A stretch of 64,000 nucleotides of DNA from Gracilariopsis chorda (Eukaryota; Rhodophyta; Florideophyceae; Gracilariales; Gracilariaceae), in NCBI GenBank assembly GCA_003194525.1, contig NBIV01000154.1, positions 1 through 64,000 on the forward strand, in the 5' to 3' direction. The stretch's first letter is position 1. Each line of letters begins with the position of its first letter. Shown here one piece after another: positions 1 to 64,000 of the stretch. The translations under genes and the position numbers were made by a program. Under the pieces are notes generated by a model. It had not been told where the DNA came from. It was given only the letters and a program-made list of their open reading frames with translations, and searched no databases.

Positions 1-2325
1 TGGTGCTGATGTGACAGCCTCCTTTAAGGAGTTAAAAGCTTCCGATTGCTCGGGCGTAAATGTTCCCAGTTTTGGGGGGTTCCCCTTTCGCAAGAACGCG
101 TTCAGGGGCGCTGCAGTATCCGAAAAGTTCGGGATAAACCGTCGATAGACGTTGACCAGCCCCAGAAAGGAGCGCAGTTCCGTTTGAGTACGGGGTTCTT
201 TCGCCTCAACGAGGGATTTGACTCGAGCTTTCTCGATCGCTAACCGTCCAGGACGGATAATGTGACCCAGATACTTCACAGTATCTGTGAAAAACTCGCA
301 TTTCCTCAACTTGAGGGTAATTCCTGCATCGCGGAGTACGGTCAGCACGTCTCGGACGTGAGTGAGATGGTCGTCCAACGAGTTGGAGAAGATGATAATA
401 TCATCAAGGTAGACCAGACAACTCCGCCACTTAAAGCGGTTGAGTAGAATATCTACTGCACGCTGAAAGGTGGCGGGGGCGTTGGTTAGCCCAAATGTCA
501 TGCGCTTGAAGCGGTACGTTCCTGCATGGCAGGTGAATGCAGTTTTGTCGCGATCCTCCTGTCTGACAGGTACTTGCCAATATCCCCAATTGGCATCAAG
601 GGCCGTGAACACGGTGGCGTCTCCAAGGGAGTCAATGCACTCGTCCATACGAGGGATGGGGTACGTGTCCCTAACAGTCACGGCATTGAGCCGGCGGTAG
701 TCGACACAGAACCTCCAGGTTCCGTCGGCCTTTAAAGCCAGTACAACTGGGGATGCCCAGGGTGATTGAGCGGGCTCAATCACACCTGCGCGGAGCATCT
801 TGTACACCTGGGACTGCTCCTCTTCCCGAGCTTTCGGACCTGCCCTGTAAGGGGGTTGTGCAACCGGTCGCGCACCGGGGATTAAATCGATCCGGTGTTC
901 CGTTGCATTAATCTCGCCAAGCGAGCCATCCCACATTGTGGTGAATTCCCGTAACATAGTACGGAGTTTGTCGCGGTGCGACTCTGGCACGTGGCTGAAA
1001 TCCAGCGCTTCAAGTGCTTTTTCCGGATCAATCCGGTCGTTGCTCGATAGAGCATTGTCCTGTGGAACAGGTGTGGTTCGCAATTCCGAGTTACTCGGTA
1101 TGTTCGACGATGAAGTAGCGGTTTCCTCCCCCTCCTTAGACTTGACGTCTTCGGACGGCGGGGCGAACTCCTCAGAAGAGGTGGTAACTCCGAGAACATC
1201 GGCGGCTGTCATCTTCGTTGGCAGCATTCCCATAGGATGGGGGGTTACACTCCCAATTACTTGGTGTTTGACCAGATACTGGGGGTGTTTGCCAAGGTTG
1301 GCAACCAATATCCGGAAAGGGACATCCGGGGAAATGGAGACAATTCCATTAGCCAGCGCCAGCTGGGATTTCTCGTACAACGAGGCGAGGGGTTGTATAA
1401 CCCAAAGACCGTGTTGACGGGAATTTACCTGCACCCAGACTTGGGACTCAGCCGGTATAGAAACCGAGGCAGCGACGCGGAGCTTGGTGGACTCACGGGA
1501 CGCGGGCGGTGGTTCCTGCGCAGCAGGGAGCGGAACTTGTTTCCGAGAGGACCGCTTTAGCGGGCGGCGAACAATCGGAACCGACGATCCGTCGTCAAGT
1601 TCTACACGCCTGAGGCGGGGCCTGATTGCGTCGACAAATCTGTCGCAGTAATCACATCCTAGTATGACTGGTGCTGCCAATGAACGGCAAACGATGAAGT
1701 CCAACTTCACCACAGAGGTACCAAGTCTCACGACGAGGTCCACTGTGCCTACCGTTTGTAACGGATTGTTGTTCGCATCCGAAATGTCGGGGACCGCGTC
1801 AGAGCGGATACGAGACCGCACAAGCGGGGGTAACAATGATTCCACAACAAAGTTGGGGCCTGCACCTGTATCCAGGACGGTGAGAAACCTCACCATAAAC
1901 TGGGGGTCAAGGCCAAGGTCGGCATAGACCTTATAATTGCGCTTGGCCAAGACCAAGACTCTACCAGGAATCCGGGGATTTTTACTCCGTATCCACGGGC
2001 GACGCAACACACCGAGGTGCGCAGAGTCCGCGTCAGCGGTGTCTTTCCTCGGGAGGACTTTCACCGGGGAGCGAGGCGAGGACGCCTCGGGCGCCAACAG
2101 CCTCGTTCTTGAGGACGCCTCTCCCAAAGGGGAGACTCCCTCAGTTAGTTTTCCGCCTTCGGCGGTGGGTTGGTTTCCTCGACAACGAGTGCTTCATCCC
2201 GTTGACGGGGGTTTCTATCCGCATAAGCGGGGGTTGCAACGGATGGTTGCGTGATCTCCCGAATCGGGGTGTATGAAGCTTGCCGCGCACGCGGGGTCTG
2301 TGGTAGGGCATGGGAAAAGTCCGTT
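1..2325 (-). CDS. Ty3/Gypsy pol polyprotein, partial (protease-reverse transcriptase)
   Basis: This is the pol part of an LTR retrotransposon, open in one frame from about 2325 down to the window edge, where it is truncated inside the RT/RNase H linker. Seen in order: a retropepsin motif LDTGAGPNF (near 1850-1880), a long linker, then a reverse transcriptase with WRFCVDYRRLN (near 700), GLTNAPATFQ (near 480) and the catalytic VYLDDIIIF (near 400), followed by LRSFLGLVNVYRRF. I checked the frame for stops over most of its length and found none between 2325 and 1. It has no obvious start of its own and overlaps the gag ORF by about 180 nt in the -1 frame, so it is probably expressed by frameshifting. 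The catalytic residues seen look intact, so this may be a recent copy. RNase H and integrase would lie outside the window. Confidence 0.9.
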
Positions 2326-4319
2326 TTAGCACGGAGGTAGGAAGCCGTCGGGACGGAACGTTTCTCCTCTGGAGTGAGGGCCTCATAATTTGCCACCACC
2401 TTGGCCATATCCTTCAGTGAACAAATACACTGAGGAGAGGTATGGCCATGGGCATAGCACAGGTGGCAAATGAGAGCCAGCACCGCGACACGCGGATTAT
2501 TATTCCGAGTATCGGAGAAGCGAACCACAGGGCGGGTGTCAGTCCATCCAGGCCGTTGATAACGGGATTGACCGTTTGAAAACGGGAGTCGTTGGGGTTG
2601 AACCCGACTGTTACCACCGTATAGAACGGGATCTTCTGTTCCTGTATCATGGGTCATCTCCGTCGTTGACGGTAACTCACTGGTGGGTATCGACACACCA
2701 TCCCCCTGCGCTAAATGCACGGTATCAAATCCCTGTCCAGGGTTCCCATCCGCGGTGAGCGGGAGAGAGGAAGCTTCGCTTTCCAGCAACAACGCCTTGG
2801 CGGATTTAGACCGATTGTTCGGAGTTCTTGCACGAAGTGCATCCCCTTCCGCTCGAGCGTGTTGGACCAGCTCGAGGTAGGTGATCCTTCGCTTGTCCTC
2901 CCGATAACGGGTAACTAAACTCCGGATTGCCGGGTCAAGACCATCAATGAACATGGTACTGCGTTCCCCAGCGGGGTATACGTTACCAAATCTGTGGAAA
3001 GCCTTGTTAAGGCGCACCGAGTAATCGGTCTCGGTCTCTCCAGCACGCTGGCGTGTATCTCGCAAAGCGAGGATAGCCTGCTGAATAGCGGTGTTGGTGG
3101 CGTAGGAGCGCAGAAGATACTGCACAGCCTCCGGCCAGCAAGTAACTCCTCCCTCGGAGGCGCGAGAAGATCCTCTGACAGAGGTGTACTGGTCCTCCGC
3201 CACTCCCCGTAAGAAATACGGTAAAGCCAAATAGGCTTGTCCCTCATTCATACCGAGGATATCGGCCTCCGCTACAAAGCGGGATAGGAAATCCAGTACT
3301 AGGACTGGGTCCTCTCCAGTAAAATACTGGTTGAGGAGCGAGAGCTGCATTCGCTTAATGCATTCTCGCACCTTTCCCGTACCACGGGGCGTACGTCCAA
3401 GTGACGAATCTTCGAGCCGGTAGTACCGGTATGATAAAAGCTTCCGGTAATCCGGGTTTGTCGGTTTCAATTCCTGGAGACCGGGGTGTCTTCTCCCCTT
3501 CTGGCGGGTTCGGACCACACCTTCAGTGGCCGATGACCGCTTCGAGCGGGAGGAGTAGCCTCGCTTCTCGTCCTCCGAGTCGGAGTCCGAGGAGCTCGAG
3601 CTAACCGAATGGTTTCGGGATGATTCCGACGATGTCGAAGAATCGGAGTCCGAATATTTCCGGTGGTGTTTCCGTCGATGACGGCGTTTCTTCTTCCCAG
3701 CAATCTGGTCGTTGTGCGATGCCTCGTTCACCGGATCATCCGGGGATGGTTTGTCCATGAGGACGAACTGCTCCAGCGTCTCCAGGCGGGCACCAATCCG
3801 ATCAAATCGGGCTTCAACTCCTTCGATGAAGGTGGCGGGTTGTCCCAAACTTTCCAACACGAAGTTGACGTCAGACCGTAAAATACGGAGTTCCTCGGCG
3901 ACCTCCTTTACGGGGGTTGCCGAGACCACCTCTTGGAGGGATTTTAGTTCCCCTACAAGGGTGTCATGGGCGGTCCACAGAGCGCGGACCTGGGATTCCA
4001 GGGAAGTCCCCTGGGGGATGTTATCGCCCGTTCCACGGGGGCTTGAAGCCGCGACAGCGGGAGCAGGCCGGGATGCCTGCGGCACTGCGGCAACAGCCGG
4101 AGTCGATGCTGCATTCCCCTGCGGGGGTGATAACGAGGGCAAAAGGAGGTTCCGGGGTTCCCGGTCGGGGGTATCATTCCGCGATGAAGCGGCGCCAGCA
4201 CGGCTGGAACTTGTCCGTAAAGGGATACGGGGTACGAACCGAACTTCGGATGTGTCCGCGTTGTCGCGGGAGCGACTACGCGTAACCACTGGCTCCGCGT
4301 CGGAGGGATTTCTCGACAT
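2145..4319 (-). CDS. Ty3/Gypsy gag protein
   Basis: Capsid/nucleocapsid protein of the element whose pol follows. The 724-residue ORF starts at an ATG. The first ~250 residues are Ser/Pro/Arg-rich and look disordered, with a basic stretch (GKKKRRHRRKHHRK) and a Ser/Asp-rich run. The middle (about 290-480) has the helical retrotransposon-gag pattern, including LNQYFTGEDPVLVLDFLSRF and AYLALPYFLRGVAEDQ. A CCHC zinc knuckle (CHLCYAHGHTSPQC, spacing C-x2-C-x4-H-x4-C) sits near residue 617-631. The ORF ends 180 nt inside the pol frame. Gag and pol both being uninterrupted argues for a young element. Confidence 0.85.
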   Translation of the reverse strand: MSRNPSDAEPVVTRSRSRDNADTSEVRFVPRIPLRTSSSRAGAASSRNDTPDREPRNLLLPSLSPPQGNAASTPAVAAVPQASRPAPAVAASSPRGTGDNIPQGTSLESQVRALWTAHDTLVGELKSLQEVVSATPVKEVAEELRILRSDVNFVLESLGQPATFIEGVEARFDRIGARLETLEQFVLMDKPSPDDPVNEASHNDQIAGKKKRRHRRKHHRKYSDSDSSTSSESSRNHSVSSSSSDSDSEDEKRGYSSRSKRSSATEGVVRTRQKGRRHPGLQELKPTNPDYRKLLSYRYYRLEDSSLGRTPRGTGKVRECIKRMQLSLLNQYFTGEDPVLVLDFLSRFVAEADILGMNEGQAYLALPYFLRGVAEDQYTSVRGSSRASEGGVTCWPEAVQYLLRSYATNTAIQQAILALRDTRQRAGETETDYSVRLNKAFHRFGNVYPAGERSTMFIDGLDPAIRSLVTRYREDKRRITYLELVQHARAEGDALRARTPNNRSKSAKALLLESEASSLPLTADGNPGQGFDTVHLAQGDGVSIPTSELPSTTEMTHDTGTEDPVLYGGNSRVQPQRLPFSNGQSRYQRPGWTDTRPVVRFSDTRNNNPRVAVLALICHLCYAHGHTSPQCICSLKDMAKVVANYEALTPEEKRSVPTASYLRAKTDFSHALPQTPRARQASYTPIREITQPSVATPAYADRNPRQRDEALVVEETNPPPKAEN

Positions 4320-5160
4320 GAGAAAATACCGTTACGACGGGAAACGATCACGGAACTTCCCGTAAATTAAAACAAACCTCGTAAGAGGGAAAACAAAAAC
4401 CGATTCTAGGTCGGGAGACCACTTTGTGGTGCAATGCCCCAAAGGGGAAAAACACCGAAAGACGTCCGGGATCTTCCTCTCACGAGGTGAACCCAGTTGG
4501 GTAGAGCCCTCCCAGAGGTGTCACAGCGAAGCCGGTTTGTAAGACCAGGGACACCTGTCGCGACTCGCGCAGGGAGGTGAAGGCGAAGAATCGGTATCCG
4601 CGTGAGCGGGGTGTGATCCTCAGTAGAGGTATGTTTCCACGTAAGTGGGGGTGTGTGAGCGGATGCGCACACGAGGGCCGCGGATAGCGGGAGGTGCTAC
4701 CCTAAAAGGGGAAAGAGGAAGGACGAAGTGGGTCGTGAGAGCGACGAGCAGATACGGCAATGCCGGTGGACAGGACTCCCTATACAGGGCGAAACAACAA
4801 TATGATTGGAACAATTATACTCCCAGTGATGGGTTTCTTTAGATGTGCAAGGGGTTAGATGTCCCGTGGTTTACGGCTTTTCCCTCCAAGGAGGAGTAGA
4901 GTACGCGCGCAAGCGGTAACAACTAGAGCCAATTCCCCAGGTTGGGGTCCTTTTTTGGGGAAGGTTTACTGGTGCGACGGCAGTGCGCCGTCGCACTAAG
5001 TACTAGCTTCCCAGAAATGGGTGTGAAAATAATAAGTAATATTAGCTAAAATACTCCACATTTCGTGGCAACATCCACTACTGTGGCCAACCGCCAATTG
5101 ACCCAAAACCGTGTCCCACGTGTCCATATCCACCATAGTGGGGCGTAGTTCATATACACA
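4320..5160 (-). other. Probable 5' leader/LTR side of the Gypsy element, hairpin-rich
   Basis: No gene is seen. The stretch lies upstream of gag on the minus strand, so it should hold the leader and part or all of the 5' LTR. Without a second LTR in the window the boundaries cannot be set. It is full of short perfect inverted repeats, for example CCAC-gtaa-GTGG at 4637-4648 and a 10-bp stem with a 5-nt loop at 4972-4996. Confidence 0.4.
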
Positions 5161-5169
5161 CTACACAAC

Positions 5170-6285
5170 CGATAATATCGGAAAAGCGTTCAAGTACCCA
5201 GAATCCCTCCCTGAGGGCGTTGCACTTCAACTGCAATTCCGTCAATCGAAAACGGACTACCGTCTCTATATATATCGATCAAGCAGTGGGATACTGATTC
5301 TCGTCATCCTCGTGGACGACATACTGATGTTGCCTGACTCGAGGTCTCCTCTGGACGACTTTAAAGCCGAAATGAAGAGACGTTTTAAAGTGAAACTATT
5401 GGGAGAAGCCAAATCATTCGTCGGACTTCATCTCAGTCGAGACAGACATGGCATCAAGTTTAGTCAGGAAACGTATGTGGATAAGCTGCTACGAGAATAT
5501 AACCTCGGAAACGCAAAACCTGTGCAAACACCGTTGCCCCATGGCTACTCTATCATGGGTACAAACAAACAGGAACGGAAGCTGCCTCCTCCACTCCACC
5601 GAAAATATCGAAACCTGGTAGGACAACTGATGTATGTAGCCGTCGCGTTCAGACCAAACGTCATGTTGCAGCTTCAATGCTGGCGAGACAGGTTCATAAA
5701 CCTTGTTTAAGGCAATTAGCTTTGGAAAAGCGAGTGCTTAGATATTTAAAGGAAACAAAGAAACTTTGTATGCGCTTTCCCGCAACCAGTTTATCAACTT
5801 TGGAAGGTTTTTGCGATGCGGACTGGGCAGGATGCCGAGAGAGAAGGAAGTCAACGACGGGAGTACTGATTAAAGTCAACGACGCTCCAATCCTATGGAC
5901 TAGCAAGAAACAGACAATCGTGGCTTTGTTTTCGGGAGAAGCTGAATACTTTGCTTTATCGTATTGCGCTAGGTTAATGAATTGGATCCGAAGACTATTT
6001 TGGGAGCTTCACCATTGCCAAGTTCTGCAAGAAGAGCCAATTGGAATGTATCCTGTCTGTATCTATACAGAAAGTTCTACAGAAAACTCTATTGCAAAAA
6101 CTTCGAAAACGTCTGAGAGAAACAAACACATTTCTCTGAAATAACATCATGTCAAAGACCTAGTGAAGTCTGAAATGCTGCAAATAGTTGAGATCAGAAC
6201 TGATTCCCAATCGCCTGACATAATGACAAAAGCTGCTAACCGAGAAAGCTTATTAAAACTTTCTGTTTTGTGCGAACTACAATAA
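5170..6285 (+). pseudogene. Copia RT/RNase H remnant
   Basis: C-terminal part of a Ty1/Copia polyprotein on the plus strand. An RT segment (about 5230-5680) shows LVILVDDILML around the catalytic site, then FKVKLLGEAKSFVGLHL. The frame breaks near 5677, and the RNase H part continues in a second ORF (5677-6144) with FCDADWAGCRERRKSTTG, ILWTSKKQ and SGEAEYFALSYC. A stop at about 6142 interrupts the last helix; residues past it (HHVKDLV...DIMTKAANRESLLK) still match the family end. The protein is the same lineage as the Copia copy at 32.5-36.5 kb. The broken frame makes it non-functional. Confidence 0.85.
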
Positions 6286-6952
6286 CTGTTGAACATTTAT
6301 TGACCAATTTTTTTTGGTTTCTATGCGTTTTATCCAGATTATCTGTTCTTGAAAACACTATTTGGGACTTTGATAAGTATTAGATTGCTCTACCTTTTCC
6401 TAACTATGCAGCTTTTCATCCTATATGGTTTTTGCTGATATTTAGGTTTTTAACGGTGGCATTAACGATGCGCAAATAACTTGAAAAGTTGCTTGCGAGG
6501 GGCAGTGTGAGAAAACGCAATTGTACGTTTGCACTATCGGCTGTTGTAATCCAGTGTCAGTTGCATTTGTAATCTTGTCCAACTCTCTTGATTACAAATG
6601 CAGACCTCTCCTAATTACGTACATTTTAATTAGAATTGTAGGACACCCCTTCACCCTTCACACCCTCCACCGTAGAATTTCTATCTCGCAGTTTGTGCAG
6701 CATACTCCATGCATTGTTGCTTGAGTTGCAGTAGTAATATGAATAGCAAACGCTGGGCAAGAACATGACGCATCAGGATACTGCTTTCCATAAAGACAGA
6801 CACCACGCCGTTATGCATCGGAGTCTCGTGAGGTATCAATCATGGGCTTTGCCACAGACGAAGAATACGCCTGGTCTCATACCCAATCCTCGATCTTCTT
6901 CACTTTCATGCTCCTCGTTTCATCGGCTCAGAGGAAATGGGAGTAGTTCTCG
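6286..6952. other. No gene seen
   Basis: AT-rich spacer between two retroelement fragments. I see no supported coding region, repeat or RNA gene. Confidence 0.4.
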
Positions 6953-7582
6953 ATGCTTCAGCGAAGAACATCTACCGTTGATCTTCACTGTATAAAGAAA
7001 GATAATGAGAAGTCAACAGTAATCGATAAGCTTCAAATGGGTTGGAGAGGCCGAATACGGATAGTCACGGACTCTCAAAGTGTGATAGGGAATATACATG
7101 ACTCTGGTCGCCATCAATGCTATACAATGCAAAAAATTGCACGGAGTGTGATTAAGATCAGTGAGAGCTGCATTGTAGATATATTGTGGGTACCAAGTCA
7201 CTGCGGCCTCTACCAAAATGAACTCGTCGATGCACTTGCGAGAAAAGGTTTGGATTCACCGATAGAAAACCAAGGTGAAGTACCTGTCGATTATGCGGAC
7301 GTGAAGAGGCGGCTTTCGAGCAGGAGAAGAGGTGAATCGATTCTAAAGAGTGTCCCACAAAAGCTGCAGAAGACCATTTCCCAAAGAGAAGCAGAGGTGG
7401 CATTGGCGTAACTGACAGTTGGTCACACGCCTTGTTTGCATCCTTTGGGTTCTTACCTATTGAAAAGACGACTCGTGTGCCAATGTAGACCGGGAGTGCT
7501 AAATGATGTAGAGCAATTTGTTCTGCGATGTCCTCTACGAAACTCTTCGAGAAGGTCATGTTTGCCGAATATGCGTGATTGA
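6953..7582 (+). pseudogene. RNase H domain remnant of a non-LTR (LINE-type) retroelement
   Basis: The reading frame encodes an RNase H-like C-terminal region: IVTDSQSVIGNI, then ILWVPSHCGLYQNELVDALARKG, the usual active-site neighbourhood of retroelement RNase H. After an in-frame TAA at 7409-7411 the same frame continues with LTVGHTPCLHPLGSYLLKRRL, a CQC pair and EQFVLRCPLRNSSRR. This is the Cys/His tail that commonly follows RNase H in LINE elements. The single in-frame stop and the lack of RT upstream mark a 5'-truncated, decayed copy. Confidence 0.7.
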
Positions 7583-8985
7583 CAAGGACTCCGTGTTCAC
7601 GAGATCATCAAGAAATGGCCTGAAAGAATGCTGGTTTACCTCGTGAGAGAGCGCTACTTGCATATGAAGCGCTCTGCCCTAAGTAGGAACTAAACTAGCG
7701 TACCCATAAAAGAGAGAGAGAGAGAAGTCAACATTGATATTCTTCGCAAGCTGCACCCTTCTCGCTCGATTCCATTCTCAATATCCCAAGCTCAATACTT
7801 CAACGATAGCTGTCCTGTAAGATGGCTTATAAAGCGTTCATAGCAGTTCGTTGCTAGTTCACTAGCTTCTGCTTCACGAACTCACATGATAAACTCGTCC
7901 TAATCTGGAACCATTCTCAGCTGTGTTGCAACTCACGCGTCTACGTTCTCTCTCACAGCAAAGCAACGATGGGAACAATAGCTCCACCTTCTCGACAGGC
8001 CTTGCCTTCATTCGATGAGCTCTCTTTTTGCCATCCATTGATGTTAGCGCACTTTCGGCTTTTTTTTTTCTCTCTCTCTCTCTTACAGACAAACGTACTA
8101 ATGACCTTTTGAGCTTTGCAATATCTGTACGTTGCAACAGCTCCTCTCTCAATGCGTACTGCAGAACAGGATGTGTTCTACTTTGTACTGGAGTAAAATC
8201 AGAACACACGGTTCCTTTTCCTCGGTATGCAGATCTGGTTGAAGATATGTTTGTATGAGGACAGTATCCAGCTTGTTTGGCAACCTAGGTAGTAGGCTAT
8301 TACTACACGCGCCCTTGCTGATTGTTTACCTCGGTGTCAATGCCAAAAACGAGTTGGTATGTCTATTACGTGCGTCGGGCTTGCTGGCTTTCTCGGAACA
8401 AATGATAGTGGGAATTGATTCCTGCGTCTATACATCACACGTGAATGAAACATGAGAATGGAAGATCAAGTGTTGCTAGCCGCAGTGGGTTGTCGTCAAG
8501 GTTGTGGAAGCGGGCCGCGTAGCTAACATTCATATTTCCGAAAGCGCGACATCCCACACGCGAATCATCCAATGCAGGCAGGGATTCCTCTCCATTATAG
8601 TAGCCAAGATTGAAGGGATTTGGACCTTATAGTCCAACGTCTGCGACGCATCTGGCGTGCTCGTCCTAGGAATTGGCAATGACGCTCTAATCATCGGGCT
8701 CTTTCAGCACTGCAAGGTGAAATAGGCCCGGCGGAGAGTAGTGGGTGGCAATGATGTTGAGTAGCAGGAGATCTGAGTAGATATTCAAGGGCTATCCTAT
8801 TAAGATTCTCTTTGCACTGCTCAGTTCGTCACTCTTGTTCTCTTCGTCGTTATTGGCTTCCTCTCAGTAGCAAATTGCTGAATTCAAGCCAGTACCTTGA
8901 GAATCTGAATTGGTTGAGCGTTTCAGTCTTCGCCGCCTTCTGGTTTTGGTTGTAAAAGTACTGCTTGAGTGCCACGTCTTGTTCA
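7583..8985. other. Spacer with simple repeats, no gene recognised
   Basis: It holds an (AG)n run at about 7710-7726 and a T-run/(TC)n tract at about 8060-8083. Short ORFs on both strands show no recognisable domain; a Lys/Arg/Glu-rich 111-codon ORF on the minus strand (7874-8209) is partly produced by the TC repeat. The end near 8900 is the 3' flank of the MRS2-like gene. Confidence 0.4.
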
Positions 8986-10144
8986 TTAGTAGAATATTCG
9001 TCGCATCCTTAGGAACGCAAGAATTCCACGGAAGAACATGATTGAAGTCAGAAATGAGATTCCACTCACGATCCAAAATGCCGCTGGGTCCTCTTCAATG
9101 CCACTCAGCAAATTCATTCCAAACACTCCCGCCACCAAACCCCCTACACCAACGCTTACTGCCCCAAGGTTTAGAAAAATGTCCAGCCTAAGAACCCGAT
9201 TACGCATCGCATCCAGTCTGATCTGTGTAGCATTTTCTGTCGCCTTGACGGCTTGCAAGGCAGATGTGACCTCGCTGTGTACTGTGTCGATCTGCTTCAT
9301 GTAATTCTCTAACATCATCTCCACTTCATCATGCTGGTCTATTCGTCTTCTTATACCAGTTTCTTTGAAGGTCGAAATATACATCAGGCTCATATCCTCC
9401 TAAAGAGTATTAGTCAGTAACCAATGTAGCAGATATCGGCAGTATTCGCAAGAAAGGGGAAGGAATTACACTTACGTCTGATACCAGTACTTCGTTCAGT
9501 GCGGCACGGGTTTGCGCAACCTTTGCACCAAATTCGTTAAGCGCATTCTCAAGAGGAAGCAAGCGATCCATGCAGTTTTGCACTGTGTCCCCACCAAAGT
9601 CTTGAGTGGTTGATAGCGTGTCTAGCACCAGGTCTAAGCTTGGAATAAGAGTTCCAATCCGGGCATTAAAAGTTGATACAACCTCTACGAGAACGGCTTC
9701 TATAGCCCGAAACTCAAACGGCATCGGGTGTGATGGTGCATCAAGTCTCCGTTGAAGCTTCGGAAGAAAATACTCTACAGCAGGGTTGGTGGGGTCGAAT
9801 GCCAAGACGCGGTCAGCTAAGACTATTACACGAACATGCGCGAGATGAATAATAATACCACTTTGGCGAGGCAGTATTGCCGCTGCCTGCGAACGAAAAC
9901 TGGGATCGACGGCTCGAAGGTCGCGCACCATCAGACCGATTTCTTGCGCTGCGTCTGCTTTCTGAATAAACGTTCCTTTAGGGGGTTTCTTCGAACACAA
10001 TTCAACTGCAGCCAATGGGACTGAGGCCGGAGCCTCTAATCGCGTCGATGAAAAACAGCGGCGTTGTGGACACTCATGAGAAAATCGTCTAAGTGCGGTA
10101 CCCCTCCATGTCGTTTGCACTGCGCGAAGACACGCCCTCAACAT
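8986..10144 (-). CDS. MRS2: MRS2/CorA-type mitochondrial magnesium channel, two exons
   Basis: Predicted Mg2+ channel of the mitochondrial inner membrane. Exon 1 is 10144-9476 and exon 2 is 9399-8986. The 76-nt intron (9475-9400) starts GTAAGT and ends TTTAG, and the join keeps the frame (LVSD|EDMSLMYIS). The spliced protein is 360 residues. The ATG at 10144 gives an Arg/Ser-rich, acid-poor N-terminus typical of a mitochondrial presequence. The upstream in-frame GTG is not used here. The C-terminus has HDEVEMMLENY, then a first membrane helix ending in the family's signature GMN (residues 317-319) and a second helix (about 332-353), followed by a basic tail. The GMN loop is the ion-selectivity site in this family. 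Length and two-helix layout fit MRS2. Confidence 0.92.
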
Positions 10145-10659
10145 TGAGGTGCGTGTGGGATCGGCAACTTTGTTGGTCGTTAAAGACACTGCGGTGGCAG
10201 AAAAGGAGTACCGTACTTTATCGATCTTCTAACCCTTATAAAAGGGTTCTAGGTTGGCTTGGTAGAAGCCGCGGATAAACAATTAGGGGATATAGGGCGG
10301 AGAGTTTGTAGTCCCATATCGTCGAAAAGGATCATCACGCCGCTATCATGACTATCGTAGCCTTTTCCTGAACTGCTACTGGGATAGGGGCTGAGGTGGA
10401 CGGATACAGTACAGATATAGCGAAATACTGTACAAAGACTAATTTAGTAGAACAATTTGCAAGGCTAAACCTGTCGAACATCTCAAGGAACCTGGCTCGT
10501 GGGAGCTTCCAAACTGAGTTGGAACTTTTTTCAACCTTCAAGCTGAAGCTGCAGCAGGAAAGGAATTGTCGTTCAGGACTATGCTTGCCGGAGATTGAAA
10601 AAGCTTTTAGCCACCCAAACAATAACCGGGCGCTAGGGATACGTTCCAAGCCACTGACG
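10145..10659. other. Intergenic, no gene seen
   Basis: Spacer between two minus-strand genes. It should hold the MRS2-like promoter and the 3' end of the next gene. Short ORFs on both strands show nothing recognisable. Confidence 0.4.
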
Positions 10660-11589
10660 CTAGTCTTTTGTCTTCATATGCTGTCCATTGTTTCTGAGAT
10701 CTATACAATTGAGTGCAAAAGAACGTACGTCATAAACTACTATGTAGCCATCATCGATGGGTTTGATAAGAAGAATACTGGAAGGGCAAGGAAAAGGAGC
10801 TGGACGTAGACTGTCACCCGGTACCCAATCCTCTCCTCGTGCAGGCCAGGCATTCACAACAGCTCTTTCTGCACCGCTCTGCCCAATCGAGCGAATTAGA
10901 TCCCTTAGCCATGGCGGCTTCATATTATGGTCATTCCGAACACTAACAAAAATATCCGTTGGTGGTGGAGGCTTCATCATTGGATCGTACCGCTTGAATT
11001 TGGTGTTGAACGCATGAACTTCTTCACCCACAATCCCATGTGCTTGAACAAGATCTCTAGAGTTGGAATCCAAACAGAAAAGTGTGAGGTTCTTCTGCGA
11101 TGATTCTAACCCGAATCGGTTCGATAATTGTTTTAAAATACGCGTATGCTTGTGGCAGGGGTAAACGACAAACGATGCCATTCTTGCGTCGTGCAGTATA
11201 TCGAACAAGACTTCAACGACTCGATGGTTCGGTGTGTCTGAGTTTATACTGAAACCGACCATTCTGGATTCTTCCGATTTCTGCAATTCTGGCAGGCTTA
11301 GAGAAGGACTTTTGAATTCTTCAGCCGTGAGTGAATAAGCAGCTTGAGTACGTGCGCTGAGGCGTAAAATAAGACTCATGGAAAGCAGAGCAAGGGCCAG
11401 AAGAAATAAACAGATGCTTATGTAGTTGGTTTTAGAATGCGTTCTTCGGGAATCAGATGAATACGAATGGCTGTACGAAAGAGGTAGAGAGGAAAGTGAA
11501 GTACTGTGTGTACATGCTGAACTTAGTAGAGAAGACGAAAGCGAAGAGCTTCGGGATACAGACGGTTGGGACTTAAAAAGTCTGAGCAT
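10660..11589 (-). CDS. Hypothetical type II membrane protein
   Basis: I do not recognise this 309-residue protein. It begins with a Ser/Leu-rich segment (1-50), followed by one strong hydrophobic helix at about 57-77 (ISICLFLLALALLSMSLIL) flanked by basic residues on the N side. This arrangement fits a signal-anchored Golgi or ER protein with a lumenal C-terminal domain. The remainder is a mixed alpha/beta region with VEVLFDILHDARMASFVVYPCH and a Pro-rich turn (MMKPPPPTDIFVSVRNDHN) but no motif I can assign. A glycan-processing role would fit the topology; that is only a guess. It starts at an ATG with no intron evident. Confidence 0.6.
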   Translation of the reverse strand: MLRLFKSQPSVSRSSSLSSSLLSSACTHSTSLSSLPLSYSHSYSSDSRRTHSKTNYISICLFLLALALLSMSLILRLSARTQAAYSLTAEEFKSPSLSLPELQKSEESRMVGFSINSDTPNHRVVEVLFDILHDARMASFVVYPCHKHTRILKQLSNRFGLESSQKNLTLFCLDSNSRDLVQAHGIVGEEVHAFNTKFKRYDPMMKPPPPTDIFVSVRNDHNMKPPWLRDLIRSIGQSGAERAVVNAWPARGEDWVPGDSLRPAPFPCPSSILLIKPIDDGYIVVYDVRSFALNCIDLRNNGQHMKTKD

Positions 11590-12982
11590 TGCATGGAATG
11601 GAAAACCACTTGGAAGTTTACCGCAGTAGATGACGCACCAGAGGGTTTGGAGCAGTTAGTTGCACTATTCGCACACTTATTCCGACTGCAATAGCATCGA
11701 GTATTGCATGTGCGGGGCTCGGGGCATACAATCAGTTGTTCTGTAGACAATGGGTCTCCCAAGAACATGTATGTTGTAGCTTGTAGAAAATGCATGATAG
11801 ACGAAAGCCTCGAAAGCGGATCAAGAACCTTTTGAAAAGTAGCAGAATCGAAGATGCTGACATGGCACAGCAGAACGGCCTTCAAGATGAACATCAGTAT
11901 GTCATAGGAGGGAATTTCTCAACATACCACGGCGCTATTGCTGATAAATCTGCACCGTGTATCGCGCATTGGTTTAGCAAGATCAGAAGAACAGACTGTC
12001 GGCTAGAACCTCTTATACGAGTCGTGCGGATGCTCCCGTTCGAATGGCATATCAAGGTATCGCTTTGTTCTGAAGTTACAGCAAAAATATTACGCAGATG
12101 GTACAGGCTGATTTACGAAGAGAAGTATGCAGTGCTGCGAATTAGCAAGTCAATATTCATCTTGCATCAGCGAGGGCTGTCGAAGGTTTTCTTGCACGAC
12201 ACAGTTCGACATTCGTACTCAACTATGGCCAACGGCCGTCTAGTCAGTCATTGAGGTATAAAGCGGAGGTTCCGACATTCGTATTCTGTGGCGATTGTAG
12301 AATGAATCTATCTTATTCTGAATGCAGTCGATAGTATCAAGATTCTCGTAGTTGGACGCTAGGGGCGTCGAGTACTTCATGGACAGTAGCTGGATCTTCC
12401 GGTGTTCCGAAGTCATAATGGAAAGATCAGTATTCATCTATTTTCTCGACGTTGTCCCCTTACTCGCTAGAGTGAAGAGCGAGAGGGGACGGGTCGGTTC
12501 TCCTTAAGCAACTCTTCTACAGTCTTCATACCTTGAAACAGGACTAGCAAAGCGGCAGCATTTGGCGGGAAGAAACTGTTTGGGGAGTGGGCTACTAGTA
12601 GCGTTGTACGAAGGAACACAGCGTAAACCAAAGCTGCAGAATATGTGTCAAAACATGAAAAACACAAAAAAAAGAAAACCTTGCACTAAAGGTCGACTAG
12701 GAAAACAAAACCTCCTGCTTCGTGATGCGCCACTTTTGAACGTGGCTTCGGCAGCACTTCTTCGTTTCGTTTTGGAAGGCCTCGATGACTCTTGTTTGGT
12801 AGAAGGGTGCTGCTATCTCGCTTTTTCTTTCTAAACATAGACACAGCAGGACATATCAGCACGAGAGAAGATAATGCCGTTAGTTTCGTGACCATCACCC
12901 ACCCCTATTCGCAGCAGGAGGTAGCGAAACTTACAAACTCACTGTGGCCTTCTTAGCTCCGAGTCTTCCGCTTCATACAAAA
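11590..12982. other. Intergenic, no supported gene
   Basis: Upstream region shared by the minus-strand membrane protein and the plus-strand WAPL-like gene, so probably a divergent promoter region. Overlapping ORFs on opposite strands (11523-11894 minus, 11790-12254 plus) show no domain or clear coding character. The final ~40 nt before 12983 are an in-frame open extension that begins with GTG and is probably 5' UTR. Confidence 0.4.
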
Positions 12983-15900
12983 ATGCCACGAAAGTCTACG
13001 AAGAAACGCGGAAAGTCCGCTGAGCAGAATGCTTTCGAGTTCACAGGAGAGGAAGCTGTTCAAGCAGATAAGGAAGCCAGGGCAAGGCCCACATTTAAGA
13101 GACAGAAGATATCTATTCTTTCAACCCTTCCAGACGCCACACAGCGCCTAGCTGCTCTTGCGAAAAAGCCCTTCTTCTGCACCCGCACAGATGAACAGGA
13201 TGATGGGCAAAAGACAACCCTGGAAAGCAAACGTGAATCGAAACCGCGGCTTGAGCGACGCTCTGTATCCTATCATGGGCCTAAGATCCAAAAGAATTAC
13301 GCCAGCCTCGATACGCAGAAATTCATGAACCGCAAGACAAGGCAATCGGTGAATCGTAGAGCGTCCACCGAGTCAGTCGTTACACCCCCCATCAAGAGAG
13401 AAGTCACCCCAGATCCACCTACGATGCCAGGTGGTACACAGGAAAGTAGCGAGGCCTCCAGTGCTCCGAGACGTTCTGGGCGTAAGAGATTTAGAACGAC
13501 AAAAGCATACCTGGCTTACGAAGATGCCCGAAGGCACATAGGAGGTAAAAAGCGGGTTCGTACCACAGAACAAGAGGGCGTTCGCAACAACAGAACACTG
13601 TCCAAACGGGAAAACACTCCGAAAAGCGCAGGAGTTGAAAGAGTTTCCAAAGGGAAAGAAGCCCTTGCTTCACAAAGCTCCAAAATGATTGAGCCCATGC
13701 CCATGGAACCGGTGAACGATAAGCCGAAAACAGGTGGCGGAGGAGAAGATGGGGACATTGAAATTCCCCGGACCAAGCCCTCAGAACATACAGCAGGAAC
13801 AAACAGTGAGGAATCTGGGAAAGGCACAAGGGTACAAACACAAAACAATTTTGCTTCGGTTGCTAGAAAAAGAGACGGTCGGGAGACTTCCGCAGCTGTC
13901 AAAACCGAGCATTCTGCAAATGTATTCACTGATGCCCACCAGCGACCTTCTTCAGTTCATGGAACGGCACAAGATCCAGAGCATGTCGGACATAAAAAGA
14001 GCAATATGGCATTGAAAAAGGCTATTGGGACAGACAAAGATCAACAGCAAGGTTCGACTACCCGGGGTGTAGAAGTACACGGGACTGCTGTTATCAAACA
14101 AGTCTCTCCAACTTGCCTGGGTCCTGGATCAGATCTGCCGCTGTCTGGCGCATGTACCGATAACCAAGAACAAATTCAGAGATCGCAGGCTTTCGTAGAT
14201 ATAGAGGATCAGGAATCAGAGCCTGGCAAACATGCAAAGAGCAACAGCGGGGGCGATAGCGAGGCAGACACAAAGCTTGACCAATTACGAGGAAAATCGG
14301 ACCCTCATGCAGAGCATCAAAACATTTCAGATGACAGCTTGATAGAGTCTCCCGTCACTCCCGTTAACAGCAGGAAGGATCCCGCTGAAGTTGCCAAGGC
14401 TCATGTGCAAACGCTGAATATCCATGCAGAAAACTCAGGCACAAAAGACGAGAAATCAGTAAGCGCAGTGGCTCTTGTGAATCGGAGGCTGTCCTTGGAT
14501 GCAGGTGAAATGGAATCGCAAGATCGTAAAGCAGAAAACAGAGAAGGAGAAACAAGTCAATCTCGGAAAGAGAATGCTCAGAGGCCCGGATCTGAGTGCA
14601 TGTCATCTCCGAAGATGGTCAAGCGAGATCGAGAGACGAGACTCTCAACATCAGAGATTTGCAAACTAAGTAGCACCAAAGATGGCGAAGTGCGTCACAA
14701 CTCTCCATGTGAAGAGAAGATAGGAGGGTTTGACCCGGACGTTAGTGTATCTGTCGATGAACCGCAAGATTCAAAGGGAATGGAACCAGACACGTTAGGA
14801 AGCGATCTCTCAGAAAATAAGGGGTATCCTTCGTTAAAGATGATGAACTCCAAGACTGCTACGAGAAGTAAAGGACCTGGTGAGAAGTCAAAATCAACAC
14901 TGTCTTTGTCGCGTCAGCTGGGAACCGACAAGTCGATTTCTGAATCTGATAGGCGTCGGACTCAAGTGAACACAGTGGTGCCAGAAATCGTAACCGAGGT
15001 GCTAAACAACTGTACCAGCGCTGCTAAGAAAGACGCTACATCAAAGAATACGGAAATTCTTGCAAGAGGACAGGAAAAGGATTCGCCGCTTTGTTCTGTC
15101 TGGGATTCGTATGTACTGGCAGATCCTAGTGTTAATGCTCTTCAGCAAAACACTGAAAGGCAGGATCCTTCTCAAGAAACGGTGAATCCAACAACACGAG
15201 AAGAAACTTGCATCGAGCCAACTGGCCCAAGTAGTTTAAATTCTGGAGGAAAACAGCAAATCACTGAGCGTGCGAATGTACCGTTCAAAACGGTTCCGGA
15301 TGAAACAATGAAAGCCTCTCAGAAGCCACAGGCGGCCGTGCAGCATGTTGAGAAGACGAAGCAAACGTTCTCTAAGCGTGTTCGCTTCTTAGAGCCTGAC
15401 GCTTCAACACTCTCGAGGGATAGCAGGAGGGATTTGAGTGGAATCCTCAAGATGAAGTTACGTAAAGCCCGGCGGAGGCAGGTATCCTTCATAGATGGAC
15501 CTGACGTTTCTGTGATGACCGGTCATGCAACAGAACCCAATGGAAAAGAAGAACGTATGCTCCTAGACGAGCTACAGTATCTGCTTGATGGCATCTTCAA
15601 ACCCAGCGGCAATTCCGGAAAGAAGTCACCCCAACTTGAGAGTCAGTTGATAGCGAAAACCCTGGTTTCGTTGATTTCTCTCTTGAAGAGGAAACCTCAC
15701 CAAAAGATGTCCAAAGAAGGTGGTGAGCATGAGAGTGCAATGATTCAAATTCTCCTCAAACAACCATCTTTATTTAAGACGATCGTTGGCAAGCTATGCA
15801 GCGTCTTCGGCAAATCGAGAAGTGTTGATGCTGTGTTAGCCGTTGTATTCGTACTAATATTTAGAGAGACTCCAAAGCTTCGTCTCATAGAAGCGCCAGA

Positions 15901-17311
15901 GCTGGACATTCTACTGAATGCTTTCTTTCGGAGCAGCGCGGCTGCCTTGAAAGACGATGATGTTGGCAACACAAGCAAATCACAATCGAAGGAAGGTGCC
16001 GCTCCAGATGTGAAACGACGGCGGGGTCGTCTAGCAAAACGGTTTGAAGAAACAAACACTGACGATTCGTTTTTGTCTACTTTGAATAAAGTGGTTTCAG
16101 AGGCAAGTATCATAGAAGACGACTTCAATGGATTCAAAGGTGAAACAGTTGGCGCAGCGCACTTGATTGGCATTGCTATATCTCTAATTTTGTGTTTCGA
16201 TAGCAAACTCCGATTATGGATGCGAGAAAATCGACGGTTAGACAGAATTGTAGCGGTATTGTACAGCTGCGAGAAGGTGATGCTCCAAAAGACCAGCCCA
16301 GCTTCGGAACAAAGACGATTGCAGTTTACGAACAAAGAAGTATCTACACCGTGGATCGTCTTAGGCGCGTCGCTAAGAGTCCTGGAATTTACTGTACTGG
16401 ACGAAGTATGTCAAAGTCGGACAGCACGAGAAAGCAGGCTTTGCGCCATAGTCGTCGATGTCATTCGGGGTGTGCATCAGGTAAACGAAGGTCCTTTTGG
16501 TGGTGAGTGGATCCTGTCAGCGGCATTACGTGTTGCCATTAACTTATGCCACGGATTCGGAGAAGCTTCTCGTCAATTCGTTCAGAAAGGCGGGCATAAG
16601 CTAGCGCTCATGTGGGTCGTCAAAGAATGCAACGCGGCTGGTTTGCTTACATCTGGGGTGGAAGGGCTGAAAGAGAACGATTGTGAACAGAGTTTTGATG
16701 TTCGAGTTCTCTGCTTGGCACTTCTTGCTACGATTGTGGACCAAGAAGAACACATATGTAACGTTTTTCATACAATGAACGTCCCTGGGCTTAAGAAGAG
16801 GAAAGCAGGTGGGTTAGAAATCGTATTAGAGATTCTACAAGCAGCAGAAGCGGTTGTTGAGAGATCAGAAGAGGAATTTGTGACGAACCACAATCTTTCA
16901 GAGCTTAAACCAAGAAGAGGGGATATCCAAACAGATGAGCACTGCGAAAAATCAGAACTCGTAATGGAAACGAAGATCACTATAGGCTACGCATCGCTTT
17001 TGCTTGGGGCACTTGTTAGAGACAATGTACAGAATCGCAAAATTGCAGAAGACTTAATACCTTCACACAATCTGGTCGGTGTGGCAGCTGTTCTAACTGA
17101 GTTTTTAGAATTCCATCACGAGGTCGGCATCATCTCAGGAAGCATGGATCGGATGTACGCGCGAATTATTAGCAGTCTTGTGAAGCCTTTCCAAGCCGCA
17201 GAATCTGGGCGTTTAGCAGGGGATGTGCAGAGACTGAGTGTTGCAGACGAAGGTAATACGACTCCCGACGAGAAGCAGAGATTCGATCGTGAAGCCCAAA
17301 TGATCTCTTAG
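12983..17311 (+). CDS. WAPL: WAPL-like cohesin release factor
   Basis: Predicted nuclear regulator that opens the cohesin ring. The protein is 1442 residues from the ATG at 12983, giving a basic N-terminus (MPRKSTKKRGKS). Residues ~1-790 are charged, Ser/Lys/Glu-rich and look disordered. The C-terminal ~580 residues form helical repeats that follow the WAPL-domain pattern: DELQYLLDGI, then LAVVFVLIFRETPKLRLIEAPELDILL, matching the family's start helices; then GGEWILSAALRVAINLCHG, and near the end IGYASLLLGALVRDNVQNRKIAEDLIP followed by SGSMDRMYARIISSLVK. The assignment rests on this pattern, not on a search. Odd feature: PP1-docking-like motifs KRVRF (798-802), GILK (820-823) and RQVSF (832-836) just before the folded part. 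Single exon. Confidence 0.8.
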   Translation: MPRKSTKKRGKSAEQNAFEFTGEEAVQADKEARARPTFKRQKISILSTLPDATQRLAALAKKPFFCTRTDEQDDGQKTTLESKRESKPRLERRSVSYHGPKIQKNYASLDTQKFMNRKTRQSVNRRASTESVVTPPIKREVTPDPPTMPGGTQESSEASSAPRRSGRKRFRTTKAYLAYEDARRHIGGKKRVRTTEQEGVRNNRTLSKRENTPKSAGVERVSKGKEALASQSSKMIEPMPMEPVNDKPKTGGGGEDGDIEIPRTKPSEHTAGTNSEESGKGTRVQTQNNFASVARKRDGRETSAAVKTEHSANVFTDAHQRPSSVHGTAQDPEHVGHKKSNMALKKAIGTDKDQQQGSTTRGVEVHGTAVIKQVSPTCLGPGSDLPLSGACTDNQEQIQRSQAFVDIEDQESEPGKHAKSNSGGDSEADTKLDQLRGKSDPHAEHQNISDDSLIESPVTPVNSRKDPAEVAKAHVQTLNIHAENSGTKDEKSVSAVALVNRRLSLDAGEMESQDRKAENREGETSQSRKENAQRPGSECMSSPKMVKRDRETRLSTSEICKLSSTKDGEVRHNSPCEEKIGGFDPDVSVSVDEPQDSKGMEPDTLGSDLSENKGYPSLKMMNSKTATRSKGPGEKSKSTLSLSRQLGTDKSISESDRRRTQVNTVVPEIVTEVLNNCTSAAKKDATSKNTEILARGQEKDSPLCSVWDSYVLADPSVNALQQNTERQDPSQETVNPTTREETCIEPTGPSSLNSGGKQQITERANVPFKTVPDETMKASQKPQAAVQHVEKTKQTFSKRVRFLEPDASTLSRDSRRDLSGILKMKLRKARRRQVSFIDGPDVSVMTGHATEPNGKEERMLLDELQYLLDGIFKPSGNSGKKSPQLESQLIAKTLVSLISLLKRKPHQKMSKEGGEHESAMIQILLKQPSLFKTIVGKLCSVFGKSRSVDAVLAVVFVLIFRETPKLRLIEAPELDILLNAFFRSSAAALKDDDVGNTSKSQSKEGAAPDVKRRRGRLAKRFEETNTDDSFLSTLNKVVSEASIIEDDFNGFKGETVGAAHLIGIAISLILCFDSKLRLWMRENRRLDRIVAVLYSCEKVMLQKTSPASEQRRLQFTNKEVSTPWIVLGASLRVLEFTVLDEVCQSRTARESRLCAIVVDVIRGVHQVNEGPFGGEWILSAALRVAINLCHGFGEASRQFVQKGGHKLALMWVVKECNAAGLLTSGVEGLKENDCEQSFDVRVLCLALLATIVDQEEHICNVFHTMNVPGLKKRKAGGLEIVLEILQAAEAVVERSEEEFVTNHNLSELKPRRGDIQTDEHCEKSELVMETKITIGYASLLLGALVRDNVQNRKIAEDLIPSHNLVGVAAVLTEFLEFHHEVGIISGSMDRMYARIISSLVKPFQAAESGRLAGDVQRLSVADEGNTTPDEKQRFDREAQMIS

Positions 17312-17671
17312 AACGTGTGTTCTTGAAAACTAGTATAGGTAACTAGGATAGAGAAGCCTCAGTGATGGACGGGGCTACGTCATGTACGTTTAAACCGCCA
17401 TGTACAGACTTTACTTTTGCGACTTAAATGGAATTTACGTAGTCCTACGCTTGACTGGTTGTTCAACACGCAACGAACAGCAATCCATAACATCTTTATA
17501 GTTTTGTACTTCCTCCCTAACCTCATTCCTGGTCTCACGAAGCAGTGCGAATACCCGCCAACGGCTTCAGTGAGGTGGTTTGGAGTCAACCCATTTTCGG
17601 TGAGTCCGTGAACAACAGAAGATGTGGTTGCTTAGAGACAGAGACGGTACTAAGTCAGAAAAGAATTTGAA

Positions 17672-18133
17672 CTAAGAGTGAACATAAGTGAGGCTGCACT
17701 TGCCACAGTATACGCGATCGTGATGTTGAGCCATGAAGACGCCAGCACCACAAGTGTCCGCAGGACATTCCCTCCTCAGTCGCTCAATCTTTCCGTCGCT
17801 ACTAATCTTGTAGTAATTGAGGACGGCCAGCTTGACGGTCTTGTGCTTGTGCTTGATCTTCTTCGGCTTGGTGTAGGTCTTCTTCTTGCGCTTCTTTCCA
17901 CCACCACGCAGCCTAGCCAAGGCAAAAACGTTGGCGCCATCAGCAATACCAAATTCTTCCAAAGACTGCTCCTGCAGCGGGAGATCGCGGCTTGCGTGGG
18001 TAAGACGCAGATCTGCGACGGGAAGGTTTTCGAGTCGAGAGGCGGCAGAAAAGAGCTCAGCCGTCGTCTCTACGGAGGATAACACCGCTGTGCTACCGGA
18101 AATGGTCTTGAGGAAGACCTGCTTGGGAGCCAT
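17672..18133 (-). CDS. RPS27A: Ubiquitin-like/40S ribosomal protein eS31 (S27a) fusion
   Basis: A 153-residue precursor. Residues ~4-78 are a ubiquitin-like fold ending in LRGG, the processing site that frees the ribosomal part. Residues ~79-153 are eS31: a Lys-rich segment ([19 protein letters not shown]), then the Cys4 zinc finger C123-x4-C128-x14-C143-x2-C146 and [10 protein letters not shown]. eS31 sits in the head/beak of the 40S subunit. The ubiquitin part is strongly diverged: it starts [13 protein letters not shown] and keeps only one lysine inside the fold (K9, at the Ub K6 position). The start was taken at the ATG at 18133, since the longer upstream frame is not ubiquitin-like. Convergent with the WAPL-like gene. 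Confidence 0.92.
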
Positions 18134-19251
18134 GGCGAATGGGAACGCGGTGAACAGATATTTGATCGGAGGATAGAAGAGTAGACGGCCTCGTGAATGC
18201 CGAGCGACAGTCAGTCCTAGACGGTCTACGAACACTGCGTACTCCGCAACAACGCCAGTGGACGTTGAGCGCCCGAAGATCCTTGTCGTATCGACGGCGT
18301 CCGCGGCGCTCACAAAGAAACGTGGTCGAGTGTACAACGCGTACTTTTCGAAATAATTCTAAAAGTTTTTGAGTAAGTGATGGATCCGACGCCGTCGATG
18401 CCCATTCTGGGCGGCTATTTAAGCAGCGTCCATCCCTCGTTTCTCCTGCCCCACTCCCCTCCTCCCCAGAGCGCGTTCCCCTGTCATGAAACTCTCTTTT
18501 CGCTTTTTACTAAAGGAGACTGGGCTTGGGAACATCGTGGGAAACCGCGGGCGTTCGCCACACCAATTTTTTCCGTCGCTCTGCGACATCCCCCTATCGC
18601 AATGTTCTGACTTTTCTTCCACGTGACTTTCGGCAGAAGACAGGCACCTCATCCCCGTCCCCCAGACTCGTCTAACGTCGGCCGTGAGCTCTGGGCTTCC
18701 TCACCCGATTCGTGGGCCTTAGGTTTCGCATTTTGTGCGGGTAGATCAAGAGCAGCAGTTTTCCGTGGACCATACTTCCTGTTTACTAACTAAACTTGTA
18801 TCCAATGCTCGCGAACGAATGATCAGCATTCTCTTGCCCGAACATGGCGACCACTGAATGCGGAGAGTAAAGAGGTGCGACTAAAAGCAGTTCGACTCCT
18901 ACACAAGTCGATCAAACCATTAAGCCGTCGTTCGAGTCAAACGGACATACGTCTTTCACTGGCCATTTTACTGCTGACTACTTTAGACATCATGTACCTA
19001 GTCGATCTCAGTAGATGTAAACCCTTTTTCCCTATACTTCGTAAGAAGGTTTAGACCCACCCGAGTTCAAAGGGCTGCTCATTAACTCCACGAAAATAGT
19101 AGTCTCGCGCACTGCGGTTCCGAGAACTCACCGTCACGCGAAGTCGGAAACATATCGCCTAAACTACAATGATTAGAACCGGACCTACTGTACCTTCGGG
19201 ACGTGCAGGTATGTGTACTAGTCGATGACTCTGTCTTGTATCTACACTAAG
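18134..19251. other. Intergenic; upstream of S27a, downstream of TPP2
   Basis: Holds the S27a promoter side and the 3' flank of TPP2. A TATA-like word reads TTAAATAG on the minus strand near 18414-18423, about 285 nt upstream of the S27a ATG; its role is unproven. No coding region is supported. Confidence 0.4.
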
Positions 19252-22200
19252 TTAGAAGGGAGCAGGGCGTAACGGGTATCGCACCTTGGCGTAACTTCTC
19301 TCCTTGTCAGCCAGATATGTCCATCCGAGTTGCCTGAACAGTGTCTCTCGGAAACCAAGAACTGCCTGCGCCTCTATCTTTCTTGATGAGCCGCTCCCGT
19401 AGTAATTATCCAATACACGCAGCGCGAACCCAGGTCGCCCTCGTCGAACTTCCCTTCTGGCCCCTAAGAATGCGAGGTCTTCACTTGTTATTGATCCATC
19501 GCACATATCGCTTCGTGAAGAGGAGCCGGGCATTGTACTCTTTCCGTCCAAAGTAACCCATCGCGCAAGCTCCTTGAATGCTTGTTCGAGTGTATCATCT
19601 TCGCTATCTGACCTATCGCTTTCCGTACCCTCGTGATGTTCTCCATTAACACCCGCCGTTTGGTCAGAGGTCGGTGGCATTCCTTCCAAAACGGTTGGGT
19701 GACATGCAGCGGTGCGCAGGCACAGCGCTCGAACCTTTCGGAACGCTGCTTCTATGAGCTGAGCACGCTTCACCTCGAACAGCTTTCGTCTACTCACATC
19801 CTCTGAGTTTTCTGTGTCGATCAACATCCCAAAGTGAGTGGCGACTGAAAATGGGTCCAGATTGGAGCTGACGGCATCTGTTATTTCTACAATACGAGTT
19901 ACTTTTTCACGGAAAGTGCTTGTCACTCCTTCTGTTCGATGCATTTTCGCTGCTTCCACGTCATGTCGTTCAAGATTGGCCATGATGAACTCCACATCTT
20001 CACTACATTTCTCCGGCAGAGAGTGGAAGATGGCATCAAAACAATCAAACTTACCATCCTTTAACAACGACCGCAGTCTCTTCAACCTCAGTTTCCGTGC
20101 CGCATCATCAAACCATTTGTCGGGATCATCATTTGATCTACTCGGGTTAGATTCTGTGCCATCCGCTTGTGTCACAGCATCGTCATCGCTCTTGTTCACA
20201 CTATCAGCAGCCGATTTGGACTTCGACTTTTCCCTGGAAGATACGCTGTCGTTCTTTGAAGAGGAGGAAATCGAGGGACCTATGAAGTACGAAACTGGGT
20301 ATGATGGGGTATAGTTTCCGCGTCTCGAACCACTACTTGACGCAGAGAGTACCTTGTCAACCCACATACTTCCAACTGCCATATCCCCAACTGCTACCCA
20401 CTTTGGAAGAGATGACCGTTTTGGAGCTGCAAAATAGAACGCTCTTCGTTCTCCACATTCAAGTGTTGTTACACTTCTGGAGGAGCGGCGCTTGTCTAAG
20501 CTCAAACATGCACCATGTGAGCTATCATACGCGTCTAGCGACACTCCACTTGGCATTTCGTATTGTACGGTCACAGTCAAATCCCGAAGTCGCTCTAAGA
20601 GATCCACTCTTTCATGACGGAGGTACGCCGTTGCTCTGTATTCTCCTTTCACAAGCGTCTGTTCCCTTGGATAAATATCCGAGGCGTAAAGGAACTGCTT
20701 ATTGCGATCGTGAACGGTAACGTATGGACCACCTTCCACTTCCGCTTCGTAAACGGCCCCATTGAGCCCAGGAAACAACAGACTCACTTTTGCAGATGAA
20801 TCGAACACTTCAAATCCGTAATCGAGCTGCAGTTGGAACACTACTCCTTCATCTGGGAGCATATCTCTCTGCTCAAGGGCTTTGATTTTGGAAGCGCTAG
20901 GTGTTACAGTTCGCTGGATTCTGTTGAGACTGCCGCGAGGTGTGTATCCAGATACATATCCAGCTCCTTGTCCTTGTGGTGCACTCGTTGGAAGGTAATT
21001 AGTAACCTCGACGCGAGGAAAACAAGACGATCCGGAAAAGCCAGTCAGAGTGGATGGTTTTGGTGATAAACCTCCAAAAGCTAGCTCAACGCTTTCTATA
21101 ACAGAATTCCCCGGAGAAGACCATAATTGAGCCAAACAAAGCTCCAGTGTACATCCCCCCTGAACCTTGAGCGTAAACTCCTTCACCATGCCTGGTCGCA
21201 GAGTACACAACTGCCTGGACTCAAGCTCTCCACAATGTAGTCTAGGTCCTAGTTGCACTACATGAATCTCGAAGCTACGGGCGTCCACACCTCCTCTCGC
21301 CCTTCGCAGAAGCAGCCTTTTTGGGTGCAGTTTGTCGATTGGATTGCCTATTGTCTTCTTCTCCGAGCTTCTCATCTTATCACTGTTGGACTCGGGCTTC
21401 TGTTCCTTAGAACTAACCCTGTGACTCTTAACCAGAGTAAACCCGCTTCCTTCTCCTGCTTGAACCTGAGTTGAGGATAAGTCAGAGAATTCCATGGAAC
21501 TTGCAACTTCAGTATGGCGGTCTCGAACATTCGACTCCATACCATGCTCATTCGTATCACGCGTAAGAACCAATGCTCCTGTACTCACCCGAAGCAAGGC
21601 GAATGTAGACCCAATCGGTGCGTCATAAAATCTTCTAATGACAGATCCCGAGGAAAATGTCAAGTCGCGTAAAGGACTTGCCATTATACCATCAACGAGA
21701 GGTTCTGGTTTGTGAACTGCAACAGGCACGCGAAATACGGGACCGCCACAAACCTTTCGCCCTCTCGTCTGTTGAACGTAGCCAAGTATTTCAGCAAAAT
21801 GGGCCCGACCGGGTGTTAGTGATGTTGGGTCAATACATGCGGAAAAATATCTGCCCCCTCCTAAGACCTCGACAGTCTGCGGCACTTCGACCCAAGATGC
21901 TTCACATTGTAAAGATATCGTGACTTCCATGTCCGCCAGAGCTCGTTTGGCATCCTCGGATTCATCATCGCATCTGACAATTTCAATGGCAACACTAGCC
22001 CGGTGCACAGAGCACGTCTGGGATTCGCCGCGAAGGAAGATTCCTCTTGTCGCATTTAGTGCTCCGAATCCTGGGTTGTTCGAACTCTTTCGTGCAGGCG
22101 AGCCATCCTCCACAGTTATTCTGATGCGCCAATCTTCTAGAAACAGTGATGAGTCTCCGCAGTTTTCATGTGTGTGATAATACTTGTCACTCTCGTCAGG

Positions 22201-24252
22201 TGATGGGCCGTTGGGGCTGTTCTTCTCCAGGCGCTTCTCGACAGCCGAGTCGGATACCTCGAGTAATGATGTAGCAACGGCTTCCGCTGCGCGCGTTCTG
22301 TGCCGAAAAGTGCCAGCTACATTAGAGTCGTCTACGATCCTTCTCGAAGACATATACTTCTCAATGTACTGACAAGCTGCCAAGGCATCAACACTACCAT
22401 GACCGGCTGCGAAAACGGTGTCACGGTAGTAGTCTGAATCAAACTTGGACTTGGGTTCTTCGTTTCGAGAAGTAGTCGTAGTGGTAAGTTTTGCTTTTGG
22501 GTCTAGGTCATACGACGGCGATCGAAGCGGACGAGCAGTGTTTTCAAGCGCACGACGCACAAGCGAGGAAGTGTACGGTATACCTTTGCTCCTCAAATAG
22601 GAAAGTACGACCGCGACTGCCCCAGCGGCAGAAGGTGAAGACATTGATGTGCCATTGAGCAGCGTTTTCTTTTGTAACATCCACAGAGGGACAGGGGCTA
22701 TCGCGCCTCCAGGTGAACAAACGCTCACACCCATTGCGCCATCCCATGAGAGTCCGCGTGAGGACCATGTGTATGGCATAGCCACCACTGGGTCCGGTTC
22801 GTTCGCAAAAGCTTTATCCGAGCTAGCTACAACTTCTCTGTGATCAGAGTCGTTTTGCGCTCTGTTTGGAGGCATAGCACCGTCGCCAAACTCCGAGTGC
22901 AGCAAAGAGTAAGCTTGTGTGAGCATGGAAGGTGTTACATACGCACCGACGCCAATAATAGCGTCGGTGGTTCCACCAGGTGCAGACACTGATGATAATC
23001 CCGGGCCTTCGTTTCCAGCTGAGCTAAGGAAAAGAACATTGTGTTTGTACACGAGCTTTTCGACAAGTTGCACAAAGCGGCCTTGGTTGATGTCGCGAGA
23101 ATGCTCACCGAAGCTCATATTACAAACATCAATTCGAATGCGGTCCTGTTCAACAATGTTCTGCGATGGATCAGGTGCAGTTACTGCAGGTTCGGAATCT
23201 CGACTGTCGCTTGGCGAATGGGTGTTGTTTGCAGCATCATTGGCTGCTGAATCTTCTGTTTGTTCAGGTTTTCGATCTGGTTGAACGGGGGTGCTGTGAT
23301 TGAGCACATACGCTAGCGCTCGCATTGCACCTTGGTGAGTTTCCATGCTAGACAGACGCGAATCTCCGATCTTCAAACTAACGATCTTCGCTCCCGGCGC
23401 CAGCCCGTTGAGGTGCGGGGCATCGGGAAAATGAGCGGCGAGAATTCCAGCCACATGAGTGCCGTGAGAACCGCCGTCGACAACAATGCTGACAAGGTTG
23501 CCATCGTTATACACATTGACGCCGAAGTTCATCATGATGCCTCCCCCAAACTGGGAATAGCTACCGTGGACGGCGTAATCTTCCAAGACGTCACACTGGC
23601 GCAAGTTTCCCGTTTCAGTTGTATCGACAACGACGCGCCAGCGCGTACCGTCGTTGAAGGCAAGGACGTCGTACAAGGGCCCGTAGTCATGGTAAGCCTT
23701 ATCCATGGACAGCAGCACAGCCTGTCTTGCCTCGAGTTCCTCAACAGAGGGATGGGGATCTTTTTGCTCGCGGTGCTGATACAGTTGTTGACGCACGGCG
23801 TTGAGCGCGCTGCGAATATGCTTGTCCCAAACGGCGCGTCTCTCTTTTCGAAGTCGCGCAATGAGTGTGCTGGGAAAGAGTTCATATCCCTGCTTAAGCC
23901 CGAGCCTGAAGTTTCGTGACGGGTTGAGGGCAAGAATTCGCTCGGGAATGGAGAGCATGCGGCCGGAAAGCGCGTGGATGACATTCTCCGAGGGGTTCAA
24001 CGTAACGGAAGTGGTGGTAACTACATCTCCGGAGGCGGTACAGTCGACGATATCGACGACTTTTCTGTGATTGGCGGTGGTATGCGAGAGGCCAGGCGCG
24101 CCGGGATCGACTCCGGTGTCAAGAACGGCGACGGTAATGCCGGTGCCGTCGGAACCAGAAGACTGAATGAGGTGGGCGACGCGGGTGACATGCTTGGGGA
24201 TGAGGCTTGAGGAACGCGGGGAGGCGTGTGCGAGGGGGTGGTGCTGGGGCAT
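19252..24252 (-). CDS. TPP2: Tripeptidyl peptidase II (subtilisin-family giant protease)
   Basis: A cytosolic exopeptidase that removes tripeptides from N-termini downstream of the proteasome. The 1666-residue, single-exon ORF starts at an ATG (24252). Subtilisin catalytic residues are all present: Asp45 (VAVLDTGVDP), His263 (GGSHGTHVAG), oxyanion Asn414 (SSAGNEGPG) and Ser536 (NGTSMSSPSAAG). The ~200-residue insert between Asp and His is a hallmark of TPP2. A long C-terminal part follows, as in the family, which assembles into large spindles. It is longer than the animal and plant enzymes (about 1250-1350), through low-complexity acidic inserts near 322-368 and 1330-1400. The 5' UTR carries a long C-tract. 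Confidence 0.95.
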   Translation of the reverse strand: MPQHHPLAHASPRSSSLIPKHVTRVAHLIQSSGSDGTGITVAVLDTGVDPGAPGLSHTTANHRKVVDIVDCTASGDVVTTTSVTLNPSENVIHALSGRMLSIPERILALNPSRNFRLGLKQGYELFPSTLIARLRKERRAVWDKHIRSALNAVRQQLYQHREQKDPHPSVEELEARQAVLLSMDKAYHDYGPLYDVLAFNDGTRWRVVVDTTETGNLRQCDVLEDYAVHGSYSQFGGGIMMNFGVNVYNDGNLVSIVVDGGSHGTHVAGILAAHFPDAPHLNGLAPGAKIVSLKIGDSRLSSMETHQGAMRALAYVLNHSTPVQPDRKPEQTEDSAANDAANNTHSPSDSRDSEPAVTAPDPSQNIVEQDRIRIDVCNMSFGEHSRDINQGRFVQLVEKLVYKHNVLFLSSAGNEGPGLSSVSAPGGTTDAIIGVGAYVTPSMLTQAYSLLHSEFGDGAMPPNRAQNDSDHREVVASSDKAFANEPDPVVAMPYTWSSRGLSWDGAMGVSVCSPGGAIAPVPLWMLQKKTLLNGTSMSSPSAAGAVAVVLSYLRSKGIPYTSSLVRRALENTARPLRSPSYDLDPKAKLTTTTTSRNEEPKSKFDSDYYRDTVFAAGHGSVDALAACQYIEKYMSSRRIVDDSNVAGTFRHRTRAAEAVATSLLEVSDSAVEKRLEKNSPNGPSPDESDKYYHTHENCGDSSLFLEDWRIRITVEDGSPARKSSNNPGFGALNATRGIFLRGESQTCSVHRASVAIEIVRCDDESEDAKRALADMEVTISLQCEASWVEVPQTVEVLGGGRYFSACIDPTSLTPGRAHFAEILGYVQQTRGRKVCGGPVFRVPVAVHKPEPLVDGIMASPLRDLTFSSGSVIRRFYDAPIGSTFALLRVSTGALVLTRDTNEHGMESNVRDRHTEVASSMEFSDLSSTQVQAGEGSGFTLVKSHRVSSKEQKPESNSDKMRSSEKKTIGNPIDKLHPKRLLLRRARGGVDARSFEIHVVQLGPRLHCGELESRQLCTLRPGMVKEFTLKVQGGCTLELCLAQLWSSPGNSVIESVELAFGGLSPKPSTLTGFSGSSCFPRVEVTNYLPTSAPQGQGAGYVSGYTPRGSLNRIQRTVTPSASKIKALEQRDMLPDEGVVFQLQLDYGFEVFDSSAKVSLLFPGLNGAVYEAEVEGGPYVTVHDRNKQFLYASDIYPREQTLVKGEYRATAYLRHERVDLLERLRDLTVTVQYEMPSGVSLDAYDSSHGACLSLDKRRSSRSVTTLECGERRAFYFAAPKRSSLPKWVAVGDMAVGSMWVDKVLSASSSGSRRGNYTPSYPVSYFIGPSISSSSKNDSVSSREKSKSKSAADSVNKSDDDAVTQADGTESNPSRSNDDPDKWFDDAARKLRLKRLRSLLKDGKFDCFDAIFHSLPEKCSEDVEFIMANLERHDVEAAKMHRTEGVTSTFREKVTRIVEITDAVSSNLDPFSVATHFGMLIDTENSEDVSRRKLFEVKRAQLIEAAFRKVRALCLRTAACHPTVLEGMPPTSDQTAGVNGEHHEGTESDRSDSEDDTLEQAFKELARWVTLDGKSTMPGSSSRSDMCDGSITSEDLAFLGARREVRRGRPGFALRVLDNYYGSGSSRKIEAQAVLGFRETLFRQLGWTYLADKERSYAKVRYPLRPAPF

Positions 24253-24923
24253 TGGAGGGAACGAATTTTGGGGGGTGGGGGGAGGGGGGAGGGGGGGGGG
24301 GGGGGGGGGAAGAGGGGCAGATCGCTAGGAAGACGGCTGTTAGGGTGCTGGGGGGCTTTGAGGGGCGTGGAATGCGTGGTGCGCTTGAGGGTTCACTTTT
24401 ACCGTTGACAGGCTTATGACACCAACAAAGCTGCTTCGAAACGCAAATGTACCGCGACGCCAACTGGTCCATGCCACGTGTTCCACGCACCGCGCTCCCA
24501 ACTCGCTGCGCGCTGCGCCCCATCCGCGCCGCCGTGTCACCGTGAGCATGCAACAAGTTGTCGAACTCCCTCTACCGGTACAACGTCCAGCCACGTCGGC
24601 CCTTCCTCGCGCCGACTCGCGCGCGCGCATTGGAACTCAAAGTCGCAAATAGCTTACCAAGGGTATAGGGATAGAAGGTTAAGGGTTACCCCTGTCGTCG
24701 TCCAACGCTCGCGCCCTTTCCGCGCTCGCACCGCACCCAATGTGAACAAGCGGTCGTCCACGGCGCGCCGCCGCGCAGCGTCGTCGACGCATGGCTTCGA
24801 ATTAATATCACCCTTCCGAAGCCTCACCCCCAGGCGATTCAACCACACAGCAGCAACCTACCACCGTCAGCTCTGCCGCACCGTCACAGCCGCCCGCCAT
24901 CATCTCAATGCATCCCCGTCAGA
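24253..24923. promoter_or_regulatory. Divergent promoter region of TPP2 and GT90 genes
   Basis: The 671-bp gap between two head-to-head start codons must serve both genes. The TPP2-proximal end is a G/C-rich tract. No TATA or other factor site can be named with confidence. Confidence 0.5.
24269..24318. repeat. Poly-G/poly-C tract in the TPP2 leader
   Basis: The plus strand is almost pure G here, including an uninterrupted run of 19 G at 24291-24309. On the TPP2 (minus) strand this is a C-tract ending about 17 nt before the ATG. The G strand could form a quadruplex. The run length may be uncertain because long homopolymers are error-prone in assembly. Confidence 0.8.
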
Positions 24924-26555
24924 ATGGGTAACGCGCAAACTCGTTCCCGTTCCCTAAACGCCTATGAGCTTCGCGAACTCGCCACTTCATGGAGCGCCGC
25001 CGCGGAGAGCTGTGTCATATCGCTTCGTCGTCGATGCCGCCGTCTCCCGCTGCTCTCTCTCATTCTGCTAGTCACGCTCGCCATCACCCTGTACGCTTTC
25101 AGTTTGCATCCCGGCTTTACACACTTTTCAATCGCAAACGTAGCCACCAGAATATCACACACCACAAGCCCGTGCACCAACAATCGTCGCCCAGCTGCAT
25201 TTCAACTCCACGCTATTCCATTTCGCTCCGCAATAAGGACCCTCGTACAAGCCAACTCCAAACCGCTCAACTCAACCCACGCAAGCAGCGCCAGTTTTCC
25301 ACCAATCTCAATCACGCCTTCACTAAAGTTAGTCACTTCCACCGTACGCAGTCGGTACGCCCGTCTCGCGCGTGCATACCTATCTCCCTTTGCAGCGCTC
25401 GGTAAGATAAGCTCCGAATCCTACATGCGCCCTTTTCTCAGGGATGACGGTCGCTGTGGCGGATGCGTTCTTCTACAAGTCACAAATCGATCCATGTTTC
25501 TGCATGATCGCCGCGGCGTGCTTACAAAAATGGCCCCCTTTCGCGCTTTGCGTTTACGAGAAGCGTTACACTGGGTTGAGTCTAGCGTTTCACGCGGTGT
25601 GGTGGACAACTTTGAAATCATCATTTCCACCACCGACAGTGTCGCAACCACGTCGAGAAACCACTCATACAGAATGCCCGATCCAGAAGAGGCCAGTCCA
25701 ATCTTTGGAACGGTTGCGTGCAACGTATCCAACAACATCCCGTTTCCGCTCGTTTTGTCGGATGTGTTGCGAAGAGGTTTGCCTCACAAGTTTTGGGATA
25801 CCCGTTCTGAAATGATTGATCAGTGGGACCAAGCAATGCGCAGTTTTGGGGAGGAGCATGCATATTCCGTTCCATGGCACCGCAAGAAAGCTATGGCGGT
25901 GTTTCGTGGTCGAATCCGAATATCCACCTTCTTGAAGCGACGAGAGATGTTTGACGACTTTTGTGACAAGGTTGGAAGAACAGCGTTGTGGGCAACAGCA
26001 CGCAAGCACAACGCTAGAATGAAAAGATGGGCAGTGCAGAAAGCAAAGAATGGACGAATATGGCCGTTGCCGACGAATTGGTTTTTACCAAGAGTTGAGC
26101 AACTGCTCGATGTTCAAGTGGACGGGACGTGCGGCAAGAGGATTTACGTTTCGGATGGCATGCCACTGCAAAAACAGGCCGAATACAAGTACATCATGAA
26201 CGTGGAGGGCAACTCGTTTTGGGCAGATAGACTTTTGCTACTGTTGTTTGGATCAAGTGCTGTGATGAAGCAAGAAACACCATGTGGAATGTTTTTCGAA
26301 CCGTTGTTGGAGGCAAATGTTCATTACATCCCTGTGGATTACTGGTTCAGGGACTTGACGAAGAGAACGCAGTGGGCGCGGCGACATGACTGCGATGTTA
26401 TGCAAATCGTGCGAAACGCGAGGCGGTTTGCCGGAGAATACCTATCTACAGCTGGTATACAAACGTACGTGGATGAGTTGTTGAAACAGTATTCGGAACT
26501 ATTAGAAGAGCGCAGGATAAAGGTAAGGCCCGGCAGCGTTCAAGTATATCCCTAG
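24924..26555 (+). CDS. GT90 (CAP10/POGLUT-like) glycosyltransferase
   Basis: A predicted Golgi or ER glycosyltransferase of 543 residues. The N-terminus has a basic patch (SLRRRCRR) and a single membrane anchor at about 41-60 (LPLLSLILLVTLAITLYAFS), giving type II topology, followed by a Ser/Thr-rich stem. The C-terminal ~300 residues match the CAP10/GT90 pattern: WHRKKAMAVFRGRIRIS, then KQAEYKYIMNVEGNSFWADRL, LLLFGSSAVMKQETPCGMFFEPLLEANVHYIPVDY and a helical end (IVRNARRFAGEYLS). Family members transfer xylose or glucose to glycans or proteins; the substrate here is unknown, but matrix glycans are plausible. Intronless. Convergent, 116 bp apart, with the RING gene. Confidence 0.88.
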   Translation: MGNAQTRSRSLNAYELRELATSWSAAAESCVISLRRRCRRLPLLSLILLVTLAITLYAFSLHPGFTHFSIANVATRISHTTSPCTNNRRPAAFQLHAIPFRSAIRTLVQANSKPLNSTHASSASFPPISITPSLKLVTSTVRSRYARLARAYLSPFAALGKISSESYMRPFLRDDGRCGGCVLLQVTNRSMFLHDRRGVLTKMAPFRALRLREALHWVESSVSRGVVDNFEIIISTTDSVATTSRNHSYRMPDPEEASPIFGTVACNVSNNIPFPLVLSDVLRRGLPHKFWDTRSEMIDQWDQAMRSFGEEHAYSVPWHRKKAMAVFRGRIRISTFLKRREMFDDFCDKVGRTALWATARKHNARMKRWAVQKAKNGRIWPLPTNWFLPRVEQLLDVQVDGTCGKRIYVSDGMPLQKQAEYKYIMNVEGNSFWADRLLLLLFGSSAVMKQETPCGMFFEPLLEANVHYIPVDYWFRDLTKRTQWARRHDCDVMQIVRNARRFAGEYLSTAGIQTYVDELLKQYSELLEERRIKVRPGSVQVYP

Positions 26556-26671
26556 TGGGAAATTTGTATTGAAAGAAGCGGTTTCTAAAGTACAGACTAG
26601 TGGGGGTAAAGAATGGAGGGAGGGGGATGGGGTGGGGTACTAAGATTTGTAGTTGGGGAAACGATAGTTAG

Positions 26672-27697
26672 TTATCGAAACTGGTAGCTGGTGGCGATCA
26701 GCGCTCGGGAGGTTACGACATGGTAAACAGCCCTTTTGGCAAGTCGCTTAATAGCGCGGGTCCAGGCGGAATCCGGGTTGATAACGTGGTAAGTCAACGG
26801 GCGATACAAGAGTGGAATGGCATTTAAGGCATGGTACAGATCTTCCTTGAAGTGGAGGTTAGGGCTGATGAGAATGCGAGATAGATTTCGTTCATCCTTC
26901 GACTGTGCTAGATACAACCACATTCGCTTGGGTTGGACAGAGGGGAAGTAGGCTTGACGAATGGGAGAATCCCAGGGTAGCATTGAGTGAAAGGAATGGC
27001 GGGGATGCAGTAAACAGGTGAGAAAGATGAAGTCGGGCTGGCAGTGCTGCAGAGCTGTTATTGTTCGTTGGTGAGGCGTTTCTGGTAAGGAAAAGCTGTG
27101 AAAGAGCACCGGGACACCGTCGACAAAGGCATTGGGGGTAGCTGGACTGGTATAGGAAGTGAGCGCGAGGAGCGGCGGCAGTTGCAGCGGCGGAGTGTTC
27201 GGCGGAAGTGGAAACAGTTTACACAAGCTGTTTACGAAAGTGTCAACAGCTTTCTGAACGGGTTGTTGAGCGCAGATGAGGACCTTGGCCACGCGCTTGT
27301 TGAGGTGGTCGTCATATTGCTGGCGCTGTTGCTGCAGCGCTGCGAAGGGGACGGTGAGGGAGTGGGAGAGGGAGATGAGCTGAATGGAAGCGCGACATAA
27401 GGGGCACTGCGCAGTTTGCAAGCGCGGGGTGCAGGGCGCGCACAGGGCGCGGTGGGCGCACGGGTGGAAGCGCACCTGGGCCGGGGCGCACAGACAGATG
27501 ACGCAGTCGTGCGAGTCCATGGCGGGCGTGGCACAGCCGCTTGATGCTTCCTTCGCAGACGGGCGGCAGCACGGGCGGGCGCTCTGCGGGGCGTTGGCGA
27601 AGATGTACGGGAAAGAATTGCCGCTGCCTTTGTACACAAGGGTGGGCAGATAAGCGTGACTGCGGCAGTGCTTGCAGCACTTGTGTGCGCGTGGCAT
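26672..27697 (-). CDS. RING-finger protein (C3HC4), probable E3 ubiquitin ligase
   Basis: A 341-residue protein from the ATG at 27697. A Cys-rich leader (CCKHCRSH) precedes a C3HC4 RING at about residues 63-103: CVIC, FHPCAHRALCAPC, then CPLC. This order of ligands (Cys-x-His-x3-Cys-x2-Cys) is the type seen in IAP- and MUL1-like ligases. The ~230 residues after the RING (from LISLSHSLTVPFAALQQQRQQ to the end) carry no motif I recognise. The first 60 residues could be dispensable, because a second in-frame ATG lies just before the RING (MDSHDCVIC). Divergent from the Tim-family gene. Confidence 0.8.
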   Translation of the reverse strand: MPRAHKCCKHCRSHAYLPTLVYKGSGNSFPYIFANAPQSARPCCRPSAKEASSGCATPAMDSHDCVICLCAPAQVRFHPCAHRALCAPCTPRLQTAQCPLCRASIQLISLSHSLTVPFAALQQQRQQYDDHLNKRVAKVLICAQQPVQKAVDTFVNSLCKLFPLPPNTPPLQLPPLLALTSYTSPATPNAFVDGVPVLFHSFSLPETPHQRTITALQHCQPDFIFLTCLLHPRHSFHSMLPWDSPIRQAYFPSVQPKRMWLYLAQSKDERNLSRILISPNLHFKEDLYHALNAIPLLYRPLTYHVINPDSAWTRAIKRLAKRAVYHVVTSRALIATSYQFR

Positions 27698-28072
27698 CGA
27701 CACGCTGGCGGCGCCGCTTTACGGGAGACGACTCCGCGCTCACGCGATCGCGACGCGCGTCGAGCGACTGATGAGCGTCACGAAGCGCGCCAATTCCAAA
27801 TTAGATCCCAGATCCGCAGTGTATTACGCTCCTCTGAGTTAGCCAGCCGCCTACAGATCTGCAGTGATCTAAGATACAGTGTATCTCTACAGGAGACGGG
27901 CGGTCGGCACTGTAGATCAGGCGTGCTGTTGGAGGCGTGTAATACCCAACGGTACATTGCTACACCCGCGGAGATCCTCTACAGAGGGAGCCCCGTCTCC
28001 CCGCCTGCGCCAGAGAAAACGTGCAGCCGCCGCCGCGATTCGCCGTCGCCCCAAGCCGTCCGCGCGCCCGAC
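27698..28072. promoter_or_regulatory. Divergent promoter region, RING gene and Tim-family gene
   Basis: The 375 bp between the two head-to-head starts. An open frame runs through it on the plus strand into the Tim-family gene, but its sequence is low in coding character. It is read here as 5' UTR/promoter. Confidence 0.4.
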
Positions 28073-28618
28073 ATGACCGTCCGATCCGCGCTTCAACCCG
28101 CACGATGCCTGCATCCAGCAGCGCACGCGCGCCGCACCCGTCTGGCATTCATCTCAACTCTGGCCACCACGCCCGCTCCAAATCTGCCGCAGTCGCTCTC
28201 CCTCAACGCCCTCACGCCCTCCGAGCGCCTTCTGGAAGTGCTCCTAGCCACGTCGTCCAGCATGTTGAACGGCGCCGTCTTCGGCGCCATATTCGGCTTT
28301 TTCTCCGGCCTCTGGACAAATCGCGGCGCCTTCCGCCCGGCGCTCTCTGAGGCCGGCGCCAATTTGCGTTCGTGGGGCGCCATCTCGGCCGTGTACGCCG
28401 CGCTGCAAACCGCTAGCAAGGTCATTCGTAATCGCGATGATAGGTTCAATTCCGTCATTGGCGCTTGTGGAAGCGGTGCTACCTTTTATCTTCGCTCTGG
28501 ACCGAGGGCCGCGGCGCAGGGATGCGTCACGTTTGCAGCTCTCAGCTATGTTATTGACGCTCTCGTCGTTCCCAAGGACGATCCTGATAGTGACGAAGCC
28601 ATTCTTAGGAAACGTTAA
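28073..28618 (+). CDS. Tim17/Tim22/Tim23 family protein
   Basis: A predicted 181-residue inner-membrane protein of mitochondria (or plastid) from the ATG at 28073. The N-terminus is Arg/Ala-rich without acids up to the helical part, as in a targeting peptide. The core has the Tim17-family pattern of four short Gly-rich membrane helices: MLNGAVFGAIFGFFSGLW, RSWGAISAVYAALQTASKVIR, then RDDRFNSVIGACGSGATFYL and AAAQGCVTFAALSYVIDALV. The GxxxG spacing and the RNRDDRFN loop are typical. Such proteins import preproteins or carriers, or transport solutes (PRAT group); I cannot tell which. A longer start upstream (27656) is possible but less likely. Confidence 0.8.
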   Translation: MTVRSALQPARCLHPAAHARRTRLAFISTLATTPAPNLPQSLSLNALTPSERLLEVLLATSSSMLNGAVFGAIFGFFSGLWTNRGAFRPALSEAGANLRSWGAISAVYAALQTASKVIRNRDDRFNSVIGACGSGATFYLRSGPRAAAQGCVTFAALSYVIDALVVPKDDPDSDEAILRKR

Positions 28619-28840
28619 CACGCAAAAGACCCTACAACTCGCTCTCGTTTTGCACTCTTTTCCTTGTCTTTTTGTTTTTGCTTCTTCGCATTCCTGCCTT
28701 TTTGTCGCTCTTACGCACCTGCTCGCTAACATCGACAAAGAAAAAAACAAGTAGCAACGCGCCTATCCATGCGTCCTGCCTCCGTTTTTTTTATTGCCCG
28801 TCTACCAGGTACATCAACAACTCAAAACGAACATGTCTTA

Positions 28841-29314
28841 CTACTCTATGTCGGGTACGTTTGGTACAATGTCAAATATGCTCTTCACAGAGAAGCCGCA
28901 ATCTGCGCAAGTAGCAATATCCTGTTGTAAAGCCTGCTTCACACATCGAACGTGTCCATAATGTCCGCATGGTAACTGCAAATATCCCCCTTTCCCGATC
29001 CCCATGCACACTCCACAACTGTTCTCCTGGATCGTTCCGTTGCGTTGTAAAGCGCTTTGCTCGCGCATTCCGATCCGGTATTCACTGCATACCTTCTCGA
29101 TCTCATCGTCGCGCAGACGACGTAGTGACGACGTTCGCTGTTGTAATCGCGCCGCTTTGGTTATCTTCTCGTCCTCTCTGATCTGGTACTTGCTGCGTTT
29201 TAGAATTGCTATCATTGCCATTACCGTCACTAGTCCGGACGGAAAGAACAGTAGTTGCAGAAACCATGCTACTGCTGATGTTCCGAACACCGTGTCAAAC
29301 TTGCTCTCTACCAT
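28841..29314 (-). CDS. Membrane-anchored RING-H2 protein
   Basis: A 157-residue protein with an N-terminal hydrophobic helix (about 14-38, AVAWFLQLLFFPSGLVTVMAMIAIL), a basic helical linker and a C-terminal RING-H2: C100, C103, C116, H118, H121, C124, C136, C139 (CGVC, LPCGHYGHVRC, CADC). This is the layout of small membrane E3 ubiquitin ligases of the ER or organelle surface. It starts at an ATG. The ORF ends with an acidic tail (VPDIE). Convergent with the Tim-family gene. Confidence 0.75.
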   Translation of the reverse strand: MVESKFDTVFGTSAVAWFLQLLFFPSGLVTVMAMIAILKRSKYQIREDEKITKAARLQQRTSSLRRLRDDEIEKVCSEYRIGMREQSALQRNGTIQENSCGVCMGIGKGGYLQLPCGHYGHVRCVKQALQQDIATCADCGFSVKSIFDIVPNVPDIE

Positions 29315-29665
29315 TCTTCAGTGCCAACCTGCCTTTGTTTCGCTGCTCTGCTACCAGTCTATGGTTATCCCTTTTACTGTTGTTTCCGCCTTCGCCCTAC
29401 TGCTACACATGGTGTCCGCCCTCTCCGCTTTGCAGCTCTCTCGTCTTGCAAAATAATCCGTTTCTGTTATGCATCACAGCTTTTGTATCAGCTTTTTTTT
29501 CTGCAGCTTTCAAGGACGAAGGACGAACACACACTCAACCCACTTGACTTTCAAAATAAGCCACGCTTAATACCGTCATGAATCTACCGTTTACCTTCTT
29601 CATCGCGCCTCAAACCTTGACCCTCTCCCTCAGTCATTATTCCCGTCGAACCCAATCACTTGGTA

Positions 29666-30814
29666 TCATTCAAGCTGAGGGTCAACAGTAACCTTGATTG
29701 ATTTTTTCCCATCGAGAACCATATCAATGCCTTCCACCACATCACCCAAACCCAAAGAATGCGAAACAATCTTATCGGTCGGTAACAAGCCTCTTCTCAG
29801 CATATCAATCGCTGTGGCATACCCTCGATCACCAGAGCAATGACCCCCTTTGATGTTAAGTTCCTTCGTATCGCCAATAACGGTCCAATCCACGGTGGTA
29901 GGCGCTGTGAACACTGAGAACTCCAGGAAATTCGCTGCTTTTCTACAGCATTGCAAGCCCTGTTCCACACTGGATGGCGCACCGGAAGCTTCCATGTACA
30001 CATCACAACCGTACCCCGAAGTCATGCTTCTCACCGTCTCCACAACATCATCCTTCTTTGGATTGAGCACTACGTCAGCTCCACACTCACGTGCAACCTC
30101 AAGCCGATCGTCATTTAAATCCACCGCAACAAGGCGTGAGGGACCTCTCAACCGGGCTGCCGCAACGATTCCAAGTCCGATAGCGCCGCATCCACTAACC
30201 ACGACAACGTCTCCGAGACCCACTTCAGCGCGTTCTACGCCGTGTACAGAGCAGCTGAGCGGCTCGGTATACACCATTTCCTGCACGTGCAATGAGTTTG
30301 GAAACGCATGCACAATCGCTTTAGGGGGGATTTTCATGTACTGTGCCATGCCGCCATGCACGTTTGTGTGGAAGCCGAATATATCGTGAGGGGCACATAA
30401 CCATCGCATGCCCTTTCGACAGTAGAGACAGTCTTTGCACGCTACTACCTGTTCTGCAGTAACGTGCTGCCCGACTTCGATTCCTTCACGCTTTGATTCA
30501 GCTACCTCCCCGCAGAATTCATGACCGGGTATGACAGGCGTTTGCACGTAAGGTGGTCGCTTGTCATCACCCCAAAACCTGAATACGGGTCAGTTTTTCT
30601 ACGCAGCGGAAAGAAATCGTTCTGCTTCAACTTACATTGGTGCTCCTGTGTAACACTTGGCATCACCAGCACATATACCACATCGTGTGACGCGCAAAAG
30701 GAGCTCGCCGGGTTCTAGTTGGGGTACACTTGTGCTGGAGGTAGAATAGTCCTTAATGCCGTTGCAGAACACCGCGTTCATACTTGTCGGCACGGTAGTA
30801 TCGCGCACGCTCAT
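29666..30814 (-). CDS. Zinc-dependent polyol (sorbitol/threitol-type) dehydrogenase, two exons
   Basis: A medium-chain dehydrogenase/reductase, 363 residues after splicing. Exon 1 is 30814-30636 and exon 2 is 30578-29666. The 57-nt intron begins GTAAGT and ends TTCAG, and the join restores the conserved TGAPMFWGDD. Catalytic zinc ligands: Cys45 (RCGICAGD), His79 and Glu80 (PGHEF). Structural zinc: Cys107, 110, 113, 121. Cofactor site: GCGAIGLG, with an acidic AVDLND suggesting NAD rather than NADP. The AMFWGD-type sequence places it near erythritol/threitol and sorbitol dehydrogenases, so a sugar alcohol is the likely substrate. It should be cytosolic, since no targeting peptide is evident. 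Confidence 0.9.
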
Positions 30815-32061
30815 GGTTGCGATTGGGAGGTTTAGCGGTTGAAATACGGGAGGGAGATGAAGGAGTAGATTCCGTTAGCGGGTGGGTGTAGAAGCAGGTG
30901 CGTATGTATCTAGTTAAGCTGCACTTGCGATTAAGAAGAAAGTCTATGCGACAAAAGTGATAGTGACGTTCTCGCAACGGACTGTAGAAGAATCTGCAGG
31001 GTGAGATCGGGTTGGGAGATTACATTTGGCTTGGGTTAGAGCAAGACTATGGCCCGCAAAGTTTAAAGTAGGGCACCGTGTAGCCCGTCTTGAGTGACGC
31101 AGCTCTATGATACCGAGCGTGTGCTCCAAAAGTTTCTGCAACAAGCGAAGTGGCTCCGGAAGGAGGACATGTCCTGAAAATATAGCGCTTGCGATTTGAT
31201 AGGCAATTGGTATTGATTTTTGATTAAGTGAGTGCAGGTAGTGTGCTATATCCAGCTCGAAAAATTCACGAAGTCGAGCTCGGTGTAGAGCTGTACGCTA
31301 TTATTTAGATCCAGAAAATAGATATAGCGCACTGGTAGAGATGACCAAATCTGCAGAGGTGCTAAATTATAGCGTCATTTAAAAAAAAAACCACTGGTAG
31401 TCTTGCTCTTATTTTGAGCATTTCTATCAAAGACCCAAATACCTAAATATTTGGTTCCGATCCCAGAACCCATCTCTATCAAGCAAAAACCTAATATCTT
31501 TAGGTTGCGACCTAAACTTCAAGCTATTCCGAAGACAATTTAGCCGGAAGTTTAGGTTGCAACCTAAACTGAAAGACCAACCGCGTTGCGCCAAGTCTTT
31601 GCCAAGTGTGCCACTGTACACTACTTGTACTTCGCGCCATTTTGAGACCAAAATAATGACTTCCACATACCTTGGCAACTGAATGCGTGAACAGTTGTCT
31701 CGCGAAGTCCGGGCTTTGATTGTCGCAGTTCGAAAGATCGACAGCTCACGAGGTCCCAACTTCACTCCTGATGAAAATCTAACTTTTTGCAGAGCATGGA
31801 TGTCTGCAGCGAGTTTTCGCTTAAGACTGCCAGTCAAAAGGGTCGCTTGCATACTCTCCGTTCATGAGACTGTTCTGGCGACATTTTTGGCTTTAGCAAT
31901 CGCTGATAGAGATGCCAGATGTAAAGTCAAATCACATTTAGTAATTTGGCAAGTTTGGGATACACTTTTAGGTCTCTTGATAGAGATGCTCTTACCAAGG
32001 GTAAATGATGCGTCGCACCTGAAGACCTGTGCTGATAGCATACCACGTGCAAGTGCGCAGC
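30815..32061. other. Intergenic spacer with palindrome cluster
   Basis: No gene is supported; overlapping ORFs at 31427-31852 (minus) and 31683-32117 (plus) have no recognisable domain. Palindromic words built on TTTAGGT/ACCTAAA lie at 31430-31570. An A-run sits at about 31380. The last five bases before 32062 (GCAGC) are the left target duplication of the Copia element. Confidence 0.5.
31549..31570. repeat. 22-bp perfect palindrome with an imperfect sister copy
   Basis: A perfect 22-bp palindrome centred on TTGCAA, its core being TTTAGGTTGCAACCTAAA. A near copy, TTTAGGTTGCGACCTAAA, lies at 31499-31516, and a CCAAATA...TATTTGG inverted repeat lies just before it (about 31434-31454). They may be remnants of a short inverted-repeat element or protein-binding sites. 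Confidence 0.7.
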
Positions 32062-32213
32062 TGACAAGATGGTCCCCCTTCGCCCCACAGTGGCAGGCAC
32101 CGCCGCCAGAGAACTAGTATTTAATTATCGTCACGGTACAGTGAGCTCCGTGGGGAGCTCACTATCAAACGAGCTCCTGCGCTCCACGCAGCCGAAATAA
32201 AATCTAATTCTCA
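32062..32213 (-). repeat. Copia 3' LTR, intact
   Basis: 152 bp, TG...CA ends, with AATAAA-like A/T-rich sequence near its upper end. The empty-site sequence GTGGGGAGCTCAC at 32151-32163 shows what the other LTR looked like before the Gypsy element inserted. Confidence 0.92.
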
Positions 32214-32495
32214 CCGTCCCTCGCTAAGTTACCGTAGCAGCGACGACTTAGAGCAATAGTGAATGGCGGACTCGACCCATTGTCTAGAGTTACATAACGT
32301 AGCTACCATTAAAATCCTTATATTTGGCGAAAACCATGTAGGATAAAAATCCCAAACGTAAGGAAAAGGTATAGCTACAATTACTATTAAAAAAAACGCC
32401 TTGACGCATCAAGGCAAACATAAACATAGAAAAAGAAAAACCAAGTGAATAAAGTCAGAGATAAGCCATTAGTGTAGACCGCAAACGAACCTGAT

Positions 32496-35400
32496 TCACA
32501 AGAGAGTTGCATAGTCTACGCTTTCTGTCACGATATCTGCTGGTTGCATTTTCGTAGATATATACTTAACATTCACAGCACCCGTCTTTACCAGCTCTTT
32601 TATGTGGAGAAGCTTAATATCAATATGTTTGTTTCTTTCCGAAGACTTAGGCTTTTGAACGATATACAAAGCGGTTGAGCTATCAGTGTATATAGATACA
32701 GGGTACATGTTTGGCTCGTCGGCCAATACTTCCTCACGAAGGAGCCCCCAAAATAATCTACGCAACCATCGCAGAGTCTTACCGCAGTATGAGAGTGCGA
32801 TCTATTCTGCTTCGCCGGACGAGAGTGCAATCATGGATTGCTTCTTCGTCGTCCAAAGCACTGGGGCTTCGATTTACCTTTACTAGGATTCCAGTCGTCG
32901 ATTTCCTAGTATCACGACATCCAGCCCAATCCGCATCGCAAAACGCTTTCATTGGGCTACGGGTGTCCGAGGGATAGAACAAACCAAGGGCCTTGGCCCC
33001 GTGCAGGTATCGTAGCACCAGTTTACCAAGTCCAACGTGCCTCATGCACGGGTCATGGACTTGTCGCGCCAACATAGATGACGCGAACATGATGTCCGGC
33101 CTGCATGATACGGCAAGGTACATCAAATGACTAACGAGCTGTCGGTACTTCCGGTGAAGCGCAGGAGCCATGGGACGATCGCTTTAGCCTCGAGCGGAGA
33201 GGTCTGCATGCGCTGGGAGAGGAGTATCTGCGGCGTTGCAGTGAGATAGGCCATACTCTTTGAGTATCTTCTATATGTACTTCCCCTGCCGTATCGTTAT
33301 TCCGTGCTCGCTCCGGTTGATTTCTAGTCCTATGAAGGACTTTGCTTCACCCAAAAGCTTCACTTGGAAAAGCTTTTTCATTTCCTCCTTGAAGTCTTCT
33401 AGGAGGCTCCTGGAGTCCGATGACATCAGGACGTCGTCAAAAACGACTACCAGGATAACTAAACCACTGCCAGACTTGTATATGTACAAGCGGCTTCTGT
33501 TGTGGACTGCTGGAATTGGAGGCCGGTGAGTTCCTTGTGGAACAGCGATCCCCATATATGTCCTGCCTGCTTTGCCCCATAGATTTACTTTTGAAGCAAG
33601 CAAACCTTTCCAGGAACATATCCCGATCCCGTAGAGTTCTGTGGCTGTTCCATGATTAGAGGTTCGTCCAGGTCCCCGTACAGGTATGCATTGCTAATAT
33701 CCAGCGTTTCCAGTACGAGTTCTTGTGCTGCAGCCTTCGCAAGTAGGAGGCGAATGGTTTCCTGCCTTGCAACTGGAGCATATAGTCCGTCCGGGTCAAA
33801 TTCGATGTATGGGCGTTGGAGGTCGCCCCGTGGAACACATCGTGCTTTGGGTAAGATATGGTGAGGGTCTGGGCCAATAATCTTTGCGATGAATGTCCAG
33901 AGAAAGGGGAGTGGTCGCATTCCTGGTTCTTTATTCACCAGTACCCAAGTCTTCCTATCGACAAGCGCGTTATATTCCCGGTCGATTGCCTCCGCCCACA
34001 CTGGTATTCTCCGCGCTTCATCAAAGTTTCTAGGGATGCTGCCACCATCCCTGAGGTACTTGGAGCGCGTGTGAGAAACCATGCATAGAGCCAGTGCTGC
34101 ATCGAGGTGTTCCTCGACAGTTTCTTGTCTGGCCATTTCTGCTTCGGACCTCCTCCAAGACGAGAAGTCGATAAGGTCATGGATCGAAGGAAGCTGTTCC
34201 CTGGTGACCTTGAAGTCCCGTGCGCGTGTAATGATGACTTTGCGCTCGGTGGGGACATAGATCCTATAAGGGGTGCGGTGACTCTGCATGCCGACGAAGT
34301 GTCCCGGTACTGCACGTGGGAGCAACTTCTTGTTTTTCGCAGTCTCCGGGCGATATATGAAAGCATGCCCATGTTGTCCGAACTTGAGTAAGCTCGAGAA
34401 GTCCGGCTTCCTACCGAACCATATGGTGTAGGGCACTTCGATCCCAACTCTGGAGTTGGGTAGGCGATTGCGCAGATAGTTCGCGTGGGATATCGCCTCT
34501 TCCCATAGCTCGGGTGGTAGTTTTGCGGCATGTAGGAATATTCGCGTCATCCTCCACAGATCTTGTATGATCTTTTCCGTGGCTCCATTCGATTGATGCG
34601 CGTAGGGGGGTGCATACTCTGGGATCAATCCGTTTTTTCTTTTGCAAACGTTACGAAGTCGTCCGATCGATTCTCACCCGCCCTGTCAAGGCGAACTCGA
34701 AAGAGCCGCAGTGGGGTTTGTTCATTTTCCGCGCAAGCCTTGTACCATCGGCCCGATTCAAAGAATTGCGGCTTTGAACTTAGGAAGTAAAGTGCGCATG
34801 CCCTGCTATTATCGTCGAGCAGGACGTGTAGATATGTCGAACCCTGTAACGACGGGGGACTTATTGGTCCGGTTAAGTCCGTATGGGTTAGCTCCAGAGG
34901 ACGGCGTGCTACTTCGGTTGATTGCGTAAGTGGCGCGCGTTTGGCACCTCCTTCGCTGCATGGAGAGCAGTGAATGTTTCGGAGTTCATCTGGGGATAGA
35001 TTTGGGATGCCTTCGGACCTTTCTATGCTTTGCAGCAGTCGGTCCGACCCTGGGTTGCCTAGCTTCTCGTGCCAATCTTTTGCTGTGTCCCCGGGTTTGC
35101 GCATGGCTGCATGTGCGCGTTCCGGTCGAACGGGGTTTGGTAGTATATGCAATCCGTCCCTTGGTGGGACTTGGTATACCGTTCGACCAGAGAAGCGATC
35201 TTTAATTTCGAAGCCGTTTGTGGAGGAGTACATCACATCAATGTAGTCCGAAAGGACTTTGAGTGAAACTAAGTTAGAGTCGAAGGATGGAGTGTACTTG
35301 GCCGGCAGTGTAACGCCATCGCCAATTGGTAGTAGTATTGTTCCCCTGCCTTTAATGTCATTGTGTTGGTCACATGTTCGCACAACTTCGTCGTTGGTTT

Positions 35401-36460
35401 CGACAAAATCCGTAATGAGGTCCTTGTCGTTTATGAAAACATGAGTAGCACCAGAATCTAGAAATGTACTAGTTTCCTTTGCGCTGAGACAACTGTACTG
35501 AGCGCGTGCAACTAAACCACGAGCTGTGTGGCTGTTGTAATTGTTGTTGTTGTTTTGTTGGCGATTGTAATTGTGACTGGAGTTGCGTTCCGTCTCCCAG
35601 GGGCGATAGTCTCTATCGGAGGACTGATTGTTACCTCTCCCAGAGATGCCACTATTGTTCCCGTTGTTGTTTTGATTGGACTTGGAACCGTTGTTCTGAG
35701 GGCTTTCAGAACGAATTTTTCCAATGCGGCCACATTTCCAGCACTTAACACCCTTCTTCTTGTTCCCCTTTCCGCGGGTCTTCTTGTTCGTTGAAGACTT
35801 CTTTGCTGAGGGGTACGGGTGCTTCGTGCTTCCTTGGGTGTCGGAGCCTTTTGTCGTCGCATTCAATTTCCGATGTTTTCGAAGGTCCATCTCCGATCGA
35901 ACAAGTGATATGACTTGATCGTATTCCATGTTGTTGGCATCGGCCAGCAGCGTAATTGCCATTAAAGAGTCAGGCAACGTACGCAATAGGGTGACTGTGC
36001 GTTCCCTATCTGACGTCGGGTTCCCGAGGCGAGCCAATTCGATGAATATCGTTTCCAGTTCCAGCAAGTGCTTCTGGATATCATCATTGTCGTTGAACGA
36101 AAGGCAGTTCAACTTTTGCCGGAGGTTTTGTTTCGACTGGATGTTGTCCTTCTTGAATGCGGATTCCAGTTTTCTCCATACCTCCAGTGCGGAACATGTT
36201 CCCTGTTCCATCAACTTGGAAACTGCAACGATGGGTTGAGTGCCGAGGTTTTGCACGATGGCAGATCTTGCCTTCCTGTCCGCAGCATCCCATCTTCTGC
36301 GAGCATGGGCAGTTCCATGATCAGGCCGCGGGACGGTCAGGACTAAGAGTGTGTCCTGAAAATGCATGTGGTCGCAAACGTAGATACGACATGTATAATA
36401 GTCGGCGTTACCCTTGAGACGAGGAATGCGTTTTGACTCAGGGTCCCTGTCCACTTCCAT
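32496..36460 (-). pseudogene. Copia gag-pol polyprotein, frameshifted
   Basis: Order on the minus strand: gag (from the ATG at 36460), a zinc knuckle (CWKCGRIGKIRSES) in which His and the last Cys are lost, protease FLDSGATHVF, GAG-pre-integrase, integrase (DLTGPI, LDRAGEN), RT (PEGLYAPVAR-like segment, LETLDISNAYLYGDLDEP) and RNase H (FCDADWAGCRDTRKSTTG, TDSSTALYI). The frame shifts in an A6 run near 34640 inside integrase, near 33590 inside RT, and again near 33200 and 32780. The catalytic RT motif reads VVVFDDVLM, with Phe at the usual Tyr/Val position. It is therefore not autonomous. It is closely related to the fragment at 5.2-6.3 kb. Confidence 0.88.
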
Positions 36461-37675
36461 TGCGGAGCTTACTCGACGCGAGAGCGGAGGTTGGAGTCTT
36501 CTTAGTTGATCTTCGCCAGTCCCCTAATGGGCGAGGGTTCCTTCTACTACTCAGTGAGTAGCCGGGGCCACTGACACGGGTTTTTCACCGGTCCCCTAGA
36601 GGGGAGTCCTCTGGCTCCGGGTTAGACTCTCCCGGTGAAATGTGTTTCCTGCAGCCTACCCTGTTCTGCACAAACCAGAACAAGGCGCGACAGTGCCTAC
36701 GGAACGTCCATGGAAGGTTACTAACAGCAGGATATGCTTTCACCAGTATGTTCCCTCTAGTCCCATGCGACAGATTGGGCGGCCTTCAGCTACCCAGGAG
36801 CCTACTTCAAAAAATGTGTGAAGATATGGGCGAGGTGTTCCTGGTGCCCAGCGTACTCCTCGTCCACCCCAATGGCACAGCCACTAGAGCTTTCAACTCG
36901 CACAACTAAGGGCTTCGTACTAACTTTAATCCTAACCAGGTAGCCAAAGATGTCCCCGGCACGTTACAGTGCAGCCTGAGATAGTAGTTGAATATACCGA
37001 CGGGCCACGGCGCCCAATGTGCGTAGTGTCTTTGTATAGCCCAAAGAGGCGCCCCTCTCCAGCGAAAGGAGCGTATAAGATCGCGGTGCTGATTGTTGGC
37101 GAACGGCAGCGCAGCAGCAACAGAAGCGGTAGTAGTACGGCAGGTGTTGCGGCAAACAGTGTTGCAGATGCCGCTCGGATGAGTTGCGGAGACAGCGCCG
37201 CAGTACCGGGTGTGGGTTGTTCAACGCCGTACGGCTGGTGGCGACGCGCAGATGGTGCGCTAGTGTGGGTGGCCGCGTGCAGAAAGCGCGGCGGGCCGTC
37301 TTGTGCCCGGTGGTGCACTGTGGCAGGAAAGGTTGCGGAGGCGGTGCAGGTGTGCGGTGTGCTGGTTTCGGCTGCAAATCGGAGAGCTGAGGGACAGCAG
37401 CTGTGTAGAGTAAGACGCGGAAGCCGCAGGTGAGTGGGTTGCAGCAGCGCCGCGGTTGCAGGAGTGTGTTGCACAGGATACACGGGGCTGCTTGTTGCAG
37501 CCGCTGAAGCGTCTGGTCGTAGGTGTCGCAGTGCGCAGTTTGACGTTGAAGGGCGCAGGGCACTTTGCGCTCTTCAAAGAGGGTGGTTGAGGGGGTGGGG
37601 AGGAGAGTCGGCGCAGGAGAAAGAAGGTGGTTCGTCAGAGGGTGCCGCGGTCGGGATGTGACCGCGATGCTACCA
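36461..37675 (-). other. Copia 5' leader region
   Basis: About 1.2 kb between the 5' LTR and gag. It starts (minus strand) with the primer-binding site TGGTAGCATCGCGG. ORFs here (for example 36932-37483 minus, rich in His/Pro/Ala/Leu) look like GC-driven low-complexity frames. The gag-proximal end (36490-36640) holds short hairpins such as CTACT-cagtg-AGTAG. No gene is supported. Confidence 0.5.
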
Positions 37676-37771
37676 TGACAAGATGGTCCCCCTTCCCCCC
37701 ACAGTGGCGGGCACCGCCGGCAGAGAGCTAGTATTTAATTATCGTTACGGTACAGTGAGCTCCGTGGGGAG
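37676..37771 (-). repeat. Copia 5' LTR, part 1 of 2
   Basis: The first 96 bp of the interrupted LTR, aligned base for base with 32062-32157. It ends in GGGAG (37767-37771), which is the target duplication made by the nested Gypsy element. Confidence 0.92.
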
Positions 37772-37941
37772 TGAAAGCAACAAAGCGGCTTGCCTCCCCC
37801 TTCGGATGGGAAGGGGGGAGGGGCTGGCTTCTATTGACTCTGGCCCTCCAGCAAGATCGCTAGAGGGCCAATCAGACGTCTTCATAAAGGCTGGCGTGCC
37901 ATACGCACCAGCCAAGTCCGTCCACGTGGACAGCCTCTACA
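37772..37941 (-). repeat. Gypsy 3' LTR
   Basis: 170 bp. It differs from the 5' LTR at nine positions by my alignment, all transitions. Confidence 0.93.
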
Positions 37942-38110
37942 GTCCGCCTCCCAAGCCGTCGCCACGGGTGGCTATATCAGCGTACTCTTTTTCTCTTGCT
38001 TTCCTATTCTCTCCCGTCATTCCGACATCATTTTGCGTCCTTGCCTCGCCTCAACGCGCCATCTTCGCACTGCCTGCTTTGCCGCGCCCCGACGCGCCAT
38101 CTTCGCTCTG

Positions 38111-38231
38111 CCTGCTCCACCACGCCCTGCACTGCCTGCTCCGCCACGCCCCGCACTGCCTGCTCCACCACGCCCCGCACTGCCTGCTCCGCCACGCCCC
38201 GCACGGCCTGCTCCGCCACGCCCCGACGCGG
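38111..38231. repeat. Minisatellite, five 24-bp units
   Basis: Tandem units with consensus CCTGCTCC(A/G)CCACGCCC followed by (C/T)GCACTG, at 38111, 38135, 38159, 38183 and 38207, the last one slightly altered. It generates several low-complexity ORFs on both strands that are not genes. It lies between the Gypsy 3' LTR and the antisense ORF, perhaps in the latter's 5' region. Confidence 0.85.
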
Positions 38232-38537
38232 CATTTTCGCTCTGCCTTGCGCTCTGCGCTCTGCGCTTTGCGCTTTGCCCCACTCCTGTTTCTACCCTGC
38301 GCTCTACGCCACCACCTTTCGGCATAGCATTGGGGTTAGCGTACACATCTTCTTGAACAAGGCTTCAGAAACGGTTACTTCGTCTAGCGGTTACTCATCC
38401 TGGTTAATAAAGGTTACTGTAAGCTTACTGTAAGACACGTTTGCAATAATTCAGACGTACTAAAGTGGGGTTTAAGTCCCCTAGTATACTCTTAATACAA
38501 GCTGACTTGTAGTATTAAAGTATCCAAAAGAACCAAA

Positions 38538-39782
38538 ATGGCTCGTACAAAGCCCACCGCTAACAAGACGGTATGCAAAGCCCCTCCGTATCATCACATT
38601 GGAACGAAAAGCATAAAAGCTATTCCATTTAACCCTAGAGATAATCTTCCCTTGAGGTTTTCTCGACGTGGTGATGTGGAGAAGGTGAAGATTCTGGACG
38701 GCCGGGTAGGGCTACGTCAATTTGTCATACGTTGCTTCAACGGCGACGAAGGTCAGTTCACGAGAGAAGAGTTCTGGCAACTTCTAGGTCCGCATATTCT
38801 TATGTTCCTTGAAGACTCCCCATGGGAGGAGCTCTCTTTCAATGATATATACCGTTTAGGGCTGACGCTTTCCGTGAAGGACAACGTCGACTATAGCACA
38901 CTTGAGGGGTACTCTTGGGTAATTGAGAAAATAGTATTCAAACATGGATACTACTATGGTGTGGACGAAGCTACTCAGCGCGAACACGCCATTGATCTGT
39001 ATACCCTTCGCATATTCGGTACTCCTTCCAACGCATCGATGTTTCATTCCGTGACCGAATCTGGAAACTTTAGGTTTGGCACGGATAATCGAATCATGGC
39101 AATTTCCGAGGTGGACGAGTGGTGCTTCAAGAACCCAGGACGTTATTTACGAATGTCTACTGGCCGTTCTCGAGAACCCAGTCCCAGCCTTAGAGATTAC
39201 GAGCTATCTCACATGCAGCCCATTCGCTTCCGGGACGAGACTGGTTTATGTCTCCCCGCAGCGTTATGCAATGGGTTGCATGCCCTCCACGCTTCTTTTT
39301 TTCATGATTACTGGGAAAGGTTCCGAGGTTATCAGAATGCTTTTGAGCAGTTTGGTATCCCCGCGCCTCGGATTCGAGACCTCCGTGATTTACAAGAACA
39401 CCTTTCTCAGCGTGACGCAAACCTTCAAAGGGTTCATGGACATGGTCACTCGATTCGTCTCACAGATGTTCTTTATCTCCCTGCTGGTGTCTATCTTCTT
39501 ACCCTGCATGGAACTGGGGGTGTCTACCACACTTTGGCAATCGATACTGATCATGGTCATATACTTGATTGTATGGAGCCATACAGATTGGTACTTTGCC
39601 CACATTCACTGCAGAGATGGGTTGGTAGTGGTTCTGAGTTCCTTGAAGCTACCGAAATCCGGCAACTAGTCTTGACTCCCCGTGGTTCTTCTAAACTTCC
39701 ACGTCATTACAATGATAACCAAACTAAGCGTCGCCGTAGGCATGCGTCACATCGCGAGGAGGAAGTTATAGTCCTCGATTAG
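38538..39782 (+). CDS. Antisense ORF of the Gypsy element; candidate papain-fold cysteine peptidase with H3-like tail
   Basis: An intact 414-residue ORF on the strand opposite to gag-pol, between pol and the 3' LTR. The start is ATG after AACCAAA, and an AATAAA signal lies at 39827-39832. Seen directly: (i) an N-terminus MARTKPTANKTVCKAP that resembles the histone H3 tail (ARTKxTAxK...KAP, and TK at H3 T22-K23); (ii) a C-terminal domain with DETGLCLPAALCNGL (Cys238), VYHTLAID (His331) and HILD (Asp344), the order and spacing of a papain-like Cys-His-Asp triad; (iii) a basic run KRRRR followed by EEEVIVLD, matching a SUMO-interaction motif. Residues 40-200 are not recognised. Peptidase activity and tail mimicry are inferences. 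It may be a captured host gene or a viral-type deubiquitinase/deSUMOylase-like protein. Confidence 0.75.
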   Translation: MARTKPTANKTVCKAPPYHHIGTKSIKAIPFNPRDNLPLRFSRRGDVEKVKILDGRVGLRQFVIRCFNGDEGQFTREEFWQLLGPHILMFLEDSPWEELSFNDIYRLGLTLSVKDNVDYSTLEGYSWVIEKIVFKHGYYYGVDEATQREHAIDLYTLRIFGTPSNASMFHSVTESGNFRFGTDNRIMAISEVDEWCFKNPGRYLRMSTGRSREPSPSLRDYELSHMQPIRFRDETGLCLPAALCNGLHALHASFFHDYWERFRGYQNAFEQFGIPAPRIRDLRDLQEHLSQRDANLQRVHGHGHSIRLTDVLYLPAGVYLLTLHGTGGVYHTLAIDTDHGHILDCMEPYRLVLCPHSLQRWVGSGSEFLEATEIRQLVLTPRGSSKLPRHYNDNQTKRRRRHASHREEEVIVLD

Positions 39783-39934
39783 GTTCTTCATTAAGGGCTA
39801 GTCTTTCCACCCCTATGCATAGATTCAATAAACTGCCCACAAATTGCATACGTGCATCTGCTTTCCTACGACCATATATGAAGGTTTTATACTATATTTG
39901 TTTAGCCAATTACTCATGCGTATTCATCTTCCTT

Positions 39935-42900
39935 TCAATTCTCTAGAATTGTTGGTCTTCTTACATATGGGACCAGGCGTCGAGCGTGGATAGGACTCCT
40001 GCTTATCTTTCCATGCCTTGAACTTAGAGTATAAGCAGGATGCTTAGCTCTAATGATCGTACAAGGACCATAGAACTTGGATGTAAATGGGGGCCATTTC
40101 TTGGCCTTGTTCATACTTGCTCCTCGAGCTACTAGGACTTCGTTTCCTACATGAAAGACTTTATCCTTAGCAGCTTGCTGGGAGTTTGCATGCTTCAGGG
40201 CTCGCGTGGCTCTGTGACGCAAGGCAGACTCTAATTCCACCCCACGATGTAAGTCGCCCCCGCTTAGGACGAGAGCGGATGGGTCATCTTGCGACATAGG
40301 TGGGGGAACACCATACAGCAATTGAAATGGAGAAGGCCCATTTCTTAGATGACGGCGCCTATATCCATACAGTACCTTCTGTAGAAATTCGTCCCAAGGC
40401 TCTTGGTATTCTAAGATGCTCTTCGTCATGGACTTCTTTAGAATGCCAATCATCCGTTCAGCTCTGCCGTTCGACATTGGTGCATATGCCATCACCATTT
40501 TCCAAGTGATGCCATGGTGGTTGTTGAATTCTGACAGAGTTTTTGCAGTAAAACTGTTAGCATTATCAGAGACCACGGTGCAAGGCGGGCCGAATGGGGT
40601 CACGATTTCATCTTTTAGAAATTCAATCACTTCCTTGGCGGTTGATGTCGGTGTAGCTTTCGCAATCGGCCAACCTGTTACATGCTCTACTCCTACCAAC
40701 ATGAATCTATTCTTCCTAACTGTCGTGGGTAGAGGTCCTGCAAAATCGATAGAAAACGTATGAAATAGGCCCGTCAAGGGGTATCGGAGCGTAGTTCGAT
40801 ACGTCGGAATATTCTTTGCGGACTGGTATCCACCACAACTGCTTATATACTCCGTAACATGCTTGTATACCTCTGGCCAACAGTAACGTTCAAGCAAAAA
40901 TTGCTTGGTACTATTAACGTCCCAGTGTCCAATATCATCATGAAACATTCTTAAGATCTGTAGTCGGTTCCTTACTTCTGGTATGACTAGAGGTCCTTTC
41001 TTAGTTCTACGGAAGAGTCTTTCATTCCACACCATATAATTCTTTGCGTTCCTCTTAATCTTGCGACGCTCGAGGGGGTCCTTAGTCTCCAATGTCAACC
41101 CCAAGATGTAGTTCCCTGTATCAACAAGGAATTGCTCTAAGTCTTCGAGTATCGGTCTTTCCGAGGAAACTGCTAGTACTACTGCATTGGTCTCCTCTTC
41201 CCCAGATACTTCAATACGCGACAAGTAGTCTGCAACACGGTTACTTGCTCCTGGCCTGTACTTTATCTCAAATTCATATTCCGAAAGAAAATCAATCCAT
41301 CTTGCCAGTCTCCCATGGACATCTCGTTTTCTAAATGCATACTGCAAGGCCTGATGATCAGTAATGAGTGTAAATGGGAGGGAGGATAGCAAGTAAACAC
41401 GAACATTCTTCAACGCAAAGATGACCGCTACTGCCTCGCGTTCGCAGGCTGAATAACGTCTCTCGGCGGCTGTCATCGTACGACTGGCAAACTGTATAGG
41501 ATGTAGTTTGCCCTCCTTCTTATGAGAAAGTACTGCCCCTAGGGAAACACTGGATGCATCAGTTTCAACTATGAAGGGTTCATTAAAGTCAGGAAATCCT
41601 AGAACGGGGGGTTTCATTAACTTTGCTTTGAGACTTAGGAAAGCATCTTCCATTTCTGGTGTCCAGAGCCATGTTTTCTTAGGTGACGTGGCTTCATGCA
41701 AGGCAGCAGATGCTTCAGCGAACCTGGGTATGAACCGTCGATAATGACTGGCCAGTCCTAAGAAACTTCTTAGTTCCGTCGCGGAGGTTGGACATGGAGC
41801 TTCCTGTATGGCTTTGATCTTTTCTGGGTCCGTCGCAACTCCCGTCTTATCCATGATATGTCCTAAGAGCTTCACCTGAGGCTGCCCAAAACTACACTTA
41901 GCCAGTTTAATCTTCAATCCATGTGAGGCAATTCTGCCAATAACTCTTTTGCAATGCATAAGATGATCTTCTATATTGTTGGAGTAAATAACAACGTCAT
42001 CCAAGTAGACACGAACGAAAGATAAGTCTTTCAGTACAGCGTCCATCATTCTTTGAAATGTGGCAGGTGCATTCATCAATCCGAATGGCATGACTTCAAA
42101 TTTAAATGTACCGAATCTCCAGATGAAAGTCGTCATCTCTTTGCACTACTCTGCCATCTTCACCTGCCAATACCCTGAAAACAAGTCTAGAGTTTTGAAT
42201 AGTGAGGATCCACGAAGATCATCGAACACTTCTTCTATGCAAGGTAATGGCCAACGATCGGACTTCATTTTGGCAATCAATGCACGGTAGTCCACGGAAA
42301 ATCTCGGGCTTCCATCTTTCTTTGTCGCGATTACAATAGGGAAAGACCAGGCAGAGTTTGCTGGCGTAATGATTCTTGTACGAAGCATTTTGTCAACCTC
42401 ATCCTTTACCAAGTCATTATGTCGCGGTGGGAGACGTCTTGCATGAAAAGTTAAAGGTCCTGGATCCTTTAGCTCAAAAGAATGCTTCAAAGGGACATCA
42501 GCAGGTCTGAGGTCCTCCAGGGACCAAGCAACGGCCTTTGAGTCTATAAGGGTCGTAGAGAGCTGCCTCTGTGCCCGCTCCGAGAGATGCTTGACCTTTG
42601 TTGCGAGCAATGCCGATTTTAGGTCTTCTTCCTCTTCGGTCAGGTTCAGCACATGTAGCTCCCCTTCTTCAATATCACTATCTTCATCTTCTTCTAATTG
42701 CAGGGGGATGGTTTCTTCCCGATCGCTCTGAGAATTCGTTATTGGGTGAGATTCGATCTCCATCGCAAGAGCCACGACAAGCTCTTTATCGTCATCAATT
42801 TCCGAACTGGAAGACGCTGGGTATATCTCTGAGTCTGAGGTGAAATCCTCACTATCGGTCTCGGAACCTTCCATATCGGGGATACGTTCATCATACTCTA

Positions 42901-44592
42901 GATCTAATACGGATTCTTTCTCTTCTATAGTCACAGTCACTGTATGATTTCCCATGTCGATGCAGGTCTGAATGTTCTCTAAGGTTGGGGAACCGATAAT
43001 CACATCCACTGGTGGGTCATCAACAACTAAAAAGTTTAAAAGGGTCTTGGACTCACCAAACAGCACAGGTACGTCTCTGACGACACCTCGTACTACACTA
43101 GAGCTTCCATCAGCGACTTTAATCTTCCTCGTCGTCGTTTTCGGTGAGAGCGTAAGTTCTTCCATCAGAGAAGTGGAGAGAAGGTTTGGAACCGCTCCTG
43201 AGTCCAGCAATGCGTTAACTCTAGTTCCGAATAGCTTCAACTTCACCACTTTTAGTCTTCTGATACTTCCAGGCCTATGCGTGATAGCAACCTTTTGACT
43301 TCTAGCATTCTTCACAAACAGTTTTTGAATCTGTCTTTTTGCTTCTTCGGCATCTCCACGGAGCAGCTGGCCAAATATGAGCCCACATGAAGCATTTGCC
43401 AACTCAATGAGAACATTGTACCGTCCTACGAAGTCTGAAATTCCATCTTTTCGGGCCGTCTGGGCCTCCTTCCGGGCCGGCTTGCGGGATTTAGGCTTGG
43501 CCTTCTTCCGACTTGGTAGGCCCTTCGTAAGGTCAATGACTGGACCCGGCTGAGGGTTGAGTAACTCTCTCACAGCCAATCTTCCTGTCTTTGGCTGTTT
43601 CGGCAGCGCCCTGCCCTCAGCATCTCTCTTCATAGCATTGAAAGTCTCTTCTTCTTCGACTTCTTCAGTCACTATTCCCACTGTGTAGTCTTTATCCTTT
43701 CCTGAGTCTTTCAGTGTGTCTCCTTCTGTTTTCATATGTGTTTCATTGGCAGCGACGGCGGGCTGTAGCATCTGGGGCTTTGACCAACACGTAGTTTCTG
43801 AGTGTCCCATCTTCCCACACCGTGGGCATCTGGTATTCCGGTTGGGATTCTTGTCACAGCGGTTCGCTCCATGTCCTGGCTTGTGGCAGAATGAAAAGGC
43901 ACGAATATTGTTCTCCTTGGTCGAAGTTTGTTTCTTCTTAACCAAGAGGGTGAGTTCCGCTATCTGAGAGGTGAGATCATCTACCTTGTTCTCCAATGAC
44001 TCCACCGTTTGTTCGGGGCAACGGAGAATCCTCATAGTGTGAGGTCGCTTACCTTCTCCTCCTTTCCTTTTTCCAATGTAGGCTTCACTGAAAGTTTCTT
44101 GGCAACGAACATAGTCCCGACTGGTACGCTTGAGCGATTCGTAGTCGCGTGAACCTCTTAACAACACGTATTGATCCAGGTCCATATGTTCCATGACTGC
44201 ATTTCTGAGCAATCCAAACTTAGCTTCATTGTTGAAGCCAGCTTTCTTGAAAACGCCATCCATTTCTGTCAGAGAACTAGCCATGTCCAACGGACGGAGC
44301 TTGCATTTCATGGCTCTTCGTATATACTCTTCCTGACTAGCCACTTAGAAAATTCTTCGATCATAGCTTGCTTCAAAGCAGCGTAGTCATATGCTTCTTC
44401 AATTAACTGTCCTTCGTACGCGTAGGTTTCGTAATAGAATTCAAACGCCTTTCCTGTCAAACACGGCAGGAGTTGCGTTGCTTTTTCCGAATCGTTAGTG
44501 TCTTTCGCGACAACATTGTCAAAGAAAAAGAAGAATTACACTACATTCGAGTCAGGTTCACCATTGAACACAATTGCTGAAGACGACGACAT
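39935..44592 (-). pseudogene. Gypsy gag-pol polyprotein with three lesions
   Basis: Gag starts at the ATG at 44592, 32 nt from the 5' LTR. It is broken by TAA at 44536-44538 and by a 1-nt shift near 44343. The long frame then runs gag (zinc knuckle CPRCGKMGHSETTC near 43800), protease LLDSGAVPNL, and RT (FSVDYRALI) to an amber stop at 42146-42148. The same frame resumes at once with MTTFIWRFGTF, then NAPATFQRM, catalytic VYLDDVVIYSN, RNase H (ETDASSVSLGAVLS, ITDHQALQY, GASNRVADYLSR) and integrase with its three acidic residues (SIDFAGPL, VVSDNANSF, GRAERMIG). The integrase zinc site has CGGY in place of CxxC. No chromodomain is seen at the C-terminus. Confidence 0.9.
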
Positions 44593-44624
44593 CGTTCTGA
44601 AAAGGTCCCTTCTCGAGAGTACCA

Positions 44625-44794
44625 TGAAAGCAACAAAGCGGCTTGTCTCCCTTTTCGGATGGAAAGGGAGGAGGGGCTGGCTTTTATTGACTCTGGCCCT
44701 CCAGCGAGATCGCTGGAGGGCCAATCAGACGTCTTCATAAAGGCTGGCGTGCCATACGCGCCAGCCAAGTCCGTCCACGTGGACAGCCTCTACA
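44625..44794 (-). repeat. Gypsy 5' LTR
   Basis: 170 bp, the partner of 37772-37941. The minus-strand sequence just beyond its end begins TGGTACTCTCGAG, a plausible tRNA primer-binding site. Confidence 0.93.
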
Positions 44795-44799
44795 GGGAG

Positions 44800-44855
44800 C
44801 TCACTGTCAAGCGAGCTCCTGCGCTCCACGCAGCCGAAATAAAATCTAATTCTCA
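44800..44855 (-). repeat. Copia 5' LTR, part 2 of 2
   Basis: The last 56 bp of the interrupted Copia LTR, matching 32158-32213 with two differences, followed by the GCAGC target duplication. Confidence 0.92.
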
Positions 44856-44860
44856 GCAGC

Positions 44861-45241
44861 CACTGGCCAAAGACGCGTCCCACCCACGCTCGTAGTCAAA
44901 AATAAATTCAGCATTTCGTGCGTGTACCTGTTGTACGTTGTACAACCCTAACTTCATTCGCAGTTCGTTCAGATGCACACGCAATCTCAGCACGGCAGTT
45001 GACGGCTGCTCTGACTGTCACGTCCACTGTCAAGACCTCTCATCACACTCCGTTAATCATCGGTCCCCATTTCATCGCGCCGCAGACAAAGACGAGAAAT
45101 CAAATCCGTGGAAACACAAATTGATTCATATAATTACATTCAGTGGCCGTATGTACTCGCCCACGCCCCACCACCACAGCAGGCAGAGCAGCACAACGTG
45201 AATTCGCCCCAACTTGAGGGTATGGTCATTCAAATCACAAG
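44861..45241. other. Spacer between Copia and piggyBac elements
   Basis: About 380 bp with no supported gene or repeat. Confidence 0.4.
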
Positions 45242-45450
45242 ACTAGTGTCTATCTGACCAGCGACCTCATATGAGGTCAATCTTAATTACTCTAGAACTT
45301 TATCAAAACCTTAAAACTTTTCCAAAAACTTTTTCGCTTTGATCTTCTCATCATGTCTTCTACGCCGGCAGCGCTTAACCATGTCCACAACACATCACCA
45401 ACAGTCGTAGCTGTCACATCAAGCACTATCGTCAACAACATTCGTACACA

Positions 45451-47553
45451 ATGGCCCCGTCCACAGATCTTCGCAGAACTGTTGGAACAACTGTCAACAG
45501 TCGTGCTCGTCTGGTTACAAATGACGCTGAATGCAAACGTTACTACGGATCTCTATGGAAGTCAACAACGGTACACGGTTCTGTCCTCAATGTTGACATA
45601 CGTAACATCAACAATCGAAATCTCACTTTTCTGACTGTGAAGTTTCGTCTACCGAACCGAGAAAAAGAAGTAACTCTACCTCTATCTAGTGTCAAGCTAG
45701 GTACCGGTGTTGACGAAGCCGTGAATGCTGCAGAAGAGCCTATTACCGAGGTTGAACCCATTAATACGCAAAATATCGAGGAAGATGCTCTTGTCACACC
45801 ATCTCAGATGCAAGTTTTGCAGCCGCAAACAAGTTCATTAAGCGAAAATGCACCTGTCCAATCAACTGTGATTCACGGTCGTGTGTGGGAAACCTGTACG
45901 ACGTTGAGTCCTCTGAATGGTTGTATGCAAATGCATCAGTGGAAAGTGGTTGGCCCAGCTGGAGATTTTATCTCACCGCGTCACGTTCCTCCAAACATGA
46001 GTGCATTAGATTTCTTTCTTTGGATGTTCCCTATGCAGCATTTGCAGTTCATAGTGAACAGAACAAATGTTCGGTTAGAAAGCAAAGACGTTCGGAGGAC
46101 TTCAGGGGGAGAATTGCTCAAATTCTTTGGAATTCTTATCCTCATGACTCGCATTGAGTTCTCTAACAGACGGGATCTTTGGAGCCTCGAGCCTTTTTCT
46201 AAGTTTATTCCTCAGCCAAATATTGGTCTTGCGATGTCACGGAACAGATTTGAAATGCTTAGAAGTTCAATATGCTTCAGCGGAAATGGTGTGACTGAAG
46301 AGCAGGGAATCGCGCGTTGGTCCTTCGTAACAGATTTTGTGAAGGCAATCAATGACCATCGTCGGTCTTTTGTCACGCCATCACATGCCTTATGTGTTGA
46401 CGAAGGAATGTCACGATGGTACGGATTAGGCGGTAATTGGATTGATGTCGGGCTTCCGCACTATACGGCATTAGACAGAAAGCCGGAAAATGGTCTTGAA
46501 ATGAAGGCCGTATGTTGTGCACGAAGTGGCATAATGCTGAACATTGAGCTCAATATGGGTGCAAATATTCCGGAACAAGTTTTTGATTCTGATAACGCCC
46601 ATGGAACGGCAGTCTTACTTCGCTTAGTGCAACCATGGTTTGGATCAGGACGGTTGGTATGTGCGGATTCCTTTTTTGCGTCTGTCAGTACAGCGAAAGC
46701 ATTACTGGAAAAAGGTTTAAGGTTTACTGGAGTTGTCAAAAATGCTACTCGTGAATATCCGATGACACATCTCTCCGAAACTACTTTATCAGACAGGGGA
46801 GATTTTGTATCTATGCTATCGAAAGGAAGCATTATCAATAATGATATAATGGCTGTAATGTGGATGGACAGAGAAAGAAGGTATTTCGTATCAACCTCTG
46901 GCACGGTTAGTCCTGGCTGTCCTATTATTCGAGAAAGGTGGAGACGGGAGGGAAATATTTCTAAGAAAGTGGAAATGGAGGTCGCAATTCCCGAAGTGTG
47001 TGAAGAGTATTACAAAAACTGTTCAATGGTCGATCGCCATAACAGATGCAGACAAGATGATCTGAATCTGGAGAAGAAAATTGAAGTGAAAGAGTGGTCA
47101 TTTCGAGTGAACTGCTCTCTTTTATCGATTTGTATTGTGGACGCCTGGAAGTTGTACAAAGCCGCAAATGGAACCCGAAACGTGAAAAGTCCGCACCACT
47201 TCTATTGCCAGTTGGCTGATGAACTAATTGAGAATACATGGGATACCACAGGTCTAATGAGCAGAGATGAGCAAGAATGTGAAAATGATCATGAGAAGCC
47301 AATGTTTGCAGGCACTGGCTTGCATTTAATGCAGACGAATAGAAGGAGAAAAAACAAGGATGGCAAGATTACAAAAGCTTTATATCAAGGACGATGCAGT
47401 TTCTGCAAAGGTAATACAAAGTCCAAGTTTTTATGTTCTGGGTGCTATATCAGAAAGGAAAAAGAAGTGTTTTTATGTCACACTGGTACTAATAGAGATT
47501 GTTTTATGAAACACATTGAAGAGTGTCACGGTATAATGAAGTTCAGAAGCTGA
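45451..47553 (+). CDS. piggyBac-type transposase (DDE)
   Basis: An intact 700-residue transposase. Residues 1-170 are variable and N-terminal. The catalytic region follows the piggyBac pattern: ALDFFLWMFP, GGELLKFFGILILMTRI, then the three Asp residues D317 (CVDEGMSRWYG), D406 (VCADSFFAS) and D473 (WMDRERRYFVST). Near the end come SMVDRHNRC and WSFRVNCSLLSICIVDAWKLY, then a Cys/His-rich tail (CSFCKG, CSGCYIRKE, CHTGTNRDC, HIEECH) resembling the family's C-terminal zinc domain, which binds the element ends. The start was taken at 45451, but an upstream out-of-frame ATG at 45353 might affect translation. With frame and triad intact, the element could still be active. Confidence 0.9.
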   Translation: MAPSTDLRRTVGTTVNSRARLVTNDAECKRYYGSLWKSTTVHGSVLNVDIRNINNRNLTFLTVKFRLPNREKEVTLPLSSVKLGTGVDEAVNAAEEPITEVEPINTQNIEEDALVTPSQMQVLQPQTSSLSENAPVQSTVIHGRVWETCTTLSPLNGCMQMHQWKVVGPAGDFISPRHVPPNMSALDFFLWMFPMQHLQFIVNRTNVRLESKDVRRTSGGELLKFFGILILMTRIEFSNRRDLWSLEPFSKFIPQPNIGLAMSRNRFEMLRSSICFSGNGVTEEQGIARWSFVTDFVKAINDHRRSFVTPSHALCVDEGMSRWYGLGGNWIDVGLPHYTALDRKPENGLEMKAVCCARSGIMLNIELNMGANIPEQVFDSDNAHGTAVLLRLVQPWFGSGRLVCADSFFASVSTAKALLEKGLRFTGVVKNATREYPMTHLSETTLSDRGDFVSMLSKGSIINNDIMAVMWMDRERRYFVSTSGTVSPGCPIIRERWRREGNISKKVEMEVAIPEVCEEYYKNCSMVDRHNRCRQDDLNLEKKIEVKEWSFRVNCSLLSICIVDAWKLYKAANGTRNVKSPHHFYCQLADELIENTWDTTGLMSRDEQECENDHEKPMFAGTGLHLMQTNRRRKNKDGKITKALYQGRCSFCKGNTKSKFLCSGCYIRKEKEVFLCHTGTNRDCFMKHIEECHGIMKFRS

Positions 47554-47837
47554 CGAAGATGTCCACAACCTTGTCAACCTTCGTTTTTTATATTAAAAAT
47601 CTATGTTTAAATGCAAAAGTTTACAATAAGTTCATTTTACCTTTAGCCCCCTACTAATTCAATCCGCGTTATTTAGACTTGCTAGATTATTTAAACTCTA
47701 TTACGAAACTGCCCCTTTAACAGATGTCACCGTATTCTTTCTGCTGTTCAAGTGGGTGTTATAAACGTTCTGAGAGTTTAAAGATATTTAGAATTAGTCG
47801 AGCTCCCGAAGGAGTTTTGGAGTTTTATGAAACTCAG

Positions 47838-47893
47838 CGAGGTTCGAACTCATGTTTTGCTGCTCGCATGTGACCTGACGACCACTGAGCTGC
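47838..47893 (-). other. tRNA-like box A/box B motif inside the transposon
   Basis: On the minus strand AGCTCAGTGGTCG (box A-like, 47879-47891) is followed about 35 nt later by GAGTTCGAACCTC (box B-like, near 47840-47852), the spacing of a tRNA gene. I cannot fold a full cloverleaf: the T stem is imperfect and no acceptor stem is seen. It may be a tRNA-derived SINE remnant or chance. Confidence 0.25.
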
Positions 47894-48031
47894 TGTTATG
47901 GCTCAATGGTCGTCTTCTACAAGTACTTATAGTTGAAAGACCACCCGGTAGGCCATGTTTCAAGTTCAAAATTTGAAATGTGGGGCCATGCGGATCAGAT
48001 TTCAATTTTTTTTTTAATTTTGCGTGCCGTT

Positions 48032-48078
48032 GCGCTGACCTCATATGAGGTCAAAATGACCTCATATGAGGTCAGCGC
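48032..48078. repeat. Double palindrome in the right subterminal region
   Basis: Two perfect 18-bp palindromes TGACCTCATATGAGGTCA (48036-48053 and 48057-48074) separated by AAA and flanked by GCGC on both sides, making the whole 47-bp block an inverted repeat. One related copy sits at the left end. They are likely transposase-binding sites. Confidence 0.85.
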
Positions 48079-48099
48079 ACCGGTCCGATAGACACTAGT

Positions 48100-48473
48100 A
48101 TTGTTTATCATCTGTCAACAAAAGTTTCCGAACTGCACAAAATACTCAAGTTCGTACTCATCGCAACAACAAAGGCATCGCAGAAAGCTTTTCAGCGTTC
48201 AGCCTAAGACGAACAGACCAAAACAAAGAACAACTGATATCATACCCATCAAAAAACCTACCGTCGGCAGACCCCATGGTATTCATCTGTGCAGCGGTTT
48301 GTCACTGTAACGCTCATTCAAACAAACCCGCCTGCATCAACGGGACCCACTTGAAGCTTGTAGTTCGTACTGGCTCTCAGAAAGCCCACATATCTAGCCT
48401 ACAAACTTTGTTAGAGTATACCCCGTTCTCCTCATGGGAGCTCAACACCCCACCGACATCTAAGCAATGTCCC
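48100..48473. other. Spacer downstream of branching enzyme
   Basis: 3' flank of the branching-enzyme gene and right flank of the piggyBac element. Short plus-strand ORFs show no domain. Confidence 0.4.
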
Positions 48474-50753
48474 TCACACAGCTTCCTTCTGAACAGCCTT
48501 GACCGCTGCTTTCGTCGTCAGCTTTGCGCGTAGTTTCGACGCTACTTGCTCAACATCCTCAGCGCCAGAGACAGCCTTCTCAGAAGCTGCTTTCTTATCC
48601 ACTATCTCAGTCACTACAGTTGCAGGCTTGCTTTGCGCGTCGGCTGCCTTCCCCTCTTTCTGCGCAGCTTCCTCCCACGTCTCATAGCAATAGTACACCT
48701 GGCACGTGCGTGCAGGAGCATACACTTGTATGTAGTATGGTCTGTTATGCCACGGTTCAGTATTCGTCGTGTGGACCACATCCCAGTGCACTCTTCCATG
48801 TCCACCAGTGTTCGTGCCATCCGAATCAAGAACCAACTTATACCGACCACCCCAATAAGTGCCAATACGATAATCAGAATACGATTGATTATGATGGAAG
48901 TTAAACACGAACAGCAGACGATCGCCCTTTTCAACGACGACCAGCTTGTCACCTTCGTGTGACAAAACGACATACTGATGTGCCTGGAAATGGAGGAACG
49001 GATGTTCGTCGTCCAAAGCGTGCGCCATCTTCTCAAAAGCGTACAAATGCTTATAACGTAGCGACTGATTGTCGCAAAGATCCCAGCGACGACGTGCATG
49101 TTGGTAAGAGTTGCCGTTTCCTTCACGCGGGAAATCAATCCATTCTGGATGACCAAACTCATTGCCCATGAACGTAAGGTAACCTTCACCCGATAAGCAC
49201 ATGGTCAACAGTCTGATCAACTTGTGCAGCGCAATTCCACGCTCGATGGTGGGGGAAGGGTATCCATCGCAGCTCATATCAGTGTACATAGCGGCATCCA
49301 TAAGCCAAAAGGCAATAGTCTTGTCCCCAACCAACGCTTGATCATGACTTTCGCAGTACCCAATGGTCTTCTCGTTCCAACGGCGATTGGTAAGAGTGAA
49401 CACAATATTACCCATATTCCAATTCTCGTCCTTCTCCTTTTCAAGAACCTCGATCCACATGTCGGGAATGGCCATGGCCAAACGGTAGTCGAAACCGAGT
49501 CCACCATGTTCAACAGGGACACAAAGAGTAGGCATGCCGCTGACGTCTTCAGCGATAGTCACGGCCACATCAGGATGCAAGTCATGAAGTAACTTATTGG
49601 CAAGCATCATATAAACACAAGCATCAACATCAACCTGCAGTCCAAAGTATTCATTATAGTTGCCAGTGAACTGCACACCAATGCCAGAATGAAGGTACAA
49701 CATGGAAGTGATACCGTCGAAACGGAAGCCGTCAAAGTGATACTCCTCCATATACCATCTAAGATTGGAGAGCAGGAAGCGAAGAACCTCCCAATGACCA
49801 TAGTTGAAGAGCCTAGAATCCCACAACGAATGCCTTCCACGTTCTCCTTCATGGAAGTACTGGTGGTCTGTGCCATCGAAGTTATTGATACCGTCCATGG
49901 AGTTACTGGAGGCATGTGAATGGACGACATCCATGAGCACGTACAATCCGAGCTGATGTGCCTTATCGATGAGGTACTTGAGATCCTCGGGTGGCCCACA
50001 GCGAGAGCTGATGGCAAAGAAGTTAGTAACGTGGTATCCAAAACTGGCATAATACGCATGCTCCATAATGGCCATGATTTGCAAAGCAGTGTAGCCAGTG
50101 TTCTTAATACGCGGAAGAACGTTGTCAGCAAACTCTCTGTATGAGCCGACCTTTAGATCGTTAGTGCCCATGCCGACATGACACTCGTAAATACGAAGCG
50201 AAGAGGGTCGCTTGACGTGATCTGGACCAATCCACTTGTACTTCTCCGGGGGGTTCCAGAAGACGGTATCATACAGAAATGTGTGCGGGTCTTGCACGCA
50301 GAAGGTTGCCCACGCCGGGTTGCGGTCGAGCCACGGACCGTGATGGGGCACAACGGCAGCCTTCACCTTGGTGCCGTGCTTGATAGCCGGGACGCCCGGC
50401 TCAGGATCCGGAATGAAGCAGGACCATATGCCAAATTCATCGCGCTGCATAGGGACAGAGTGACGATCCCAGTTGTTAAACTCGCCAAAGAAGAACATTT
50501 CGCGGGCGCTGGGTGCCCATTCGCGGTAGCGAATGCCTCCCTTGACGCGCTGGATTCCCATAGTTTGATATCCGCGTGAAAAGTTGTCGAGGGACTTTTC
50601 GCTGGACTCGATGGCGGACAGAATCTCGGAAAACTTGGCATAGCGATAACGCAGGGCATCTGCAAAGGGCTCCAAGTAGCGATCATCGCGGATGCATGCG
50701 GTGCCGTCTTTCTTATCCTTCCAGGCGGAGTAGTGGGGGTCTTCCGAGCCCAT
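48474..50753 (-). CDS. GBE1: 1,4-alpha-glucan branching enzyme (GH13)
   Basis: Makes alpha-1,6 branches in storage glucan. The protein is 759 residues from the ATG at 50753 (MGSEDPHYSAWK). The longer frame upstream begins at a non-ATG codon and is not enzyme-like. Layout: N-terminal CBM48 (about 65-160, YREWAPSAREMFFFGEFNNWD), then the GH13 barrel with DVVHSH (275-280), nucleophile Asp346 (GFRFDGIT), acid/base Glu402 (TIAEDVSG) and His470-Asp471 (ESHDQALVGDK), and a C-terminal all-beta domain. It is close to eukaryotic glycogen-type enzymes in length, plus a ~60-residue Ala/Lys-rich tail. No transit peptide is seen, as expected for floridean starch, which is made in the cytosol of red algae. 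Confidence 0.95.
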   Translation of the reverse strand: MGSEDPHYSAWKDKKDGTACIRDDRYLEPFADALRYRYAKFSEILSAIESSEKSLDNFSRGYQTMGIQRVKGGIRYREWAPSAREMFFFGEFNNWDRHSVPMQRDEFGIWSCFIPDPEPGVPAIKHGTKVKAAVVPHHGPWLDRNPAWATFCVQDPHTFLYDTVFWNPPEKYKWIGPDHVKRPSSLRIYECHVGMGTNDLKVGSYREFADNVLPRIKNTGYTALQIMAIMEHAYYASFGYHVTNFFAISSRCGPPEDLKYLIDKAHQLGLYVLMDVVHSHASSNSMDGINNFDGTDHQYFHEGERGRHSLWDSRLFNYGHWEVLRFLLSNLRWYMEEYHFDGFRFDGITSMLYLHSGIGVQFTGNYNEYFGLQVDVDACVYMMLANKLLHDLHPDVAVTIAEDVSGMPTLCVPVEHGGLGFDYRLAMAIPDMWIEVLEKEKDENWNMGNIVFTLTNRRWNEKTIGYCESHDQALVGDKTIAFWLMDAAMYTDMSCDGYPSPTIERGIALHKLIRLLTMCLSGEGYLTFMGNEFGHPEWIDFPREGNGNSYQHARRRWDLCDNQSLRYKHLYAFEKMAHALDDEHPFLHFQAHQYVVLSHEGDKLVVVEKGDRLLFVFNFHHNQSYSDYRIGTYWGGRYKLVLDSDGTNTGGHGRVHWDVVHTTNTEPWHNRPYYIQVYAPARTCQVYYCYETWEEAAQKEGKAADAQSKPATVVTEIVDKKAASEKAVSGAEDVEQVASKLRAKLTTKAAVKAVQKEAV

Positions 50754-52188
50754 GGTGACGGGGAAGTGATGGGGGAGCGGTAGGCGAGCGGGAAGCAGGT
50801 GTGGAGGAAGTGAGTGTGTGCGAGGGGTGGATTTGGGGTGCGCAAATAAAGCGGAGGTTAAGTGAATCAGGACATGCAGTTGGGCTGCAATGAGCGGCTG
50901 TGTGCGAGTGAAATGGCGAATGGGCAGTGCCACGGCTGACACGATCCGAAGAACTGAGCCACACAGCGAGCGCGACAGCGGTGGCGGCACGCGCGTGCAG
51001 CGTGCGGCTGTGCACACGCCGCGTATGCTGGACGCGCCACGAGGCACACGTGTGTTACCCACCGTTTTTTGATCACAATGTGAACAGCGAAGTCATTCGT
51101 TGTTTAAATCATCGCGCTGAGAGAATGGCAACTGGTGAAGTGCGCAGCGTGAAGGTAAGGCCACAAGGGCAGAATGGTTGTTTGGGCAACGGCGGGAGAG
51201 TCGATCGCATGGCCACGCGCACATGAGCGCCAGCGCTCTTCGGAGAACACGGCCGTGCAACAAGTTGCCAACGGAATAGGCATGTGCATTGAAAAGGCGC
51301 AGGCTTGGAGGTGCTCCGCTTCCAGGCGCTTGGCGAGCGGCTGGCAACTGTTGGCTGCTGCGCCCACAACGGACGCTGCTTGTGCCTGGGCCCTTTGTAC
51401 ATATGGAGATGTACAAAAATGTATCTTGTGCATTGTGCACTATTTTGGGGTCGCGCTTTGAGCGACGCCACGGAAGAGACACTTCGGAATCGTTGTATCA
51501 GATTTGTTTTTAAATTTTCGCATAGTAAACATGAATCATTTTTAATTTAACGAGGCGCACGTGCTCCAGCGCGTGCACATCTCGCGACTGCGCAGCGGTC
51601 ACGGCAGGGCGCCCGCGCAACTGGCGCCATCACATCATGCAGGAGTAATGCATGGTCATCATCCGCGTGGCGCACTACAGTAAGTTTATGTACAAAAGCA
51701 TGCGGATTGTGAATGTTTGTATCTTTTGTTTATTCAACGCCCGGCGCAGCACATCATCGGGGTTTGATTTTCGGCACGGGTGCCACGGGCACGTAACGAC
51801 GGAATTGAGGAGTTCACGATGATTGACTTCATATTGTTTGGCTTTCTGTACCCTCTTTTTGGGTTCTGTGTTTTTAGATGTTTTTAGGGGGTACAGATTT
51901 TGAACATTGGCACGTACACCGTGCCGATGTCAACTATGCCAAGCAAGTCTCCCGATGGCCATAGGGCGTAGACTATGATACTTTACGGCTGCCGTGCATG
52001 TCCGCCGCTCTCAGCTGTGGGGTACGGTTTCACCGCTGTACCGAAGGTCCCACTGGTGCAACGGTAGAAGCTCATAGAGCCGTTCGGTCCACCGGGCCGC
52101 TCTCCCGCGGAAAGCAACGTCGCGCTCTTCGCCCCGCTGCCTGCTTTGGCGCGTCAAATACCAACTCGACCGCTTCCATGGCCAGCAA
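50754..52188. other. Intergenic, no gene seen
   Basis: The GC-rich part next to 50754 is the branching-enzyme promoter/leader. Overlapping ORFs on all frames around 50800-51500 are typical GC artefacts. Nothing is recognised up to the 3' end of the metallo-beta-lactamase gene. Confidence 0.4.
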
Positions 52189-53388
52189 TCAGCACGTCTT
52201 CTTCACTCCGAAACCTAGCTGCTGCGGGGGAAGCGGAACCCACTCGAAGAATGCTCCGCGCTCCTGCACGTAGCCGAGCCCGGGGAATTGCTCGTGGTAC
52301 GACACCGCCAACGTCGCCGTACTGGCCAAATCGCCAAGAAGTTGCACGCGACTCATGTACGCCTGCGTCTGGTTATTCTCCGTGAAGAATCCCCATTCCG
52401 GGTTTTGCAACTGATCCGCCTACACAAGCCATATGCACTCCGAATGTCAGTTGTTGTTTCTGTGCGCGCCTGCGAATCCACGCGTTGACAGCGATGGAAT
52501 TACGTACCGTTGATACCCACGCATCTCCGGTGAGCACAAGTCGCTTGTCGTCCGATTTCATTTCAATCGCACAGTGGCCGTCTGTGTGTCCGAATGTTGA
52601 CATGAACCGGATGCCTTCCACCGGTGTCGCTTCACTATTCTCCGTGTCCACCAAATGAAACATACCAGTACGCTCGTACGGTCGAATCGCATCCAAATAG
52701 ATCTGCGCGAAAGAGTCTGCGTCCAACGCATCATCCAAACGAATATCGAGATAATGGTTAGTTCACTCTATCAATGCATTCCATAATCTCAGTAAACGAC
52801 GCAATCTTGCACAAACTTACCAAGTGCGTCTGTCGTCAGAAGCGGAGATGTACTTGACAGACTTGGAGACGACCAATACTCGTGTTCCCTACGCCCTATG
52901 AACACATCCGCATTGGGAAAAGCTTTTGTACCACCTTCCGTAACTATCCCGGCAACATGGTCCCCGTGAGCATGAGTCAAGAACACAAAGTCAATCGAAG
53001 ATGGCGAAATATTCGCAGCACGAAGATTCTTCATCAACTGTCCAGCGTTCTCAAACAGCGGAAACTCCGGCAACTTCTGAGGTAACAAGAACGATCCCGT
53101 GTCAAATATCGCTCTGCCCGCCGGCATGTCTGCCACTAGAACGTTTTGCGACAGCACTATGGGGAATGCTGTACGAAAGTTCTTTTCGTACGAACGTTCA
53201 ACTGCTGGGGCAGGTACCGAGAATGGGTTCACGGCTACTTCGGTTGGTCCATCGGATAGGATAGTGCAGTTCACCTTGCCGAATTGAAAGTTGTAGATAG
53301 TTGGGTTTGATGAGCATGTGCCGCCACTGGCGCTTGTGCGATAAATCATCGATATGCATAACAGCGATATAAGATACATCCCATACAT
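52189..53388 (-). CDS. Secreted metallo-beta-lactamase-fold hydrolase, three exons
   Basis: Spliced from 53388-52821, 52716-52508 and 52419-52189, giving 335 residues. Intron 1 (104 nt) starts GTAAGT, contains an ACTAAC branch-point-like word and ends GCAG. Intron 2 (88 nt) runs GTACGT to TGTAG. Both joins keep the frame and the family sequence (DAL|DSFAQIYLD; DAWVST|ADQLQNPEW). The N-terminus (MYGMYLISLLCISMIYRTSASG) is a likely signal peptide, so the enzyme is secreted or vesicular. Zinc ligands expected of the fold are present: HAHGDH, GHTDGH, the GDAWV Asp and a final YHEQFPGLG His. The arrangement resembles lactonase-like members; the substrate is unknown. Confidence 0.88.
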
Positions 53389-54605
53389 ACTCAATCTGTT
53401 GTCAAAGTGTTATGGTTGTGGAATATTTTCACTATGGACGATGCGTTCTTGTCTCAGGTTTCTCATTGGCATCTCTCTTTTATAGCCTTGGTTTCCTCTC
53501 TGGATATCCAGAGGGGCAGAAATGAGAGAGAGAGAGAGAGAGCCGTTCCTGGGTTCTGATGAAACGCATTCCTCCTGTTCCAGCATGCTGTGCACCCAGA
53601 ATCTTCGGTAGACAGAGAAGGCTAGCCCGAAGACGCTGTTTGGGTAGACAGGGGAGAATGACTGGTGAGGTTGCCTCATGTGAAGTGTCGTTCTATGATT
53701 ACCAAGGGTTGGCGGTCTACCGCTACCCGCTCACCTGTGTTACTGTGTCTTCATGCGCACCAAATCAAAAATGTTTTTCCGGTCGCATGGAACACAATGT
53801 ACATGCTTGTCTCGCATTTCGACTTTCTGGCTACCGTTAACCCTTCAGCTTCCATGTTCTGAAGAACGGTTTGTCGGTGCTCGTGTCTCGTGAGCTGGCG
53901 TTTCCGTGCCAAATTTATTCGTGTAATGTGGGGCGACCATCCGAGCGCAAGCGCAAGCCAAGCGTAGTTATCACGACATCCCAATCTAGGTTAACTATTG
54001 TCTATTCAGGGGGGATCACACTTTCTATGAGCAACTTTGTCAAGTCGGCTCATAAACGGCAAGCGTGTGCCCGGATATCCCCAATTCAACGAACGCTGTG
54101 TCACCTTTAATCGCGACAAGAGCTGTATACTAACCACAGCACCATGATCTTGGTTTTTACTCGAAGACCTCTTCTTTGAACGGCTACCAGATTCGGTGTC
54201 CATTCCCGGGACCATTCTGGTATCAGATGAGGGCTTCGCGTCAGCAGGAACAAGATATCCGGGGCAATGTACGACACCCCCACGAGCACTTCCCGCCACG
54301 AAGGCTACGCCGAAGTTCACGGCCCGCTAACCAGCACACAAATTCTTATTTCTACTGTACTTATTTTCATTTCGACGAATGGAGTTCCTGCTTGTGTGAG
54401 TTATGGGAGCGCATGGAGCTTTTTCTCAAAGGGGCACCGAAGTTATGTCATATCGTGGAAAGGTGAAGAGGTGCAGATAATTCGCTACCGATGGTAACCG
54501 TGGTTAGGAGCCTTCTACTGGGAGGTTGCTTGTATCTTCAAATGTTTGACGTCGCGTTGTATTCTACGCTTAGCTGTGTGGGATAGTAGTCGCGGACCAA
54601 GAGCT

Positions 54606-54675
54606 CCTGGGAATAATATTCCGGGAAAGGGTGGCAAGATAATATCTTGCCACCCTTTCCCTGACTTTTCCCAGG
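54606..54675. repeat. Nested inverted repeats with AAT loops
   Basis: An 18-bp perfect stem (54623-54640 with 54644-54661) around the loop AAT, next to a smaller GGAAT-AAT-ATTCC hairpin (54610-54622). Both are enclosed by CCTGGGAA (54606-54613) pairing with TTCCCAGG (54668-54675). Confidence 0.85.
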
Positions 54676-54678
54676 CGG

Positions 54679-54731
54679 CCTCGGCTACCATAGTCTGCTC
54701 ATGACTCATGAGCAGACTATGGTAGCTGAGG
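54679..54731. repeat. 26-bp inverted repeat with one-base loop
   Basis: Arms 54679-54704 and 54706-54731 pair over 26 bp with one mismatch (G:U possible in RNA) around a single C. It starts only a few bases after the previous structure, so together they form a compound cruciform or double RNA hairpin. It could be a foldback element or small-RNA precursor. Confidence 0.85.
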
Positions 54732-55943
54732 TGGAGGGCTCACCGAACGCGGCCTTTCCGCATCGCGTTTATCCTGGGAGCACTAGACCCACTCGAAAAG
54801 GGATCCGAATGGTTTTACAGGGTTCTTGTGGATCCTACGCCGAGCTCTGAAGGAAGCACGTGTTTCAAACCTATCTTAACGCCCGAAATCGCCAAGAGTA
54901 AAAAGGAAGGGGAAGGTAGGATGTTGCCAGTGCTTCTGAATTGCGCAAATTGGTGCATGCATCTCCATCTTGTCGTGGTGGCCCCTCAGCTGGCGTCCTC
55001 CATGGATGAAGACGGAATACTGTAGCAGAAGAAATATAAAAGAAGGCAAAGCGCGCTAGAACGAAATGAATAAGCAGTCTGGTCTCCCCGCAGAAGCTTA
55101 CGACACTCTGCTATGTCCAGTATCAGCTAATGAGCGTAACACAGCTGCTGCAAGTTGGGAGCTAGCAGCCGTCTTGTAACAATGGATACAGTGCTATTTG
55201 AGCAGTTAATAGGATGGAGTGCTACGAAGATGTGGTGACCATTGTACACAAACAGATCTTGGCCTATCGACATGGACGTACTACGTGTAGGGCTTGCAGA
55301 AGAGACAGAGGCTTGTAGGAGAGACCGTATTTGCCTGTAATAGATACAGAGTCGGGAATGGATATATAAGTAGTTCTGGCGACCCAGGGCGTCGTCTGGG
55401 AGAGAAGGCATCGACCTATTTGGCTTTACTCCTACTTAAACATATTGTTTGCTACACGTCTTCGGCTATATTCAGATGACAAAGACTAAGAGTGGTGCTA
55501 CGGTACAGGGAGAGCTAGACTTTCTCGCGCAGTGGCCACAATACCTGTGGCTGGTGTGAACGAGTTTATATTCGATGATCAGTTCTTACAATGTGGCGGT
55601 AGAGCGGCTTCACGACTGAAAGAGGTGCCTCAACGTCACTTCACAATTCCTTGCCTTGCGCCTCTGGATAAATGAGAAAGCATGACACAAGCCAACGAGT
55701 CAAAAAGTGTTTCACTATGGGAAAAAAGGAGAGCTGCATATTAAACAAACGAAATCGAGAATCAGGGCGTTTCGTATGATGCTATATATATACCCATACA
55801 CTGATACATACCTCCGAGATGAAAGTGCACATGGGTATATGCCGTCACCAGAACGCCGCCGAGTCGTTATCGTTATTCTAGCCCACCCTTCGTACTAACT
55901 TACTAAGAGCATTCACACAAAAGAAACGTCTTGACACAAGTTA

Positions 55944-58553
55944 TCAGCAGATAGCACTAATCTGTTCAGCGTGTCGCGACAATCTCAATCCATACCGACC
56001 AAATACTTTCTTGTACAGTTTGGCGATATCGCAGCGGTTACGGTCAAATTCTTCGCCGGAGAATCCGACATCGGTGACCAGCTTCGCTACGTCCAAGCCA
56101 TGTACAAGTCTTTTGTCATAATACGTCGTGTACGGCACTTTCATTCTCTCGACGAGCTCCAAAACACGGTGATCCGGAGCAATCACAAATGCTGGAATTC
56201 CCGCCCCAAGTGCTATCATGTTCCCGTGTATTCTTGCTCCGAAAGCGACGTCCATAGTGCGGAGACTTTCCATCCATTCTTCGGCGTCACTAATAAACCG
56301 CAATCGTTTGAACGGAATTCCCGCCTCCTTCATCTGCGTCAAATCCTCAAGGGTTTGTACATACATGTAGCTGTTGGGGTATTCCTCGAGTAAACTAGCC
56401 AAGAAGCCAGTGATCTTCTTTTGCGGCTTCATATTGATCGCAACTTTCAAAGTGCGATCTCCTATCCTTCGCTTTAACGCTTCATATTTCAGTTGAAGAG
56501 AACGCCCGAGATGAACGTCGTTGTTAATGAAGAGACTAGGACATCCCGCAGCAACACCGTACTCGTATCCTGCCAACCGAGCAGCTTCGAGAGTAAAGCT
56601 TCCACGCATAAGCATTGGAACCTTGTGAGCTTGCATCGTCTGGAGCATTGCCTTCGCTGGTTCAGTGAACTCAAAGTCCTTCGCGCTGGTACGAATCTGT
56701 TCACCTGGGGATAGATCCTCGACTCTTATATTGCGCTGAAAACTGTGCTGTATGCCAATACCAATGAGTAGCATAACATCACCGTCCTCTTCCACAACGC
56801 GACGCTCGAACTCAAAAAGCATCTGTACCCCGAGATCAAAGATGTTGGCAATGGGTCGGTAATAGAGCATCTTCCTGTCTTCCACTTCAGGTACTTTCTT
56901 CGAACATACACTGCGCGTTCTGTTGCATGTGAGAGAAGAGGTGAAGTCGACAAGTCTATGCATCGTGGCGTACTGCCATACCAGGTTGCCATGATTCTTT
57001 CCAGTGTCCTTGAGTGCTTCTTCATATCGCTTATATACAATGTCTGCCCTTGGATACTTTACGCAATTGCTCACCACATACTTTTGGATTGAGTCGCCAT
57101 TTGTAGTTGAAGAAAATGCGATCGGGTGCTCATGAGTACGTGAAGATAGCGCGGTGGCGTTGGAAGTCTCACCTCGTAGATCTGAATCTCCTAATGATGG
57201 CGCTTGCCTGTCTTTCCCAAAGGAGAGGGTCTGTACTGAAACAGGAAGGGTAAGAGTATGATTCGGTGCAGAAAGTGGTGAAGTGGTTTTGGAGATGTCG
57301 GGAAGGGAAGGGCTTTTCTCAACAGCATCCCTGCAAGAGGAAAAAATGACAGCCAACAGAAGAAGGAACTGAACCGCCAAAAAAGTCCGCTTACTGTTCC
57401 GCCTGCTTTTCATCGCGTCCGTTTCTTTTCCGGCAAGATACAATGGAAACCCCATACCAGCCAGCGCGAGACCAGCAATGTGCGACAGGTTCAATGAGTC
57501 TCCAAGGACAATTGCCGATATGATAATCCCACTAAACCGCTTCAGCGTGTTCAATAAGGAGTGTGTGAGCGCATCCATCATTTCCAACAAGGCGATACTG
57601 GCGAACTGGTATGAGTTGAACAGTACTGCGTTGCGCAGAAGATATGGGAAAGATGGCATTGAAAACCCGTGAAAGATCAGCTTGTAAAGAAGGATGAGAA
57701 CGCCAAACGGAAGGCTACACACTTGGAGCATGAAGAAACGTTGTTCTGTTGTCATGTTCTTCGACAATGATCTTTGGTCTCTCTTCATGAGAATGTTTCT
57801 CAATGGTAAACAAAGGTTTGCCAAAACAATAGGTGATACGGTAAGAACGGTAAATGAGTGTTCAGAAAACATGATAACTCCACCAAGGACCATCAACATA
57901 CCGAAGAACGATAGTACGGACGTGGGCTCACCGAGAATAACTCGTTTCAGCAGAAGGGCTGCAAGCGGCTCAGTAAGCTTCCACATAAGCGTAGATGTAG
58001 ACCCAATCAAACGGTACGAGGAATTTGTGAGCAACGTCCCAACAAGATGAAAGAAGCCTATCGCTAGCGCTATGGTTCTGAAAGGTCGCAGACTGAACGA
58101 GAAGAAGCGGTTGTCTTGTTGAAGGCTAGGCGTGGTTTCCTTACCCTTCGTTTGCAGTACAGAGGGTTTAGAGAGAGACAACATGTACGCCATTAACATT
58201 CCGACAAGAATCTGCGAAAACGATAGATCGACAAAGAGAAGATCCGAGGGGAACTTCGTAAGTAGTAATTGGGCATCGATAGCATAAATGCTGTTGCATG
58301 CCCACCATACGAGAAACAGAATAGCAAGCAATGATACGCGGGAATAAGATGGGCCACGAGTCAATGCTGTGAAACTGACGATACCAACCATATCGGTGAA
58401 AGATATGATCAGACCCAAGAAGAGTACCAGTCGGCTTTGAAGGAGTTTAAGAACTGTGAAACGCAGAGTGTAATATGGGAGAAGCTTGTGGGCGGAACAG
58501 GATGCAAGTAGGAGGAAGAACCGCTGGGTGTACGAGAGGTAACATGATTTCAT
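55944..58553 (-). CDS. Fusion of TPT/DMT-type transporter and polysaccharide pyruvyltransferase
   Basis: One uninterrupted 869-codon ORF from the ATG at 58553. Residues ~35-375 form a multi-pass transporter (about ten hydrophobic helices) with triose-phosphate/nucleotide-sugar translocator features: STLMWKLTEPLAALLLKRVILGE, and HSLLNTLKRFSGIIISAIVLGDSL. A basic loop (KSRRNSKR) and one extra helix (about 390-407) lead to a Ser/Thr-rich stem with N-glycosylation sequons (N431, N465, N544). Residues ~520-869 match the WcaK-like pyruvyltransferase family: DVMLLIGIGIQ, GARIHGNMIALGAGIPAFVIAPDHR (the key His is 776) and VERMKVPY. That domain transfers pyruvate from phosphoenolpyruvate to sugars. 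The extra helix would put it in the Golgi lumen. Transport of PEP by the first half is an inference from the fusion. Confidence 0.88.
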   Translation of the reverse strand: MKSCYLSYTQRFFLLLASCSAHKLLPYYTLRFTVLKLLQSRLVLFLGLIISFTDMVGIVSFTALTRGPSYSRVSLLAILFLVWWACNSIYAIDAQLLLTKFPSDLLFVDLSFSQILVGMLMAYMLSLSKPSVLQTKGKETTPSLQQDNRFFSFSLRPFRTIALAIGFFHLVGTLLTNSSYRLIGSTSTLMWKLTEPLAALLLKRVILGEPTSVLSFFGMLMVLGGVIMFSEHSFTVLTVSPIVLANLCLPLRNILMKRDQRSLSKNMTTEQRFFMLQVCSLPFGVLILLYKLIFHGFSMPSFPYLLRNAVLFNSYQFASIALLEMMDALTHSLLNTLKRFSGIIISAIVLGDSLNLSHIAGLALAGMGFPLYLAGKETDAMKSRRNSKRTFLAVQFLLLLAVIFSSCRDAVEKSPSLPDISKTTSPLSAPNHTLTLPVSVQTLSFGKDRQAPSLGDSDLRGETSNATALSSRTHEHPIAFSSTTNGDSIQKYVVSNCVKYPRADIVYKRYEEALKDTGKNHGNLVWQYATMHRLVDFTSSLTCNRTRSVCSKKVPEVEDRKMLYYRPIANIFDLGVQMLFEFERRVVEEDGDVMLLIGIGIQHSFQRNIRVEDLSPGEQIRTSAKDFEFTEPAKAMLQTMQAHKVPMLMRGSFTLEAARLAGYEYGVAAGCPSLFINNDVHLGRSLQLKYEALKRRIGDRTLKVAINMKPQKKITGFLASLLEEYPNSYMYVQTLEDLTQMKEAGIPFKRLRFISDAEEWMESLRTMDVAFGARIHGNMIALGAGIPAFVIAPDHRVLELVERMKVPYTTYYDKRLVHGLDVAKLVTDVGFSGEEFDRNRCDIAKLYKKVFGRYGLRLSRHAEQISAIC

Positions 58554-61449
58554 TTCACCAGATTAGGATACATATATCTTGGAACCTGCGTCTTACAGCA
58601 GAGACGCATGCATTGAATTTCGGGTATCGAGACTGAACTCTAGCATCTTGCTAGTGACGCATTCTTTGTAATATATTAAGGGATCAAAGGTCACATATCA
58701 TCATACCACACTTGGGTGGAGACGTGATTATTGATAGGTGACGTGCTACGTGCGCAAGACTTGAGGTCTGAATTGTATACTTGTTGGCGTGTGTAGATAC
58801 TAAAATTTGCTGTTCGTGCGTGTGCGCGTCCGCGAAGTGCCTAGCTTCTTACGGTGTCGGGTGTGTCACTGGGTTGCAGTAACTCTGTGGGTGGTACTTA
58901 ACAACTCTTAACTCGCGATGTTGTAATGTAAGCCTGAAACCCTAACCGTGCAGTGGCCACACCCCTAAGCTGATACACGAATGGATGTGTCGTTCTCCAT
59001 CGCCTGTATCTTACAAGAGCCCCAAGCTGTTACGCAGTGCTACGTTATCAAGCGTCCAAGCTATAAATTGCAATATTTCTAAATCCCTCTTAGTCAGTGT
59101 AGCAATGGAAATTAGCGATACCACTCTTGGTGGTAAAGGTGCTATATCAGCAGTATACGGTAGACGCAGCACTGCGCGTGAAAACCAAGGATCCTTTAGT
59201 GCCGGGTGACTTTCTTTGCCTGGAATGCAGACACGAGAGACCTGCTCACCGCGATTTGCAAAGGAGCACTGTTGCACTTTTAATGTATTTACCCAACGAA
59301 TATATCTCTTCGAAAAATCTTCCGTCGCTTGCGCACTGCTGACGGAGACTTGATGATGCAGATAACCTAACTCCGAAATGAATTACTACGGCAGTTTGAG
59401 TTCTTGTCTGAATTCTCAGCCATGACTATGCCACAACAGTTTTGGCACATTGCTATCGCGTTCCAAAAATAACCCCCCTTGTAGATTACATACTGTATCT
59501 GATCATTTCATTCTCCACGAAACTTTTTTCAGCTTGCCGCAACCATGAAGAGAAACACCCGCTAAATACGAGATTGTTGCTAAGCGAGGAAATTGCAAGA
59601 AAAGCTGGTCGAGTGCTTGAATCTTAAGAGAGAGGGTTATGCAACGAAGAGCTTTTTCGTTTGGCACTTACTGAATTCGGGACGCGAGCACACACACGTG
59701 ACAAACTAAGCATCCCTCAGCCGGTTATGTCTCGCTCTCGTGGAGAGGGGCCCCAGCGATAAGCTCGTCGTTGTCACATATGAAGATAGGAACCTGAGGA
59801 GCCTGAACCGTCATTTCGCTATTTCGTCTGTTTCAAATGGAAAGAGCACTCGTGTGTGTGAGCGCGAGTGCGTAAACTTCATATCAAGGGATCAAGGGTA
59901 GCAACCTTACTGTATACAACAACGTAAGAACCCCTTTCTCTGGCGTACCTTCAACGTTGACGATGCCGCAGTCGGTCACGTGTAACCATTGGCGGGCTCA
60001 AATCGTTCACGCAGTGCAGTTGCTTTCTTGTGATTCCTTGTCACCAGGATGAATTTATCGACACGTGCCGTTCTGCTATTATCACGTTTCCTGGTTCTTC
60101 GAAAGCGCCCCTCTCCAATTCCAGTTGCGCTAAACAACCCTGAACTCGGAAGTCCAAAATTGGAGCAAGTTCTGGAGCCAAGCAAAAATGAGAAGTAGCG
60201 ACACCTGTCACTGTTGCCCAAGTTTATGAACAGATACACTGCTGATGTGTATCGCTAATCTCCTCGGCGATGAATCGCGTCGTGTGTGTGTAGTTACGGG
60301 CACGTGCCTGTAATAGAATAACACCCGCTTAGCATTACGACCATTCCATATGATTACATACGACCGTACAAGTAGTATAAGTACAGAAGTCACTGATGGA
60401 GCGACGCTCTGCTTTGTTCCTGTCATCGGCAATGTGTCGATCCTGGTTCTGTTAAAGATGTTCAGTACTAGTTTGCATCAGCCTTCATTATATTACAGTG
60501 CCCCTAATTCCAAGGCAAAGGCATTCGCTTTCTACAAGTAGAAGGCTAATTATCTATTCGACGGCTAAATTCCCCTAATAGACCAAATCGCATCTCCATT
60601 TGCCTCTCACATCTGGCGTAGCTTTAGAGTGTTTTATCTTTTCGGAAGGTCAGCACACCTCGACGGGCGGAACTGTATGTTCCCTGAGCAGGACTCGCTA
60701 GTACCTCGCAGTGGTACCTCACTACAACCATATCCAGCGCAAAGCGAATTAGCATCGTCACTCCAGATGGGCTACGAAAGCTTTGAAGCCCCCATCGCGT
60801 CGTGTTTTACAGCTACTACGTAACTGTTCAACATGAATTATTTAGGATGAACTCCTTTCTGTTGCGCGCAAAAATCTTACAATCTGTGAATCAGCTTGTC
60901 GATAACCATTTTGCATTCTTAAAGCTCTATGCAAAGTCTTATTGGGCATAATACAACATAGCAAAGTTTCATAGCACATATTACACTACTTGATAAATGA
61001 GAACGTGTGATTTTATAGTGTAGCCATTTCTGACCTTGTAGTGTTGGACAAAACCCAAGGCAGGTGCACGGTTCCGTCATTAAAGAAACGTGAATAGGCA
61101 GCAGTAGAGTAGGTAGCCGTCTGCATCTAAACCGTTTCCAATTGGGAGACAGCGCCGTAGTACTAAGACCACGGCAGGACCCTCTCCTTAAATCAAAGCA
61201 TCAAACCACACCATCTCCCGACGAACAACTTGCGTAGTTCGCCATAGTAATCACTGGTCTCACTACAACAGTTCAAATACTATGTATTATTTTTTCGATC
61301 GCACTGTGTGAAACGCATTCAAGGCCTGAAGGCGGCAGCCATACGGATGAAACTCAACCAGAAGTTACATATCAAGAATCGTCATTTGCATCTACTTTTA
61401 ATAGCCATCACCAACTGTTTGGCACAGATTTTGCTTCAATCAGGACATT
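58554..61449. other. Intergenic, no gene recognised
   Basis: About 2.9 kb containing the promoter side of the fusion gene. ORFs up to 88 codons occur on both strands without recognisable domains. No RNA gene or repeat could be supported by eye. Confidence 0.4.
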
Positions 61450-63880
61450 TCTTGACCCGTTAGATCAGAATTGGGAGTAAGTAACATATCGCGCTCTCCA
61501 AGTTGCCGTAGTAGATTCTACGACCACCGAACCAGTCCGAACGGGTAATTGTATGTACTTTATTAACCCCGAATGGTCTAAATCTATCGTGGAACTTAAC
61601 TTTATCCCTGATCTGACTGATGCCAAGATGGCTACAGATGAGATGCTACGAACCTTCTTGGAAGAGTGATCCAAAACGAAAAGGGCCACCATCTCAAACT
61701 TCGCTCTAGACGGGCTCATCGAAAAAGAACTCTGAATTACCATTACCAACACATCGGCCCCAATGCGTATGGAGAACCTTTTCTCATCCTATATATCAAT
61801 GATAAAGCGACATGGATTGAAACGAGTAACGACTTCAAGACCCAGGACCGCAATTAGACACATCCTTTCCACGGTGAAGCCGAAATCACTTCGTACAAAG
61901 CTTGAATCTAATATCGAGTTCTCCCACATAGAGCTACGATAGGACTTCAATGCTATTTCCAAGCACGCCATGAAGGTAATGAAATCCTTTGATGACCATG
62001 AAAATGGTCCCATCTCAGGCAGCTCGAATCTTTGTCCCAACAGAAACGGAAAAAGCTCATCATCCAAGAAGAATAGTGGCAATTCTGAAGCAGGCAGCGC
62101 CAGTAGCGAGCCTCGCAAACCTCACTCACGAAACAGACCTCCTCCACTGTGCCTTCACCCACCGTGTGAGAAGAAAGAATATCGGCGCTGGGCTTATGAT
62201 TGCGAATTATGCTTTGAAGAGGATAATTGCGAGTAAAAAGCCGAATTTGCGGCAAAAAAAGCCGCACACGCACCTAAAATATCTACACGCAGTCAGAAAA
62301 GCAAAGAGAAGTCCGCTGATTCTAAAGGGACAGTGAATAGACTGCAACCTTTGACAACTCCGCACTCGCCTCCATCTTGCGTCATTACGGTGTCAGAAGG
62401 AAGAATGTCCCTCGACCAAACTGGACATTGCGATGATGGTAGCGACGACAGCATTGTATCTCCAAGCCTTGCTAAGAAATCTGCACTGAAGGGAATTAGA
62501 AATATTACGGCCACAAAAACGTCGCACTTATCGGCTGCACTGAAACCGCGCTCGAAGCCACAGCACTTTGCATTCTCTCGCACACGGACTGCGCCGCGAA
62601 CAGTCTTGCAGCTTCCATCAGGAATCCTAGCCTTGTCCAACATTAGATAAGTAATTGCAGATATCGATCTCACATGCGAGGAATTGCTGATCGGTCGCCC
62701 AGTTTTACGCCACCTCCGCGTAGACACAGAGACACTGCTCAAAAAAATTGGTTTGCTTTGAATGGCGCTGATTGCACCGATGTTGGAAACCCAACAGCGA
62801 ACTCCGAGGAAGGATACATCAGCCGATTGATGGTGGCCAGCCTCCAAACAGCTCCGCCGCTGGACTTGGACAACCACACGAAACAGTGGCCCCCTGCAGA
62901 CCATCCCAAAGTCAACTAACACGCCGCTCGCATGAAGCAAGACCTATTCCCCGATCCTTCACACGTCGATCCAGTGGACAACCAGCAGCACGAGGAAATT
63001 GAACTGGGTGTGAACGACATGGTACAGTATGCGCGACAAAATGGCAAAGGAGCCCACCATCTAACAGAACTCGAAAACATTCTGTCGGAAAACATAGGTA
63101 TCTCTCGAGTATCTCTCTCCGCTGGGCCTCCAGCGAACATCAGACAGCCGAAGATTGAACTGGTGCCCGAAGCCAGACCCCTGCGAGTGAGACTCCGCAA
63201 CTACTCTCAGGAGCAGCGAGCATTTCTACAGGACTTCGTAGCAGACCTTGTCCGAACAGGGATGGCATACGCAAACCCCACCTCTCCTTGGGTAAGCGCT
63301 CTCTTGATCGTCCCGAAACCTGGACCAGCCTGATTCAGACTCACCGTAGACCTCCGCCCAGTCATCCAGCTCACCTTCAAGCACCAATACCCCATGCCGA
63401 ACATTGAACAGGAGCTTTTGAAGCGCATCGGGTCCAATTCTTCGCCACCTTCGATCTTTCCCCCGGATATTGGCAGTTCCCGCTCGACCAAGCCTCCCAA
63501 GCACTGCAGTCGTTCATTAATTCCAATGGAATCTTTTCTTCAAACCGAATACTTCATGGCATGACCAATGCCACCACGCACCTGCAGTCAGTTCGCGCCA
63601 GGATATTCCCGAATGAGCTGCGAAACCTCCTCCTTTACTGGCTTGATGACATCTTGCTCCACACTAACACCGTGGAGGATCTCTTGTACGGCATTCGGAA
63701 GCTTTTAATAGTGTTTCGTGAGCACTTCATTCGTTTACACCCGAAAAAATGCATTCTCTTCGCTAAGTCTATTAGATGGTGCGGAAGAATCGTTTCAGTG
63801 GATGGAAGGAAGTATGACTGGCGCCAGCTTGACATTTTACTGCAAATGGAGTTATCGAGCAATGGCGCGCACCTTTAACA
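61450..63880 (+). pseudogene. Decayed Gypsy-type gag/protease/RT remnant
   Basis: Plus-strand remnant readable through several frames. Gag-like text (WSKSIVELNFIPDLTDAKM, about 61570-61660) is broken by stops. A gag-end Arg/Ser/Pro region with scattered Cys lies near 62000-62230. A protease-end segment (IADIDLTCEELLIGRPVLRHLRVD) lies near 62660-62730. RT follows at 62932-63878: RVRLRNYSQEQRAFLQ, SPWVSALLIVPKPGPA, a stop, RLTVDLRPV, a shift, FATFDLSPGYWQFPLD, another shift, then LLYWLDDILLHTNTVEDLL and CGRIVSVDGRK. The LDDILLH form and GYWQFPLD mark a Gypsy lineage distinct from the two above. RNase H and integrase are not seen before the window ends. Confidence 0.75.
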
Positions 63881-64000
63881 ATTCTTTTGCGCATTACAGT
63901 GGGTCAACATGAGTATTCCAAGCTTCTCCAACATCACCCTTTTTCTTCACCAATTCTTAGAAAAGGTGTACATTAAGGCGGGTAAATGAAAGAACAGTGC

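Follow-up and report, generated by a model that had tools for sequence, protein, structure and literature searches.

One red algal gene joins a phosphate-translocator-type carrier to a putative polysaccharide pyruvyltransferase

The red alga Gracilariopsis chorda encodes, as judged from sequence, a carrier of the phosphate-translocator type and a putative sugar-pyruvylating enzyme in one gene, whose product is probably a protein that both imports the raw material of the enzyme and uses it on cell-wall polysaccharides. The analyzed window is a stretch of 64,000 nucleotides (contig NBIV01000154.1 of assembly GCA_003194525.1, positions 1 to 64,000), in which the gene occupies positions 55944-58553 on the reverse strand as a single open frame with an ATG start, 869 amino acids plus stop and no internal stop. 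From the N-terminus, the product consists of a triose-phosphate/DMT-type transporter, one more hydrophobic helix (the eleventh), a stem of variable sequence and, finally, the polysaccharide pyruvyltransferase domain. Pfam TPT (PF03151) covers residues 76-372 (86.6 bits, curated cut-off 30) and PS_pyruv_trans (PF04230) residues 650-795 (29.9 bits, curated cut-off 25.3). A second full-length fusion with the same order of parts and without internal stop, termed copy 2, resides on another contig (C287, 14691-17162, forward strand). It shares 49% identity with the first copy over query residues 9-869 (48-49% overall) and contains the same two domains (TPT 72.4 bits, PS_pyruv_trans 37.5 bits). The uninterrupted frame, both domains and the second copy bear out the preliminary description of an intronless transporter-pyruvyltransferase ORF, and the fusion is confirmed as a real observation. 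Among the papers listed in searches of an open-access library, none describing such a fusion turned up.

The transporter half (residues 76-375, positions 57429-58328, reverse strand, as are all features described here) comprises ten hydrophobic helices, the weaker of which were placed by alignment, and is assigned to the TPT/DMT family by the Pfam domain, hydropathy, charge and trees. Alignment with the Galdieria translocator GsGPT (5y78) identifies Lys192 (57978-57980) as the counterpart of Lys204 and Lys338-Arg339 (57537-57542) as the counterparts of Lys362-Arg363, three GsGPT residues for which the cited section describes a role in the phosphate site (PMC11661312). Copy 2 has the same residues in all three places. 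Among 20 aligned TPT-family members, this K/K/R triad is found in five, namely the two fusions and L008, L009 and L010, three plastid-type phosphate translocators of this genome; one member (L012) has R/K/R, and the third residue is not Arg in the other 14. A TPT-family match on contig C23, one of 21, had no locus and does not enter the triad alignment or any of the trees.

The transporter half grouped with the plastid-type phosphate translocators with a support of 97/97. In a further tree, its grouping with L008, L009, L010 and GsGPT received 96/98, and 100/99 after four long rows (L012, L015, L026, L027) had been dropped. All six alternative placements were rejected in the resulting 17-row tree (with L014/L018, L013/L023, L011, L021/L022, L019/L024/L025 or L020; p-AU 0.00008-0.0037), as were all six in the 21-row tree (with L014/L018, L013/L023, L011, L021/L022, L012 or L015; p-AU 0.0037-0.029), the tested groups having been chosen after the first tree was seen and leaving out L026 and L027. 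A lumped constraint of L011, L013, L014, L018 and L023, which do not themselves form one group, yielded p-AU values of 0.041 and 0.013; because lumping itself is penalised, it was replaced by the single placements. A firm grouping with nucleotide-sugar carriers, which the preliminary description had named as an argument against its own interpretation, was not seen: the phosphate-translocator group was recovered at 96-100% and the alternatives were rejected. By triad and tree, the transporter half belongs with the phosphate translocators, among which placement beside L009, by its motifs probably the PEP-type translocator of this alga, and placement beside L008/L010/GsGPT fit about equally well (p-AU near 0.5). 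The branch is very long (3.6-4.2 changes per column), and the pPT subfamily profile TIGR00817 scores 52.5 bits here and 53.0 bits in copy 2 with a cut-off of 317.9, so that the transporter half is a relative rather than a member of that subfamily. At E ≤ 0.01, the whole protein matches only two of the three plastid-type translocators in the genome beyond the fusions (C1, 4.5e-5; C98, 0.0057), and as a single query it matches 5y78 at just E 0.013. The fusion thus shares the TPT family, the triad and the tree grouping with plastid phosphate translocators (TPT, PPT, GPT), but differs from them in being highly divergent, joined to an enzyme and predicted to reside in the secretory pathway instead of the plastid.

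The region between the two halves bears on this predicted location. A basic loop (residues 376-389, 57387-57428) containing six Lys and Arg residues, seven in copy 2, is predicted from the charge pattern to be cytosolic. It leads into the eleventh hydrophobic helix (residues 390-408, 57330-57386; residues 372-390 in the copy 2 frame), which resembles a signal anchor in hydropathy and charge. The helix had been noticed in the preliminary description and is upheld by the comparison, as it is hydrophobic in both copies though identity is 14.7% over residues 377-410. The adjoining stem (residues 409-499, 57057-57329), delineated by sequons and copy comparison, retains 18.8% identity over residues 411-499. 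Its N-glycosylation sequons, likewise described earlier, are present here (N431, N465); however, no counterparts were found in the copy 2 stem, and the sequons are therefore not conserved. Lys and Arg number 19 in 86 cytosolic versus 2 in 27 luminal loop residues, and 18 in 84 versus 4 in 27 in copy 2. This positive-inside pattern predicts that the enzyme half lies in the lumen and not in the cytosol, the location that would have spoken against the preliminary description. A basic cytosolic side, the helix and then the stem would correspond to the arrangement of a type II membrane enzyme. All five cysteines in the enzyme half of copy 2 are conserved in this copy, which fits an oxidising lumen.

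The pyruvyltransferase half (residues 500-869, 55947-57056) is defined by PS_pyruv_trans and by tblastn matches to plasmids, where residues 490-869 hit 122 records with a best E value of 5e-15 among the matches listed. According to the cited part of a study on these enzymes, R148, R306, H308 and K328 of CsaB and R217, R337 and H339 of Pvg1 have roles in the PEP site, and exchange of CsaB Lys328 for Arg is tolerated at an about eightfold lower kcat (PMC10435577). An alignment with three bacterial relatives, in which CsaB and Pvg1 themselves are not included, maps Arg650 (56604-56606) to CsaB R148 and Pvg1 R217, and the R774-I-H776-G-N motif (56220-56234) to CsaB R306/H308 and Pvg1 R337/H339. 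R796 stands 20 residues after H776, as K328 does after H308 in CsaB, with Lys replaced by Arg. R650, R774, H776 and R796 are invariant in the five aligned sequences. By motif spacing (NxGN), N523 occupies the place of the Pvg1 acceptor residue D106, which is needed for activity on lactose. This difference from Pvg1 suggests that the acceptor may differ; the three bacterial relatives also have Asn, and the N-x-G-N motif is common to them. Bacterial CsaB, WcaK and plasmid-borne relatives thus resemble the enzyme half in the PF04230 domain, the PEP-site Arg and the RxHG motif, whereas the three aligned proteins are without a transporter part and are 22-23% identical to the fusion. The earlier designation "WcaK-like" is loose: CsaB is the only NCBIfam pyruvyltransferase profile matching this copy (19.5 bits, cut-off 213.1), and the WcaK profile matches copy 2 alone (E 0.017). 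Searches by short-peptide patterns, which remote relatives could escape, confirmed no relatives of the enzyme half in the genome and viral contigs and none of the whole fusion in viral contigs. Relatives of two bacterial pyruvyltransferases were also sought, and none was confirmed. The enzyme half had no match in the phage search. Its profile retrieved five PDB rows (E 0.26-1.3) without any pyruvyltransferase, Pvg1 included, and a Butyrivibrio relative retrieved four (E 0.65-0.67), none of them a pyruvyltransferase.

We consider it likely that the single chain combines a PEP/phosphate exchanger with a ketal-pyruvyltransferase tethered to a membrane of the secretory pathway, most likely that of the Golgi. 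The ten helices would import cytosolic PEP, helix 11 would add one crossing, the arrangement known from type II Golgi enzymes, and the flexible stem would hang the catalytic domain in the lumen, where it may transfer pyruvate from PEP to a sugar, most likely to galactose at its 4,6 positions in an agar-type galactan. Pyruvyl transfer would free phosphate, and the same chain may carry it back out, one for one. Galdieria GsPPT is described as exchanging PEP strictly for Pi (PMC5948301), and because PPT-type carriers exchange in this strict manner, the chain would also export phosphate. Our inferences concern PEP as the substrate, residence in the Golgi, the identity of the acceptor, the cycling of phosphate and any direct transfer of PEP from carrier to enzyme. 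The self-feeding PEP interpretation of the preliminary description is partly supported by the phosphate-translocator grouping and the predicted luminal enzyme, and as far as genome sequence can show, none of its three contrary outcomes (separate transcripts or an assembly join, a non-PEP carrier, a cytosolic transferase) appeared. To a more far-reaching version we give an even chance: a PEP/phosphate antiporter and a PEP-consuming, phosphate-releasing enzyme would be locked 1:1, so that the import of the donor, its use in sugar pyruvylation and the export of the by-product close into a cycle over a single Golgi membrane. Such a protein would have arisen when the secretory pathway recruited a carrier of the phosphate-translocator type, and an ancient duplication would have provided for two acceptors or tissues.

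The closest functional parallel may be S. pombe, where, according to the cited portion, Pet1p and Pet2p bring PEP to Pvg1p (PMC6801904). The likeness lies in Golgi galactose pyruvylation from PEP, dedicated PEP carriers and a type II enzyme (Pvg1p), and extends to the PEP-site residues R217, R337 and H339 with their counterparts in the fusion; in contrast to the one chain here, the yeast proteins are separate. The sections cited from an article on red algal walls state that red algal galactans can bear pyruvate ketals, which add acidic charge, that pyruvylated agarans occur in some Gracilaria, and that experimental knowledge of the enzymes building these walls is very limited (PMC7511586). A transcript of the agarophyte Gracilaria changii with the same annotation, polysaccharide pyruvyltransferase (GC_3116), is listed in the cited excerpt as lowered under sulfate deprivation (PMC5402284); the likeness to this red algal gene is one of annotation, and the excerpt mentions no transporter part. 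Here, one gene names a candidate pyruvylating enzyme together with its candidate donor carrier; being joined in one chain strongly indicates which carrier supplies the enzyme. The fusion would be a natural example of a transporter bound covalently to the enzyme that consumes the transported substrate, and with it a single protein would suffice to test how PEP gets into the Golgi.

In principle, the transporter half could also be a translocator-like carrier of another substrate, or a transport-dead Golgi anchor or retention signal, with PEP arriving via a separate carrier. We regard this as unlikely. The very long branch and the low pPT profile score would agree with it, other carriers are present, e.g., L012 with its R/K/R triad, and pPTs as a group exchange several phosphate esters with Pi according to the cited source (PMC5948301). 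However, the transporter half is better conserved between the copies than the enzyme half (58% versus 51.6% identity; pN 0.29 versus 0.36), a K/K/R triad kept in both copies would be superfluous for a mere anchor, and the fused partner needs PEP.

Residence in the plastid envelope, i.e., a translocator with plastid targeting whose enzyme acts on a plastid glycan or lipid from the intermembrane space or the stroma, appears improbable. The nearest relatives are indeed plastid-type translocators, and this copy begins with a basic, almost acid-free N-terminus (8 Lys or Arg, 1 Asp or Glu in residues 1-75), with 80 residues before the first-helix motif, near the 86 of L010. Copy 2, on the other hand, has 25 residues from its first Met to this motif, compared with 100 in L008, 335 in L009 and 86 in L010, so that a transit peptide would have little space. 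The type II anchor, the stem and the conserved cysteines are in keeping with the secretory pathway instead, and we know of no plastid glycan with pyruvate ketals, which we count against a plastid location.

Even less probable is that the transporter half carries nucleotide sugars and supplies something else than PEP. Endomembrane TPT-family proteins are mostly nucleotide-sugar carriers, and in this genome L022 has a match to GDP-mannose transporters (1.4e-18); the nucleotide-sugar type of the other members so labeled is presumed, and a search for a solved relative of L014 found none. Such an identity of the transporter half is contradicted by the triad, the trees and the rejected placements with L021/L022 (p-AU 0.0002 and 0.011) and with L014/L018 (p-AU 0.0006 and 0.008).

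That two genes were merged in error, during assembly or reading, or that the locus yields separate transcripts is extremely unlikely: an in-frame Met precedes helix 11 in both copies (residue 382 here), albeit at different alignment columns, but the second full-length copy with the same part order on another contig rules out the assembly join that had been raised as a concern, neither copy has a stop between the halves despite synonymous saturation (pS 0.82), and the linker DNA (57100-57430, 331 bases) matches only itself in a genome search that skips simple repeats. Both halves are conserved between the copies, while the stem (pN 0.59) has diverged yet is still open. By base-composition estimates that treat codons as independent, the probability of a frame free of stops arising by chance is about 0.002 for the 123-codon linker and about 0.008 for the 98 aligned linker codons of copy 2.

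Throughout the genome, frames of more than 700 amino acids among the 21 PF03151 matches occur only in the two fusions. Nucleotide-sugar carriers of the PF08449 (nine matches, longest open frame 453 amino acids) and PF04142 types (two matches, longest 371) are too short for a comparable enzyme fusion, and none was found among them in this genome. The PF04230 profile search yielded two matches, both of them these fusions, and the same search gives matches in 8 of 14 control genomes. In keeping with a red alga, the same 91.3 Mb genome contains seven phycobilisome-linker matches.

The transporter and the pyruvyltransferase that the preliminary description had joined in a single chain are indeed encoded by one frame of 869 codons on the minus strand (window 55944-58553), which is free of internal stops. 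Pfam assigns aa 76-372 to the triose-phosphate transporter family (2.6e-24) and aa 650-795 to polysaccharide pyruvyl transferase (PF04230; 7e-7), both above the curated cut-offs. When the enzyme half (aa 490-869) was compared with plasmid records by tblastn, 122 matched at E <= 0.01; among the 20 matches listed, five carry no annotation and the other 15 are polysaccharide pyruvyl transferases by annotation, the best E-value being 5e-15 with 23.6% identity. The case for a genuine fusion is strengthened by a second copy. A whole-protein search of the Gracilariopsis chorda genome (91.3 Mb, 1081 contigs; E <= 0.01) returned four matches, namely the window copy, two transporters whose frames are 388 and 441 aa long, and a protein on contig C287 (14691-17162, plus strand), which follows the same plan in a single open frame, contains both Pfam domains and is 49% identical to the window copy over residues 9-869. 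An assembly join is ruled out by this second fusion. Both protein kinds are known; the way they are combined here is new. Published accounts of how agar is made include pyruvyltransferases among the expected steps (PMC5970526; PMC9319447), and in the accessible parts of the open-access literature we found no mention of a transporter-pyruvyltransferase fusion, an absence that constitutes weak evidence.

The PF04230 profile gave two matches in the whole genome, each within a fusion, and a free-standing pyruvyltransferase of this family was therefore not detected by this search. The same search was positive in 8 of 14 control genomes. Seven phycobilisome-linker matches were found in the G. chorda genome and, taken with the genome size, are the mark of a red alga. 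The synonymous difference between the copies is 0.82 and saturated; amino-acid-changing differences are lowest in the transporter half (0.29; 58% identity), intermediate in the enzyme half (0.36; 51.6% identity) and highest in the stem (0.59; 18.8% identity). Because synonymous sites are saturated and amino-acid change is low outside the stem, both halves have been kept by selection since an old duplication, and the stem has drifted without ever closing. If codons are assumed to be independent, the estimated probability that a random linker of the same length and base composition is open by chance is ~0.002 for the window copy and ~0.008 for copy 2.

In the structure of a plant-type triose-phosphate/phosphate translocator, the phosphate-recognition region comprises Lys204, Lys362 and Arg363 (PMC11661312, citing Lee 2017). 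These residues align with K192, K338 and R339 of the fusion. We take the structure to be that of the Galdieria translocator GsGPT (5y78); residues 115, 273 and 274 of the 5y78 chain differ from the three positions by a constant offset of 89, a spacing that fits this identity. The triad was surveyed in 20 of the genome's 21 TPT-family matches, the one without a locus being left out. Lys/Lys/Arg is present in five, i.e., both fusions and the plastid-type phosphate translocators L008, L009 and L010. The third residue is not Arg in 14 of the 20, including L022, a match to structurally solved GDP-mannose transporters (1.4e-18). For the family member L014, no match was found among solved structures.

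In line with the triad, maximum likelihood trees group the fusion halves with L008, L009 and L010 (20 rows without GsGPT, support 97/97) and with these three plus GsGPT (21 rows, 96/98), the latter support rising to 100/99 once four long rows are dropped. Grouping with other TPT-family members was rejected when the fusion was constrained to one group at a time, in six of six placements with 17 rows (p-AU 0.00008-0.0037) as well as with 21 rows (p-AU 0.0037-0.029), although these values are somewhat generous because the choice of groups followed inspection of the first tree. Several observations weigh against this grouping. The transporter half sits on a very long branch, and inside the phosphate-translocator group the positions next to L009 and next to L008/L010/GsGPT fare about equally well (p-AU about 0.5). 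Its pPT-subfamily score of 52.5 bits is far below the cut-off of 317.9, and the match to 5y78 is weak with a single sequence (E 0.013) and reaches 1.7e-6 with a profile of both copies. In a six-row alignment, T176 and Y315 of the fusion are identical counterparts of GsGPT T188 and Y339, which presumably have roles in the translocator. The same alignment reveals the motif LTN.S before the first triad Lys in the fusions and L009, not in L008, L010 or GsGPT. Judging from plant motifs, we take L009 to be a PEP-type translocator, and the likeness is a lead only.

For the bacterial pyruvyltransferase CsaB, R148, H308 and K328 are described as critical for PEP binding, and these residues and R306 correspond to R217, H339, K361 and R337 of the Schizosaccharomyces pombe enzyme Pvg1 (PMC10435577). 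An alignment of both algal copies with three bacterial plasmid proteins contains 31 invariant columns, and R650, R774 and H776 of the fusion occupy PEP-site positions. R796 follows H776 by exactly 20 residues, as K328 follows H308 in CsaB; these assignments were made through shared motifs and spacing via the bacterial relatives, not by direct alignment with CsaB or Pvg1. Exchange of Pvg1 D106 for Ala abolished almost all activity with lactose (PMC4872226), and this residue has been assigned to acceptor binding (PMC10435577). Judged by the spacing of the N-x-G-N motif, the fusion has Asn instead, as do all three bacterial relatives. Since D106 is replaced, the acceptor pocket may differ from that of Pvg1.

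Hydropathy reveals most of the ten transporter helices, and the weaker ones were located by alignment. Helix 11 spans aa 390-408 of the window copy. When the N-terminus is taken as cytosolic, Lys plus Arg number 19 in 86 residues of the inner loops and 2 in 27 of the outer loops (18 in 84 and 4 in 27 in copy 2), a count that is supportive, not decisive, because the loop borders were placed by hand. A basic loop with six (window copy) or seven (copy 2) such residues precedes helix 11, the same pattern as in type II Golgi enzymes. The lumenal transferase originally suggested would agree with both features. Each of the five cysteines in the enzyme half of copy 2 is also present in the window copy; the stem sequons recorded earlier are confined to the window copy, with nothing corresponding in copy 2. 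Ahead of its transporter domain the window copy has an additional hydrophobic segment (aa 42-60; window 58374-58430) that copy 2 likewise lacks; if membrane-spanning, it would shift the count from the N-terminus but leave the charge pattern of the loops that follow as it is.

Pyruvyl transfer consumes PEP and frees phosphate. Plastid PEP/phosphate translocators (PPTs) import PEP in exchange with Pi, strictly so in the red alga Galdieria (PMC5948301). In S. pombe, Pet1p and Pet2p supply the Golgi with PEP and a separate protein, Pvg1p, carries out the transfer (PMC6801904), whereas the algal single chain would do both, importing PEP and using it for pyruvyl transfer. The same chain would remove the released phosphate, one molecule out per PEP in. 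This stoichiometric closure, which we infer, would give the fusion a sense that proximity alone would not. The proposed cycle does not require PEP to be channelled directly. The likely acceptor would be galactose of an agar-type galactan, because some species of Gracilaria produce pyruvylated agarans (PMC7511586) and a pyruvyltransferase transcript has been reported for Gracilaria changii (PMC5402284). Of the interpretation originally offered, anatomy and ancestry are well supported, while function remains predicted.

Copy 2 is followed, about 1 kb downstream on the same strand, by a 1049-aa ORF (L003:5675-8824; C287:18174-21320, plus strand) with a family-2 glycosyltransferase and a Gb3-synthase-like (alpha-1,4-glycosyltransferase) region. 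A genome search for relatives returned this ORF alone. It might build the glycan modified by the fusion. In the frame of copy 2, the stretch ahead of its first Met (L003:2162-2311) is similar to aa 9-36 of the window copy (score 44, reached by 1 of 2000 shuffles), yet an in-frame TGA lies between this stretch and an upstream ATG, so that the N-terminus of copy 2 is uncertain. Among the 20 aligned family members, L012 (C155:73529-74431; 427 aa from the first Met) has an R/K/R triad; it forms a long branch adjoining the plastid-type group and is a possible further phosphate-ester carrier. L009 (C26:273105-274040) has 335 residues between its first Met and the first-helix motif, two relatives having 86 and 100, and its start may be mis-set.

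Elsewhere in the window, tripeptidyl peptidase II (1666 aa, 19252-24252), a family-90 glycosyltransferase (24924-26555) and a CBM48/alpha-amylase-type enzyme (48474-50753) each occupy a single open frame. Retroelement genes (copia-type gag, aspartic protease, reverse transcriptase, RNase H, integrase) and a DDE_Tnp_1_7 transposase lie at 34625-36460, 39935-44311 and 45451-47553. The CBM48 enzyme is, in our own reading, starch-branching-like.
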